Shown here piece after piece: positions 1 through 64,000 of a stretch of DNA of 64,000 nucleotides. Positions within the stretch are counted from its first letter, which is position 1. Every line of letters begins with the position of its first letter. A program made the position numbers and the translations under genes. This stretch comes from Sipunculus nudus (Eukaryota; Annelida; Sipuncula; Golfingiida; Sipunculidae): the NCBI GenBank assembly GCA_026874595.1, contig CM049306.1, positions 22,927,019 to 22,991,018 of the forward strand, given 5' to 3'. Below the pieces are notes generated by a model that made no database searches, was not told where the DNA came from, and saw only the letters and a list, made by a program, of their open reading frames with translations.

Positions 1-1302
1 CATCGAGAACAAGCAGCCAATCACCGAAATGAAGTCCAAAGGCTTAGAGATGAACTTCAGCGTGCCAAGGGAGACCTAACAAAGGTTACGCAGCAAGCTA
101 GCAAGGTTGATACCAAGTACCAGAAAATGTTGCAAGAAAAACTGGCTCTGCAAAGTAAAATATCATCCGTGGAAAAGGTTCATATGAAGATGACTGGCAA
201 TGCAAGTGAGAATAATGCCAAGATAACTGATTTGCAGAATGAACTGGATGACTATATATTTAGGGTGAATGAACAAGCCATTGAGAATGGCGATTTGAAA
301 GATCAAATGGCAGAAAATGCTAAGGCTTACAAAGAGACCAAGTCCCAGCTAAATGAGCTACAGAAGGAGAAAGCCAAATTGAATGAGAACATTATTGAGA
401 AAGAAGCAATAATAATTGGTCTTAAAAATAAAGTGACTAATTTGGAATCACAAATGAGCTCAGAGAGGAAAATCAGATCCAAAGCAAATGGTCAGTTAGA
501 TGAACTGTTACAGAGCAAAGCGGTTCTAATTGAGGAGCTGAACACCAAGGTTGAGACTTCGTCCCGCCAGATGAATGCTGATAAACTCAAACACAAGGAG
601 ACCGTGTCAAAACTAGAAGAAGTGGAGAAACAAATCCAGCAAGTTCAGCTAAAATATGAAGCTGAGAAGACAAAGCATGAGGCAACAAAAGAGAAATGGG
701 AAGCAGATGTGGTCAAGTACAAGAAACAGTTGGAGACGAGCCAGTCCGACTTGCGGGACATCCAGCATGAATACTTTGAAGCTACAGGAAAACTGGATTC
801 ACTTCAGATGTCCATAGAGGCACTCCAGGAAGCAGCGGACGCTTCCAAAGAGCACAGCAAGGTTGCTCAAGAGAAGGAGGAACAGCTGGCCATGATGATG
901 AAGACCCTAGAAGAACAGAGGACGGCCAACACAGACTTGCAGTGTCTGGTGGAGGAACTGAAGTCACAAGTGGAAGATCACCAGAGGCAGAAGAAGCTGG
1001 ATGATGCAAAGCGACGTCATTCTGATGTCAGCATGGTGGATCTGGCTGCCAAAGTGAAGGAGCTAGAGAGGCAGCTGGTTGATGCTGAATTGAAGGCTTC
1101 TAATTGCAGCAAACAGCAGGATCTGAGGACAGCAGAGCAAGCCGTGGAACAGTCACAGACATTGGTTGCTCAGCAAGAAGAGGAGATTAAGCACCTGAAG
1201 AGTGAGCTGCGTAATCTTAATTCAGTTGAACAGGAACTGAAACAGAAAGCATCAACAGAGGAGGCTTGTAATACTGCTGCATTAGCAAAATACCAAAAGC
1301 AG
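1..1302 (+). CDS. KIF20B: KIF20B-like exon a (open at left edge): coiled-coil stalk
   Basis: The frame is open from base 1 (first codon CAT) to the donor CAG|GTAAGT, giving 434 codons. The composition is rich in E, K, Q and L with heptad spacing, as in a parallel coiled coil. The first ATG in frame at 127 is internal to the protein and is not a start, because the frame stays open upstream. An acceptor lies outside the window or this exon continues there. Confidence 0.85.
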
Positions 1303-4300
1303 GTAAGTCAGTTACATTTGTAAATATATACTTGTATGCTTCCGTATAATTGGCTGATAATGCAGTGTGCTGTAGTGAATTGAACTCGAAGGATATGCCA
1401 CCTTACATAAACAAGGCCCCATTAACACTTTTTTTTCTCAAAGCACATGGTATTTAGATTGATTGCCTAAAAACTACAGTTATGTTTTCTTTATTTAATA
1501 GTTTATAAGATTCCATAAATTGGCAATAATTACATTTTTATTTAAGTTAATATAATTAGTTAAATATCAGGTGAAAAAATAACATCCAGATACTACCAAA
1601 ATATCAGGGGCGGGGGTTATAATTTTTGTCAAAATTCTGAATAGTGTTTCTTAATAATGTCATTTTTAGAAGCCATTATATGATTGGATTTTTGTACAAA
1701 TATTTATTCCTGTAGGTATGTCAGTATGTCTGAACCCTGAACCAGTGTACAACAGCAACAAGTTAAACTGGCCTACCAGGTCTATAAGACAAAAGTTAAA
1801 CAGTATATTGTTACTGCCTTTTACTCTAAAGCAGTTATATCAGTCAGATGCAGAAGATTTTTAAGAAATGTTCCCATGTATTGTTAGGTCAAGGACCTTG
1901 AGGATGTGGTTCGTGACCTTGAGGCATGCCTGTGCTCATCTAAGAACCGAGAAAAGCAACAGGGTGGTCAGGTAGAGAAATTGCGTAAAAAGTGTCATGA
2001 ACTTGAGAGGGAAATCACCAAGCGAGAAGACCAAATACAAGAGTTAGAAACAGAACTGACAGTTGGTAAAACTATGAAAAAGGCAGAGAGGGAAGCACAA
2101 GAGCTCCAGACACAGTTAAGCAAAGCAGAAGCTTCCCTTAGAACGAAAACCAATAAGATAGATGAACTACACAGTAAAATAGCAGAGCTGGAGGAGTGCT
2201 TGGAAGATGAAAAACGACAAAATGACATGGAAAAGAGAAGGTTACAAAGTAAGTTAGAATCAGCTACTGAAAACTACAACATGATTAAACTTGAAAAAGA
2301 AGAATCGAACAAGAGATTGTCCTTGTCGGATGCCAAGCTGAAGGAGCACGAGAGGAACCTAAAGAACATCCAGACAGAGCTGTCAGCAGTACAAAGTACA
2401 CTGCAGGAAAGGGAGGCAGATCTTGAGCTGGCAATGGCTGAAGTATCTTCAAAGAATGAAAAGTCGAAGCAGCTCAAAAAAGAACTTAAATCATTGAAGG
2501 AAGAGCTTGAAACGACTAAAGGTGAAATGGAAGCTCAGAGGAGCAAGTTAAACCGAGCTCAGACGGATTCTGAGAAAAAATGTGTGTCCTTGCAGTCAGA
2601 ACTTGAGACTCTGAGGGGAGAGCTGGGTGTGCTGCACAGCCAAAACGAGAGCTTAATGGAAGCTAAACAAGAGGCTGAAACCAGGGCCGTTAAGTTGGAG
2701 GAAAAGCTGGCAGGGCTGTCGGCTGAGATGAAAGGCAAGGCCGAATCAGCTGATAATTACGATAAGAAGATAAGTGAACTGAAGGAGGAGGTTAAGACAC
2801 TCAAAGCTCAGGTAAACTCCAGAAAATATTCTTGTTTTATTGATAAGGTTTACAAACCTTAGGAAAAGGTTATTTGTATCACCAAAATGCATCTGACGAT
2901 GCTTATTATATAAATCTGCTCAAACCTCAGTGATCAGTCTTGTTTTCTTATCAAATGTGAACAATTATATGTATTATTTACTAAACTTGCAGAGATTACT
3001 ATTATTATCTACTAAATCTTAAGAGGTTACTTGTATTATTTGCTAAAACTGAAGAGTTTATACTTGTTATTTGCTCAAACTTTAGAGATCATTATTATTA
3101 TTATCTACTGACCCTGCACAGATCATTCATTATCTACTAATATTATCTACTTAATTCTCATTATTCTTGTAAACTTGAAAGATTATTCTTATTTATTTTC
3201 TGAACCTCGAAAGATAACTTTTATGACCCCTTCAGATGTAAAGAGATGTTAAAATTACTGTACCTCGAATTTTATTTTTAACAAACCCCTCGTTAATTTT
3301 TACAGTCATATTGTGTTTTAAAGGTATTATATATTAAGAATCTTTCTTCTGTTTTTAAGGCTAAGAAAGCAGCTGAGCATGAAGCTGCTGCCAAGGAAAC
3401 TGTCACTGAATTGCGGAAGCAGCTGGAAGAGAAAATCAAACAGGTGGATACATTAAAGGAGCAGGTGGACAAGTCCAAGGTCGCGACCCTGGAGCATCAG
3501 ACTCTGGTGCAGGATCTCACCAGAGTAAGTCTGGAAGTTATACAACTCAAGAAAAGCATTATTGATAAGTTTTAGTTTCCTTTTTAAGTAAGGTAAAATA
3601 AGGTAAGCATTATCAGCTGTAATGGCACCAAACAATATTCTTTAATATCATGACGTGATATAAAGGTAAATCAAAGGTATTATTTAGATAAAAAATTGTA
3701 TTATAAAAATAAAATTGGTAAAATTAAATGTTAGACCTGTGGGAAACTGAATTAATAGAAGTTATTATGTTATTTCTGGCTTATCATACTTTGTATTATT
3801 TATCAGAAATTCTCATGGAGTACCTATAAATATGCTGACATTTTCATGCTTGTATTTCATTAATTTTTTATTTTTTTATATTAAAGTCTAAGGAAAGGGA
3901 AGATCTTTTAAGAGAACAGCTTCAAGGATCATCAAAACAAATCGAGGATGACAACATCACCATAAAGGAGCTAAAGGAGAAGGTCAGTACTGCAGAAGAA
4001 GCGCTGGAGAAAACACAAGAGGAGCTGTCCAGCAACACACAGCTTCTCAAGGAGACCAAGGTGGGTATTACTGATCCTAAAATATTAGTGTAAAAACATG
4101 TCTGTACCTGAGGTACCCCCCTTATGCTGGTGTCGCTTCATTCCTGCTCTAACTAGCTACCCCCCTTATGCTGGTGTCACTACATTCCTGCTATAACTTA
4201 GTACCCCCCTTATGCTGGTGTCACTACATTCCTGCTATAACTAAGTACCCCCCCTTATGCTGATGTCACTACATTCCTGCTGTAACTAGGTACCCCCCTT

Positions 4301-7300
4301 ATGCTGGTGTCGCTACATTCCTGCTCTTACTAGGTACCCCCCTTATGCTGGTGTCACTAAATTCCTGCTATAACTAGCTACCCCCCTTATGCTGGTGTCA
4401 CTATATTCCTGCTATAACTAGGTACCCCCCTTATGCTGGTGTCACTACATTCCTACTATAACTAGCTACCCCCCTTATGCTGGTGTCACTACATTCCTGC
4501 TATAACTAGGTACCCCCCTTATGCTGGTGTCACTACATTCCTGCTATAACTAGGTACCCCCCTTATGCTGGTGTCGCTACATTCCTGCTCTTACTAGGTA
4601 CCCCCCTTATGCTGGTGTCACTAAATTCCTGCTATAACTAGCTACCCCTCTTATGCTGGTGTCACTACATTCCTGCTATAACTAGCTACCCCTCTTATGC
4701 TGGTGTCACTACATTCCTGCTATAACTAACTACCCCCTTATGCTGGTGTCACTACATTCCTGCTATAACTAGCTACACCCCTTATGCTGGTGTCACTACA
4801 TTCCTACTATAACTAGCTATCCCCCCTATGCTGGTGTCACTACATTCCTGCTATAACTAGCTATCCCCCCTATGCTGGTGTCACTTCATTCCTGCTATAA
4901 CTAGCTATCCCCCTATGCTGGTGTCACTACATTCCTGCTATAACTAGGTACTCTCCTTGTGCTGGTGTCACTACATTCCTGCTATAACTAGGTACTCTCC
5001 TTGTGCTGGTGTCACTACATTCCTGCTATAACTAGGTACTCCCCTTGTGCTGGTGTCACTACATTCCTGCTATAACTAGGTACTCCCCTTGTGCTGGTGT
5101 CGCTACATTCCTGCTATAACTAGGTACTCCCCTTGTGCTGGTGTCGCTACATTCCTGCTATAACTAGGTACTCCCCTTGTGCTGGTGTCACTACATTCCT
5201 GCTATAACTAGGTACTCTCTTTGTGCTGGTGTCACTACATTCCTGCTATAACTAGCTATCCCCCCCATGCTGGTGTCACTACATTCCTGCTATAACTAGG
5301 TACTCTCCTTGTGCTGGTGTCACTACATTCCTGCTATAACTAGGTACCCCCCTTGTGCTGGTGTCACTACATTCCTGCTATAACTAGGTACTCCTTTGTG
5401 CTGGTGTCACTACATTCCTGCTATAACTAGGTACCCCCCTTGTGCTGGTGTCACTACATTCCTGCTATAACTAGGTACTCTCCTTGTGCTGGTGTCGCTA
5501 CATTCCTGCTATAACTAGGTACCCCCCTTGTGCTGGTGTCACTACATTCCTGCTATAACTAGGTACTCCCCTTGTGCTGGTGTCACTACATTCCTGCTAT
5601 AACTAGGTACTCCCCTTGTGCTGGTGTCACTACATTCCTGCTATAACTAGCTACCCCCCTTGTGCTGGTGTCACTACATTCCTGCTATAACTAGGTACTC
5701 CCCTTGTGCTGGTGTCGCTACATTCCTGCTATAACTAGGTACTCTCCTTGTGCTGGTGTCACTACATTCCTGCTATAACTAGCTATCCCCCCCATGCTGG
5801 TGTCACTACATTCCTGCTATAACTAGGTACTCTCCTTGTGCTGGTGTCACTACATTCCTGCTATAACTAGGTACCCCCCTTGTGCTGGTGTCACTACATT
5901 CCTGCTATAACTAGGTACTCTCCTTGTGCTGGTGTCACTACATTCCTGCTATAACTAGCTATCCCCCCCATGCTGGTGTCACTACATTCCTGCTATAACT
6001 AGGTACTCTCCTTGTGCTGGTGTCACTACATTCCTGCTATAACTAGGTACCCCCCTTGTGCTGGTGTCACTACATTCCTGCTATAACTAGGTACCCCCCT
6101 TGTGCTGGTGTCACTACATTCCTGCTATAACTAGGTACTCCCCTTGTGCTGGTGTCACTACATTCCTGCTATAACTAGGTTTCCTCTTTGTGCTGGTGTC
6201 ACTACATTCCTGCTATAACTAGGTACTCCCCTTGTGCTGGTGTTGCTACATTCCTGCTATAACTAGGTACTCCCCTTGTGCTGGTGTCGCTACATTCCTG
6301 CTATAGTTCCTTACCCTTACTTTGAGTCAGAGTACAAGTCCAAGTCCAGAACCCTTGAGGCCGAGTCCCTAAAAAAGTTTGGATGCAAGTCCTTTATTAC
6401 TGAATGCATGATATATTTTGTCCTCTACAGGATTTATTGAATGAGAAGGAGAAAGAACTGAGCACTGTAACCGAGGAGAAAACTGAACTGTCCTCCCAGT
6501 TGAAAAGCAGCGAGCGCTCTGTGACCCGTCTTGAGTCTCGTCTTAAAGCTCGTAACAGTACGATCGAGGAGCTGATGACAAAAATGGAGGAAGAACGCAA
6601 GGGATTTGAACTGGCACTCAAAGGTATATCTCCTCATATTTATTGTGCTCTATAATCTCATTACATCTCATAACATTATGAGTACCTGGGGTCCTTAACT
6701 GAATCCAGATGCATGAATATTAATGCATTGTGCTCTTAATTTATCTAAAATTCACAATGTCCAGAGGGACCTAGCATTTTGTCAGAATGTTTGAGGAAAA
6801 ACAAAAAGGGGTTTTAGCCTTCAGCATATATAGGCTGATGGGCTATTTTTGTCATCCAAGCCGTCTTGCCCTATGTCTTAGCATCTGTCCGACGTCCTTG
6901 TACTTTTTACTGTGGGAGTGGTATATCTCAAGAAGGATTCACCACAGGAAATTAATATCATCAGTGCAGGTGCATATTAACAAAATCTAGGTCAAGCTCA
7001 AAGATTGGTGACCTTGACTTGTTTAACAATGTTACAGAGCTAATTAAAGGGAAAAAAACTTAGAAGCTTATTTCTCAGGAACCACTGGGTGGATTGTTAT
7101 AAAACATGGTATGGTCTCTTGCCCTGATGATCTGTAACTGCTGCACGAGTGTGGTGGTGCCTCTTACAATTTATGACTTTTAATGAATTTTTATCAGCTT
7201 TTCAAATTAAGTCATGTTAGCAGAATATCTAAATAAATTCAACAAAGGAACTTCATTTCTTCAGTGCAGATGCATATCAACAAAATCTCAGTCAAGTTTG

Positions 7301-10300
7301 AATATGGATGACCTTGACCTACTTATCAAGGTCACAGAGCTAATTATAAATTGATGATCTGTAACTGCTGCAATATGTTGGCCACCTATAGTATCTTAAT
7401 TTTTTATGTTTTTTTAATTATTTTTTTTTGCTTGTGAGCACCATTTCTAAAAAGGCATTAAACATAGGTACTTTGTTTCTTAGTGGATCTTGGTGGAGTC
7501 AAAAGAAGGATTATTTGCCCCCTTTAGTGTTGCTAAAGACATGTTATTTACAGGTAATCCCCCACAGAGTGTTTATCATACAGGTTTATATCACATTTAC
7601 CAGACTTGCAAAGATTCTACATAGCACTCAAGTTCAAATAAAAATCTTATTTTTTTATTGGAGAATAATTAATATAGGGCGAAGCCCTTTTTTCTGATCC
7701 TCATTGCTTTTTCTGCAGTATAATATTGTTTTAACCAAATTAAAATCTTGAACAAGAGACACGTATTGATATACATCCGTGAGAGAATTTTTAAAACTTT
7801 TACCACCCATAAACACTGTTTTTTGGCTGAGGGCTGTTGTTTGCTTTTGCTGATTTTCTATTTTTTTTTTTTTAAATAAAGGGGATTCTGCCAGGGATGT
7901 TACCTGGAGTTGAACATTTTATTGTAGATGCAAAGTGTAATGAGGTTGTGATTGAGGAACTAAAGAAAGGATTGGAGGAACAGGAGGCGACCATGGAACT
8001 CCAGGATCAGACCATTAAACATAAAGAGGAGGAACTGGAAGCCCTGCAGAAAGGTAAGAAAACATCTGACAAACAAAGTTTATCCATGAACATAAGGGCA
8101 AGAAGAACTCTGGCTGTAAATTTACATTATTTCATGATAGGACACCTTGATACATCACTCATGATATAATAATACACCAATCAATACATAAAAAGTACAT
8201 TTTGTTAAGAAAAGATTCAAAACCAAGGTCAAACCTTTAAAAATATTACATGTTCACAAGGCCTTTGCCTATACACTTCAACCACTTTTTGCCACACCTG
8301 TTATATTGTTATATATGTATTTTCAGACACCATAGTAATATAACATTGTTATATGTCATAGGTTATGGGTATGCATGGGTCCATGTATGTAACTGTAAAC
8401 AATGCTGATTTACTACTGCTTAATTTCTTTTCTGAAAGAATTTCATGAATTTTAATTTTTTAAGGATTAGAGGGATTGGCTTTTACTATAAGCAAATATC
8501 TAGATGATAAAATTATATATATTTTAAATCTGTCTTAAGTGAGATGAATATTACAGTTTTTCCCTATACATTTGATTATAGAGTATGACCAAGTGATAGA
8601 GAAGTACCAGTCTATGACAGAAAAAAGCCACGGATCAAACCAAGAGATGCGTCAACTACAGCGGGAATACAACCAGCTTAAGCGTGACATGGACAGGCAG
8701 GCAAGTGATGCAGCTGACAGTCGGCGCCACCTGGAGGACGAATGCAAGAGACTTAAGAAAGAGATTGAAAAATTAACAGATAAAGCAGAGGAACAAAAGC
8801 TACAAAAGGAACAAGAGATTAAACAATTAACTTCAGAAGCTGAAGAGCACAGCCGTGAAAAGGAGCATATTGAGGCTAAGTTTGCTGCAGAACGCAATGC
8901 GCTTGTCGCTGAGCTGGGTGAGCTACGCAGTGAGCATTCCAGGAGGGAGACAGAGCGACAGCGGGCTGCCCACACGGAACGCTCAGAGGTCCAGACTCTG
9001 ACATCACAGCTAGAACAGCTGCAGCAAGAGAAGCTACAGAATAACAAAGATAAAGCACAGCTGGAGAAGGAGGTCAAGACTGCTAACCAGGAGCTCCAGC
9101 AGATGGATAAACTCCTCTCGGGTATGTGAGAAGTGGTGCATGCGCTACTGTTATAGGTTCAGTATATTAACTGTGGTTGGCTTCATATTCACAAGGTTGA
9201 AATTTCACATTTCATTTTTTAGCTCAGCTGACTATAAGTCTGACTATAGCCATCACTCTTTGTCCGTCGGCCGTCCGGCCATCCGGCCGTCTGTCCGTTA
9301 ACAAGGCACAAATCGTAACCACTGTACCTGGAATCTTCTTACTTTACATCCAGAGAGGTCCATGAAAAATCTCCTTGGAAACCTGGAATTAGGTCTCTGT
9401 TACCCATATCCTTCGAGCTATGGGGCCCCAAAGTACCCCCCCAGATTAGTAAAAAATTTCATACAAAAACTTCAATATCTCATTAACTACATCACTGATG
9501 GTCATGATTTTTGGCATACATATTGATCATGAGATGTTCCATCAGTTACTGCAGACTGGTGGCGCCACTTGTATTTTTTTATTTTTTACCAATTTTTTTC
9601 TCTATTTTTGAGACCTTTAAAAATGTGGACATCTGTTAACAGGGCACAAATCGTTAAGACTGGACCTAGAATCTTCATTCTTGACATTCTGAGAGACCTA
9701 TGAAAATTCTCCATGGAAACCAGAAATTAGGTCTTTGTTACCCATATCCTTCGAGCTATGGGGCCCCAAAGTACCCCCCAGAATAGTCAAAAATTTCATA
9801 CAAAAACTTCGATATCTCATTAAACATCACTGATGGTCATGATTTTTGGCATACATATTGATCATGAGATGTTTCATCAGTTTCTGCAGACTGACGGCGC
9901 CACCTGTATTTTTTTATTTTTTTATGAATTGTTTTCTCTATTTTTGAGACCTTTAAAAATGTGAACATCTGTTAACAGGGCACAAATCGTAAAGACTGGA
10001 CCTAGAATCTGCATTCTTGACATTCTGAAAGACCTATAAGTCTCCATGGAAACCAGAAATTAGGTCTCTGTTACCCATATCCTTTGAGCTATGGGGCCCA
10101 AAGTACCACCCAGAATAGTAAAAAATTTCATAAAAAAAAACTTCAATATCTGATTAACTACATCACTGATAGTCATGATTTTTGCCATACATATTGATCA
10201 TGAGATGTTTCATCAGTTTCTGCAGACTGGTGGCGCCACCTGTATTTTTCAAATTTATACAATTTGTTTTCTCTATTTTTGAGACCTTTAAGGATGTAGT

Positions 10301-13300
10301 TATCTGTCAACAGGGTTCAAATTGGACCTAGAATCTTCATTCTTGACACACAGGGAGACCTATGAAAAGTCTCCATGGAAACCTGAAATTAGGTCTCTGT
10401 TACCCATATCCTTTGAGCTATGGCACTCCAAAGTACAGCTCAGAATAATGGAAAATTTGATACAAAAGCTGAAGTATCTGAACAACTAATCCAGAGACCA
10501 CCATGCTTCTTTGCATGGATATTAACCATTAAGTGTTTTTATTAGTTTCTGCAGACTGGTGGAGCCACCTGTATTTTTTTAAAGTTTACGCATTTTTTCT
10601 CTATTTTTGAGATATATTAATACAGACACAATATCAGCCTGTTGGTTAATCTGTTTGATGCTTCAGTTGAATGGTTATATACTACCATTCAGATGATAAA
10701 ATTTCCTTTTGCAAATCTCTTCCCAGTCAGCTGAGCGTCATGACCAATGGGTCACTTGTCTTAGGTTTTGTGAGGGTGTATTTTCCAATAAATCTGTGCT
10801 GGGAGTATTAGATTGTCCAATATTTTCCATATTTATATAACTTGATACTTGAGTTTGTTGTACTGACAGGGTGTCTTTTTCCAGGAATGTTTCTCTTTTT
10901 AAAATTTTAACACTTTTGTGAACATTTGAATTTGAAACTCAGGGAATATGAAACCAACCATAATATAAACTACATAAAGATATCTGTACGATATAATATA
11001 TCAGGATCAGAAAAAAAAGTTTATACCTGTCTTCACTTGATCTTTTTCTGTTGTGCTGTAGTCAAGGTTCGTGTTTGATTCTAACAAGAACATATAAGAA
11101 ACCTTGCACTGTGTAAAACATTCAGGTCTTGAACAATTAAAACAGTATCCTTAAATGTGATAGTGGAAGGAGGCAAAAAGAGGAGATAACACAATTTATT
11201 TATATGCAGATGGAACCGTATATTGAGATATGGAAATAATTTCATATCCTCATTGAGAGATTGCAATAATCTCAAAACCTCTTTACTGAGAGAGATTGAA
11301 ATAAACTCAGAACCAAATTTTGAGAGATTGAAATAATCTCAGAACTTTATAATTAGAGGTTGAAATAATATAAGAACCTCATGTTGGGAGTTTGAAAATA
11401 TTTTATCTTGCTTTATCTACAGAACTAAACATGTATTATGTTTTGAAATCAGTTGTTTCTTCTTGCTGATATATTTTAAATGTGTGCTGCATATTTCTGA
11501 GAATGCTTCCACATGAAATTACTATAATTTTTCAATAATTTGAAACCTGATACACAATTTGTCCTATGCTCTTTAACAGAAAGTCGACGGGAGATTGAAT
11601 CTCTAAAGTGCCACAAGGTGGAGCTACAGCAGACATGTACAGCTGTGGAGAAAGAAAAACAAAAGAATCGTGACAATGAAGATACTATCCAGCGGCTCAG
11701 GCAGAAGTTCCAGGTAAGTACTAATTGAGTATATCCCAAATATGTATGAATATATTCACCTCTTCTTTACTCTATCACACCAAGATGGTGCCATCTGACA
11801 AAATTGAAATGTAATCCACAAGGATTGGAGCTACTCTATGTCCTGGTTGTCTGCCCTGTGTATCTCTCTTGAGCCAGCTAAATCTAAAGCAAAGGGTCAG
11901 ATACAGCTCGGTTTGGCCAAATACAGACACACAAGCATATCCTAACTGACAAGTCTTCCCTGTCCGCTCTCAGAAATTGAAAACCCACAACTGTTGACCT
12001 ACCTCACTTGCTGCCAGTTTTAACTGCAGTCCTATTTTATATAGTCCTAGTTCGTATAATTTATATATATAGTTATCTATAAATATTTTCTCAAATATTC
12101 AGTAATATCATATTTTGGTAATAAATGTGGTGGCAAAGATGCAGAACCACAGGAATACAATAACATAGTCACTGAATCACATCTAAACCTGAGCATGTTA
12201 ACTAGAGCTTTTTTCCCCAAAAATTCATTATGTTCATCTACAGTAGTGTTAGAATTCCGAATGTCCTCTGATTGAGCTGTTGAAACCTTCCTTTAGGTCC
12301 AAAGCAGATAAATATACTGCTAGGGTGTCATCTAATTTAAAGTAAACCACACGTCACCAAGCTCATTAAATCAAAATCCAAATATTACCACTTGTTTAAG
12401 AAAATGTTCACTGAAATTTCCTTTATTTCAAATTTTGCTATATGAGTAAATAATCGAATCACATCATTTACGTTTGGAATGTTAGATTATGTCTAACTGT
12501 TAATACTGAGGCTTACAGGTTAATTGGTTTCATTGTATGTTCACTGTTCATGATTTTTTTCCAGACACTGGAAGAACAAAGTAGTCACCACAAGGAGGAG
12601 TCCTTACGCTGGCAACAAAAACTGAATGATATAGAGAAAAAGAAAGAAGAGGAACTGACAGTAAGTGTGGCAAGAAGTTACACTTTAATTGATTTCTTAA
12701 ATATATAATCAAACTGGGGGATTTGCTTCAAAGCTGTTTGTGCTATGGGTTTATGTCAGTACATTGAGAGTAAGTTTTATATGATACACTTTGTGACTGT
12801 TCTATAGATCACTGAAGTATGGTCTTCATTACAACACCTGTACTAACTTATAGGAGTTGGTTCACTGTATGGGAGTCATTACAGTTGTTTAAACTAATTC
12901 TACTTTGTATGTATATATGTAATAAGAGATACAGAGATGGAATGGGAATACAGTCTGTTGATATAGACATAACACTGCCATACAGTTAAAACTGCTTTTA
13001 ATAACTGCACATATGTTATTAAAAGTTGCTATATTCTTTATTGTCTCATCATTACATGTGTACAGTGACTAGATTTTATCCATATTTCTAAGGTATTATT
13101 ATTAATCTTTGATATTCTAATTACAATGAGATTATTTATTTTCTGTACCAGAAATGGCGCAATGAGCGTGACAAGCTGGTGTCAGGTTTGGAGATGATTC
13201 TTAAACAGAAGGACAGTGAGATTCAGCAGTTAAAGAATCAGACGCAGGAATTAAAACAAAACCAGGCTTCTACTCCCAGGAAGGTTTGAATTTATAATTA

Positions 13301-16300
13301 TCTGGCTTTGTCTAATTACCATCAAGTGAATGCCAAACCCATAACCCCGCTATTTAGCTAACCTGTGAGCTTATACAGTGACACAGGATCGTCCGTCCAC
13401 TGTCCCAACCATGTGTATGTTCACCCTTGCTATTTCAAAAACCATCTGAGCTAGCAATGCAAAATTTTATGGATGATACAATCACATGGCAAACTTTATC
13501 AGAAAAATTTATTTTTTAGCCTTCTGCATTGATCTGCACTTTACAGGGGAAAAGTGAGAAAATCTTTAAAAATCTTCTTCTCTGAAACTGTCAAGCCAGA
13601 TTGATATATATTTCATAGAAATTATTCCAGGAATGAGCTTTGTTCAAATAGTTTCAGTTGTTGCATACTATTGGAATCCATTAAACATTCTTCGGTTATC
13701 TTGCAAGGGCACACAAACAGTATTGACAGAAAAATTACTTCCTTTGCTTTGGTTTAATCAAATATATATCACATCTGTTTAACCAAGTGTCACAGAAGTC
13801 AACTGTATATAACTGTCAGATACAAGTTAAAATCTCCTTAACTTGTGTTAAGGCCACACCAAAAATTAAATTGTTATACAGACTCTGGTGACAAAAAAAT
13901 ATGTGTGATTGGGTAATTTTTTTATTACTTAATTTAATTCATCAGTCCATACCCTTTTATGTAATGTTGCATGCTTGCCATGAAAAATGAAAAATAAAGT
14001 ATATGAAACTTTGCATATTATCAATGTGTTATTTTCCAAACCTTTTTGAACCAACTGGCAATATTACGGAAGACCAGGTCCTCATTTTGGAAAAAAAAAA
14101 ATTGATACTCTGATACTGTAGAATAGACTTTTTTTCTTGTGGCCTAAGCAGGTAAAATCTATCCAAGCCAAGTGTATACAAGATGCTGTTAATTAATATT
14201 TTGTTTCAGAATCCTGATGATATTGAGAAGCTTGTTATAAACCTGAGAGCTCAGCTGCACGACCGTGACCAAACCATCGCTCAGCTAAGTGAACATCTGG
14301 ACCATCAGTCAAACACCAGGCATCCGCGCAGAGGACGAAAACATCAGGTCTCCAACAATGAAGATGATGAAAACTTGAGGAGGGAGGTAGCAATTTTGCA
14401 CACACAGGTATGCAGTATAAGACTCAATAAAAACTCACCCATCCTTAACTGTAAATATGTATGAAATAGTAAATTTGGTATTTTATAACAGCTTGCAGAC
14501 AATAACACATGGTTAACAAGAATGGCCAAAAAAAAACAGATTCAGAAAAGTGCAAAATTTGCCCAAGGTTGGAAATTTTGAAATGATTGAGCAGAATCAT
14601 AAAGATCTTGGTTCCTAAAGGCTTTCATGCTCAGCACCAAAATTTAGCCTTAAATATCTGTTAACTTAATCAGTTAACTGATATGTCTAATTCCTGTGAT
14701 ACAAATTATTAAATTTAACTTGTGAAAAATTATACATGATTATTTCGAAAAATGAAACAGTGGTTTCTCTGGACTTATCAAACCACATAGATTTAAAAAG
14801 AAAGTTCTTTTGCCAAAGTAACTAAAGTACACATTTGGTATAAGTAAACATAATTATTACAGAGGTCTGTTTAAATAACAAATATTGACAATAGCATAAG
14901 CAAAACTTGTAAATTAAGAAGATAACAGTTAAATACTGGAGCATGACACAATGATATTGTAATTAACATTAAGCTGTTTGTGTTTGGTTAGCTCGAACAA
15001 GAACGTGCCGAACACAAGCATGAGCTTCACAAGGTGGTGCGCGCAAAAGATGCTATTATTGACGAAATGAAAGACTGCAACAGCAGGCTCCAAAGAAACC
15101 TCCATCTCTCATTGGTAAATGATTTTCCCAGTACTCATCAAAACCGTTATCATCTGTTTATTAGGCCAGAAAAGGTACTTTGTTTCCAGTTACACAGCAG
15201 AAAAATAAAAAGGGAAGGTAGAATTTGAGAATTTTTGTTTGTTTCAGGTATTACTTTTGAAAAGGATATTAAACACAAAGATAGTTGGTAGTTCTGAGAT
15301 GCACATGATAGGGTCATGATCAATCACGTAACCGGAAACAAAGTGTTCAGTTGTTGGCCTAACAAAGTATTACTGCGATCCTAATGATCATCCTCGAAGA
15401 AAATAAATTCAAAGGAAGGTGGTGGCTAAAAATCCTTTGTCAAATCAAGATGAATTACATATAATGACATCAAGCCAAATGATTAATGCATTTTCAGCTG
15501 AGTAGATATTAACCATTGTCAATGATAGCATCATCTTATTTTCTGCTTTCTGTAATTTCTGCATGGTTTGTTGGTTTTTATGGCATGGTGAACATCAAGA
15601 CTTGCTTCATACATAACTGATGGTGTCAAGGTCAGTTTCAATTAACAGTTTCAGTGATAAAGCAAAACAAAAAGCAAAATAGACTGGTACCTTTGCTACC
15701 CTAACTGTTCTTTAGCTCAGTAATAGAGAAATATTCTAAATTCCTCTTGTAAGATATATTTACTGAACAGAAGCCGTGTGCTAACATTTGTAACAGCTTC
15801 CAGCATGCTACGTCACCTAACTAAGTGCTTTTTGTATGTATGCTTTGGCTTGTACCATATTCTTTGCTTGAAATATAACTTACTGACATTCCTTTTCTTC
15901 TTGCTTTGCTGTATCTTGTCACTTGCTGTCCCTTATTTTCACAAAATCACGATCTTCAAAACAATTTCATTTACCACATGCACCACTTTAGCACAAGCTC
16001 ATGTATGATATTTAAGGGTTATTTCACAAGGTTCATATTTTCAATAAACATGCCTGATTTATGCCAAGGCCTAACATCTTGGAGGCCCCTTTCAGTGCTG
16101 ATGCTTTGGTGATATTTTTTTTTTGCACAAATGCACAAAATGTTTTAATTTGCACAGCACCATTGTGATCACTGGTCATTTCCTCCACCCTTGTCCATCT
16201 GTTTTTCTTTCTTATGTTTTTGACAGCCAATAAAGCCAGCGGAAGAGTGAGAAATATATTAAAGTTCCTTCTGGAGGATGAAATGTAACATGAACAACTC

Positions 16301-19300
16301 AAAAATAAATGAGTTTTCAGTTGTAATGTTATGAATGAAAACTCGGCATAGTTAATGCACAAAATGATTTCTTAGGAAGCACTGGGGCAAAAGCAGCAAT
16401 TTGTAATACTTAGAATTTGGTGCTAATTTGAATAAAAATAAAAAAAAAGAATGATCTTTGAAAAAATAAAGAAGAGCAGTTCCACAGAATAATAATTTTT
16501 CTGAGTGTCCTTTAGGTATTTTGACTGCAAAAAGTGAAAAGCTCAATGACATAACTTTCTGAAGTGGTTATGGATGACAGACCAGTGCAATCAGAACACA
16601 TGGAGCTGTTATAATTTAAATAAACAATACCTTCAGTTTGTTAATGTTTGTTAATTTTTTTCTCTTAATGTCTGCTAAAGTAAAAGATAAACTGGTGGAC
16701 AGGGTGTTGGATATTAATATAAAATTTCTTTTTTTTTCTGGTATCTCTGTGAACTGTCTGAATATAATGTTCTGTTCCCTCAGACACCGGTCAAGCTGGT
16801 GGAGCAGTCACAAGATGACAGCATTCTTGTTGCTGATCAAGGCACCAGTACCGTGTCACCGAACCATTTAACTCCTGAAGTACCTCAGCGCTCCACCAGG
16901 AGGCGACGCAAGAGAAAGAGCAATGAACTGAGTGAGGTCAGTCCATAACATTTTAAACAAATGCAATATATATATTAATATTTGACATTGATCAATATCT
17001 GATTTTTTATGCCCCCACCACAAAGTGGCGGGGCATATAGTTTTACACATGTCCGTCATTCCATCCTTCCGAAATCAAACAGTTGTACAGTGTTTTTTTC
17101 ACAATGACTGCAGATAATGGCCTTTTTTTTGGTGTTTGGGCAGATAATGATTGGTTACAGATCAAGTTTGCGTTTAGTCCTGGTTGACCTATTTTTGACT
17201 ATTTTAAGGCTCCTAAACGTAGAAATTTCATGAAAAATAGAAATTTTCATGACAAATACACATGTAAAGATTTTTTTTTGCAATGCCTGCAGATATTGGC
17301 CTGATTTTTTTGTGTGGGAGATAATGACCAGTTACAGATCAAGTTTGTGTTTTGTCCCGGTTGACCTACTTTTGACTGTTTTAAGGCTCCTGAACATGGA
17401 AAATTTCATGAAAAATAGAAATTGTCATGACAAATACTGATGTACGGACTTTTTTTCGCAATGCCTGCAGATATTGGCTGATTTTTGGTGTGTTGGCAGA
17501 TAATGACCAGTTACAGATCGAGTTCGAGTTTCGTCCTGGTTGACCTAATTTTGACCATTTGACAGCTCCTGAACATAGAAAATTTCATAAAAAATAGAAA
17601 TCTTGACCTACTTTTCAAGGTCACAGAGCTTAGAATAGAAAAAAACTTAGGAGCTTATTTCTCAGGAAGCATTTGGTGGATTGTTATGAAATACAGTACA
17701 TACCTCTCAAATTTAAATTTATAATTGATTATCAGCTTTTGCTAATATTCTGTTGCAAGTATTCTAGTTTCACAATGCAATGTTTACAGATACTGTCCTA
17801 ATGTTTGGTCTGTGGGCGCATAATGGCCACTTACAGATAGAGTTCGCGTTTCGTCCCAGTTGACCTATTTTTGACCATGTGACAGATCCTTAACATAGAA
17901 AATTTCATGAAAAACAGAAATTTTTTTTTAAAAATGCACATGTATGGACTCACAATGCCTGCAGATACTGGCCTGATTTTTGGTGTGTTGCTTGATAATG
18001 ACCCATTACAGATCGAGTTTGCATTTTGCCCTCGTTGACCAACTTTTGACCATATGACAGCTCCTGAACTTAAAAAATTTTACAAAATTCAACAAATATT
18101 TTTTATTTGCTCCAGGCGGGGGCATTCATGTCGTTCCGACACATCAATTTTTATGAGATTTAGGTTAATTCCCTTTGGTTCAATAGTGTTTCAAATATCT
18201 TCTGAGAAATTTAAATAATTCTTTATTTACATACTGTCATAAAATACCCTACATTTGCGAAAAGGTTTTCAGACGTTTTCTTTTTTACTGAAGTGTCTCA
18301 ATGTTTAGAATGTTCATCCCAAACAGATTCACTTAAATCTAGATTGTAACATTTGTGTTGACAGGATGGCACCACATCAGCCAGAAAAACAGCCAGGTCT
18401 GCAAGGGCAAAGAGGAAAACAGCAGCAAAATCCACAACAGACGAGAATGCCGAGACGAGTATGCTAACAGCCAAGGTAGGGAGATGCATGTTTTCCATAA
18501 ACATATGCATTGTGTGAAATTTTTTTGGCCTTAATGTTTTTTTTTCTGTTGAGGTGCCAACTCAGTAGAGTTTGTCAGTTATTGCTGATTGGTGCCATAT
18601 ATTTGGTGTCAAGTGTCTTTTGTTGGTGTTATTAGATTGTTGTTATCTATTTTATCTCAAACATTATTAGTACTGCACACATCTGCCTCATTGAGAATGG
18701 TTTATTGATTAGATGTATATATATATATTGATACTAAATACCCAATATTATAACTAATGTTATAACTAACGGCCTTGCAACAATACATTTTATATTTTAA
18801 ATTCTAATTAATGATCCTCAGGTGATTAAAAGTTTATGAAAGGTTGTGAAAGATAATCATCTATTTGTGAAATATCAATAAACCATTTTATGCCACAAAA
18901 ATTGACATGTGATTAAAATTTTAAACTTATGTTCCGCATGGGATGTTGATTTAAATTTTTAACAAAACACCGCCATCACTGCAGGATGAGCCAGCGGGTC
19001 AGCTTGGGAGCCCTTTCATACGATCCAGTCGGTTACCCATGGAGGACCTCATGAACAGGTCTACAGGTAGGCATTCGTTAGCACTGTACTCATTTAAAAG
19101 GCAACAGGGTGTTTTTTGACATTTTCTGTAAGATTATCATCAGCAACTAAATATTAGCAGCAGTCATGGGAAAAAATGTGGCAACATTTGATAATTCAAG
19201 TGAATAAATTTATTTTGTGACATTCTGACTTGTGTTTGAAAACAGCAAAATATGACTGCATCTCTGAAAGTGGACATACTTATTGCCTCAACCAGGAGGG

Positions 19301-22300
19301 TATGCTTTCATTCCCATTCGTGTGTGTGTTTGTTGTCAACATAACTGGCACAATAGAGAATAGAATCTCATAAAATTTCAGGACACTTCAGGAATAGGCC
19401 AACAGGGTTCAAAATTTTCTCTTTAAAGCCAAATATGTCTGTAAAATAATCATGTCGGACTGGCAGTCTTCCATTGAACACCAGAAATTGTGACCGACAG
19501 TCATTTTCTGTGTCAAGACACAATTTGGGACTTTTTTTTTAATTTTCAACAAAATGTGTTTCTAGGTTATTTATTGTGTAAGTCCAGCAATGATTATTAG
19601 TGTTCTGTTAAAATATAAGATAACCAGCAGATTTTTTTATCTGGCAGCATGTCCTGCTACAGTTTTAGAATATTCTACCCCTGGGCCAAAGAAAAATTGA
19701 TGTGAGTTTGGATTCTCTTCGTTTTTCTGAAGTGTCATCAGGGAATGTTCACAAATGTATGGTCACTTATGCATGAATGAACCTGGGAGTATGGACCCAA
19801 AAATAAGTAAATGCACGGAAGGTCCTGCCTCATCAGTGAAGCCTGGCCACCTGTTCAGGTCATGGTCGAGTGCCCAGTACCTCCAAGTGACGGTTTCAGT
19901 ATGTTTGCAGAGTGTTTTTCAAACTTGTGCTCCCTTCGCAGAGGCATGTATCCATTGGGATGCAGATTTCTAGTTTATCCCTATGATACAGAAGGGTCAT
20001 TGCCTCATTGGTGTGATCCAACAGAGATGGCTTGAATGTATCATGTACAAATACAATATTTAATGCCACTGTGATGTCATATCTGTCTCATAAGGTGGCT
20101 CTATTTTAAGCCATCAGTGAAAATTAAAAAAACTTGTGCTCCCTTCGCAGAGGCATGTATCCATTGGGATGCAGATTTCTAGTTTATCCCTATGATACAA
20201 AAGGGACATTGGTGTGATCCAACAGAGATGGCTTGAATGTATCATGTACAAATACAATATCTAATGCCACTGTGATGTCATATCTGTCTCATAAGGTGGC
20301 TCTATTTTAAGCCATCAGTGAAAATTAAAAAAAGTATTAATTTCACAAGGCCAGATTTTTATGGTGATTCAGTAGACTTCAGATACCCTGGTAGTTATGT
20401 TTAAGATGGACAGGGGCAGCACTATATTGCTCACAAATCATTCAACTGTCATGTTTTTTTTTGTTTTTTTTTAAATTTTATTTTAGATGGTGAAAAAGTG
20501 TTGTCGCCACCTCAACCTGCCCCAGCAACAGGTAGACGACGCCGTCTCCGAAGCAACATGCCAGAGTTCCTCAAGGATTCCCCTGTTGTAAGTAATAGAT
20601 ATCACTAAAAATGAGTTAAATTTTATATAACTATATCACTTTCATAACTGACTGCATCATTGGAAATCCTTAAAATATTTTATTTTTTTCAGATCAAAAA
20701 AGAGCTTGAATTAAGTTGATTTTATTGATTTCCTGGAAAAAATGTTAACTTGCACTCTAATGACCTAATCTTCTCAACTGCACAATCCCCTGACAGGTCA
20801 CATAGAACAGTATAAAGCCTTTCATAACTTCTTGCTGTCTGTTACTAAGTGGAAGATGTACTTTATTAAAGTTTATAGTATTAACATGCTTTATAAATGA
20901 AACAAGTTCTGATCCTGATTTATTTAAACTGAATCAAGAAAATGTGCTCATCTTAACCCTCACAGAACATGCAAAAGTTTACCTGGCCATATTTGCATCA
21001 TTTTGTTAACTAGATTATTTCATGAAATTTGTGAATATAAAATGGGAATTGGAGAATCAAATGACTGATGGGGTAGGCCAAGAGTGCATCCTGAAACTCT
21101 CTGAAAATCAAAATTAATGTCCTTGGAAAACCTTGAAAAGACCTTGAAAATGGAATTAAAAAAAAAACAGAGGGAACCCTAACTTTTGTATTGAATAATA
21201 AACATTTAATAATATCCTTTGGATTCCTGTTTTTTATCATGATTGCTTCATGGATTCCTCTGCTGATAAATAGTTCATATCCTTTACACTTTTAATCTGA
21301 TACCTGAAGTTTGTAAGCAATATATTTTTGCTTTATCCATGATGAAACTGATTCACCTTAGACACTTGCACTTTCACAAATAAGCTAGACTGAAACTTCA
21401 ACTGATGTGTATGAAACTTGCCACTAGTATTAATTTTCTGCTTTATTTTTACCTAAGTAGTATTTATACCTTATGTTAGTATCTTATTTAAAGGACAGTT
21501 TATCTCATTATGTTTGGGAAAGATATATCAGCCTAGATACCAAGATATTTTCAGATTTATGTACATTTTTTTATAGGTTAGACCTGAACAATTCACAAAA
21601 TTTCCAGATTTTCACAATGGTCTGCTAATACACTATGGTCTGTTTTTCCAGAAACCAAGGCGGAAAGTAAGCTCCTTGCTACTGCATGACAGCTTTGCTA
21701 TATAAGTGCATCTTTCAGCTCAACAGTTGGTCAATGCAATGCTTTGGAAAACTTTAAATAAGATCAAGCAGTGGTCCTCACTGTATATAAAGAGTACAGA
21801 CAGGTTGTGAAAAACCTTAAGTGCTTGAATTTAAAATGATAATGTAAAGTCCTTTAAAGTCCTAAAAAATCAGCAAAATTTACTTCCTTAATAAAAAAAG
21901 TCCTTGAATTTTGTAGCATAGCTGCTGTCTTTATTTTCAGTTCTTCCTGTAAGCGTATTATTAGATTCTGTGTAAAGATTCATTTTGTAAAGCATAAATG
22001 TGAGCCTAAGTTACCTCCACTTCAGTGCAATCATGGCCTCATCTCAGACTTTGAAAATCCTTGAAAATCCTCCATATTTGTTGAGGAATAGATGAACATC
22101 TGTATTAATTTTAGTACCTGAGACTATACTGAAGACAACACAACCATGAATTAGATAAGGGTTTACATGCATGGGTCAAATTTAGTGTTCCTGTGACATG
22201 TTTAGGCATTGGTTGATGTGTCTTGCTGCTGTTTATGAAATTATATGAGATTATCATTACATTTGTACACTTTAAATTTTCCCTAAGTAAGTGGAGATGC

Positions 22301-23249
22301 ATTAATACACTGCTTGTTTCTCAATTAGAGCTACCTTATGAAGCTTGATTCTGCATATGAAATATACTGTAGTTGGCTCCATATTTGCGAGGGTTATCAT
22401 TCACAATTTTAATTTTCATTGCTTCTCAAATGGTCCATTTCTCGATTTTACCATGCAGTTACCTACACATAGTACTGGTATATCAATTATCACATTGATT
22501 ATTTAATATGCATGCTAAATTTTAACATTTGATGAGGACCCATGAGAATGACTAAGAAATTCTTGTCTCCTGAATGGCAGGCAGGGTGAAAGAACTGTGT
22601 TATTTCTGTCAGTCTTTGATTTATAGGTAATATATGTATATATATATATTGTAAACTGCCTTTCACCTGTGTAGATGAGGTGTGTTATTCACGAAGGTTT
22701 CATTATCGCAAACATTTCCCTTTTGCGAATATTGCCAATATGAAACCCTCGCAAATAAAGAGCAAACCACAGTACCCATATACCGCTGCCATTTATGGGG
22801 GATTCTTTCTTTCTGAGTACCTCTCTCTCCAGACAAGTCTGTCATGGGCTCTTAAGACTGTTCTGACTTCAGTGGCCTCTCTAATACAGACACCACTCTT
22901 TGCTGGGCAGAAAGCTAGGTCCTGTCAATATCTGTAAAATATGAGGTAAAATAGATGGTTAAGGTGAGGGATGAATATATGATTAAAAGCTGATTAATTC
23001 TACATAATAAGTTTCTGCGCAATCACTCTGGAAAAGGATCACCGAAAGCTCATACTTCCAGCAATAATTTTCTTCTTATTGTTGGTCTCATCATTTTTAT
23101 AATTTTAAAGTAAATTTTAAAAATATGAATAGATAAAATCAGCTGTTTCAATATTCATATTTTGACTTTTGCAGGAAAATGAGCAGACTGCCGGCCAGTC
23201 AGATGTGCATGCGATCGTGACGCGTCGTCTCCGCTCCAGGAAGAACTGA
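1..23249 (+). CDS. KIF20B: KIF20B/MPHOSPH1-like kinesin-6, C-terminal stalk and tail (18 exons, 5'-partial)
   Basis: Seen: 18 exons with AG/GT borders and consistent phases join into 4644 nt, giving 1547 codons plus TGA. Exons are 1-1302, 1888-2811, 3360-3524, 3887-4060, 6431-6623, 7928-8053, 8582-9121, 11580-11713, 12565-12660, 13152-13283, 14210-14407, 14992-15114, 16784-16936, 18365-18475, 18985-19066, 20487-20587, 21652-21666 and 23175-23249. About 1250 residues are heptad-rich coiled coil; the last 200 are basic and low in predicted structure. Family knowledge: kinesin-6 motors are plus-end-directed and act at the central spindle and midbody in cytokinesis. Landmarks recalled from vertebrate KIF20B match in order: KWRNERDKLVSGLE, then a PDDIEKLV-type segment, RKRKSNE, and a terminal RRLRS/TK motif. 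Inference: orthology rests on these tail motifs because the motor is off the left edge. Other long coiled-coil proteins such as CENP-E or myosin tails fit the tail less well. Confidence 0.77.
1303..1887 (+). other. Intron, no recognisable content
   Basis: AT-rich sequence between donor GTAAGT at 1303 and acceptor TTGTTAG ending at 1887. I see no repeat or gene. Confidence 0.75.
1888..2811 (+). CDS. KIF20B: KIF20B-like exon b: coiled-coil stalk
   Basis: Phase-0 exon of 308 codons bounded by ...GTTAG|GTC and CAG|GTAAAC. It is continuous E/K/L heptad sequence with no globular domain. The frame also runs a little past the donor before meeting a stop, so an intron-retained form would end soon after. 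Confidence 0.85.
2812..3359 (+). other. Intron with degenerate tandem repeat at about 2960-3200
   Basis: A decayed tandem repeat of about 45 bp is visible, with the pattern 'attatttgctaaaactg..agagatt' recurring four to five times. It is probably an old minisatellite. The rest is AT-rich and unremarkable. Confidence 0.5.
3360..3524 (+). CDS. KIF20B: KIF20B-like exon c
   Basis: Phase-0 exon of 55 codons, from TTTTAAG|GCTAAG to ACCAGA|GTAAGT. It is coiled coil, reading AKKAAEHEAAAKETV and onward. A 362-bp AT-rich intron follows with nothing recognisable. Confidence 0.8.
3887..4060 (+). CDS. KIF20B: KIF20B-like exon d
   Basis: Phase-0 exon of 58 codons, from ATTAAAG|TCTAAG to ACCAAG|GTGGGT. 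It is coiled coil. The donor is followed within 50 bp by the start of the large 44-bp minisatellite. Confidence 0.82.
4110..6305 (+). repeat. 44-bp minisatellite, about 50 tandem copies, intronic
   Basis: The unit runs from GGTAC through a C-run, then TT(A/G)TGCTGGTG, then TCACTACATTCC and TGCTATAACTA, 44 bp in all. Counting the span gives about 50 copies. The left third mostly has TTATGCTGG; the right two thirds mostly TTGTGCTGG. A rarer AGCTATCCCCCCCATG variant occurs at about 5254, 5781 and 5957. The last two are exactly 176 bp (four units) apart, a sign of higher-order duplication. It fills almost the whole intron 4061-6430. Confidence 0.95.
6431..6623 (+). CDS. KIF20B: KIF20B-like exon e
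   Basis: Starts after CTCTACAG at phase 0 and ends AAAG|GTATAT in phase 1; 193 nt. Coiled-coil sequence DLLNEKEKELSTVTEEK and onward. It sits 125 bp downstream of the minisatellite end. Confidence 0.85.
6813..7697 (-). mobile_element. Tandem-core repeat element, 300-bp-unit family, inverted copy
   Basis: The left edge TTAGCCTTCAGC..GGCTGATGGGCTA is the reverse complement of the right edge of the copy near 26676. Two core units can be seen through the phrase CAGTGCA(G)GTGCATAT at about 6958 and 7258, 300 bp apart. The right edge carries the palindrome GGGCGAAGCCC at about 7678. No coding capacity is seen. The tandem core with terminal palindromes resembles non-autonomous Helentron or 'pearl' elements of molluscs. 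Confidence 0.6.
7928..8053 (+). CDS. KIF20B: KIF20B-like exon f
   Basis: 126 nt from TTATTGTAG|ATGCAA to AAAG|GTAAGA. The G left by the previous exon completes a GAT codon (LALK-D-AKCNEVV). It begins after the AG at 7926-7927, not at the upstream in-frame ATG. Coiled coil. Confidence 0.8.
8054..8581 (+). other. Intron, no recognisable content
   Basis: AT-rich; I see no repeat or gene. Confidence 0.7.
8582..9121 (+). CDS. KIF20B: KIF20B-like exon g
   Basis: 540 nt from GATTATAG|AGTATG to CTCTCGG|GTATGT, phase 1 at both ends. It carries a long E/K/Q coiled coil (EYDQVIEKYQSMTEKSHG and onward). It is one of the largest stalk exons and is slightly richer in GC than its introns. Confidence 0.86.
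9220..10758 (+). mobile_element. Helentron/pearl-like element A with about four 336-bp core units
   Basis: Left end TTAGCTCAGCTGAC; right end AGTCAGCTGAGCGTCATGACC with a near-palindrome GACCAATGGGTC. The ends share CAGCTGAG in inverse orientation. A pyrimidine-rich GTCCGTCGGCCGTCCGG block follows the left end. Core units start near GTTAACA(A/G)GGCACAAATCG at about 9298, 9636 and 9972, with a decayed fourth at 10307. There is no ORF. The same family appears inverted at 29133-34660. Confidence 0.7.
11221..11400 (+). repeat. Degenerate tandem repeat (GAGAGATTG..AATAATCTCAGAACC)
   Basis: Four to five imperfect copies of a unit of about 40 bp, each with GAGATTGAAATAATCTCAGAAC-like sequence that is itself partly palindromic (GAGATT..AATCTC). 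It lies in the intron before exon h. Confidence 0.6.
11580..11713 (+). CDS. KIF20B: KIF20B-like exon h
   Basis: 134 nt from CTTTAACAG|AAAGTC to TTCCAG|GTAAGT. It takes one base from exon g to make a GAA codon. Coiled coil ESRREIESLKCHKVELQQ and onward, including a KEKQKNRDNEDTIQRL segment. Confidence 0.84.
11714..12564 (+). other. Intron, no recognisable content
   Basis: AT-rich; no repeat family seen elsewhere in the window and no coding signal. Confidence 0.65.
12565..12660 (+). CDS. KIF20B: KIF20B-like exon i
   Basis: Phase-0 exon of 32 codons from TTTCCAG|ACACTG to CTGACA|GTAAGT. Reads TLEEQSSHHKEESLRWQQK and onward. It leads directly into the conserved KWRNERDKL motif of the next exon. 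Confidence 0.84.
12661..13151 (+). other. Intron, no recognisable content
   Basis: AT-rich, nothing recognised. Confidence 0.65.
13152..13283 (+). CDS. KIF20B: KIF20B-like exon j with conserved KWRxERDxLV motif
   Basis: Phase-0 exon of 44 codons from GTACCAG|AAATGG to CCAGGAAG|GTTTGA. KWRNERDKLVSGLE, followed by QKDSEIQQLK, closely resembles the end of the human KIF20B stalk as I recall it (KWREERDQLV..QKDNEIEQLK). This is the strongest family signature in the window. The donor GTTTGA is weak. Confidence 0.86.
13284..14209 (+). other. Intron with decayed dispersed-repeat fragments
   Basis: At about 13390-13560 a GTCCGTCC-containing stretch resembles the pyrimidine-rich edge of the tandem-core elements. 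Near 13850 an AGGCCACACCAAAAATTAAATTG phrase looks repeat-derived. Boundaries cannot be set by eye. Confidence 0.35.
14210..14407 (+). CDS. KIF20B: KIF20B-like exon k
   Basis: Phase-0 exon of 66 codons from TTTCAG|AATCCT to ACACAG|GTATGC. It encodes NPDDIEKLVINLRAQLHDRD and then a basic RHPRRGRKH patch, followed by acidic NNEDDENLRRE. Confidence 0.84.
14408..14991 (+). other. Intron, no recognisable content
   Basis: AT-rich, nothing recognised. Confidence 0.65.
14992..15114 (+). CDS. KIF20B: KIF20B-like exon l
   Basis: Phase-0 exon of 41 codons from TTGGTTAG|CTCGAA to TCATTG|GTAAAT. Last clearly helical stretch (LEQERAEHKHELHKVVRAKD and onward) before the unstructured tail. Confidence 0.82.
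15115..16783 (+). other. 1.7-kb intron, no recognisable content
   Basis: AT-rich with a few homopolymer runs. Open frames inside it have no heptad or domain pattern and no fitting splice sites. Confidence 0.6.
16784..16936 (+). CDS. KIF20B: KIF20B-like exon m: tail with RRRRKRKSNE nuclear-signal-like cluster
   Basis: Phase-0 exon of 51 codons from CCTCAG|ACACCG to AGTGAG|GTCAGT. Starts TPVKLVEQSQDDS and ends TRRRRKRKSNELSE. Human KIF20B has a comparable TPVTVKIPKARKRKSNEMEE stretch as I recall it, so order and spacing agree. The cluster looks like a nuclear localisation signal, consistent with the nuclear interphase location reported for the family. Confidence 0.85.
17008..18152 (+). mobile_element. 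Tandem-core element with GCCCC..GGGGC hairpin end, unit about 177 bp
   Basis: Left end ATGCCCCCACCACAAAGTGG then CGGGGCAT forms a hairpin. The right end carries CCAGGCGGGGGCATTCATGTCG. Core units are marked by GCAATGCCTGCAGATA(T)TGG at about 17278 and 17458, with variants near 17100, 17775 and 17945. Each unit includes GTTACAGATC and TTGACC phrases. No ORF. It is a different family from element A but has the same plan. Confidence 0.65.
18365..18475 (+). CDS. KIF20B: KIF20B-like exon n: basic tail
   Basis: Phase-0 exon of 37 codons from TTGACAG|GATGGC to GCCAAG|GTAGGG. Very rich in K, R, A, T and S (ARKTARSARAKRKTAAKS), typical of a disordered, microtubule- or DNA-binding tail. Confidence 0.82.
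18476..18984 (+). other. Intron, no recognisable content
   Basis: AT-rich, with a short TATATATATAT run near 18715. Nothing else seen. Confidence 0.65.
18985..19066 (+). CDS. KIF20B: KIF20B-like exon o
   Basis: 82 nt from CACTGCAG|GATGAG to CTACAG|GTAGGC, phase 0 in and phase 1 out. Contains GSPFIRSSRLPMEDLMNRS, a possible proline-directed phosphorylation context (GSPF). Confidence 0.8.
19281..19330 (+). repeat. Short dispersed repeat fragment (AGGAGGGTATG..TTCGTGTGTGT)
   Basis: GCCTC..CAGGAGGGTATG(C)TTCAT.CCC(A/G)TTCGTGTGTGT also occurs at 52283-52325, so this is a fragment of a dispersed family. Confidence 0.5.
19921..20333 (+). repeat. 210-bp tandem duplication
   Basis: AACTTGTGCTCCCTTCGCAG starts at both 19921 and 20131. 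The two copies are near identical through AAAATTAAAAAAA; the second lacks a few bases around the CATTGCCTCATTGG phrase. It is a recent local duplication in an intron and any ORF in it is not convincing. Confidence 0.9.
20487..20587 (+). CDS. KIF20B: KIF20B-like exon p
   Basis: 101 nt from TTTTAG|ATGGTG to CCTGTT|GTAAGT. Reads DGEKVLSPPQPAPATGRRR and ends RSNMPEFLKDSPV. The tail resembles the vertebrate segment just before a short conserved F-x-x-H/D-SP motif, as I recall it. Confidence 0.82.
20588..21651 (+). other. Intron, AT-rich with CCTTGAAAA-type repeat debris
   Basis: CCTTGGAAAACCTTGAAAAGACCTTG at about 21120 looks like decayed repeat sequence that recurs around 21840-21910 and 22050. 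No gene seen. Confidence 0.5.
21652..21666 (+). CDS. KIF20B: KIF20B-like 15-nt microexon (KPRRK)
   Basis: TTTTTCCAG|AAACCAAGGCGGAAA|GTAAGC. Both splice sites are strong and the exon is in phase 0 between two phase-0 neighbours, so it can be included or skipped without a frame change. It adds a KPRRK basic patch. Because it is so short it needs transcript proof. Confidence 0.6.
21667..23174 (+). other. Last KIF20B-like intron
   Basis: AT-rich. Fragments with ATTTGCGAGGGTT (about 22384) and its inverse AACCCTCGCAAAT (about 22744) suggest a decayed inverted-repeat element of about 380 bp. Nothing coding. Confidence 0.45.
23175..23249 (+). CDS. KIF20B: KIF20B-like terminal exon with stop
   Basis: Phase-0 exon of 24 codons plus TGA, after TTTTGCAG. 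Encodes ENEQTAGQSDVHAIV and ends TRRLRSRKN. The last residues resemble the RRLRTK-type end of vertebrate KIF20B. Confidence 0.85.
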   Translation, partial: ENEQTAGQSDVHAIVTRRLRSRKN

Positions 23250-24900
23250 ATGAATCTTGATATTATACAAGATTAGATCAAAGGCTGTGATACCTGTAGA
23301 ACACGTGCACTTCATCGAAGGCATTCAGCAATCAGTCCAGCTCACGGAACAGTACCATTTGTCATCAGTTCACCAATTTAGTTTTAGAGGATCATTTGAT
23401 GTTGAACCACTTCGACATCATCATCAGAACTTCAAACATGACAAGCAACACAATGGTGGTGGGAATATATACGTAACAGTTTCCTCGGACACTGTCCTAA
23501 CAGGATCCTTGGACACTGAACTGTCATGTGACTGAAAAATATCTGTGCATCATGATTCACAGGGCATGATTCTACAAAGATTCACAGAAACAGGGCTGGA
23601 CATAAGCCGAGAAGTAGCACTCGCCCAGAGGACAACCAGTGTAAAAAAATCACTGATCCTCACAGGAAAACCAAGTCTTCAAATTTTTTATTTATTCATT
23701 TATATACTGTCAGTTTTAAGACAGATTGAATCATTTGGTCAGATCAAAAGCAGGTATGGCCAATGTCTGAAATAAAAAGGTATATTTATATATACAGTGG
23801 AACCTCTCCTTACAGGCACCTCAGAACTAAGGGGAAATTCTATATACTGCCACTTACGGACAGTCCCTTGGAAGTAGGTTCCAAAATCTAAAACCTCCCT
23901 ACTAATGGCACCTTTCTATTGCGGGCAAAATGTCTGGTTTGTTCAGTGTCTGTAATTCAGAGGTTCCACTGTATATATATATATTTTCATTGACATCATA
24001 CAGTAACCATACAAAAGAAATAATATACTTTGGACACAAAACATCCAAGAGTATTGACCAGTGGTTTGTGGAGTCACTGAGAACTGTAATATATTTTAAC
24101 AGTGAGCAGTAACACCTCAACTTTGTGTTTATACTTATTACTGTCTTCACAAACATCTCACCAACAGTCCTTCCAGCTCCACCAAAAGCAGTCCACTAAT
24201 AAACTAAGCTGATTGCCATGTAGGTTTAAAATAAAATTCTGGCTCATAAAGAAAAAGTGGTCATAGCGAGGTCGAGTTGGTCATGTTTGTGAAATGATCA
24301 TGTATTCAGGTTTAAGTTTATACTTAATATACTGTATGTCAAGCATATAAATGATACTGTATATACTGTATATTATAATTTAACAATAAAAGCATATTTT
24401 CACAGTATATTCACATTGCTTCATGTGAAGATTTTATATTATGCACATGGTACAAGTGGGACTGTTTAAACATACTGTGAATAGCTACCATATAATATTA
24501 TACTTTTTAACGATTTGTTACATAACAGACATGACAGCTTAGACACAGACACCTAACAGAACAACACTGGGCAGCAGTGGTGTTCCTGTCTCAGTAGACT
24601 GCTATGCCAGTCCTGGCCCAATCATCCCAGCCCAGTGAAATAATTTATACTGCAGAGGACTGAAATGATAAGTCAGGTGTATTTATGAATGATGTAATTG
24701 TGTGCTTTGGTTTGCAGATTCATTTAATTAGGTTTAGCTAGCAAATTATGTTTGGCTTTTGGTGGTGATAATATTGCCAAAGTAACAATCATTTACATAT
24801 CAGTCAACTGGAATTGCCTAATTTTGACTTGTAATTATTAAATAAATCTGAATTTATGTGACCAAATCTGGCATGTCTGTTTTTTTTTTCTTTTATATCA
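23250..24900 (+). promoter_or_regulatory. Presumed KIF20B-like 3' UTR with candidate AATAAA signals
   Basis: AATAAA occurs at 23771-23776, 24385-24390 and 24841-24846; the last is followed by a T-rich tract. Which is used cannot be told from sequence. A MITE lies inside the interval. Confidence 0.35.
23795..23971 (+). mobile_element. Pogo/Tigger-like MITE, 177 bp
   Basis: Ends CAGTGGAACCTCTCC and (inverse) CAGTGGAACCTCTGAA, flanked on both sides by TA within TATATA runs. CAGTGGAACCTC ends with TA target duplications are typical of Tc1/mariner-superfamily pogo elements. No coding content. Confidence 0.8.
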
Positions 24901-25062
24901 TAACTCCTGTTCCTGCCTTTTTACTCATGAATGTATTCATTAACCCTGTGCAAAGTGGTCATTGTTTTATCTACAAGACATCTGAACAGAGGTTTCATGT
25001 GAAATGTACCTCATTGGTGTGAAGATTTCAAAATGATTAAATTTGGTGTAATCAAAGCATAG

Positions 25063-25320
25063 GCAGATCCAGAGGAGGGGCACATGCCCCCCTCCCTTTA
25101 GCTTTCCAAATTTTTATTTTTTGGTGCTGCCTTGCATGCTTTGTACATCCCTCTCAGTCAAATAGTATTGCATCCATAAATGTGGCATTATTTGCTTGAA
25201 AAGTTTGATGTTCCTATTTATAGAGATGCTGAGCAAAGTAAGGGTTAAAGTTTTGTCTTACCCTGGCCTTGTGCCCCCCGTATAGCAAAATCCTTGATCC
25301 ACCACTGTCCAGCACTTGAT
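25063..25320 (+). mobile_element. Decayed GGATCC-TIR MITE-like fragment
   Basis: AGGCAGATCCAGAGGAGGGG at the left, and TTGATCCACCACTG at the right, echo the ends of the three MITEs at 51553, 52765 and 58952. Target duplications are not clear, so it is an older or unrelated copy. Confidence 0.4.
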
Positions 25321-25773
25321 TTGTGTTTTATGGATTTAACAGTATTCAAATATCAGCCAAGCTCATCTCCTGTCAATACTTTAGTGCCAGTCACACAGGC
25401 AGTCTAGAGCCCACATCAGTTTCAGTACAAAAACTTTTGCAACTAACAGAAGAATCTAAACTTTTCCCTTTTTTTACACCTATTTACAAATAAAATGCCA
25501 GTCCAACCACTAGACAAATATCATCTATCATGTTTCTAAATGATTTTGGTAATTTCCCCAGCAAACAAGCATTTCTACTACAAATTCTGCGCCTGCTTTG
25601 CCTATACAGGCCACAGGAAGCATTGATGGTCACCAACCAACTAGAATATCAGCAGAAGCTGACAAAAGCCCTAAGCCAAAAGAACAGTGTTTAAAGGTGG
25701 TAACAGTAACAAGTACTAAATATCTGTTCTCACATGGATGTATATCTGTACATGTCTCAGTTATAAATTTAAA

Positions 25774-26676
25774 ATGGAGAGGTATGTATCATGATTTATA
25801 ACAATCCACCAAATGCTTCCTGAAAAATAAGCTTCTAGGTTTTATTCTATTATAAGCTGTGTGACCTTGAAAAGTAGGTCAAGGTCACCCATCTTCGAAC
25901 TTGACCGAGATTTTGTCGATATACATCTACACCAAAGAAATAAAATTCCTATTGTGAATCCTTATAGAGATATCCCGCTCACAAGGCCAAAGTTGAAATA
26001 TCCAAGAAAAATTCATTAAAAATCAGAAATTGTAGGTGGCGCCCCCAAACTTGTGCAGCAGTTACAGACCATCAGTCCCTATAATCATAGTAAGTATTGT
26101 GAAAATCCACCCAATGGTTCCTGAGAAATAAGCTTCTAAATGTTTTTTCTATAATCAGCTCTAAAACGTTGAAAATTAGGTCAAGGTCACCCATCTTCGA
26201 ACTTGACTGAGATTTTGTAAATATACATCTTCATCGAAAAAATAAAATTCCTACGGTGAATCGTTTTAGAGAAATCCTGCTCACAAGCCTAAAGTTGAAA
26301 AATCCGATAAAAATTCATTAAAAATCAGAAATTGTAGGTGGTGCCACCAAACTTGTGTAGCAGGTACAGACTATCAGTCCCAATAATCATAGTAAGTTTT
26401 GTGAAAATCCACCGAAAGGTTCCTGAGAAATAAGCATCCAAGTGTTTTTCTATGATCAGCTCTAAAATGTAGAAAAATAGGTCAAGGTCACCCATCTTTG
26501 AACTTGACCGAGATTTTGTCGATATACATCTTTACCGAGGAAATACAATTCTGACAGTGAATCCTTTTCCAGATATCCCGCTCACAAGGTAAAAGTTAAC
26601 GGACGCCGGACGGACAGACGGACGGACAGCTTGGGTGACGACAATAGCCCATCAGCCTAAGGGCTGAGGGCTAAAA
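25774..26676 (+). mobile_element. Tandem-core repeat element, 300-bp-unit family
   Basis: Core units are marked by TAGGTCAAGGTCACCCATCTT at about 25877, 26179 and 26480. The right end carries ACGGACGCCGGACGGACAG, then GCCCATCAGCCTAAGGGCTGAGGGCTAA, which can fold. The copy at 6813-7697 is inverted relative to this one. The left edge is uncertain. Confidence 0.65.
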
Positions 26677-28076
26677 AGGATTTACTCCGTTATATTTTCA
26701 CATTTTGCATTAATTTGTCAGTCTAAATACATTACTGCCCATTTAAACAGAAAACATTGTGATACCAGTACAATGGACAGCCACAGCAGTGCAGTTTTCA
26801 GTATGACTGCGATCACAACTTTAGCAGGTCTTAACAGTCTGATCTGGATGCACCAGAGAGGTACATCAACAGCTACATTATTGAGAAGAATGTTGCAGCT
26901 GGACTGGCTATACAGGTATCACAGCACCATAAAAACAATCATTAAAACAAACAAAATTCATCACAAAATGAAAATTTATTCTTTCTTAGCATACATTAAT
27001 ATTTACATATATAACAGGTCCTGGTACATAGTATCACCAAGAAAACATCATTCATCTGAAGTCACTCCTAACACAGAAAGCTTCTAGCCACCACCTCCGA
27101 GAATTTATTGTACTGGCCCTTATTAACAGACTAACTGGACACAAATGACTAAAAATCCCATGGATGAGATAATAAAAAGTACATTGAAGGCAAGGATTTT
27201 AGTCCAAATTGAAATGAGCAAGAATCCTGCCATCTCAGATTAAAAATTTCATGATCAGTTCTTCAGTGATTGTAACAATGCTATCTTATGGCTACACGTC
27301 TTTGTGTTCCACATAAATAAATAAAAAGAAAACAAATATACAAAATAAACATGTAATTGTAAGACATCTGAAGTGAGTGATGATAAGTACTGTATTAATT
27401 TTCTGAGAATAAATCCAATCTTTCCCCACCTCCCCTCCCCCCCCCCCCCCCCCCCCTCAAAGAAACAACTGAACTGTCAGCAGCAACGATGTATTTTTGA
27501 GCTTCACAGTCAGCGGGATTACCTAAGGAACAGACTTGTATTTTCTCTAAACCAGGGACTGGCTATGCATTTTTAGAAGCATTCCTTGAAAAATAAAAAC
27601 AATTCATTTTAAATCAAAACGAAAGTTGTTTTCAATTCATACAATACCCATTCAACCTGACATTGTTCTTTCTAATTGTAAATATATTGAATAAATTTTT
27701 TTTTCATATATTTTTATATCATTAGTAGTTTTCCTTGACACATGGAAAAAAAAAAAAAAAGTTTTTAAGACATCATCATGCCCTTTAATTTAGACCACCT
27801 GGCCTGCTTTTACCAGCCTCTTAAAATAGTGCACTTTTTTAATTACCATTTTTTAATAATATTAAAATATGTGAAAATGTTATCAATATATAAATAATCA
27901 GAAAGAACACTGTAATAGGTTTCAAATGATACATACATTCTGGGTTTAACATACGTTTTAAATTACTTTTATAGACTGATTTTAAGTGAAGGTGTTTTGG
28001 CCTGGGATGCTACTGCAAGTTTAGGTACTATTTCTTTTCCTGTTGACCACATGTTAAGGTGGTGGCTGAGCCTGTG
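26677..28076. other. Tail-to-tail intergenic DNA / HMG20-like 3' UTR
   Basis: Minus-strand AATAAA candidates lie at 27104-27109 and 26975-26980 (TTTATT on plus). A run of about 22 C occurs at 27436-27457. Nothing coding is seen. Confidence 0.4.
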
Positions 28077-28196
28077 CTAGAAGTTGATGACACCAAATAG
28101 AGTGGGCACCATTTTCAGAGCGTCTATCTGTGTGCTGAGTGCAGATCCAAATGCCTTCATCTGTTCAACATCTTCCTCCATCTTCTCTTGTACTTG
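28077..28196 (-). CDS. HMG20-like terminal exon with stop
   Basis: From TTTGCAG|CAAGTA at 28196 to TAG at 28077-28079. Encodes QVQEKMEEDVEQMKAFG and ends TLFGVINF. Phase 0 matches the preceding exon only if the first (5'-most) donor of the tandem array at 36652 is used. Confidence 0.75.
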   Translation of the reverse strand, partial: QVQEKMEEDVEQMKAFGSALSTQIDALKMVPTLFGVINF

Positions 28197-31100
28197 CTGC
28201 AAAGATAAATAAAACAGTTAATTTATTGTACTGTTTATCACCATGCATGATGATACAAGACTGAAACATTGTTCATTCTTTAAGACAATGAAGAGATAAA
28301 GCGTCACATTCTTAATGTTAAAAGGTATTTGGTTACTTGCGACAATATGTATTATATTCTGCTATCAGAAAAGAAACCATAAATAAATATAATAAAATTT
28401 GAATTTATGCCTGCAAGAAAATTAGCTTATAATCTTGATCGCATAATTGTGTATCACATCATGTGTCATATCATGAGTGAATTTTTACTATATCTATCAT
28501 AACCTAAGAAAATGGATCACTGCAGCCCTGGTGATCAGTAGATATGGGGCTCTTTCACCTCTAAAACAAGCGCCACTCTATTACAGGCAACAACCCAGAT
28601 CCCACAGGTATTTCTGTTTTAATAAATTCCATGATATTTACAAATTTTTAACTAGAACAATACTGACAGGTCAGGAAGGGCCCCGCTAAAGACCCATAGA
28701 CTACTAGTGTGGGTTGAGTGTTGCTTGGAAAATTATAATAAAAGACCTGATTACATGCAGAGACACAGGAAAACTGACCCAAAACAGTATTTAAACACTG
28801 AAGCAAGATGGAAAGACTGGCATAAAAAGTTTGACTTAAAATGCATTCACAACTTTTTCGAAATATGAATCCTGAGACTTTGACCTCTGACCTCACCATC
28901 CCAAAATCAATAGGGTTCTTGCTTTTTTGTGGGCCATATATATATGAAGTTTGAAATCCATATGTGAATAAAAAAAATGTGAATGGAGTTATCATCCGGA
29001 AAAGAATTTGTTGATGGGGGGACAGACAGACGGACAGGGTGATTACTATAGGGCACTATAGAAAGGGGGCATTATTATTCATGGAATAATAATTTATATA
29101 AATGGAGGTGCTTTACAAGTAATAATTTAAAAACAAATGACCCATGGGTCATGACGCTCAGCTGACTGGGAAGAGATTCGCAAAAGGATATTTTATCATC
29201 TGAATGGTAGTATATACCCATTCATCTGAAGCATCAAACAGATTAACTAACAGGCCAAAATTGTGTCTGTATTGATATATCTCAAAAATAGAGAAAAAAT
29301 GCGTAAAAAATACAAGTGGCTCCACCAGTCTGCAGAAACTAATAAAAAGACTTAATGGTCAATATGCATGCAAAGAATCATGGTGATCTCTGCATTAGTT
29401 GTTACAACTTGTGCCATGTAAACAGATGACAGCATCCTTAAAGGTCTCAATAATAGAGAAAAAAATTCGAAAAATTGAATAAAATATAGGTGGAACCACC
29501 AGTCTGCAGAAACTGATGAAACACTCCATAAACAATATCCATCCAAAGAATCATGGTGATCTCTGCATTAGTTGTTCAGATACTTCAGCTTTTGTATCAA
29601 ATTGTTCATTATTCTTAGTCCTATAGCTTGAAGGATATGGGAAACAGGGACCTAATTTCAGGTTACCATAGACACTTTTCATGGGCCTCCTTGCATGACA
29701 AGAATGCAGATTCTAGGTCCAGTTGTTATGATTTGTACCCTGTTGACAGATAACCACATCTTTAAAGGTCTCAAAAATAGACAAAAAAAATTGTAAAAAT
29801 TTGAAAAAATATAGGTGGCGCACCCAGTCTGTAGAAACTGATGGAACACCTCATGATCAATATGTATGCCAAAAATCATGACCATCAGTATTGTAGTTAT
29901 TGAGATAATGCAGTTTTTGTGTCAAATTTTTCATTATTCTTAGGGATACTTCAGAGTCCTATAGCTTAAAGGATATGGGTAACAGAGACCTAATTTCATT
30001 TTCCATGGAGACTTTTCATGGATCTCCCTGTGTGTCAAGAATGAAGATTCTAGGTCAAGTCCATACAAGTTGTGCCCTGTTAACAGATGTTCATAACTTT
30101 TAAGGTCGCAAAAGTAGAGAAAAAATTTGTAAAAAAACCCTAACAAATATACATGGTGCCATCAGTCTGCAGAAACTGATGAAACATTCCATCTTCAATA
30201 TTCATGCAAACAATAATTGAGATCTCTGCATTAGTTGTTCAGATACTTCAGCTTTTGTATCAAATTTTCCATTATTCTGAGCTGTACTTTGGAGTGCCAT
30301 TGCTCAAAGGATATGGGTAACAGATACCTAATTTCAGGTTTCCATGGAGACTTTTCATGGGTCTCCCCGTGTGTCAAGAATGAAGATTCTAGGTTCAGTC
30401 GTTAAGATTTGTACCCTATTGACAGATAACTACATCCTTAAAGGTCTCATAAATAGAGAAAACAAGGGACCCATGGGTCACGGCGCTCAGCTGATCGTGA
30501 TTGGACTATAAATGTTTCTCAACTGTGATACTATATCTAGTTGATAAAGCTTATGAATATCATGTACATGTTGGGCTATTATAAAGGAATGTAATGTAAT
30601 ATGTGAGTAAATGATCAATGAAATTACCTGACTGATGGATTAATAGAGTCAAATAAAGTGGTTTATTTTTTATTTATTTAGGAGGGGTTGAAAATTGTGA
30701 TATATTTGAGCAAATATGAATGCAATGACAGCAGTAATAAGCAGTAGTAGAATGATGATAAGGCTATTTGTTGAAGGATCTAAAGTGTATGGTAGTCTGC
30801 AAGCGTTCAATTTGACAGATATGATGTTATGATTAACTATGCTGATGAAGTGATTTATGAATATGTGACTGTATGACACAATATCTCTTTAGTCTTGACA
30901 AGGTACATTATTGTGATGCCCACTATGTCTACATATTACACAATATTGACAATTTCTGGCATGTACATAGGTTCCTATGGACGAATAGTTATACAAAATA
31001 TTAAAGTATGAATATATCTGATTCATCTTGTTCTTGCTTACTGAGGCTGACTTTGGGATGGGGTTTTGGAGAAGGGAAAAGTGAGGGCAGCATGAAGGTG

Positions 31101-34100
31101 GATGTAGAAATATTCTATTGTAATGTTTTTCATTTATATAAGAATATGAAAAGCTAAGAGAAAAGGGGCCCTCCTACTTGGTTATAGTAAAGTTCTAAAT
31201 ATATGATTGCAAACTAATACTCTGACAAGACTGTCATGAAGAAAAACAGTAAAAGTTTTGAGATACTGTGTTGCATACGAAAATTTACAGATGGACAGGC
31301 AAGTGGACAGAATGGACTAATACCTTTATTTCACTTTCAAGAGAATAATGCATTTAAGTTTATATATAATCCTATTTTTTAAGCAGATCCACTTTTTCCA
31401 TTAAGAAGTTTTTATCTGAATCATTTTTTTATTTACAGGTTTATAAATTTTTAATTAAAAAACCTGAAAATATAAGTTAAAATATTAGAATTGTTGCAAA
31501 AGTTGCAATCATTATATATACAGAGTAAAAAACATTGGGTCATATTATGCATACACATATATTTTATTATTTTTAAATCATAAATGTTTAAACTGATTTT
31601 AAAAGAAAATAATGGCACAACATGGCATCTACAAGAATATTCCTTGAATCACTATTAAAAAGTTTTGCATTTTGGAGTTTTCAGGACATGCTTAATTTTA
31701 TTCACCAAAATAAAATAAAAGTAAATTTGATAAAATAAAACATCTTTTCAAATAAAGTATACACACTGTTGGTTGAATGAGGGACAAACAATATCATTGT
31801 GCTAATTACTATCCCAGTTTTAATTAATTACTGGAATTAATAGTCAATTTCACACCTGGTGAAGTTTTTACTCTTCTGAAGTAAGGAATTACTTATCTCA
31901 TGAACATCCACACTTTCACAGCAATACACCACTTTGTGTACACAATTAAATGTACACTTTAATCATTGTAACCCTGGTGGTTCAATACAAAATCTAAAAT
32001 GTAGCATGTCCAAGAATAAAATAAAATACAGAAAAATTATAACATTCATCTAGTTTATGCACCAGCTGGGGGGGGGATGAGTGCAGGGTGAGGGGAAGCC
32101 TGCTAGTAGTGGCCAAGCTGGGCCAAGGTAAGCTGCCTGGGGTGGGTTACATAATGCAAGTGAAGGCTGTACTACTAGGTGGGCTAGATGTAAACAACAC
32201 TTGACATGGTGTATGAAAACATGAATAAAAGCTATTCATTCCAATCAATTTCTATTGAAAGTTTAGATTTTAAAAGATTAAATCCTTATGCATATATGCT
32301 GGGAAAATTAAATCAACAGTGCCAAAGTTGGACAAAATTTAAGGTATTGATTTTTTATTTATGCTAATAACTTGAAAAATTTGCAAAATTCAGATCTAAT
32401 TTTGGGTAAACAATTGAATCTTGATTAAATAAAGTTATATTCCTGTAAAAAGTCTCTAGGTTCAGCAATTCTCATGTAAGTATATATATTTCCTGATTTT
32501 TAAAAAAATTGCATTATGTTTTGGCCCATAACTTCAAAATAATACCCAATACTGACCTAATTTTTGGTATGTTCATAGAAAATGTATAAAAGAATGTGAA
32601 TACTAAATACGATCAAAAACAGATCAGTGGTTTTGATATTAGGCAGCCTTGAAGTGTAACAATGGCTTTTTTTTATGGAAAACTGAGTTTTTTTCCTAAT
32701 GTCCCAATGAGTCCTAATGAGTCCTAATTAAGTCCTAATGACCCAATTTTCGGTATGGTAGGAGATTTTGGGGATATCTAAAATTATGTCAACAGCCTGG
32801 GGAGCATAGAGATGTGCACTGAATGACCTACAGTCATCAAAGTGGACTGCTTGACAATGTAAGGGAATACAACAAGAGCCTCCAAAAAAATTCAATAACT
32901 AGCCTAATTTTGCAGCTTTTATTTTCAAATTTCAGATTTTAACAGATTAAATCCTTATGTATACATGAAAATTAAATTCACAGTACTTACAGGAAAAAAA
33001 CGTGCCATGGCCAAAATTGGGCAAAATTTAAGGTACCAATTTTATATTTTTGCCAATATTTAAAAAAATTTAACAAATTTTGATCTAATTTTTGGTATAC
33101 AATTAAATTTTGATTAATTAAAGTTGTATTACTGGAAAAAAGTCCCTACCTTTAACACTTTTGGTCTTAAGTGACCAAATATCTTCTTGATTTTTTTACA
33201 AAGTCCATTATGTTTGGGCCCATAACTTTTTTAAATTTAATAATACTGACTTAATATCTGGCATGTACATAGGAACTATATAGAGGAATATTTATGGTAA
33301 ATATGAAATAAACCAGATGAGTGGTTTTGATATTAGGCAGTCCTGAAATGTGAAAATAGATTTCTAATAAAAAATTGAGGTTTTTCCTTAATATCTCAAA
33401 GGAACGAAGTCCTATTGACCCAATTTTTGGCATGGTAGGAGATTATGGGGACATCTAACTGTATGCCGAAATTCAGATTCGTAGGTGCAACGGTGTCGAA
33501 ACGTGCCAGTCTTACGGACGGACATCCAGACGGACGGACGGACGGACGGCACGACAGACGGACGGACGACGGACAATGGACCATGACTATAGCTCAGATG
33601 ACTTATAGTCAGCTGAGCTAAAAATTATAAAAATTTGAAAAAATACAGGTGGCGCTACCAGACTGCAGGAACTGATGGAACACCTTTTGATCAATATGTA
33701 TGCCAAAAATCATGACCATCAGTGTTGTAGTTATTGAGATGTTGCAGTTTTTTTTTGTCAAATTTTCCATTATTCTGGGGGGTAATTGGGAGCCCCACAC
33801 CTCAAAGGATTTGGGTAACAGAGACCTAATTTCAGGTTTCCATGGAGACTTTTCATGGGTCTCCCTGTGTGTCAAGAATAAAGATTCTAGGTCCAGTCTT
33901 TACGATTTGTGCCCTGTTAACAAATGTTCACATTTTTAAAGGTCTAAAAATAGAGAAAACAATTCGTAAAATATCGAAAAATATAGGTGGTGCCACCAGT
34001 CTGCAGAAACGGATGAAACATCTAATGATCAATATGTATTCCAAAAATTATGACCATCAGTGATGTAGTTAATGAGATTTTGAAGTTTTTTTATGAAATT

Positions 34101-37100
34101 TTTGACAAATCTGGGGGGTACTTTGGGGCCCAATAGCTCAAAGGATTTGGGTAACGGAGACCTAATTTCTAGTTTCCATGGAGACTTTTCATGGGTCTCC
34201 CTGTGTGTCAAGAATGAAGATTCTAGGTTCAGTCTTTAAGATTTGTACCCTGTTGACAGATAACTACATCCTTAAAGGTCTCATAAATAGAGAAAAAAAT
34301 TCGTAAAAAATCGAAAAATACAGGTGGCGCCACCAGTCTGCAGGAACTGATGGAACATCTCATGATCAATATGTATGCCAAAATTCATGACCATCAGTGA
34401 TGTAGTTAACGAGATATTGAAGTTTTTGTATGAAATTTTTGACTATTCTAGGGGTACTTTGGGGCCCAAAAGCTCGAAGGATATAAGTAACAGAGACCTA
34501 ATTTCTGGTTACCAAGGAGATTTTTCATCGACCTCTCAGAATGTTAAGTTACAAGATTGTAAGTCCGGCGGTTACGATTTGTGCCAGGTTAATGGACAGA
34601 CGGACGACGGACAAAGAGTGATCGCTATAGCTCAGCATGACTGAAAGTCAGCTGAGCTAATTAAACTAGAATATGGGTAGTCCCTTGTACAAGCGACTAT
34701 GTGTATCCACCAAAATCAGAGTAGAAAGGGTGCAGTGAGGCATGGATTGAGTGGCAAGGGGAAATAGAGTGAGGTGTGTTGCATATCAGCATGGATGTCT
34801 GCATAAGTCAAACCACTACTGAGATATGAGTAATTTTAGCCCATGGCAGAAAAACAGACTGACGCTGTGCAAAAATGGTTGCTGATGGCCCCTCAAATTT
34901 TGTGTATGATAAAGAGCTATAATTGATCTATACGCATGCAAATATTTGGCCAAATCGGTCAAACGGTTCCCGAGATATGAGTTTGGATGTCTGCATGAGA
35001 AACTAGAATGTAGGTGGTGCCACCTGTCATAAAATCAAGAAAGCTGTCCAGGATGTATAAACTTGCAAAATTTTAGGCAGATGTGTCAAACCACTGCCGA
35101 GATATGAGTGATTTTATCCCAAGGCAGACAAACAGATAGATGCTGTTCAAAAATTGTTGCAGGATGCGCCACCAGTTTTGGGTATGATAAAGAGCTATGT
35201 GAGATCTATACACATGCAAATTTTGGCCCAATTGATCAAACTGTTCCCTAGATATAAGCTTGGATGTCTGCAGTGTAAACTAGAATGTAGGTGGCACCAC
35301 CTGTCATAAAATCAACAAAGCTGTCCAGGATGTATAAACATGCAAAATTTTAGGCAGATATGTCAAACCACTGCCGAGATATGAGCAATTTTATCCCATG
35401 GCAGACAAATAGACGAACGCTGTGCAAAAATGGTTGCAGGTGGTGCCACCAGTTTTGCGTATGATAAAGAGCTATGTGAGATCTATACACATGCAAATTT
35501 TCAGGAAGATACATCGAACCAGTCCCGAGATATAAACATGAATGTGAATGAAGGTGGCGCCACCTGTCATAAAATCAAGAGAGCTATCCAGGATGTATAC
35601 GCATGCCGAATTTCAGGTGAATTAGTCAAACCACTGCAGAGATATGAGTGATTTTAACCCAAGGCAGACAAACAGATGGACACTGTGCAAACATGGTTGC
35701 AGGTGGTGCCACTATTTTTGTGTATGTTATAAAGCTAACCAAGGGCTACATTTGGACAAAAAATTTTTCCTGATCAGTCAAACGGTTCCCGAGATATGTG
35801 GGTTTATATGTGGAGACAGACGCACAAATGGATGCTGGGCAGAAAGGAAAGGTCAGAGCTCAAAACAAAATCGGGATGCAGCAATTCACATGTGACCCGA
35901 ACAAAATCCCGGGTTTTGTAAAATTCCACCCAGCGGTTACAGAGGAGTTCTCTGGACATCTACGCAGCGGCGGTGGCGGTTGGCTGAAAACATAGTATCC
36001 GCAAACCTCTGTTTTGGCGGATACAATGATTGGTGAAGCAATGCATGTACAGAAAACTGACAAAAAGACAGTATGGAGCAAATATGAGTCTACAATAAAC
36101 TCTTCATTAAAGACTCTTAATATAAACATTTCAAGACTTAACCTGAGAGCAACATTTCAAAGTGACTAACTCATCCAGTGAGAGAATACCACCCACCTTG
36201 GGTGTTCTATTTTTGTGATAAGGTGTGTATTTTTTTCTCTGTTCTTTTCTACTGACTGCTTAAGTTCTCACCTTGAGATGTTCTATTTTTGTTACTAGCT
36301 GTGTATGTTTTCTCTGTATTCTTTTATACTGACTGCTGAAGTTCTCTCCTTGAGATGTTCTATTTTTGTGACTAGCTATGTATTTTTCTCTTTGTTCTTT
36401 TCTACTGACTGCTGAAGTTCTCACCTTGAGATGTTCTAATTTTGTGACTAGCTGTGTATTTTTCTCTTTGTTCTTTTCTACTGACTGCTGAAGTTCTCAC
36501 CTTGAGATGTTCTATTTTTGTGACTAGCCATGTATTTTTCTCTTTGTTCTTTTCTACTGACTGCTGAAGTTCTCACCTTGAGATGTTCTATTTTTGTGAC
36601 TAGCTGTGTATTTTTCTCTTTGTTCTTTTCTACTGACTGCTGAAGTTCTCACCTTGAGATGTTCAATTTTTGTGACTAGCTGTGTATTTTTCTCTTTGTT
36701 CTTTTCAACTGACCGCTGAAGTTCTCGGATCTCACTCTCCCTTTCTGAAAGTATGAGCAATTCAGTTAAAGGGGCTATTCCATTACGTGATGTATATGAA
36801 CTAAAGATAACCACAGAGCCTTTTATATAAATAGGCCAGATCACTGATCCCACCACACCAGGCTGTTCATGTTGTTTATATCCACGTGTTTATAACACGG
36901 GGACCCACCAAAATAATCCAAGCACATCCAACAAGGATATCTGGTGGCAACTCAGACAAACCAGAGTTTTGCAAAGGGCTTTTTGCACCCAGTGACCTTT
37001 CAATTACCTCACATATGCAACCATACACCTTAGGTTACATGACTTTCACAACATTGGCACCTGTACCTTGTTTACTAACAGCTTGTAGATAAACCAGCTC

Positions 37101-40100
37101 ATACATCCATCATAGAAGGGTTATAAGAACTTTTCTTAACATGAATTAACTACTTTTTATTAATATGTAACACAGAGAAAGCCATAAATCACACATATTC
37201 TATGGGAAGATAGGTGAATAACTGGTTTTCACAAAACAGTACAGACTTGGCATATGCTGTGATGCAAAGCTATAATGCACATAAGATCTTAAAAACATTT
37301 ATATAACAGTGAAGATGCAAATACCGTAAAATCTGTGAAATTTCGTACAGAAAAAAATAATTAAATTTGTGGAAGTCCGAAATTTAACAGTTGATTTCAG
37401 CAGTTTTAAAATTATGGTCTTGACAAGTCGGGGGTAGTGGGCGATAATAGAAGCCTCTAGTATTCACTCGCATATTTTGCATTCATCCGTGTGAACCATG
37501 AAATTTCATGAATAAAAGCATTATTTTCTATACTTGTGTTGTTTATTTTATATTATATCAGTTTGGAAAAGGAATCTGGAAATTATATCTGAAGGATTTA
37601 ATCCTGTCAAGAAGCTCGGCACCCGTACATGCTTGCGTGACATCCTAGGCTTTGCCCGGAGAGATCGTTTTTCAGGTGGCTTACGCATGGATATCCCCAC
37701 TAATGGTGCACAAAAAGCTAGAGGTCTTTAGGTCACTAAAGAGTTAAGGTACAGGTGCCAATGTTAAACTTCATGGACGTCAGCCAGCGCTTTGATATAC
37801 CGTTTGATCTCGTGTGACTTGTTTGTTGGGTGATACGGAGCCCGGGTACTCGACACTGAGTCGTTCTGGTGTGACATCCAAGACATTTATTTTAAATGTT
37901 TTAATGGAAATTAGCAATAATTTTTAAAACTAATTAACATTTTTATTACATACACCGGAGCACTGAGCTTGCTTGAAAGAGACCAATTTGAATGTGGCTT
38001 ACACACGGAAATCCCCTTTATGGTGCACATAAAGCTAGTGGTCTTGAGATCATTTACGGAGTTAATTCTTATTATCCAATTTCCAACCTCCGTCAAACTT
38101 CATGGGCATCTGTCAGTTATTCAGGGCGTGTTGCTCGCATCCCGGACAATTAATTTATTGTCACTGTAACAAAAATCTTAGTTTTCAGTCAATTTACATT
38201 CTATATGATGTAGATATTATTCATATTAATTATCAATAGCATGGCATTCACATCGATCGGACGGATAGGCTTGTTCAAATCCAGATAACAGGGTGGGGTT
38301 ATGTCAGTGTTACATTCACGGCAGTCCTGCTAACGTCAAATATGGCGTAACAGACCATCGGCAGTTCGAAATTTAACATGTCATTTTAATAAATATGGTT
38401 ACTGAAGAAAGACCGTGTACGAAATTCATCGAGGTACGAAATTTCACAGATTTTACGGTATACTGAATAACTATATGTACACTGATCTATCACACACAAT
38501 GGAGGTATCAACTTTAATCAGAAGCTTCTGGCAAATGAAGTGCTAAAGGAAGACTGAGAAACTTGATTCTTGTATAATTTTTTTTGTACAGCAACTATAT
38601 TACTTACCACAATTTTTCTCCATAAACTGTTGAATGAAGCCCTCAATGTCATCTGGACCACTACATCGAGAGCAGCCTGGCTGACCCTCCTCTGACCCAG
38701 AGGCCAGCAGGTCATTAGAGAGGTCAGAGTTCATGAGGGCTTCATTTTGTTCTTGCTGCAGTAGCTGCTGCTGGAGTTCTTTTTCATAGTCATCTAGGGA
38801 TAAAACAGGAGACATTAAACCTGAATTTACAAGATGAGCATATCAAAGCAGGAAAACTTTATTGTTAAGATTTACGTAAAATAATAGGGAAAACTTATTT
38901 GCTCCAACATTCCTTTCATCTAAGTTCACTGAAATTCATGGAGAACTTTTTGAGGCATTGTTTTGACAGACAGACACATATATTAATATATATCAACACA
39001 TAATCTCAACATTTTTGTGGGTAAATTCATTCTAGCATTGCTAGGAAAGGTTTAAGTACCTGAAAGGCCTTTATGTTTTCAGAAATAGCACCCATTGGAT
39101 TGTTCTTCTTAGATTTTCTCTATATACCATCTGGTGGTGCCATAGACGCCATTTAAAATATCAGAGTGTTATTTTTAAAACTTAATTTAAGGACAGTTTA
39201 ATACAAATCTTTAATTGACTTGTACTCATGCAATTACATATTATTGCTGAATGGTAGTTTTCCAAGAATAAGTCCATAGCCGGTAAGTAGGGATATAACC
39301 TGGAGTATGAAGAGTGCTATAGGATAAAAATGAAATACAATTATAAAGCTTTTAGCCTTTCAGGTTTTATATGCAAGATACTAGCAATAATCTAGAAGCA
39401 ATAACCTGTAATAATGACATAAGATAAATACTCTGAGGTTCTACTGAAACTTCTTATGTGCCCTTAAACTGAACACTTTAACCAATGGGGTATGTCCTAC
39501 CCCAGTTGACTGTTACTATCAAACTGTACAATTAGGCTTTACCCTGAAGCCAATGGTACTCTACTTTCTGTCATACCAAGCACATGCTTTGTCCATGATC
39601 TCCGAAAAAAAAGATTAAACGTACTTACTAACAATATTCTGCAGGTGCTGCTTGCCATAAAAGTGTTCCTTCCTGTTGTGCTGAGAGCGGAAATACATAT
39701 TGCACACCCGGCAGTAAAGGCCGTCATCCTACATGAAAATATATGTAGTCTTTTTATAAAGTAAGAAAACAGCTGAAAAGGGTTGAAGTGAATAAGTTAA
39801 ACATTGAATTTATTTCTTTTTGTCAGGATGATGTTAACTGATCATTTCCACTACATTACCAGGATTGCTGCAAGACTGGAGTATGAAGCCAAACTTTTTT
39901 ATCACTATTGCCTAACAAACAGCAGAAAAGTTATTATTGAAAAATTTTATATTTTTTGGAGTCTTATTCCAATTCTGCCAACAGGCTTATTCCAATTCAC
40001 AATTAATAAAACTCTTATTTTCCTTAGAAGCCTGAATTAGTATTAACAGACTGTTCTACCACTTCAATACACACAACCATGCACAAAATTATATTTGATA

Positions 40101-43100
40101 ATTACTGGTAATTAATTCAAAGATGACCAGAATTTGGTTGGTTTTGCAATGCAAAAGTAGATATATTGCTCCTCTTCTGATCAGCCCATAGGCCTCCCAT
40201 CCCCAAATTTGAGGAAAAAAAATCCTGACTATTTCAAGATGAAGGTTAGGGATACCCGTTTCCTAACACTTCCAAGATTTTTCCAGAAACATTTCACGTA
40301 TCAAATTTGATGATTATGAGTGGTTCAAAAGTAATAGTGTAAAGAAAATATTTCTATTTCTGCTGATATGACCTTGAAGATGAAGGTCAAGGTCACTTTT
40401 TTTAACACTTCTTAGATTTTGGCTGGGAAATTTTACAAGTTGAATTTCATGAAATTATATCAAGTGGTTTAAAAGTTTTTCAAACAATTTCTATTCCCAC
40501 TGATTTGACATTGAAGATTAAGGTCAAGGTCACCAGTTTTTTGGACTCATCATTCACCTTGGTTGAAACTGGTGTATCAAATTTGAGGGAAAAATATGCA
40601 ATTATGGGGTTCACACAAATTTTCAATTTTGGCCTATTTGACCTTGATGATGAAGGTCAAGGTCATTGGTTTCAGACTTGTCTGAGATTTTGGTAGAATT
40701 TAAATTTCATATTTCATGAAAAAATGTTGAGACTTTCAAAAGCTATCACTTTCACAAGAAATGACACAGACGACGCCAACTACGGACGACAATGACAACA
40801 ACAGACAAAACACTATATGTCTCCCCCAATGGGAGGGGAGACATAAATATAGTTTACCTCCAGATCATCAGAAAGTGCTGCTGCATCAATTTCTAGTCCA
40901 GTCCCCTCCTCTTCTGTGTAAAACATAAACACTTGTTAGGATGTATGAAGAATACAAGCCTGGTATGTCTGAAGTACATTTTATAAATATCATCATCAAG
41001 ATGCTTGAGATTTTGAGAGGTTGCTTCAGTCTATTCCTTCCAAGACCTTTATATTTACTATGAAACTGATGAAAGTAATTCTACTGATACTGAAGGTTTT
41101 ACAGATTTGGATACAAAATTTTAGTTGTTGTGTAACATATATTTTTTTTTAATTTTGGACTTGCAGTATATCATTAATGTACTTCAACAAGTGTACCAGA
41201 GCAATGATAATAAAAAATACAAATACTGAAGGCTCTGGCTATAACCAATGTGACTAATAATTACCCTGGCCATAAACAATATGATTACTGAAGCTCTGAC
41301 CATAACCAATGATCACTGATGGCTCTGGCAATAATACATATAAATGATTCCTGCCATGAATCACACACCCAGGCCAATAATCAAGAATATCAGCCCTAGA
41401 AGACAATGATATGACTTGTTGTATGGTGTACCTGATCCCATGCCGTTCTGTCTCTTTTTCTTCAGGAACTGCTGGTACGCCTTTGACTGCTGATACACCT
41501 TCAGCTCCTCAATGTAACGCTTTTTGTCCTCTTCTGCCTGGTCCAGGAATTTCTGTACACAAAATTCAATGATTAAATTAATAATTAAACTAATAAATGT
41601 CTTCTTATTTCACTTGTCTCATACTGTTTTAATCTGAAAACCCTTTGCCTATTTGCATGTTTCAGTGGATTAAGGTGCCAGTTGCATGCATTTGCCATTC
41701 TGCTAATGCTACTTTATAAAAGCATGTAAAGTAACCATGGATACAGGTGATGTCAGGAAATGGGGCAAGATGGGGCAATAATTCACATTATATACATGAC
41801 GGCTCATACTTATCACTGGAAGGGGTGTCACTTTAGTACAGGACTTATGGACATGATCTTCTTTCTTCATCCCCCCCATCCCCCTGCCACTGGTCCCTAC
41901 TAGGAGAATGCTGCAGTCTTTTTGTGCAGCTGGGTGCCTTTTTGAATACAGTTTTTGTGAGGGATCACAGTCCTTAAAGGCCCGTTTCGAAAGGCTGAAG
42001 GAGCAGACTTTATCTATATGTATGATCATTTTATTTTTTTTGTGCATTTTATCTCCTCCTTTAATTTAAAATGGTAACAAAGTCAGAACATCTGCAATAA
42101 TCCCTTTTGATTTCATACTGTTAGAAATGGCCCTAGCACACTATTATGCTGCCATCAACTAGTCAGTTTATTGCACCAGCAGCTCTGGCACATATTATCC
42201 TCTCCATTTATACATTTCAACTGGACATACATTGATAGGGATACTATAGCATTTAAATATGCAAGCATATCTTATTTATATTGGTAAGGAACTAATTTCT
42301 TGGAGTAAAGGTATGCTTAATGTACTTAAATGTATGAAAATACAGGCCTTTCAACTGGAAATGTATATGGTTAGATTTCTCTGACTTTAGTACTCCTTTC
42401 AGCATTTTCAAAGGGTATATTTAAAACAAGTCCTACCTGTTTGGCTTCCTGTGACATACTTGACCACTCATTTCCCATGATCTTTGTGATTTCAGCAAAC
42501 TGCAGCTTGGGACACCCCTGCTTGATCTCCTGTCTGCGATCAATCGAGTACAACACATACCTGCAGGAAAAACCAACATGGTCTGTACTTATACAACAGC
42601 AGTCAGCAGGTACAGATGACAACAGACATTCCAGATAATTGATGAAAATGCAATTGTACGCTAAGTTAAAACTGGTGATGGGTTTGGTTTAGTACTTGTA
42701 GACTCATCATTCTGGACAAACCTAGGGCGACTAAATTTATTTTATTTAAATAATTGTGAAATAAATACCACAAATTAATTTAGAGGAATTAATAAATACT
42801 GTCTTGGTGAGAAAAGACTGTTTCTTCAATAACCCAACAGAAATATAACAGAACAATGAACAACAGTTATAACTGCTACATTTACAAAGATTTATAAAGA
42901 ATTCAATGGTTAAGTGTGAATAAAAAGACCATGTACTAGTTTGCACCAGCAAAACATAAATGTTTGTGGCAGGGTGGATGATTAAATTAAATCAAATGAT
43001 CACTTGAGGGTAACTTAATGAGACAGGAGATAAAAATCCCCTGTCTACTCACCCACTTGCCGGGGCTTTTGGTGCATTGCTTATTTGGTCTGGTTTACGC

Positions 43101-46100
43101 TTTCTCCCTTTCGGCCAGCCACCCTTCTTTTTCTGCATCATAAATGGTACATATCTTTACAAATTAAAAACCTCATGATAATAACAAACAATATCTGTTC
43201 AGTAAAATAAATTCATCATACAGCCCAGAAAATGAATACTGGAAACTTAAACCAAATATTCTTATTTGGACCTGATCCCCCTTTTGTGGGGGAAGTCCTC
43301 ATGATCTTGGCAAGGAATTTGTTAGGCGTTTATAGATTCTTTTTAGAACTCTTCACGAATTGCATATTGTTACATGTTTTCATCTTCAGAATGAGAAAAT
43401 CAGTTATCAAAACAATACCATTATATCAGATGAGGATTCATAACCCTTACTGGTGCTGGGTCAGTATTGCGTGCAGGAACCGCTGTGGTGGTGGTGGGCA
43501 GCTGTATGTTGATGGGTGTACATCCCGTATCCACAGGCTGAGCACTCACTACTTCCCCATGATTGTCAAATAAACTGCAAGATTGGCTGTCAATCAACCC
43601 GCTGGTCGGTACCAGTAGCTGCCCTGTAGGTGGCAGCAAATAAAACATGTGAAAATCAAAGGCAGCAAAACAAAGATCACCAGAAAACATGAAAATCCCT
43701 GATTTGCTTTTAAACCTGTTTCCAACAGTAAACTATTACAAATAACTTTAACAGGGCCCATCTAAGGTGACATCAATATATTTTATGAGTTCAGAACATT
43801 ACTCATTATAAATCACCACATTTAAGTGATTGAACTGGTTAATATTAAATGTGAACAAACATTGATTATTGAACATTTATAAAACCATTCACTACTGCCA
43901 GTATAATCGGAAGTAAAAAGACTTTAACAGAAGCAAGTAAAAATGTGTTACTTTATACTTGATGATGTGCAGGGGCATCAGGTTTTTTATTATATTATTC
44001 ATATGAAAGCAAAATATTTAGATATTTAAAAAAAGGCAAAAACACAAAGAGCCTGAGTTTCAGTAAAAGAGAACTGACACAAGTACAATAACATTTGAAT
44101 TGTGATATATATGAGTAAAAAATGGGTACCTGACAAGTCTGCTGTGGACGAAACATTTCCTAGTGATACTACTTGATCTGACACTGACAGCACAAACCTA
44201 AAATCATAAAGAGAAGTCATCTTAAATGCATAAATATGTAAAGACATCAAAGGGATGAACAAAGGCAATTAAACATCAAATAATTGGTCCTTTGTTTAAG
44301 TCAAATATCTGCCATACCATAAATTAGTCCCCTAGACTGGAGCATGATGGTTTTCTAGGTTTACAGTATTTTTGCACCATCTCTGCATGTGATATTGTAA
44401 ACCAAAATGTACTATAAAAGGACTGATCCTACAAACGATTTTGCCAGGACTCAATACCTGTACTCTTAGAAGAAGACTCAAAAGAGGGGGCTAAAGCCGC
44501 TCAATATGCAGAAAGCAAAATCCTGGGGAGATGCAAAATCCTACACTGCTTTTTCTATATCACTGTATCAAAAAGATACAGGTTTCCCCAGCTTTGTTAA
44601 TAACTCATGCCTAATTAGTTAAAGGAATTTTGAAACAGTTTCTATTATCTTTCCACTGTTTTCTACATCAATCATAGATGTTCATCTAATAATGAAATAA
44701 AGACATGAATATTAATATGATTATATTTAATTCTATCATTCAATTTTTTTTCAGCTAAAGAATTTTCACATAAATATTCATTTCATTCATTTAATTTAAT
44801 AAGTGTTAATTTAGTATTAAATAATTTGAGATAATATTCATTATTATTCACACTTTAGACAAAACTGAAAGTTTCATAAATATTTTGGTTAAAATTGTGT
44901 TATTAGAAAAACAGTCCTGGCAAAGCCATAAATGATTACATAAATATACTATTTTCCATGATAAATCATACCAATAATTTATTTATTAATTTTATTAGCC
45001 CGATTCAATCGGACTCAATATTATTAGGCCCGCCATATATTGAGTCCGATAGCCATACAGTGAGAGTTACTACAATATAAGCCTCAGACTACACGCCACC
45101 CAATGCCCTTGTAACCAGTCAACAGGTGTTTATTACCCTGTGCCTGCGGTCATTCTTCAGAGCCGGGCCCGTTGAAACAAAATGTAACAACATTTTAGCT
45201 GTCAATCACTCGAGTCAGCGAGGCTATCAGGGAGGTCATCACGTGCGCCTGTTCAACCGTTCTTCTCTGTCCCTACTAAACTCGCTGACACGCCTCTAGC
45301 CCGATTTAATCAGACTCAATATTATAAGGCCCTGCCATATATTGAGTCCGATAGCTATACAGTAAGAGTTTCTACAATATAAGCCTCTGACTACACACCA
45401 CCCAATGCCCGTGTTACCAGTGTCAACAGGTGTTTATTACCCTGTGCCAGCCCATCACTCTTGAGAGCTGGGCCTGTTGAAACAAAATGTAACAGAATTT
45501 TAGCTGTCAATCACTCGAGTCATCGAGGCTGTCAGTGAGGTCATCAAGTGCGCCTATTGGACTGTTCTTCTCTGTCCCTACTAAACTCGCTGACATGCCT
45601 CTGGTAAAAAGGTCAGCGAGTATTTAAGAATGATTTTGAATTAAGTTTAATTTTAGTTGCTATCGAAACCATGAAACACATACTTATGGGTGTTAAACAG
45701 GTGTTATCCTGTGTCATGTTGTAAGGCAGTAAACAGGCAGTCAAAGAAGATGCAACGGATCTGTTGCAACTTCCGTTGCTTATATTGTAGAAACTCTCAC
45801 AGTATGGCTATCGGACTCAATATATGGCAGGGCCTAATAATATTGAGTCCGATTCAATCGGGTTACTGCAAAACAACAAGACACAGGATTATACCATTTT
45901 AACACCAATAAGCATGTGTTTCATGGTTTCGATAGCAACTAAAATTAAACTTGGATTATCATTTTTAAAAATTTACCGACGTTTTAACCAGAGGTGTGTT
46001 AAATATATAGCAGGGCCTATTAATATTGAGTCCGATTCAATCGGGCTATAATTTTATAAATCAAATTAAAACTGTAAAATTACAAATAAAGTAATTAAAT

Positions 46101-46409
46101 CAACACACAAGGTCCTACCTCCTGTTGCTATCCACAACTAGACGTACTCCCGGCTGGGGGTGTTGGGTTTGCGGTCCCGCGCCATCCCCCACCCCCGGGA
46201 CTACTTGAGGGTTTTGGGGTGGGGGTTCGGCGTCAAAGGCCTTGACGTCTGTTGCGAGTGATGGGTCCAAGGACTGTGCCAATGAAAACACAGTGCCGTT
46301 CAAAACTACGGTAGCGTTATTACAACACTCCGTATTCGTCTCCGACAGGTCGTCCATGAGTTCCTCATGCTCATGCACTCTTAATGACACCACTTTATGA
46401 TTTACATTC
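28077..46409 (-). CDS. HMG20A/B-like HMG-box protein with C2H2 finger and coiled coil (11 coding exons)
   Basis: Seen: exons 46119-46409 (coding from ATG 46357), 44130-44197, 43451-43623, 43053-43132, 42437-42560, 41432-41552, 40858-40913, 39629-39728, 38608-38793, 36653-36744 and 28077-28196. They join to 1359 nt in phase (452 residues plus TAG). Layout: acidic N-terminus with QPPQ-rich linker, KKKGGWPKGRKRK at 161-173, HMG box at about 178-250, C-x2-C-x12-H-x5-H finger at 288-320, coiled coil at about 321-420. Family knowledge: HMG20A/B (iBRAF/BRAF35) are non-sequence-specific HMG proteins that work with LSD1-CoREST; GWPKGRKRK then NAPK..GYV is their signature. Odd: a zinc finger is not part of vertebrate HMG20A/B as I recall them, and the protein is about 100 residues longer. 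It may be a lineage-specific relative. Confidence 0.72.
28676..29070 (+). mobile_element. Repeat element fragment with GACAGACGGACAGGG edge
   Basis: Starts near GGGCCCCGCTAAAGACCC. Ends with GGACAGACAGACGGACAGGG, then ATTACTATAGGGCACTATAG. It follows the same plan as the other tandem-core elements but has a single core. Edges are approximate. Confidence 0.45.
29133..34660 (-). mobile_element. Helentron/pearl-like element B (interrupted by element C)
   Basis: The left end ACAAATGACCCATGGGTCATGACGCTCAGCTGAC is the reverse complement of the right end of element A, and the right end GTCAGCTGAGCTAA is the reverse complement of A's left end. Core units of about 336 bp recur (phrases CACCAGTCTGCAGAAACT and CATGGAGACTTTTCATGG). 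Near the right end, GGACAGACGGACGACGG precedes a hairpin, GCTCAGC..GTCAGCTGAGC. It is split by element C at 30463-33620. No ORF of note. Confidence 0.68.
30463..33620 (-). mobile_element. Element C, related-end element nested in element B
   Basis: Begins CAAGGGACCCATGGGTCACG, then GCGCTCAGCTGATC, and ends ACTTATAGTCAGCTGAGCTAA, preceded by a (GGAC)n-rich stretch at 33516-33572. The flanks ...AAATAGAGAAAA and ATTATAAAAATTTGAAAAAA rejoin to a normal B core unit. The interior holds two decayed copies of another unit (about 32280-32880 and 32940-33440; phrase CCAATTTT(C/T)GG(T/C)ATGGTAGGAGAT). Its ends match B, but its body does not. Confidence 0.65.
34830..36026 (+). mobile_element. Tandem-core element with GTATCCGC..GCGGATAC hairpin end, unit about 270 bp
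   Basis: Core units are marked by GGCAGA(C/A)AAA(C/T)AGA..GCTGTGCAAAAATGG at about 34845, 35123, 35402 and 35663. The right end is a hairpin at 35996-36025 with arms GTATCCGC and GCGGATAC. Frames crossing it are repeat-derived and not coding. Confidence 0.65.
36265..36727 (-). repeat. 76-bp tandem array made from the 3' part of an exon plus its donor
   Basis: On the minus strand each unit reads from GAACTTCAGC..TCAGT through AACAAAGAGAAAAATACAC to CATCTCAAGGTGAG. The exon end CTCAAG|GTGAG recurs at plus positions 36648, 36572, 36496, 36420, 36344 and 36267, with spacing of 76 (once 77). The copy at 36344 has GGAGAG in place of GGTGAG. The first copy is the real exon end (codons RELQRSVEKN..IEHLK). 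Confidence 0.92.
36653..36744 (-). CDS. HMG20-like penultimate coding exon (coiled coil)
   Basis: 92 nt from ATACTTTCAG|AAAGGG to CTCAAG|GTGAGA. With the G from the previous exon it reads ERESEIRELQRSVEKNKEKN and onward, a coiled coil like the C-terminal HMG20 helix. It ends in phase 0 only at this donor. Read-through into the array meets a stop near 36552. Confidence 0.75.
37322..38460. mobile_element. TIR element, 1.14 kb, ends TACCGTAAAATCTGTG..
   Basis: The left end TACCGTAAAATCTGTGAAAT and the right end (reverse complement, ending ATTTTACGGTA) match over about 27 bp, with TTCGTAC at the inner border. A TA at each edge could be the target duplication. The interior has a degenerate duplication (phrases GTGGCTTAC.CA and AAACTTCATGG.C at about 37677/37993 and 37766/38096). 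No transposase. It sits in the intron 36745-38607. Confidence 0.75.
38608..38793 (-). CDS. HMG20-like exon: glutamine-rich coiled coil
   Basis: 186 nt from TTATCCCTAG|ATGACT to TTGTG|GTAAGT. Encodes DYEKELQQQLLQQEQNEALM, then an acidic linker and DDIEGFIQQFMEKNC. Phase joins cleanly to both neighbours. Confidence 0.8.
38794..39628 (-). other. Intron, no recognisable content
   Basis: AT-rich, nothing recognised. Confidence 0.65.
39629..39728 (-). CDS. HMG20-like exon: C2H2 zinc finger of U1/matrin spacing
   Basis: 100 nt from TCATGTAG|GATGAC to GTTA|GTAAGT. Encodes YCRVCNMYFRSQHNRKEHF followed by YGKQH: C-x2-C-x12-H-x5-H. This spacing is typical of U1-like, JAZ or matrin fingers, which often bind double-stranded RNA or act in splicing and chromatin factors. 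Confidence 0.8.
40330..40847 (+). mobile_element. Tandem-core element with ATGTCTCCC..GGGAGACAT hairpin end
   Basis: Core units of about 134 bp are marked by AAGGTCAAGGTCA at about 40385, 40519 and 40650. The terminal hairpin at 40817-40844 has arms ATGTCTCCC and GGGAGACAT (imperfect). The hairpin ends 14 bp from the exon at 40858. The left edge is uncertain. Confidence 0.6.
40858..40913 (-). CDS. HMG20-like exon: acidic linker
   Basis: 56 nt from TTTTACACAG|AAGAGG to CTGGAG|GTAAAC. Encodes EEEGTGLEIDAAALSDDLE between HMG box and finger. Confidence 0.78.
41432..41552 (-). CDS. HMG20-like exon: end of HMG box
   Basis: 121 nt from TGTGTACAG|AAATTC to GGATCAG|GTACAC. Encodes KFLDQAEEDKKRYIEELKVY then QQSKAYQQFLKKK: helix III of the HMG box plus basic extension. 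Confidence 0.83.
42437..42560 (-). CDS. HMG20-like exon: HMG box helices I-II
   Basis: 124 nt from TTCCTGCAG|GTATGT to AAACAG|GTAGGA. Encodes YVLYSIDRRQEIKQGCPKLQ and GNEWSSMSQEAKQ. The W of GNEW and the LQFAEITKIMGNEW pattern match HMG20-type boxes (human: PFPEITRMLGNEW, recalled). Confidence 0.85.
43053..43132 (-). CDS. HMG20-like exon: basic GWPKGRKRK patch and start of HMG box
   Basis: 80 nt from TTATGATGCAG|AAAAAG to AGTGG|GTGAGT. Encodes KKKGGWPKGRKRKPDQISNA then PKAPASG. GWPKGRKRK followed by SNAPK is the most diagnostic HMG20 feature here. Confidence 0.83.
43451..43623 (-). CDS. HMG20-like exon: low-complexity linker
   Basis: 173 nt from CCACCTACAG|GGCAGC to GCACCA|GTAAGG. Encodes GQLLVPTSGLIDSQSCSLFD and a T/P-rich stretch (LPTTTTAVPARNTDPAP). 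Disordered N-terminal region. Confidence 0.75.
44130..44197 (-). CDS. HMG20-like exon: N-terminal linker
   Basis: 68 nt from GATTTTAG|GTTTGT to TTGTCAG|GTACCC. Encodes FVLSVSDQVVSLGNVSSTAD in phase with both neighbours. Confidence 0.7.
44997..46050. mobile_element. Foldback-like element, ends AGCCCGATTCAATCGG
   Basis: The left end AGCCCGATTCAATCGGACTC and the right end ..GAGTCCGATTCAATCGGGCT are inverse repeats extending through AATATTATTAGGCCC. The left part is duplicated in tandem (about 44998-45296 and 45297-45605, each with ACAGGTGTTTATTACCCTG). The right part has two inverted copies of the end (at about 45790-45864 and 46010-46049). No ORF. A decayed relative lies at 57837-58150. Confidence 0.72.
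46119..46409 (-). CDS. HMG20-like first coding exon
   Basis: A strong acceptor TTTTTTTACTGTGTTTTACAG precedes 46409, so an upstream non-coding exon is likely. The first in-frame ATG is at 46355-46357 (context CTCATGG), giving MDDLSETNTECCNNATVVLN and a P/Q/V-rich tail to SNR. Out-of-frame ATGs upstream in the exon may act as short uORFs. The donor is GGAG|GTAGGA at 46118. Confidence 0.65.
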
Positions 46410-46813
46410 CTGTAAAACACAGTAAAAAAAGGCAACTGAAAACAGTTATCTGTCGCCTGTGATCACCGGAAGTTCATATGGACATCGTTTTAGTTCTCAA
46501 GTGTATCGACAGGTGTCGCTGCAAAAAATGTAGTTCTTTTTGAGTTATAGATGGCGCCGTTAACGTTAGTTGGCATTCAACCCGATGAAATGAGTGTTTG
46601 AGTAAAGATCTAATTCCACGTTTAATTGCTTTAATTTTATTCAGTCTTTTATTCAATACTTTCAAAGGTACACACGTTTGACTGCAATTAAAGTATGAAC
46701 TTAAATATGTCGGAATGACGCATAATTTCACCGGAAATGTTCACCATTGCTTATAGACTGATAACTGTAGAAAGATACACCTGCACAACCTTTATCAACA
46801 GCTACACGAGGTG
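46410..46813 (-). promoter_or_regulatory. Possible 5' region of the HMG20-like gene
   Basis: Short interval between the first coding exon and the hAT element, moderately GC-rich compared with its surroundings. No TATA box is clear. The 5' non-coding exon may lie here or beyond the transposon. Confidence 0.25.
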
Positions 46814-47025
46814 GTGGCCAACAGGGGCGGATTAAGGTTGCATGGGGCCCCTGGCTGTATTTCAAGCAGGGGCCCTTTTCCTCAAACATATAACCTGTGT
46901 ACAAATAAACAAGACATGAAAACAAAAACAAATTTTATGCCTTTATATGCTAGCTATCAATCCATTACATGCAACATAACACAAGTATATAGCAGTAATA
47001 CTGTAATAGCACGTCATCCCATCAT

Positions 47026-49564
47026 TCACATGGCACGTTTTCGGGTTTTCTTTATGGCAAAGTCATCAATTAAGTCATCAAAATTGACTGCACTGACAAT
47101 TTCAGTTTCAATGCTCATCAGGGAGAGCATACTTAGTCTCTGCTGCTGCATACAACTTCTGACTTCACTCTTTATTCTCTTCAACTTGGAGAAAGATCTC
47201 TCGCCACTGCAGTTTGACGTAAGCATACACAGATAGATACGGAGTGCAATGTGCACATTTGGGAAGCTTTGTGCACAATTTGTTTCATTAAGCAGCAACA
47301 GCATTTTTAGCTCTGGGGTTTGTTCCGTGCATTGCGTTGAGGTGTGTCCCTGTTCACTCACAGATTTAAAAAGTTCTACAAACTGAACTAACTCATTAGG
47401 GAAGCAGTCTTCAAAATCAGTTGGGTAGTCTTTCATCAAGTTTTTTGCTGCTTCTTGGGTTGCTTCACTGTCTAGCTCAGTCAAGTTTGAGAGAAATCCA
47501 AATTTCATCTCAACTTCTTGATATGCCTCTAAGCGTTGGAGAAGGGCTGAAGTCATTTTGTCAATGATAGGGAGAAACACCTCAACCCTGAACTTTTCTC
47601 TGGGCGAGAGAACTGTTTCGGCGGAGGGTCCCTCATCAAATTGTCGCTTTCTCTTTTTTTGCCGTTTGGATGATTCTTTGTACTCTTTGTCCACAGACTT
47701 TACCTTTCCCTTTTCTTCATAACGCTCGAATTCAGAACGCTGACCTTTTACAAACTCCAGAAGAGATTTCAACAAGTTTACTGCGGAGTTAAGAGACAAT
47801 CCACTCTCTTGGAGGGACAAACTTGTTTTCTGGAATCGCTCCAGGATTGTGTCCCACAATTCCAGCAGGATTGTGACTTCGAGTTGCTGAAGTTTTTTCA
47901 AAAATCCTTCGGCCTCAAGTCTGCTTTCTCTTGGTTGATTTTCGTCAGTTGCTAGATCTTCAAGTGCTGCAATGTTCTCGTTGTAGCCTCTACTTACGGC
48001 CCTAACAGCATCGTGTCGCGCTGACCATCTCGTGTCAGACAAAGCTTTGTTCACAGGTAAACCTTTCAGGTGAGTTCGATGTACCTGCCAACGATGTGTA
48101 GAGGCGACAAGCCAAGCATAAAGGCTCTGCAGAAGATCAAAAAATCCGGCTGCGACAGGACAACTTTCTGCTGCACCCTTCCCAACTAAATTCAGGGAAT
48201 GTGCTGTACAAGGTACGTAATGAGCAACACTGGCCCTCTGACGAAGAACAGCCTGGACGCCTTTATACTTCCCGCTTATGTTTGCAGCGTTGTCGTATGA
48301 CTGTCCACGGCAATCTTGTATGTTTATGCCATGTTCATCCAAGAAATTTAGGATGATATCGGCAATTTCAGACCCTGTGTGAGAGTACATTGGTATAAAT
48401 TTAATGAATCGTTCAACCGGACCAGACTTCAGAACATAGCGGACAATAACCGTCAGCTGGTCTACATGCATGACATCGGGGGTGGAGTCTACAGATATGG
48501 AGAAGTACTTTGCGGATTTGATTTCATTAATAATCACAGAGAGTACTTTTTGGCCCATCAACTGAATTACTTCTTCACAGATTGTTGAAGACAGGTATGA
48601 CGCGTGTCCACGTCCCTTGTTTGCATGCTTACTGATGTGCTCTGCAAGAAATGTGTCATATTGACTCAGTAATTCAAGTATACCAAGGTAGTTACCGTTG
48701 CTAGGAGAGCCAATAAGTTCATTCTTGCCACGAAACGAAAGACCACGAATGCAAAGGAATGACTATTCTTTGGAGAACTTGTTTCCAATATTTGACCTCC
48801 ATGTCATATTGCTTCACTAGATCACAGTCGATTTGACCAGTTGCTTTTCGCGCACATAATGCTGCCATCGCATCAAGATGCTGTTTCGAGTTTTCATGTT
48901 TTGAAAGCTGATCATGAGCATGTTTCCAATCATTGAAGCCGCTTGTAAGCTTACTCACCACAGATGACATTAACTTGCACACAAAACAATAAACACGACC
49001 ACTGGTTTTAGAATAACATAGCCAATTTCTGTCGAACTGTTCTCCTGTCCGTGCATGAACACGTGTAAACAAGGCTGAAGTACAATACCGGCGCTGTGAC
49101 TCCTTCTCCCTCTGTACCATCGATTCTTTAAATCCTTCATCTTTATGTTGACAAGAAGACGACCCACGCTGAATCCAGTAATTTCGCAGATTTTCTGGTA
49201 GTTTGTCTGGCCAAAGATGGAGATCAGTAATACAATCATCGTTAAGAGGTTGGGGAGTCTTCCTGTCACCTTCAGTTATCAAATCAGTGTCCGCCGTTGA
49301 TACAGAAGGCTTTTCCACGTCTTCTCCTGTAGAAGTCGTACCCGCCTTTTTAACAGAAGGCTGTCCCGCGTCTTCTCCTGTAGAAGTCGTACCCGCCTTT
49401 GTTATAGAAGGCTGTTCCACGTCTTCTCCTGTGGAAGTCGTGGACGTAGCTGGTTTAAAGAATGATGTTAACTTTGGAGTCTTTTCTGTAATCTCACTCT
49501 CTCGTTTCTTCTTTTCAGAGGCAGCTGCACGTTTTTGTGCTCCACTCAGATAATTACGCTGCAT
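47026..49564 (-). pseudogene. hAT transposase (ZMYM1/DUF4371-like), one frameshift
   Basis: Two frames on one strand: 49564-48719 (281 codons) and a second frame ending at 47026 (511 codons from its first ATG at 48561). The second frame is open leftwards past the stop of the first, and the homology switches frame around 48765-48785. Frame 1: basic start, three 17-residue repeats at 42-92, TTF-type zinc-binding region at about 159-200 (YCTSALF..WLCYSKTSGRVYCFVC). Frame 2: DUF4371/hAT catalytic region with SVDST (D25) and YDNAAN (D90), the VPCTAHSLNLV motif, and the C-terminal dimerisation block GERSFSKLKRIKSEVRS. Family: cut-and-paste DDE transposase. The single lesion implies recent inactivation or an assembly error. 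Confidence 0.85.
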
Positions 49565-49565
49565 T

Positions 49566-51189
49566 ACTTATCTGAAATGAAAATGAAGTGATTCATATAA
49601 AACAAGTACTGAACAGCAAATGGTCGCTTAGCAGCTTGATAACAAACTGACATTACTCTAATAGTCGTTTATTACCCAGAGAAGAAAAAAAACTGGCACC
49701 TATAGCACAAATGAACAGAATCAGGGACAGGATTTGCCGATTTGGCCTTCATTTGCAAAAAAAGGAGCGGACAAAGAGGGGAATCAAAAAACAAATAATT
49801 ATGTTTACATGGCCTAACTATACAAGTGAACAATTAACATTTTTTGTTTGGCCTAACGTTTGTGTTCCTACCCAAAGCATTTTTTTTTTGTTTGGCCTAA
49901 CGTTTTTGCTCCTACATAATGCTTCACCCCAACCAGACTAGAGTCGGATTAACAATTTAACACCTGACGCTTGGCCTGTTTGTTAACAATCAATCCGCTA
50001 CCAGTGAATAGAAAAAAACAATAAAAAACATCCTTAGTATACCTTACCTTCAGTGTTCCGAACTAACTTGGCGTAAAATCCATAAAAGTTCAGCGGTTCA
50101 GCAATCACCTCCTGCCGCCTGCATACGGAAATGTTACAAGTCGCAAGTGTACCCGTAACTTTCTCCAAAATAATTTATTCGCCCATTCTCTTCGCAGATT
50201 TTGAAATTTATTTGAATTATTTCGTTGAGACAACTTCAGACAAGTACAAAAACTCAAGAAGATCGACTGTTCATAATTTCTTAAGTGACATCGCTGATAT
50301 GATTCAAGAAAGATAAAAGTGAAATTCTGAAATGCGAAGAATCACTTTCAGCAAATACTTATAGCTGCCCGCCCGCCCAACACGTTCTCGTCCTAAAATA
50401 TGCACGGTAATTAATGCAGACAACGGGTGCGAACGTGGATTTGTCATGGTCTCCTATACAGAGACAGTGTATAATATAATTATTTTTGGTATTTAACAGG
50501 TAATGCCAAGACGAGTGATAAGCACATTCATAAATTAGTTGGAAATTAGAAACAATAACATAGAAACAGAATACAGCAATTAAAACACTGGTCCCAAGTT
50601 ACTTCGCGCCAAAAAGACGCGTTTTGTCGGACGCTAAAACGTTTGAAGATGCTTAGTATATCTGACATGTATACTTTGCAAACGCATTTCCACCATTACG
50701 CATGCATATCTCGTGTCTGAAAAACTTGGTTGTCAGCTATCTTGCTGTCTTGACTAATTATTGTGTGTGTGTAGGTGCGTGAGTGTGTTAGTATGTGTGG
50801 TGGTTCACCGGGGGTTGGGGGGGGGGGGGGGGGGGGGGAGGTGAGCTGGTTGCCACACGACAGTACCACATCTGGTCAGTCAAAGCTCACGCTCAATCTT
50901 AGGTTTTATTATGAAACGGCTTTTTATTATCGAGTATTGACAGACCTTCAGTATTGTCATTTTGTCAAGGGGAAGGTATTTTGAAAATGTCAATATTAAA
51001 TCAATTTAAATGTTTTGGGTTTCATCCGCCCGCACCGCAATAATGACAATCGGTATCTGTCCTTGTTTATTAAATAAATCTAGCAATAAATTTGTTTTAC
51101 ACACATTTTTTTTTCTTAAATTTGGGGGCCCCCCTAACAGCGGGGGCCCCTGGCTGCAGCCCCTTCAGCCCCCCCTTAATCCGCCTCTG
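49566..51189 (-). other. Non-coding 5' part of the hAT element
   Basis: Holds a poly-G tract at about 50817-50839 and a GGGGGCCCC..GGGGGCCCC stem near the terminus (51124-51150). No coding frame of note. Confidence 0.6.
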
Positions 51190-51552
51190 GTGGCCGATTT
51201 TTTTATATTCCTCCTCGTGTCCAATTAGCAAAGAGGGACGCCGGAATACTCTCCCATTATGACACGATGGGTCTAAAACAGATAGTTTGGCATGGCTGTA
51301 GCCGTATAGCATCAACACGAGATGCCCTGAATATTATTTATGGATGATGTCAGGCAGCTGGCTTATTAAGTTCCTATCAATAATCAATTTCGTTGAATGT
51401 CTAAATTTGGTTGATACTGGTTTTAATATATTCATTCAAATTACTGGTATTTGTGCAGTTGATGTCAGCATTTAGCAAGGGGCGGTACGCTTGTAAAGTT
51501 GGTGCATCGCTTTTCAGTTGGTATGAAAAAGGTCCTTGGTTGGGTCCTACAC

Positions 51553-51753
51553 CAGAAGCGGATCCGGGGGGGGGGGGGGTCTAGGGGGTCCCACCCCCTT
51601 TTTTTCATCAGAAACAACTTTTTTTTAAGGGCTTAAGACAAAATATTGCCGCCTGGACCCCCCTCTTTCAGACCTGAGGACCTTTTTATTAGGGTTTTCA
51701 TTTGTCCTCCTGGGTTGGAACCCCCCTTTTCTTAAATCCTGGATCCGCCCCTG
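51553..51753. mobile_element. MITE copy 1, CAG...CTG ends, 5-bp TSD TACAC
   Basis: CAGAAGCGGATCC at the left and GGATCCGCCCCTG at the right; flanks TACAC (51548-51552) and TACAC (51754-51758). 201 bp, with poly-G after the left end and C-runs in the middle. Non-coding. Confidence 0.85.
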
Positions 51754-51930
51754 TACACATATGGCTGATCAATGGTATTTCTAGTATTAAGATATACCAG
51801 GGGTGTAATAAGAAGTTTATCTTGTCACATGGCATTTTGCCAAATTTTTAGACAATATATTGCATATCCCTGTGTTGAATTCAGTAATGATATAGCTTAA
51901 TGTTGCTGCATCTGATGCTCAAAAGTAACA

Positions 51931-51941
51931 CCCCCCCCCCC

Positions 51942-51974
<33 letters not shown>
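51931..51974 (+). repeat. Poly-C / (CT)n / (CA)n compound microsatellite
   Basis: A C-run followed by CTCTCTCTCT and CACACACACA. Confidence 0.95.
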
Positions 51975-51975
<1 letters not shown>

Positions 51976-52073
51976 ATCACGTATACCATCACACACAAAT
52001 TATAGGACACGCTTCATTTGTATTTATGGAAGCCCCTCATGAGTACCAGAGCCAACTGGTCCAACATCTCGAG

Positions 52074-52151
52074 TATTGGTCTCATATAGACGTTGCATGG
52101 ACGGCACCGTTGTATTGGTCTCATATAGACGTTGCATGGACGGCACCGTTC
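52074..52151 (+). repeat. 39-bp tandem duplication
   Basis: GTATTGGTCTCATATAGACG with TTGCATGGACGGCACCGTT occurs twice in a row. Short local duplication. Confidence 0.9.
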
Positions 52152-52589
52152 TGGTTTTGGATCATACGCCTAACATGTCATTGATGCCCTGTTAGTTACA
52201 ATGATAAGCTAAGATTTTCCTTCCGCCAGTCCGTTAGCACTTACGCGTGAAAGAAGCGCCTGGAATATTACCCAGAATTTTGCCTCCTTCATGCAGGAGG
52301 GTATGCGTTCATCCCCGTTCGTGTGTGTACACGTGTGCGTGTTTTTGTGTATGTATTATCCCTAAATATTTCGTCATTTATATGATATCTTTCCAATCGG
52401 AAGAGCTCTTTATCTTGTAACTAATATAAATTTTAAGCCAACGCAACACCCAGTATCCTTGAATTAATGCATCCCATGAGTAAGGCACAATAGGAAACAA
52501 AATAGACGGTATACTGCAAAGTATATGGTATACTGCAGTGGACGAAATAATATCCGTTTTGCTGACAAATAAAAAAAAGCACAATGTTC

Positions 52590-53062
52590 CCGGCTTTTGT
52601 GGTCTAGGGGTAGAATCTAGGGCTCAATTTAGGGCGGTAAGTTATGAGTTTAATCTCACCCGATAAGGGATGAGATTTTCCACGGACGCCCCAACCCTGA
52701 GTTAATTCACGGGCGCTCGGCAGGCTCAATGAGAAGGCATTGCAGCTGTGTATCACCCACAAATCAGAAGCGGATCCAGGGGGTGGGTCCAGACCCCCCC
52801 CCCCCCCCTTTCCTGGACCGTTTTTTAGAGTTTTTCATAAGTACTCCAGGCTTGGACCCACCCTTTTCCTAATTCCTGGATCCGCTCCTGCAAATGAGTG
52901 CGTTTTTTTTAGTTTCCTTGTTGTAATGACCCAGCAATAGGGAAGCTTTCACACCCAGGACCTGCAGGTGCGGTAGACACCAGGCATGTGTGACATCCGG
53001 GTATTAAATCAATGACAAGAAGTGAGTGCTCCCAACCGAAATGGGGCTCTGCAGATAACAGA
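52590..53062 (+). mobile_element. Possible tRNA-derived SINE, interrupted by a MITE
   Basis: TGGTCTAGGGG at 52600-52610 fits a pol III A box, and ATGAGTTTAATCTC near 52644 is a weak B box. The following sequence is GC-richer than the surroundings and resumes after the 126-bp MITE at 52765. I see no target duplications or clear tail, so the call is tentative. Confidence 0.4.
52765..52890. mobile_element. MITE copy 2, CAG...CTG ends, 5-bp TSD CAAAT
   Basis: CAGAAGCGGATCCAGG at the left and CCTGGATCCGCTCCTG at the right (inverse repeats with few mismatches). Flanks CAAAT at 52760-52764 and 52891-52895. 126 bp with internal C-run. Confidence 0.88.
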
Positions 53063-54049
53063 TGCACATACATGTACTTAGATTAAGTATTGGATCATTC
53101 AAAAGAAAACAATTACCTCTATACATATGCAAAAGAAATCTCAACAATGGTGTTCATTAGCCGAAGTCGGTTAGGTTTTTGGCATAATTCTCATAAATAG
53201 CTGACCAAACTGTTTAATTTCTATTTATTTGTTATCTATATTTTTCTATAAAGCAAATTATTTTAGTGCTCATAAGGTTCTATTATATAATTTGATTGAA
53301 CAATACCTCGTGGTAAGTAAGGTTTAAACCATTTAATGTCAATATATTTACTTACATGCACACATCTCGTTGTGTCTGTCTGAATATGCTGGCTACGTTG
53401 GCTTAAATGCCTGTTGGCATGAATATGTGTTTTCTGGAATGTTAACTTTTATGACACATAAGCTGTCTGTAAAATATTGATGAATTTCGTTATTATAGGA
53501 ATTTAAATAACTACTGTTCTGTTGCGCTTTTAATCATTTTTATTTCTTTGATTAAACTATAGGATGTGTTGTGTTAAAGACTGAACTCTGTGAACAAGCA
53601 CATGCGGCGATGATTTACTCGATGAATCCGTCTGCGCAGTCTGTTATGCGCATATAAATGGAGAAGACATGCCAGGCTTCAAGCGTTATAACCAGGAACT
53701 GTCAGTAAATCAGCGGGCTCAGGTTAGCTTACAAGTGAAGAATTACTAGACGACAGGACTTTTTTCCTCCTGTTTCCCCAAGAAGTTTGAATTGAGTACA
53801 ATAGTCGATCACGGCCGAGGCAATTAACATGCAGGATAGGACAATACAGTTCCGGGGACAGAATGGTCAACGATCTTTGATGTCCGAGTACTCACTCCTT
53901 TCCTTTCTTCTTGGTTTTCCTGATACAAACTCTTGCTCTAATGCACACTCTGTTTGGACACTACTGTAAATCCTGTGCTACCGTCCTTTCGGACTCTCTT
54001 GTGCAAAGATTATTCATTCATTGTACAGAATAAAGCGATTGCTATTATT
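53063..54049. other. Intergenic, nothing recognised
   Basis: No coding exons, repeat families or RNA genes that I can identify. Confidence 0.5.
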
Positions 54050-57000
54050 GCTTGCCGGAAATTTTTTATTGTCCCCACCCGCAAATGTACAGTTTTGCAG
54101 CGATCGCTTTCAAACTTACACAGTTGATGTACAACCAAAATGCTCGAAGCCTGTTGAATTTTGTCATTATCAGTCAAAGGTCAAGGTAAAGGTCATCAAA
54201 AATTTGCAAAACGGTTTTCTTTCATAACTTTGTCACTGTTAGTCGCATCCATGGTTACGCATTTTGGGGAAAAATTCATGATATTCGAAAATAAGGGGTA
54301 TTATTTTTCTAACTTGGTCAGTTTTTAAGCTACTGAGGTCTAGCTTTTTTTGCATCAGATAGAATACAAGTAGTATTATTTGATTATTCTACAAGTCTTG
54401 CAATATCTCGTACAATATCTCGTCAAACGAGATATTTCGAGATATCCCTTAGTGGTAGCCTAGCTAGATTCCACAAGTATGCAGAAATCATTTTGAAACT
54501 GCACTCCAACCTCCCCAACAAATCATTTTTGGGCCATATCTCGAAAATTATAAACCTCAATTACAGAAACTATAGCTTATTTTCTTCTTCTTGGTCTTCT
54601 CCATAACCTAAGTAAGTCATCTGGTCTCAGCTTTGTGACACTTTGTGTGTGTATATCTGTCTGTTTGTCAGTTCTCCTCAAATTAACCTGCTTGCTTGTT
54701 TTTGTGTCTTACTTAAAGCATGCTACAGGCCACCGTTTTGCAGGAATCGGTTTGAAACTGTTACATCTTGTGTCTTAAACTAATGTCTCGAAACGTATTT
54801 TTCATTTTCCGGTATATGGCCACACTGAAAACCAAAAATGTGTTTGGGAACACATTTAAATGTGTACGAGACTTGTATCTGAGATGAGGCATTAAAATGT
54901 GTACAGAAACACATTAATGTGTATGATAAATTTAATGTGTTTTGTAACACATCATAAATGTGTTTGGGAACACATATAAATGTCTTTCGGAACACACATA
55001 GACGTGTTTCGGAACACACACATGTGTTTGGAAACACATAGAGATGTGTAAGAGAGTTGTATCTGGGACGAGGCATTAAATGTGTACGGAAACACAGTAA
55101 ATGTGTATGATAATATAAATGTGTTCTGAAACGCATTTGATGTGTTCTGAATGTGCTAAAATGTTTTCTGCAAAAGTTCCAAATACATGTAGCTTGCCTG
55201 GTCTAGAGACTGGAATAAGTAAGGAATAAAAGTATCTAATCCATATAATTCAGCTGCATATTCACCTGTAACACAGAAAACAAATCACAAAAGCAGTTAC
55301 ACAAATTTGAACCATTTATCATAATATTTTCACCGTATATTTATTCAGTTTATGAAAAAAATATATTATAGTCCTTGTCCTTATTGAATACAGAGACACA
55401 GGTTCTAATGATGTTTTCTGTAGTATGCAGGCCAAGAATCTGAGAAAAACACCCCAGATTATAACTAAACCAAGTGATGCACATACTATAATATACAGAA
55501 ATGGGGTATATATGTAGGGTGTAAGTTGCCGAAATGTCATTATATATGGTAAATATAAGTTCAATGAGTCTGGAGTAATTGTGCATTCATCTGTGATGTA
55601 GCTCTCTTAATTGGATCACCAGCAGTCTTGAGACAGCCTCATTTAGCTCCTCTTCTTGAAGAGCATAAAGACTTGGGTGGGCTTAAGTCCTATAAAATAA
55701 GAAAACGAACGTATAAGAAATTAAAAAAAACAAACAGGCATGAAACATTGTGCAGTTGTATATTAGCATTTACTACTCGGGTGGGGGGGGGGGGCATATA
55801 TGTAGCTAAGTCACCAACATAACAAGAGTGTGGCTGTATAAAAGCACGCTGCGACTGTGACAACCATAATTATAGGGTTACAAACCTGACCCTGTTCTAC
55901 AACAAGCTGCCTGCTGTCTTATCAGCAGTTGTTACATGTGCCCTGTACTGAGCGAAGCTTCATGAACTTTGTGCATGGCCCTTCATGCATACACATGCAT
56001 ATACAGTGAACAGTTGGAATTATATAATAATAACGTCTTTGGTAATGTTAAGTTGTTAAGTACGACAAAAATATGTTATATACATGTATAATATAAATCT
56101 CCTTGCACATTCCTTGTAAACTGCATGACTGTATACATATTATTTTAGGGGCAATGTCGCAGTCAGGCAGGCATGCAATGCAGGCATCATCATCTAAATC
56201 TGGATAATTAACACTCAGTGCTCTTTCTGACTGTACATATAATTAAGACATTCCACATATAGCCGATTTTGAAAAAAACAATACATTCTTAACTTACCTC
56301 AGACCTTGCAGCATGTACTCTGCCAGTTATGTCTGCTGAGATGAAGGGCCACCCGAACAAAGACCAGACTGTTTTTGAATTTGGCGGTTATGTATCACGT
56401 GACAACCAACTCCCTCTCGGGGAAAGGCGCATACACATTACCTGTGTTTTGAAACACATACTCAAACACAGTAGATGTGTTCCCAAACACATTTCCAAAC
56501 ACATTTTGGAAAACAGATGTGTTTGAGCGGAATAATGCGTTTGGTAACACAGTGAGTGTGTTCTGACTAAACGAAACACATTTAATGCCTCATACACAGC
56601 AAAATTTGATGTGTTTGAGTACCGGAACACGCTAAATGTGTTCCCGTACACATTTTTGATTTTCAGTGCACTATAGGGGGGCGCTGCATTTGAACATATC
56701 ATGTTTTGGGCATATCTCTAGAACTATAAACCTCAGTTACATAAACTATAGCTTATTTTCATCTTCTAAGTCTTTTCCATAACCTGGTTGAGTCATCTGG
56801 TCTCAATCTTGTGTCACTATGTCAGTATGTCAGTATGTCTGTCTGTTTGTCAGTTTTCTCAATTTTGCCTGCCTTATGGTGCTTGCGTCTTAAAATAGCA
56901 TTCTATAGGCCACAGTTTTGCAGGAATCCTTTTGAAACTGGTACATCTTATGTCTTAAACTAATATCTCGAAACGTATTTTTCATTATTTTATGGATATG

Positions 57001-57459
57001 GCCACTTGGGGCGCTGCACTCGAACCGCCCCAACATATAATGTTTGGCCATATCTCCTGAACTATAAACCTCAGCTACATAATCTATAGCTTATTTTCTT
57101 TCTCTGGTTAAGTCATCTGGTCTCAAGTGTATGTCACTTTTTCAGTATGTCTGTCTGCTTGTCAGCTGTTTCAATTTTTCCTGCTTGCTGGTTCATGCGT
57201 CTTACGTATAACATTATTCAATTCTCAGTTTTGATAGAATCACACGTTGTAACTTACATATATCGTATATCTTACAGTTTTGCAAGTTCTATCTGTATTA
57301 TCCAAAAAGGTCAAAGGTCAAGGTCATCAACATTTTTCAAAATCTTATTTTATTCATAAATTTGTTAATATAGCTCCTATCTTCTCAACCTTTGGCTTAT
57401 TTTCTTCCTCTTCGACGTTGCTCATACATTTGACTAACTTTACCTCATTTCCGGCAAGC
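54050..57459. mobile_element. Tandem-core element with GCTTGCCGGAAAT inverted ends, interrupted
   Basis: GCTTGCCGGAAAT at 54050 and its inverse ATTTCCGGCAAGC at 57447-57459. Core units are marked by CTATAGCTTATTTTC at about 54566, 56744 and 57085 and by AAAGGTCAAGGT near both ends. The element at 54822-56671 is inserted in the first unit; a matching uninterrupted site reads ATATGGCCACTTGGGGCGCTG at about 56995. Confidence 0.65.
54822..56671. mobile_element. TIR element with palindrome-rich ends (TGTGTTTNGGAACACA series)
   Basis: The left end CACTGAAAACCAAAAATGTG and the right end (reverse complement CACTGAAAATCAAAAATGTG) are inverse repeats. Inside each end lies a row of imperfect palindromes such as TGTGTTTGGGAACACA, about eight on the left (54838-55150) and five on the right (56440-56655). 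The middle 1.2 kb is AT-rich, non-coding to my eye. A CA on each side may be a 2-bp duplication. Confidence 0.75.
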
Positions 57460-57570
57460 GCTCGACTTCTGGTCGTCTAGTTTAATAACAGAGAAACCAT
57501 TATTTATATGTATTTAAGACGAAGTGGTATTTATACGGAGCCCGGCAAACGACATGGTCAAAATATTAAT

Positions 57571-57590
57571 TAATCCGTGCGCACGGATTA
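57571..57590. repeat. Perfect 20-bp palindrome
   Basis: TAATCCGTGCGCACGGATTA equals its own reverse complement. It is followed by a looser relative, AATCTGTGCGCATGCACGAATT. Confidence 0.95.
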
Positions 57591-57836
57591 CTAATCTGTG
57601 CGCATGCACGAATTACTAGTTCTTCAGCACTGATTACTAATAGGTCTGCCTATAGGTCTGACATCTTGGATAGCCTCGGTTTATTTGAAATTATTTCAAA
57701 GGTCTATTAATACACTTCTTAACTATTGCATAAGCTCTTTTGCAGTTGTTGTGAGTTTACAGCAAGGTGAGCAAGGCCGAGAGTAATTACTGATGCCTTA
57801 GTTCCTGCACGAATTCACGCCAGTCACAGACCGAAG

Positions 57837-58150
57837 TAGTCCGATTTATTTGGACTAAATTATTATTAGGCCCTGCCATATATTATAATAACACTGTTAA
57901 AACAATCTGTATTTGGTTACTTTTTTCATAAAAAAAGTATTTGTAGGACAAGTAACATCATCCTCGGATGCATGGGCAATTGCACGGGAGCCTCGCTGAC
58001 TTGAGAGCCAGAAAATGTTACATTTTCTTTAAACAGACCAACTGAAAGAGTGACCCGCTGGCACAGGGTAATTGCAACAACCGTTAACACTGGATAAGAG
58101 GACAATGAGTGATGTTTAGTCTGAGGTATATATGTGGTGCACATCGACAT
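57837..58150. mobile_element. Decayed relative of the 44997-46050 foldback family
   Basis: AGTCCGATTTATTTGGACT, then TTATTAGGCCCTGCCATATATT, matches the family end. A GCCTCGCTGACTTGAG phrase near 57990 is the inverse of CTCGAGTCAGCGAGGC at about 45211. Confidence 0.55.
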
Positions 58151-58371
58151 ATATATTGAGACACTGGCGGGAATTCTAACGCCTGGAGTAGCGGTTTTGT
58201 TCGGTAACAGGGACCTTCCTACAATGTTTTTTTATTAATCTGGCTTGTAGGCAGTCTAATTCATGCCTTGCACTTTTCGTTATAAATGAATAGCATTACA
58301 GCCGTACACTAAAGTACTCCTACAACAAGTCGACCATACATGCATTAATTGCTGTCTGAAGGTTTAATCCT

Positions 58372-58650
58372 ATATTACAAAGATCGCGCCTTGTAGGCTA
58401 TGAAATGCTTTCCGACATGCACTAATTCTTGCCTCACAATGGTCCTTTGCACTATGGTTACTAACATTTGAACCAAGATATGACATTTTATCCACCGTCT
58501 TCAGCAGCTTGTTCTGAATATACCATCTGGGCTCCTCACAGAACAGATTCTGCCCTCTATAATAGTACATTTTTTGGGTTAAATCGTAAACCGTTTAATG
58601 TAGCAAAATGCACTGCAGATTTAATTCAGGCTAAGAGCTCATACCTTGGT
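58372..58650 (-). pseudogene. LINE reverse-transcriptase C-terminal fragment
   Basis: The frame 58570-58370 reads WYIQNKLLKTVDKMSYLGSN, then RISACRKAFHSLQGA, the pattern of the region after the RT fingers and palm in mollusc non-LTR elements. Just upstream, in another frame, is LNGLRFNPKN, which normally precedes it, so there is at least one frameshift. Dead fragment. Confidence 0.65.
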
Positions 58651-58951
58651 TGTGAAACATGTAATGGCTCTTTAAAAATACACATCAGTTATTAATAATG
58701 CAAGTAGCTAAATAGTCAATCAACACCCATGCCGTTATGTCCACTCAAGAAGCATTGTCTTATTTTTCACAGAGTATATATACATGCTAGATATTCAACC
58801 ATGACCACCTAAGAGTGAAACAGGGCACGAGCTGTATGTATATTTGCCTTTTTTCATGCACACTTATATACTAGTAAATTATAAAATATGGGAGACCGAA
58901 ACCTGTAAATATATGCCGCTGTAGACAATAGCATGGATATAATGTAAGCAC

Positions 58952-59179
58952 CAGAAGCTGATCGGGGGGGGGGGGGGGGGGGTCCGGTCCCCCTTTTTTC
59001 ATCCGCCGCGACCATTGATATAAGGGTTGCAGACAAAATCTTGCGGCCTTGAACCCCCCCCCCCCCCTTTCTAATTCTTGACATTGGGACCTTTTTGAAG
59101 GTTTTTCATAGATCCTGTTTCATTTGACCCCCCCCCCCCCCCACACACACACTTTTCCTAAATCCTCGATCCGCCCCTG
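58952..59179. mobile_element. MITE copy 3, CAG...CTG ends, 5-bp TSD AGCAC
   Basis: CAGAAGCTGATCGGGG at the left and CGATCCGCCCCTG at the right. Flanks AGCAC at 58947-58951 and 59180-59184. Contains a run of about 17 G, two long C-runs and a (CA)n stretch. Confidence 0.82.
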
Positions 59180-59295
59180 AGCACGGCCCTTGTTAAAATA
59201 TGCATTCTTAATGACCTTGCTTATATGCACGGACTTGTCCCTATATATGGTTCCGACCTGTTTGGCGCCACAGACCGTATACCGACATGGACTTC

Positions 59296-59597
59296 TATAC
59301 GCCAACGCCTGCACGATCACTTACAAACCAACAGGATACTTATGACAGCATTCGTTTACATCATCGTTGATTGTTGTGTGGTAAATTAAAGTGTATGATG
59401 ACTGTCGGTAAATGGAAATATTTTGTAACCAAAGAGTTCCCTTTTCTATACGCCAACGCCTGCACGATCACTTACAAACCAACAAGATACTTATGACAGC
59501 ATTCGTTTACATCATCGTTGATTGTTGTGTGGTAAATTAAAGTGTATGATGACTGTCAGTAAATGGAAATATTTTGTAACCAAAGAGTTCCCTTTTC
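59296..59597 (+). repeat. 151-bp tandem duplication
   Basis: TATACGCCAACGCCTGCACG begins at 59296 and 59447, and the copies are nearly identical through AAAGAGTTCCCTTTTCT. Confidence 0.93.
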
Positions 59598-59901
59598 TTT
59601 TATTCTATGAGCAGAATCCCCTGGAATATCATTTATGTGAGGTCACCTTGGAAACCAAGGTCAAGGTCATGCAATACGAAATACCTCCATGCACGGCATC
59701 CTGTAATTATTGAAATATAAAAGACTGTCCAAGAAAACACTCATTGGCTCTGTGGAACGTGTTATATTTGGCGGATATGCAATATTAATATACAAATATA
59801 ATAAATTGAATTTTCTGCATAAATCTTTAGACTATAAATATTTGTATCTATATGTAATGTGTTCTCACTGATTTAAACATTATGGCTCGTGTATATATGT
59901 A

Positions 59902-59907
<6 letters not shown>

Positions 59908-59978
<71 letters not shown>

Positions 59979-60206
59979 TCGGCTAACACGACGCGACCAC
60001 TTTCTGCGGTCATGGACTCATCTAATGTAAACCATGCATATATATCCTCCCGCCAACACGGTCATCCCGGTATAAGGACCAAGGACCACTTTGCGGTAAC
60101 GACACCAGATCATCATATGAATTTCTATAAATCCACAACTAGCCGTGGTAGATTTGAACACACCATCGAATATTTGAGAAAATTGAACACTCAATGTGTT
60201 TCCTGC

Positions 60207-60275
<69 letters not shown>
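59908..60275 (+). repeat. Two (TA)n arrays around a 230-bp spacer
   Basis: (TA)n at 59908-59977 and 60210-60275 flank a unique segment. Long TA tracts can extrude cruciforms and are prone to assembly error. Tyr-Ile frames there are artefacts. Confidence 0.95.
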
Positions 60276-60278
<3 letters not shown>

Positions 60279-61790
60279 CGAGGTTAAATTTCGAGAAATT
60301 TCCTTTCATGATACTTATATACGAGTTTTTTTCCGCGATCTCACCATGCAGTCATCAAAACTTTAAAAGTTTTGAAATAAAAGGAAGTTATCCATGGGTA
60401 AATACCAATATAATCTTATATACTTATCCTGTTTTACTTTTCCAGAGTCTATCCACGTTGATTTAATAAAACTGCGCTAAGCGTGAAAAGCCGCCTATAT
60501 ATACTGGACGGTTTGACACATAATGAACCATCACGGAATGACAAGAACCTATAATCTCGGGACCAACCGATTCTAATGACACGTAAAAATCAAAATTACT
60601 TTCATTCCATGACCACAAACGTGCTCTTTCATGCATAGGCCGCTGAACTAAATACAATTTAAAAAGTATCCGTGTCATTTCAGAAGAACTGTTCGGGCTG
60701 ATTTGTTAAATTTGTATACGCTTCAAGATTTAAGGTGTAAATGGAATTTATATCATTTCAGTTATAAATGATCCAAAGCCAAATAATCATTCAGCCACTT
60801 CCTTATAAAACTATGAAGAGTCTGACTTTCAAGACAGAATCCATGAATAAAGGTTACAGTGTCCTAATGTCTGGTTCCCAAAGAACGAACAAGTTTCTGA
60901 GGAGATTTCAGCTGCTGACGCTAACAGTACATATAAACCTTCGAAACTTTATTTTTTGTATACATGAATTTTAAATAAAGTTATAATGATTATCTCTAAG
61001 CACTCATCATGACCCAGTTTGTGGCCTTCGGTGAAGTCTGTGGTATATAGGATTAAAATTCAGATACTGAAAGCTACAACTGTCTTGCCCTTAGTGCATT
61101 TTGTATTCGTAAGGACTTTCTTTGGCAGGAAATTTTAGATCGCCCAGACGTTAAATGGGTGTATTATAATATTTTTTAGGTAACGGTATTAACAAAAAAT
61201 AAAACTGCAGGCCTTTTGTAATGATATGGTGTCCAAATCTCCAACTGTAGAGCGGCTTCAGCAGAGCGCATGCCTCTGCCTGGGCCTACACATCTCCAAA
61301 CTTTCAACAGTATGATCATGTCACTAGAAGGATAAACAACTAAACAGACACGGATGAAAACAAAACCTCCTTGGCGGGTAATAAGTAAAGAACACGGGTC
61401 ACCAAGACCCTACTATGCTATGACGGTTATCCAGTTATATGTGTCCAGAAAATCCGCTGCTGTGATACTTGAGATTTCCTGGTCGCTGGGAAGCTTCCAT
61501 AACTCAGCATGGGGTACACTTGTACTTAAAGCCTATAGCTATAAATAACAAATAGACGCCCAGTACGATGCAGGTTTATATGACAGAGCCAGATTATCAG
61601 GTCATTACTATATCGTATCAGCTGATCTTGATAGCCCACATGATCACTCACGCGATGTTTTCATTTTATACTTTATGACACTGGCATAAATAGATGTGAG
61701 GCGTGGAGCTTTAGATCTGAAAGTGAAATGGAAAATCACTGATAGAACAAGAGCTGTTTACACTGCCACTGGAAGCCAGGCCCAAGAGAT

Positions 61791-61793
<3 letters not shown>
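60276..61793. other. Intergenic, nothing recognised
   Basis: No coding exon, repeat family or RNA gene that I can identify. Confidence 0.5.

Positions 61794-61878
<85 letters not shown>
61794..61878 (+). repeat. (TA)n microsatellite
   Basis: About 42 uninterrupted TA units. Confidence 0.97.
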
Positions 61879-61881
<3 letters not shown>

Positions 61882-62261
61882 TTCCCAAAACCGATGCTGG
61901 AGTGGTCATATTACCAGGAATCTTTGAAAAGATGGGGGGGGGGATGTCTGTTACTCTAGTTTGACAGACAGTTTTGTACAGCGCACCAGACCGTGCAGAC
62001 ACCGTCGCCAGACGACCTGAAGCAGACAATCGTGTTGCGTGTCACTTGAAGATTTCTTAATTGTTTCCTTACGTGAAAATCTACGCATAATGTAGGATTG
62101 TCACAATGCACCCGAGGCGGAGTTTGCCCTTAACAACCTGGTAAACAGAACAATACAACCTTAATGCCAAACATCATCATCATAATGTTTTTAAATACCC
62201 ATCCATTACAGCCTAAACTGAAAAAAAAACCCTACATAACCCAAGATTATAAATTGTACCC

Positions 62262-63292
62262 CATGAATGAATGAATGAATATTTTATTCAGAAATATAAG
62301 GCCTCGGGCCCATAGTTCCATATGTGCATATATCACATGTAGAAAAACAAAATAGACAATGTTTTCAAACTTGAAAAACAACATCACAAAGATAAAAGAA
62401 ATGAAATAATAAACAAATGATAATATATGATATATGCATTCCAAAATATTAACAAACAAAAAAAAAGATCATCATGTAGAGGTCATTTCAACCATATATA
62501 TAAATATACATAAATATACGGTTCTCATAAGATTAATAAATATGAAAAAGTTAATAATTACACATATATGCATGTGTATACACATATTCTCAATACATAT
62601 ACATGCATAACTACATATTAAGCCATATGTAATCATAAAATATATTTTATAAATACAAATATATCTTTATTAATATAATTTAAAATAAAACTTTACATAT
62701 TGAACACTTTTAATGTGGACAATTTACTTAAATTTTAATATGCATATATAATAATATCTAAATATTGTACTACTCAGCTACCCAAGGACTCGTTCACAGC
62801 TTCCTGCAGATGGTCCGCATGATAAACTTGCAAAGGTGGCCAAGTAGTACCAAATAGTATTGTATCTCAATTGTTTTTATCCATATATATATAATACACA
62901 TACATACATATATATACACACATTATATATATATATATATTATTTTTACTTGATCAAAATTTACATAGTTTTATTCATATATTAATATTTATAACCAGAG
63001 TAAACAAGTGACCGTTCAACTATTTCATATGGATAATCTGATTAATTTAGTTATTAACTAATGAATTTTTTCTCTTTTTGAAGGCATAGTGTACAAATGC
63101 TGCTAAACTATTAATAACATCAGTATTTTTACTTGACATAAGAGATATAAAAGAAAATCTGCCAAATTTAGAAAGGTAAATATCTCTTAGTTCATTGTAT
63201 AAAGGACATTTCATTATGAAATGATATTCATTTTCTACTATAGATTCTCCAAGTTTCAAACAATAAATACAGATTCTTTGTACCCCATCCAT
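62262..63292 (-). mobile_element. 5'-truncated non-LTR retrotransposon (LINE) 3' end
   Basis: On the minus strand the frame 63292-63047 ends in a Cys/His motif (ICIYCLKLGESIVENEYHF then IMKCPLYNELR), the CCHC-like knuckle near the end of many LINE ORF2 proteins. About 0.8 kb of AT-rich 3' UTR follows, closing with AATAAAATATTCATTCATTC at 62262-62285. A short ATTC repeat tail is common in mollusc LINEs. RT and endonuclease are missing. Confidence 0.68.
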
Positions 63293-63812
63293 ATATTAAA
63301 ACATAATCTGCATGACTTATATAGCTGTAAGTGCTATATGCTATTATAAGCTATACGTTTTACAAGGAATCAGACTATATATCATGAATAGACCGGCAGG
63401 ATCCAATAGATAAAAATATATAGTTTATTATCAGACCATGGTCACGTATTTTTTTTCTCTCTCTCTATCTCAGATGTGTATATATACTTGACATATCCAA
63501 TCCCATACTGACTGTACATCCGGTATATCCCGTCAGGTGAGAAAAAAAAATAAACACTGGTACGTGGCGCGCCTGGACCCGTGTGCACCTCGGCGTTCAT
63601 CGTGTGCCATGCATAAGTGAAGTACGATCACGGTCTCACGTGCCCTACTTATATGCCATGAGCTCATGAATTCAGCAATAACACTTATTTAAATACATGT
63701 ACCCAGAATTGAGTCACAAGGGTGTGGGATAGGTGTAGGTGGCTACATATCTATAGCACTGGGTACTCGCGGCATTTAAACCATTACTGCATAGAGGGGA
63801 CTTGAAATTTGC

Positions 63813-63817
<5 letters not shown>

Positions 63818-63903
<86 letters not shown>

Positions 63904-63914
63904 GGGGGGGGGGG
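63818..63914 (+). repeat. (TA)n-(GA)n-poly-G compound microsatellite
   Basis: TA repeats to about 63867, then GA repeats to about 63903, then about 11 G. Confidence 0.95.
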
Positions 63915-64000
63915 ACTCCTTCCTTTGGTTCGATTTTCTGACATTAAACATACTGGATATTTATTTTCACTTTTAAAGATTTCCATGAAATTTATAAGCA

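Follow-up and report, generated by a model that had tools for sequence, protein, structure and literature searches.

The window (the whole stretch of 64,000 nucleotides of Sipunculus nudus DNA analysed here) carries on its minus strand an HMG20-like gene. Six coding exons were assigned to it, running in frame from 43132 down to 28077 (two junctions computed, the rest placed by eye). The exon KKKGGWPKGRKRKPDQISNAPKAPASG (43053..43132) leads into an HMG box, the middle and the 3' part of which are encoded by the exons at 42437..42560 and 41432..41552, respectively; the boundaries of these three exons were set by eye. The next coding exon (38608..38820, 5' boundary by eye) ends with TTGTG|GTAAGT. 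It is followed by a 92-nt exon (36653..36744; ERESEIRELQRSVEKNKEKNTQLVTKIEHLK including the split first codon), which is entered through the acceptor TTTCAG|AAAGG, continues the phase of the upstream exon ending at 38608, and encodes the first half of a coiled coil. The second half is found in the last exon (28077..28196), which begins in phase 0 at the acceptor TTTATCTTTGCAG|CAAGTACAAG and runs to the stop codon (TAG, 28079-28077). Counted from the first of the donors described below, the last intron (28197..36652) measures 8.46 kb. The first-pass annotation had joined a coiled-coil exon end to an acceptor at 28196, and reading through both exons indeed gives a continuous phase-0 coiled coil.

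The HMG box encoded by the three exons matches Pfam HMG_box (6.1e-16). Among PDB sequences it is matched best by 2crj (SWI/SNF-related subfamily E member; E-value = 2e-21, the next being 3e-16), which we take to be the SMARCE1-related protein HMG20B. These two results agree with the description of the gene as HMG20-like given earlier. As in the HMG20A/HMG20B family, the box is closest to the HMG20 type and is followed by a C-terminal coiled coil, which shares 29% identity over 62 residues with that of a second, more canonical HMG20-like gene in the genome (L010; contig C4, 47713500-47722900). The E-value of this coiled-coil match is 6e-6 when L010 alone is searched and 1.39 genome-wide; the HMG boxes of the two genes match with an E-value of 2e-16 and 54% identity. 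A PDB search with the coiled coil gave nothing convincing (best E-value 0.038). The conserved tail that follows the coiled coil in the family was not found: the host gene terminates with ...LFGVINF, and a tblastn search of the window with the tail exon of L010 returned no credible match (best E-value 0.20). The coiled coil of L010 lies undivided in one exon, with a phase-1 acceptor as in the array-bearing gene. The array-bearing intron is thus not common to both genes, and may have been gained in the one or lost in the other. Nine matches were obtained in the genome: seven are the exons and array copies of the locus itself, one is the HMG20-like gene on C4 and one is a weak match on contig C15 (E-value = 0.18). 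No processed retrocopy of the gene was recognised among them.

The end of the 92-nt exon is amplified in tandem. On the minus strand, from 36725 to 36194, seven 76-bp units lie head-to-tail at the end of the coding exon, each composed of the 73 nt of the exon end and 3 nt of the intron, so that every unit holds an exon end together with a splice donor. The copies are near-identical: TRF, run on the window, reports a 76-bp array at 36194-36726 with 7.0 copies, 93% matches and a score of 917, and a separate repeat search of the window gave the identical register. Compared with itself at offset 76, the array shows an identity of 0.82; across 1000 mononucleotide shuffles, the highest value at offsets 60-89 was 0.41, which excludes chance. 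The similarity to the exon starts at 36725 and stops at the GTG of donor 7. Five unit ends read CTCAAG|GTGAGAACTT, one reads CTCAAG|GAGAGAACTT (copy 5) and one, that of the last copy, CCCAAG|GTGGGTGGTA. The array is genuine, a minisatellite astride the exon-intron boundary of an HMG20-like gene. The first-pass annotation had reported such a 76-bp tandem repeat of exon end and donor, and both TRF and the offset-76 identity bear it out. Its limits (36265..36744) need correction: the far end is at 36194, not 36265, and 36744-36653 is the exon, within which the repeated unit begins only at 36725. A DNA search of the 1.43-Gb genome (153 contigs) with the array gave one match, a single match being no proof of rarity; a mobile-element origin was rejected on this same result, to be read with the same reserve. 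Rfam gave 0 matches at gathering thresholds.

All copies are on the minus strand. Copy 1 (36650..36725) comprises 73 exonic nt and the GTG of donor 1 (36652). Copy 2 (36574..36649, donor 2 at 36576) is the same as the array consensus. Copy 3 (36498..36573, donor 3 at 36500) shows 2 changes and carries a TAG at 36556-36554, copy 4 (36422..36497, donor 4 at 36424) shows 1 change, and copy 5 (36346..36421, donor 5 at 36348) shows 2. Copy 6 (36269..36345, donor 6 at 36271) is 77 nt long with 5 changes including a one-base insertion, and copy 7 (36194..36268, donor 7 at 36196), the most diverged, is 75 nt long with 8 changes including a one-base deletion. Pairwise, copies 2-5 differ in 1-3 aligned columns; relative to copy 2, copy 6 differs in 5 columns and copy 7 in 8. 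The purine fraction is 0.66-0.70 in each copy. Copy 1, the only one that codes, departs from the consensus at 3 sites and is free of indels. In the frame of the gene these differences are GTT/GTA and ATT/ATA, both synonymous, and one R/Q replacement. The pattern of divergence would fit purifying selection on copy 1 alone, with tests that are not significant either for the number of changes in copy 1 versus copy 7 (3 vs 8, P = 0.23) or for the synonymous share in copy 1 (2/3, P = 0.12).

Five of the seven donors (1-4 and 6) are identical, AAG|GTGAGA, with donors 2, 3, 4 and 6 equal to donor 1 at every position from -3 to +6. Donor 5 is dead (GAGAGA), and donor 7 reads CAAG|GTGGGT. The +1 sites listed earlier (36652, 36576, 36500, 36424, 36348 and 36271) are correct, 36348 being a GA, as is the count of five intact donors and one mutated. 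All six donors then recognised are present, but the seventh, at 36196, had been overlooked. With a matrix of human donor-site frequencies, donors 1-4 and 6 score 10.7 and donor 7 scores 9.8; the 5 other donors assigned to the gene score 3.9-9.5 with the same matrix, so that donor 1 is already as good as any. The donors follow each other in steps of 75-77 nt, and at twice that distance across the dead donor 5. Exons of 92, 168, 244, 320, 473 and 548 nt would result from the use of donors 1, 2, 3, 4, 6 and 7, respectively.

As far as length is concerned, donors 4, 6 and 7 (+228, +381 and +456) preserve the phase as donor 1 does. The TAG at 36556-36554 comes before these donors and terminates every product of donors 3-7, so that the full protein can come from donor 1 only. 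The statement that donor 1 alone keeps the frame is therefore right for the full protein and wrong for the phase, and the stop said to lie near 36552, ahead of the later donors, is precisely this TAG. The frameshift ascribed to donor 2 was computed: the last 39 residues are swapped for 35 frameshifted ones, with a stop 32 nt into the last exon. No junction lies downstream of that stop, so the donor 2 mRNA probably escapes nonsense-mediated decay (NMD). Under the 50-55-nt rule established in mammals, the donor 3 transcript, with its stop 53 nt ahead of the last junction, would be on the edge, and the transcripts from donors 4, 6 and 7, with distances of 129, 282 and 357 nt, are probable NMD targets. 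The earlier mention of truncated or NMD-targeted products had omitted both the escape of the donor 2 mRNA and the borderline position of donor 3. The closest downstream AATAAA/ATTAAA in the intron is at 33241, which is not close, and gives no sign of intronic polyadenylation near the array.

We favour, with a probability of roughly 0.68, the reading that the array is a minisatellite at the boundary and is tolerated because the first donor in the row, donor 1, is intact, with possible length-dependent leakage to the donors behind it. The similarity to the exon extends from AGAACTTC (36725) to the GTG of donor 7, and the simplest history would therefore be a single GTG-to-AGAACTTC duplication. 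One tandem duplication would have joined the first 3 intron bases after CAAG|GTG back to AGAACTTCAG within the exon. Such a join would turn a GTGGGT donor into GTGAGA, at least its equal by the matrix scores, at exactly the same codon, and with the donor rebuilt there the exon, the frame and the protein would be unaltered while the old exon end stayed spliceable. The extra copy and the old donor would then have become intron. As the exon similarity halts exactly at donor 7, the ancestral donor is probably this one, and donor 1 is probably the duplication junction that restored a donor in register. Alternatively, GTGAG may have been the ancestral donor, with a later mutation at the end of copy 7. 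The near identity of copies 2-5 and the divergence of copies 6-7 suggest that the middle of the array was homogenised or expanded later, by unequal exchange or slippage, as its far end decayed. The mRNA would most probably be made mostly from donor 1. Donor 2 may be used now and then, in which case the second half of the coiled coil would be replaced by the frameshifted residues ending in the last exon. Donors 3-7, if used, would lead to the stop in copy 3, with NMD likely from donor 4 onward. If this history is right, a donor may be rebuilt by the duplication junction itself where the exon used to end, so that an array of this sort can begin harmlessly.

The human CBS gene contains a 31-bp VNTR, which was reportedly first described by Lievers in 2001. 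It is designated c.1444_1467+7(16_21) and lies at the boundary of exon 13 and intron 13 (PMC2630376); taken at its word, the variant name describes 16-21 units, each with 24 exonic and 7 intronic nt. The Sipunculus array belongs to this kind of repeat, which was thus known before. In both, the 3' end of an exon is repeated in tandem together with its donor, the unit (31 and 76 bp, respectively) is not a multiple of 3, and units of constant length differ by single substitutions. They differ in proportions, the array having 73 + 3 nt in 7 copies. The CBS repeat, moreover, is proven to be polymorphic in people, whereas the array is known from one assembly. For CBS, more repeats reportedly go with lower activity and higher homocysteine (PMC5188458; PMC1395315), while the array is known here from its sequence. 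The earlier remark that a coding exon rarely seeds a minisatellite is fair, with the proviso that the CBS repeat spans such a boundary in the same way.

Another CBS variant, c.844_845ins68, is also a short tandem duplication across an exon-intron junction. It consists of one duplicated intron-exon junction, without an array, and yields normal mRNA, one copy of the splice site being preferred (PMC2630376). The 15-bp VNTR of MIR137HG is comparable in that its length has been linked to the use of alternative 5' splice sites (PMC6692358), but those donors lie downstream of the repeat, outside the repeated unit, and the donors of the array lie inside it. Our literature search on boundary minisatellites led to CBS and MIR137HG, and no further case was recognised among the papers that it listed.

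That donor 1 dominates is conjecture. Donor 1 is favoured by defining the 92-nt exon and by a strength equal to any; it is disfavoured by the identity of donors 2, 3, 4 and 6, each of which has its own purine-rich copy upstream. SRSF1 is described as pushing the choice of 5' splice site to the intron-proximal competitor, and hnRNP A1 is cited for the opposite shift, to the intron-distal one (PMC5585400). The preference of SRSF1 would move splicing off donor 1. A doubtful alternative, still deserving consideration, is that the array is a leaky splice-choice element dependent on copy number, in which equal donors, each with an enhancer-like purine tract of its own, compete for U1. Longer arrays would then mean more use of donors 2-6 and less full-length protein, donor 2 giving a truncated protein from an mRNA that escapes NMD. 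The presence of five strong donors of identical sequence, four of which lie within 228 nt and give exons of 92 to 320 nt, would suit such an element, as would the position of the donor 2 stop past the last junction, that of the donor 3 stop being 53 nt before it. The lower CBS activity reported with more 31-bp repeats (PMC5188458) and the correlation of MIR137HG repeat length with alternative donor use (PMC6692358) point the same way. In addition, HMG20B mutants without the coiled coil failed to pull down LSD1 (PMC7613766). By analogy with the human protein, whose coiled coil binds LSD1, the donor 2 product would keep the HMG box and lose the recruiting part; for the host protein, which is divergent, a role of the coiled coil in LSD1 binding is a guess from the human case.

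Against a leaky element stand the dead donor 5, the decay of the distal copies and the behaviour of the donors themselves. Outside copy 1, only 1 of the 18 changes falls in the nine donor columns, where 2.1 were expected (binomial P = 0.36), so that no special preservation of the donors is seen, in a test whose expectation of 2.1 could hardly reveal a mild one. Between the two readings offered in the first-pass annotation, a splice-choice device and a minisatellite tolerated because the first donor wins, these three observations lend better support to the second. Improbable to our mind is the bolder proposal that the array is a length-tunable bank of donors, through which the level of SR proteins and the number of repeats would dose an LSD1-recruiting HMG20-like protein, the donor 2 form being stable, NMD-escaping and dominant-negative, with the HMG box and half of the coiled coil. 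The array may have a function beyond being tolerated, but its sequence does not call for one.

It is very improbable that the array reflects the gain or growth of an intron by tandem duplication of an AGGT-containing exon segment (the Rogers model), with 76-nt units removed between neighbouring AG|GT sites. The model draws on the AAG|GT present at 6 of the 7 unit ends, on L010, in which this intron is missing and the coiled coil runs uninterrupted behind the same phase-1 acceptor, and on fission yeast genes in which multiple tandem exon copies with AGGT are spliced as introns (PMC4974935). The array resembles those cases in that a piece of exon is repeated in tandem, with AG|GT at the junctions. 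In those cases, however, the duplicates create a new intron, whereas the 76-bp array lengthens the 5' end of an existing one, and its unit shows no strong acceptor. In the 19 positions before each of the 78 array AGs there are never more than 9 pyrimidines; the two real flanking acceptors have 12 and 14. The longest pyrimidine run does not separate them (4 in the array, 4 and 5 at the acceptors), and the test is moderate evidence only. Recursive splicing, or splicing of 76-nt introns inside the array, is not favoured by the same counts, the pyrimidine runs falling short of a firm exclusion. The acceptor of the last exon shows no visible similarity to the unit, which argues that the array did not create the intron. 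Least credible is an assembly artefact, or a degenerate gene free of constraint: repeat arrays are prone to assembly errors, but the copies have private differences, two opposite one-base indels are present, the six coding exons are in frame and the HMG box matches HMG20-type structures.

The locus offers a natural series of donors ahead of one acceptor; up to six of these may be functional, and five are identical. The series resembles the constructs with which the choice of the spliceosome among equal 5' splice sites is probed. If relatives or individuals differ in copy number, it would provide a ready non-human test of copy number against splicing.

Other repeats occur in the window. An abundant interspersed repeat occupies about 35740-36030, with at least 39 other long matches at 89-91% identity in the genome (40 of 5945 candidates scored). 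Its matches begin at about 36035-36026, which is some 160 bp beyond the far end of the array, and it is therefore not part of the array. The last intron of the HMG20-like gene also contains long tandem repeats at 29403-30462, 33620-34528 and 34803-35737, and another lies at 9297-10612; their units measure 277-338 bp. On the plus strand, a 44-bp array of about 50 copies (4111-6305) begins 50 nt past a coiled-coil exon donor, AAG|GTGGGT (+1 at 4061). Its consensus unit contains TTCCTGCTATAACT/AGGTAC, a pyrimidine-led AG|GT, and CTAGGTA[CT] occurs 32 times in 4111-6305, and by these motifs the 44-bp array resembles a tandem series of recursive-splice-like sites. Finally, hAT-type transposase-like frames lie on the minus strand at 47026-49567, with Pfam matches to DUF4371 and Dimer_Tnp_hAT in 47026-48762; the frame beside the hAT-like one (48719-49567) includes a 51-bp tandem repeat in three copies at 49291-49441.
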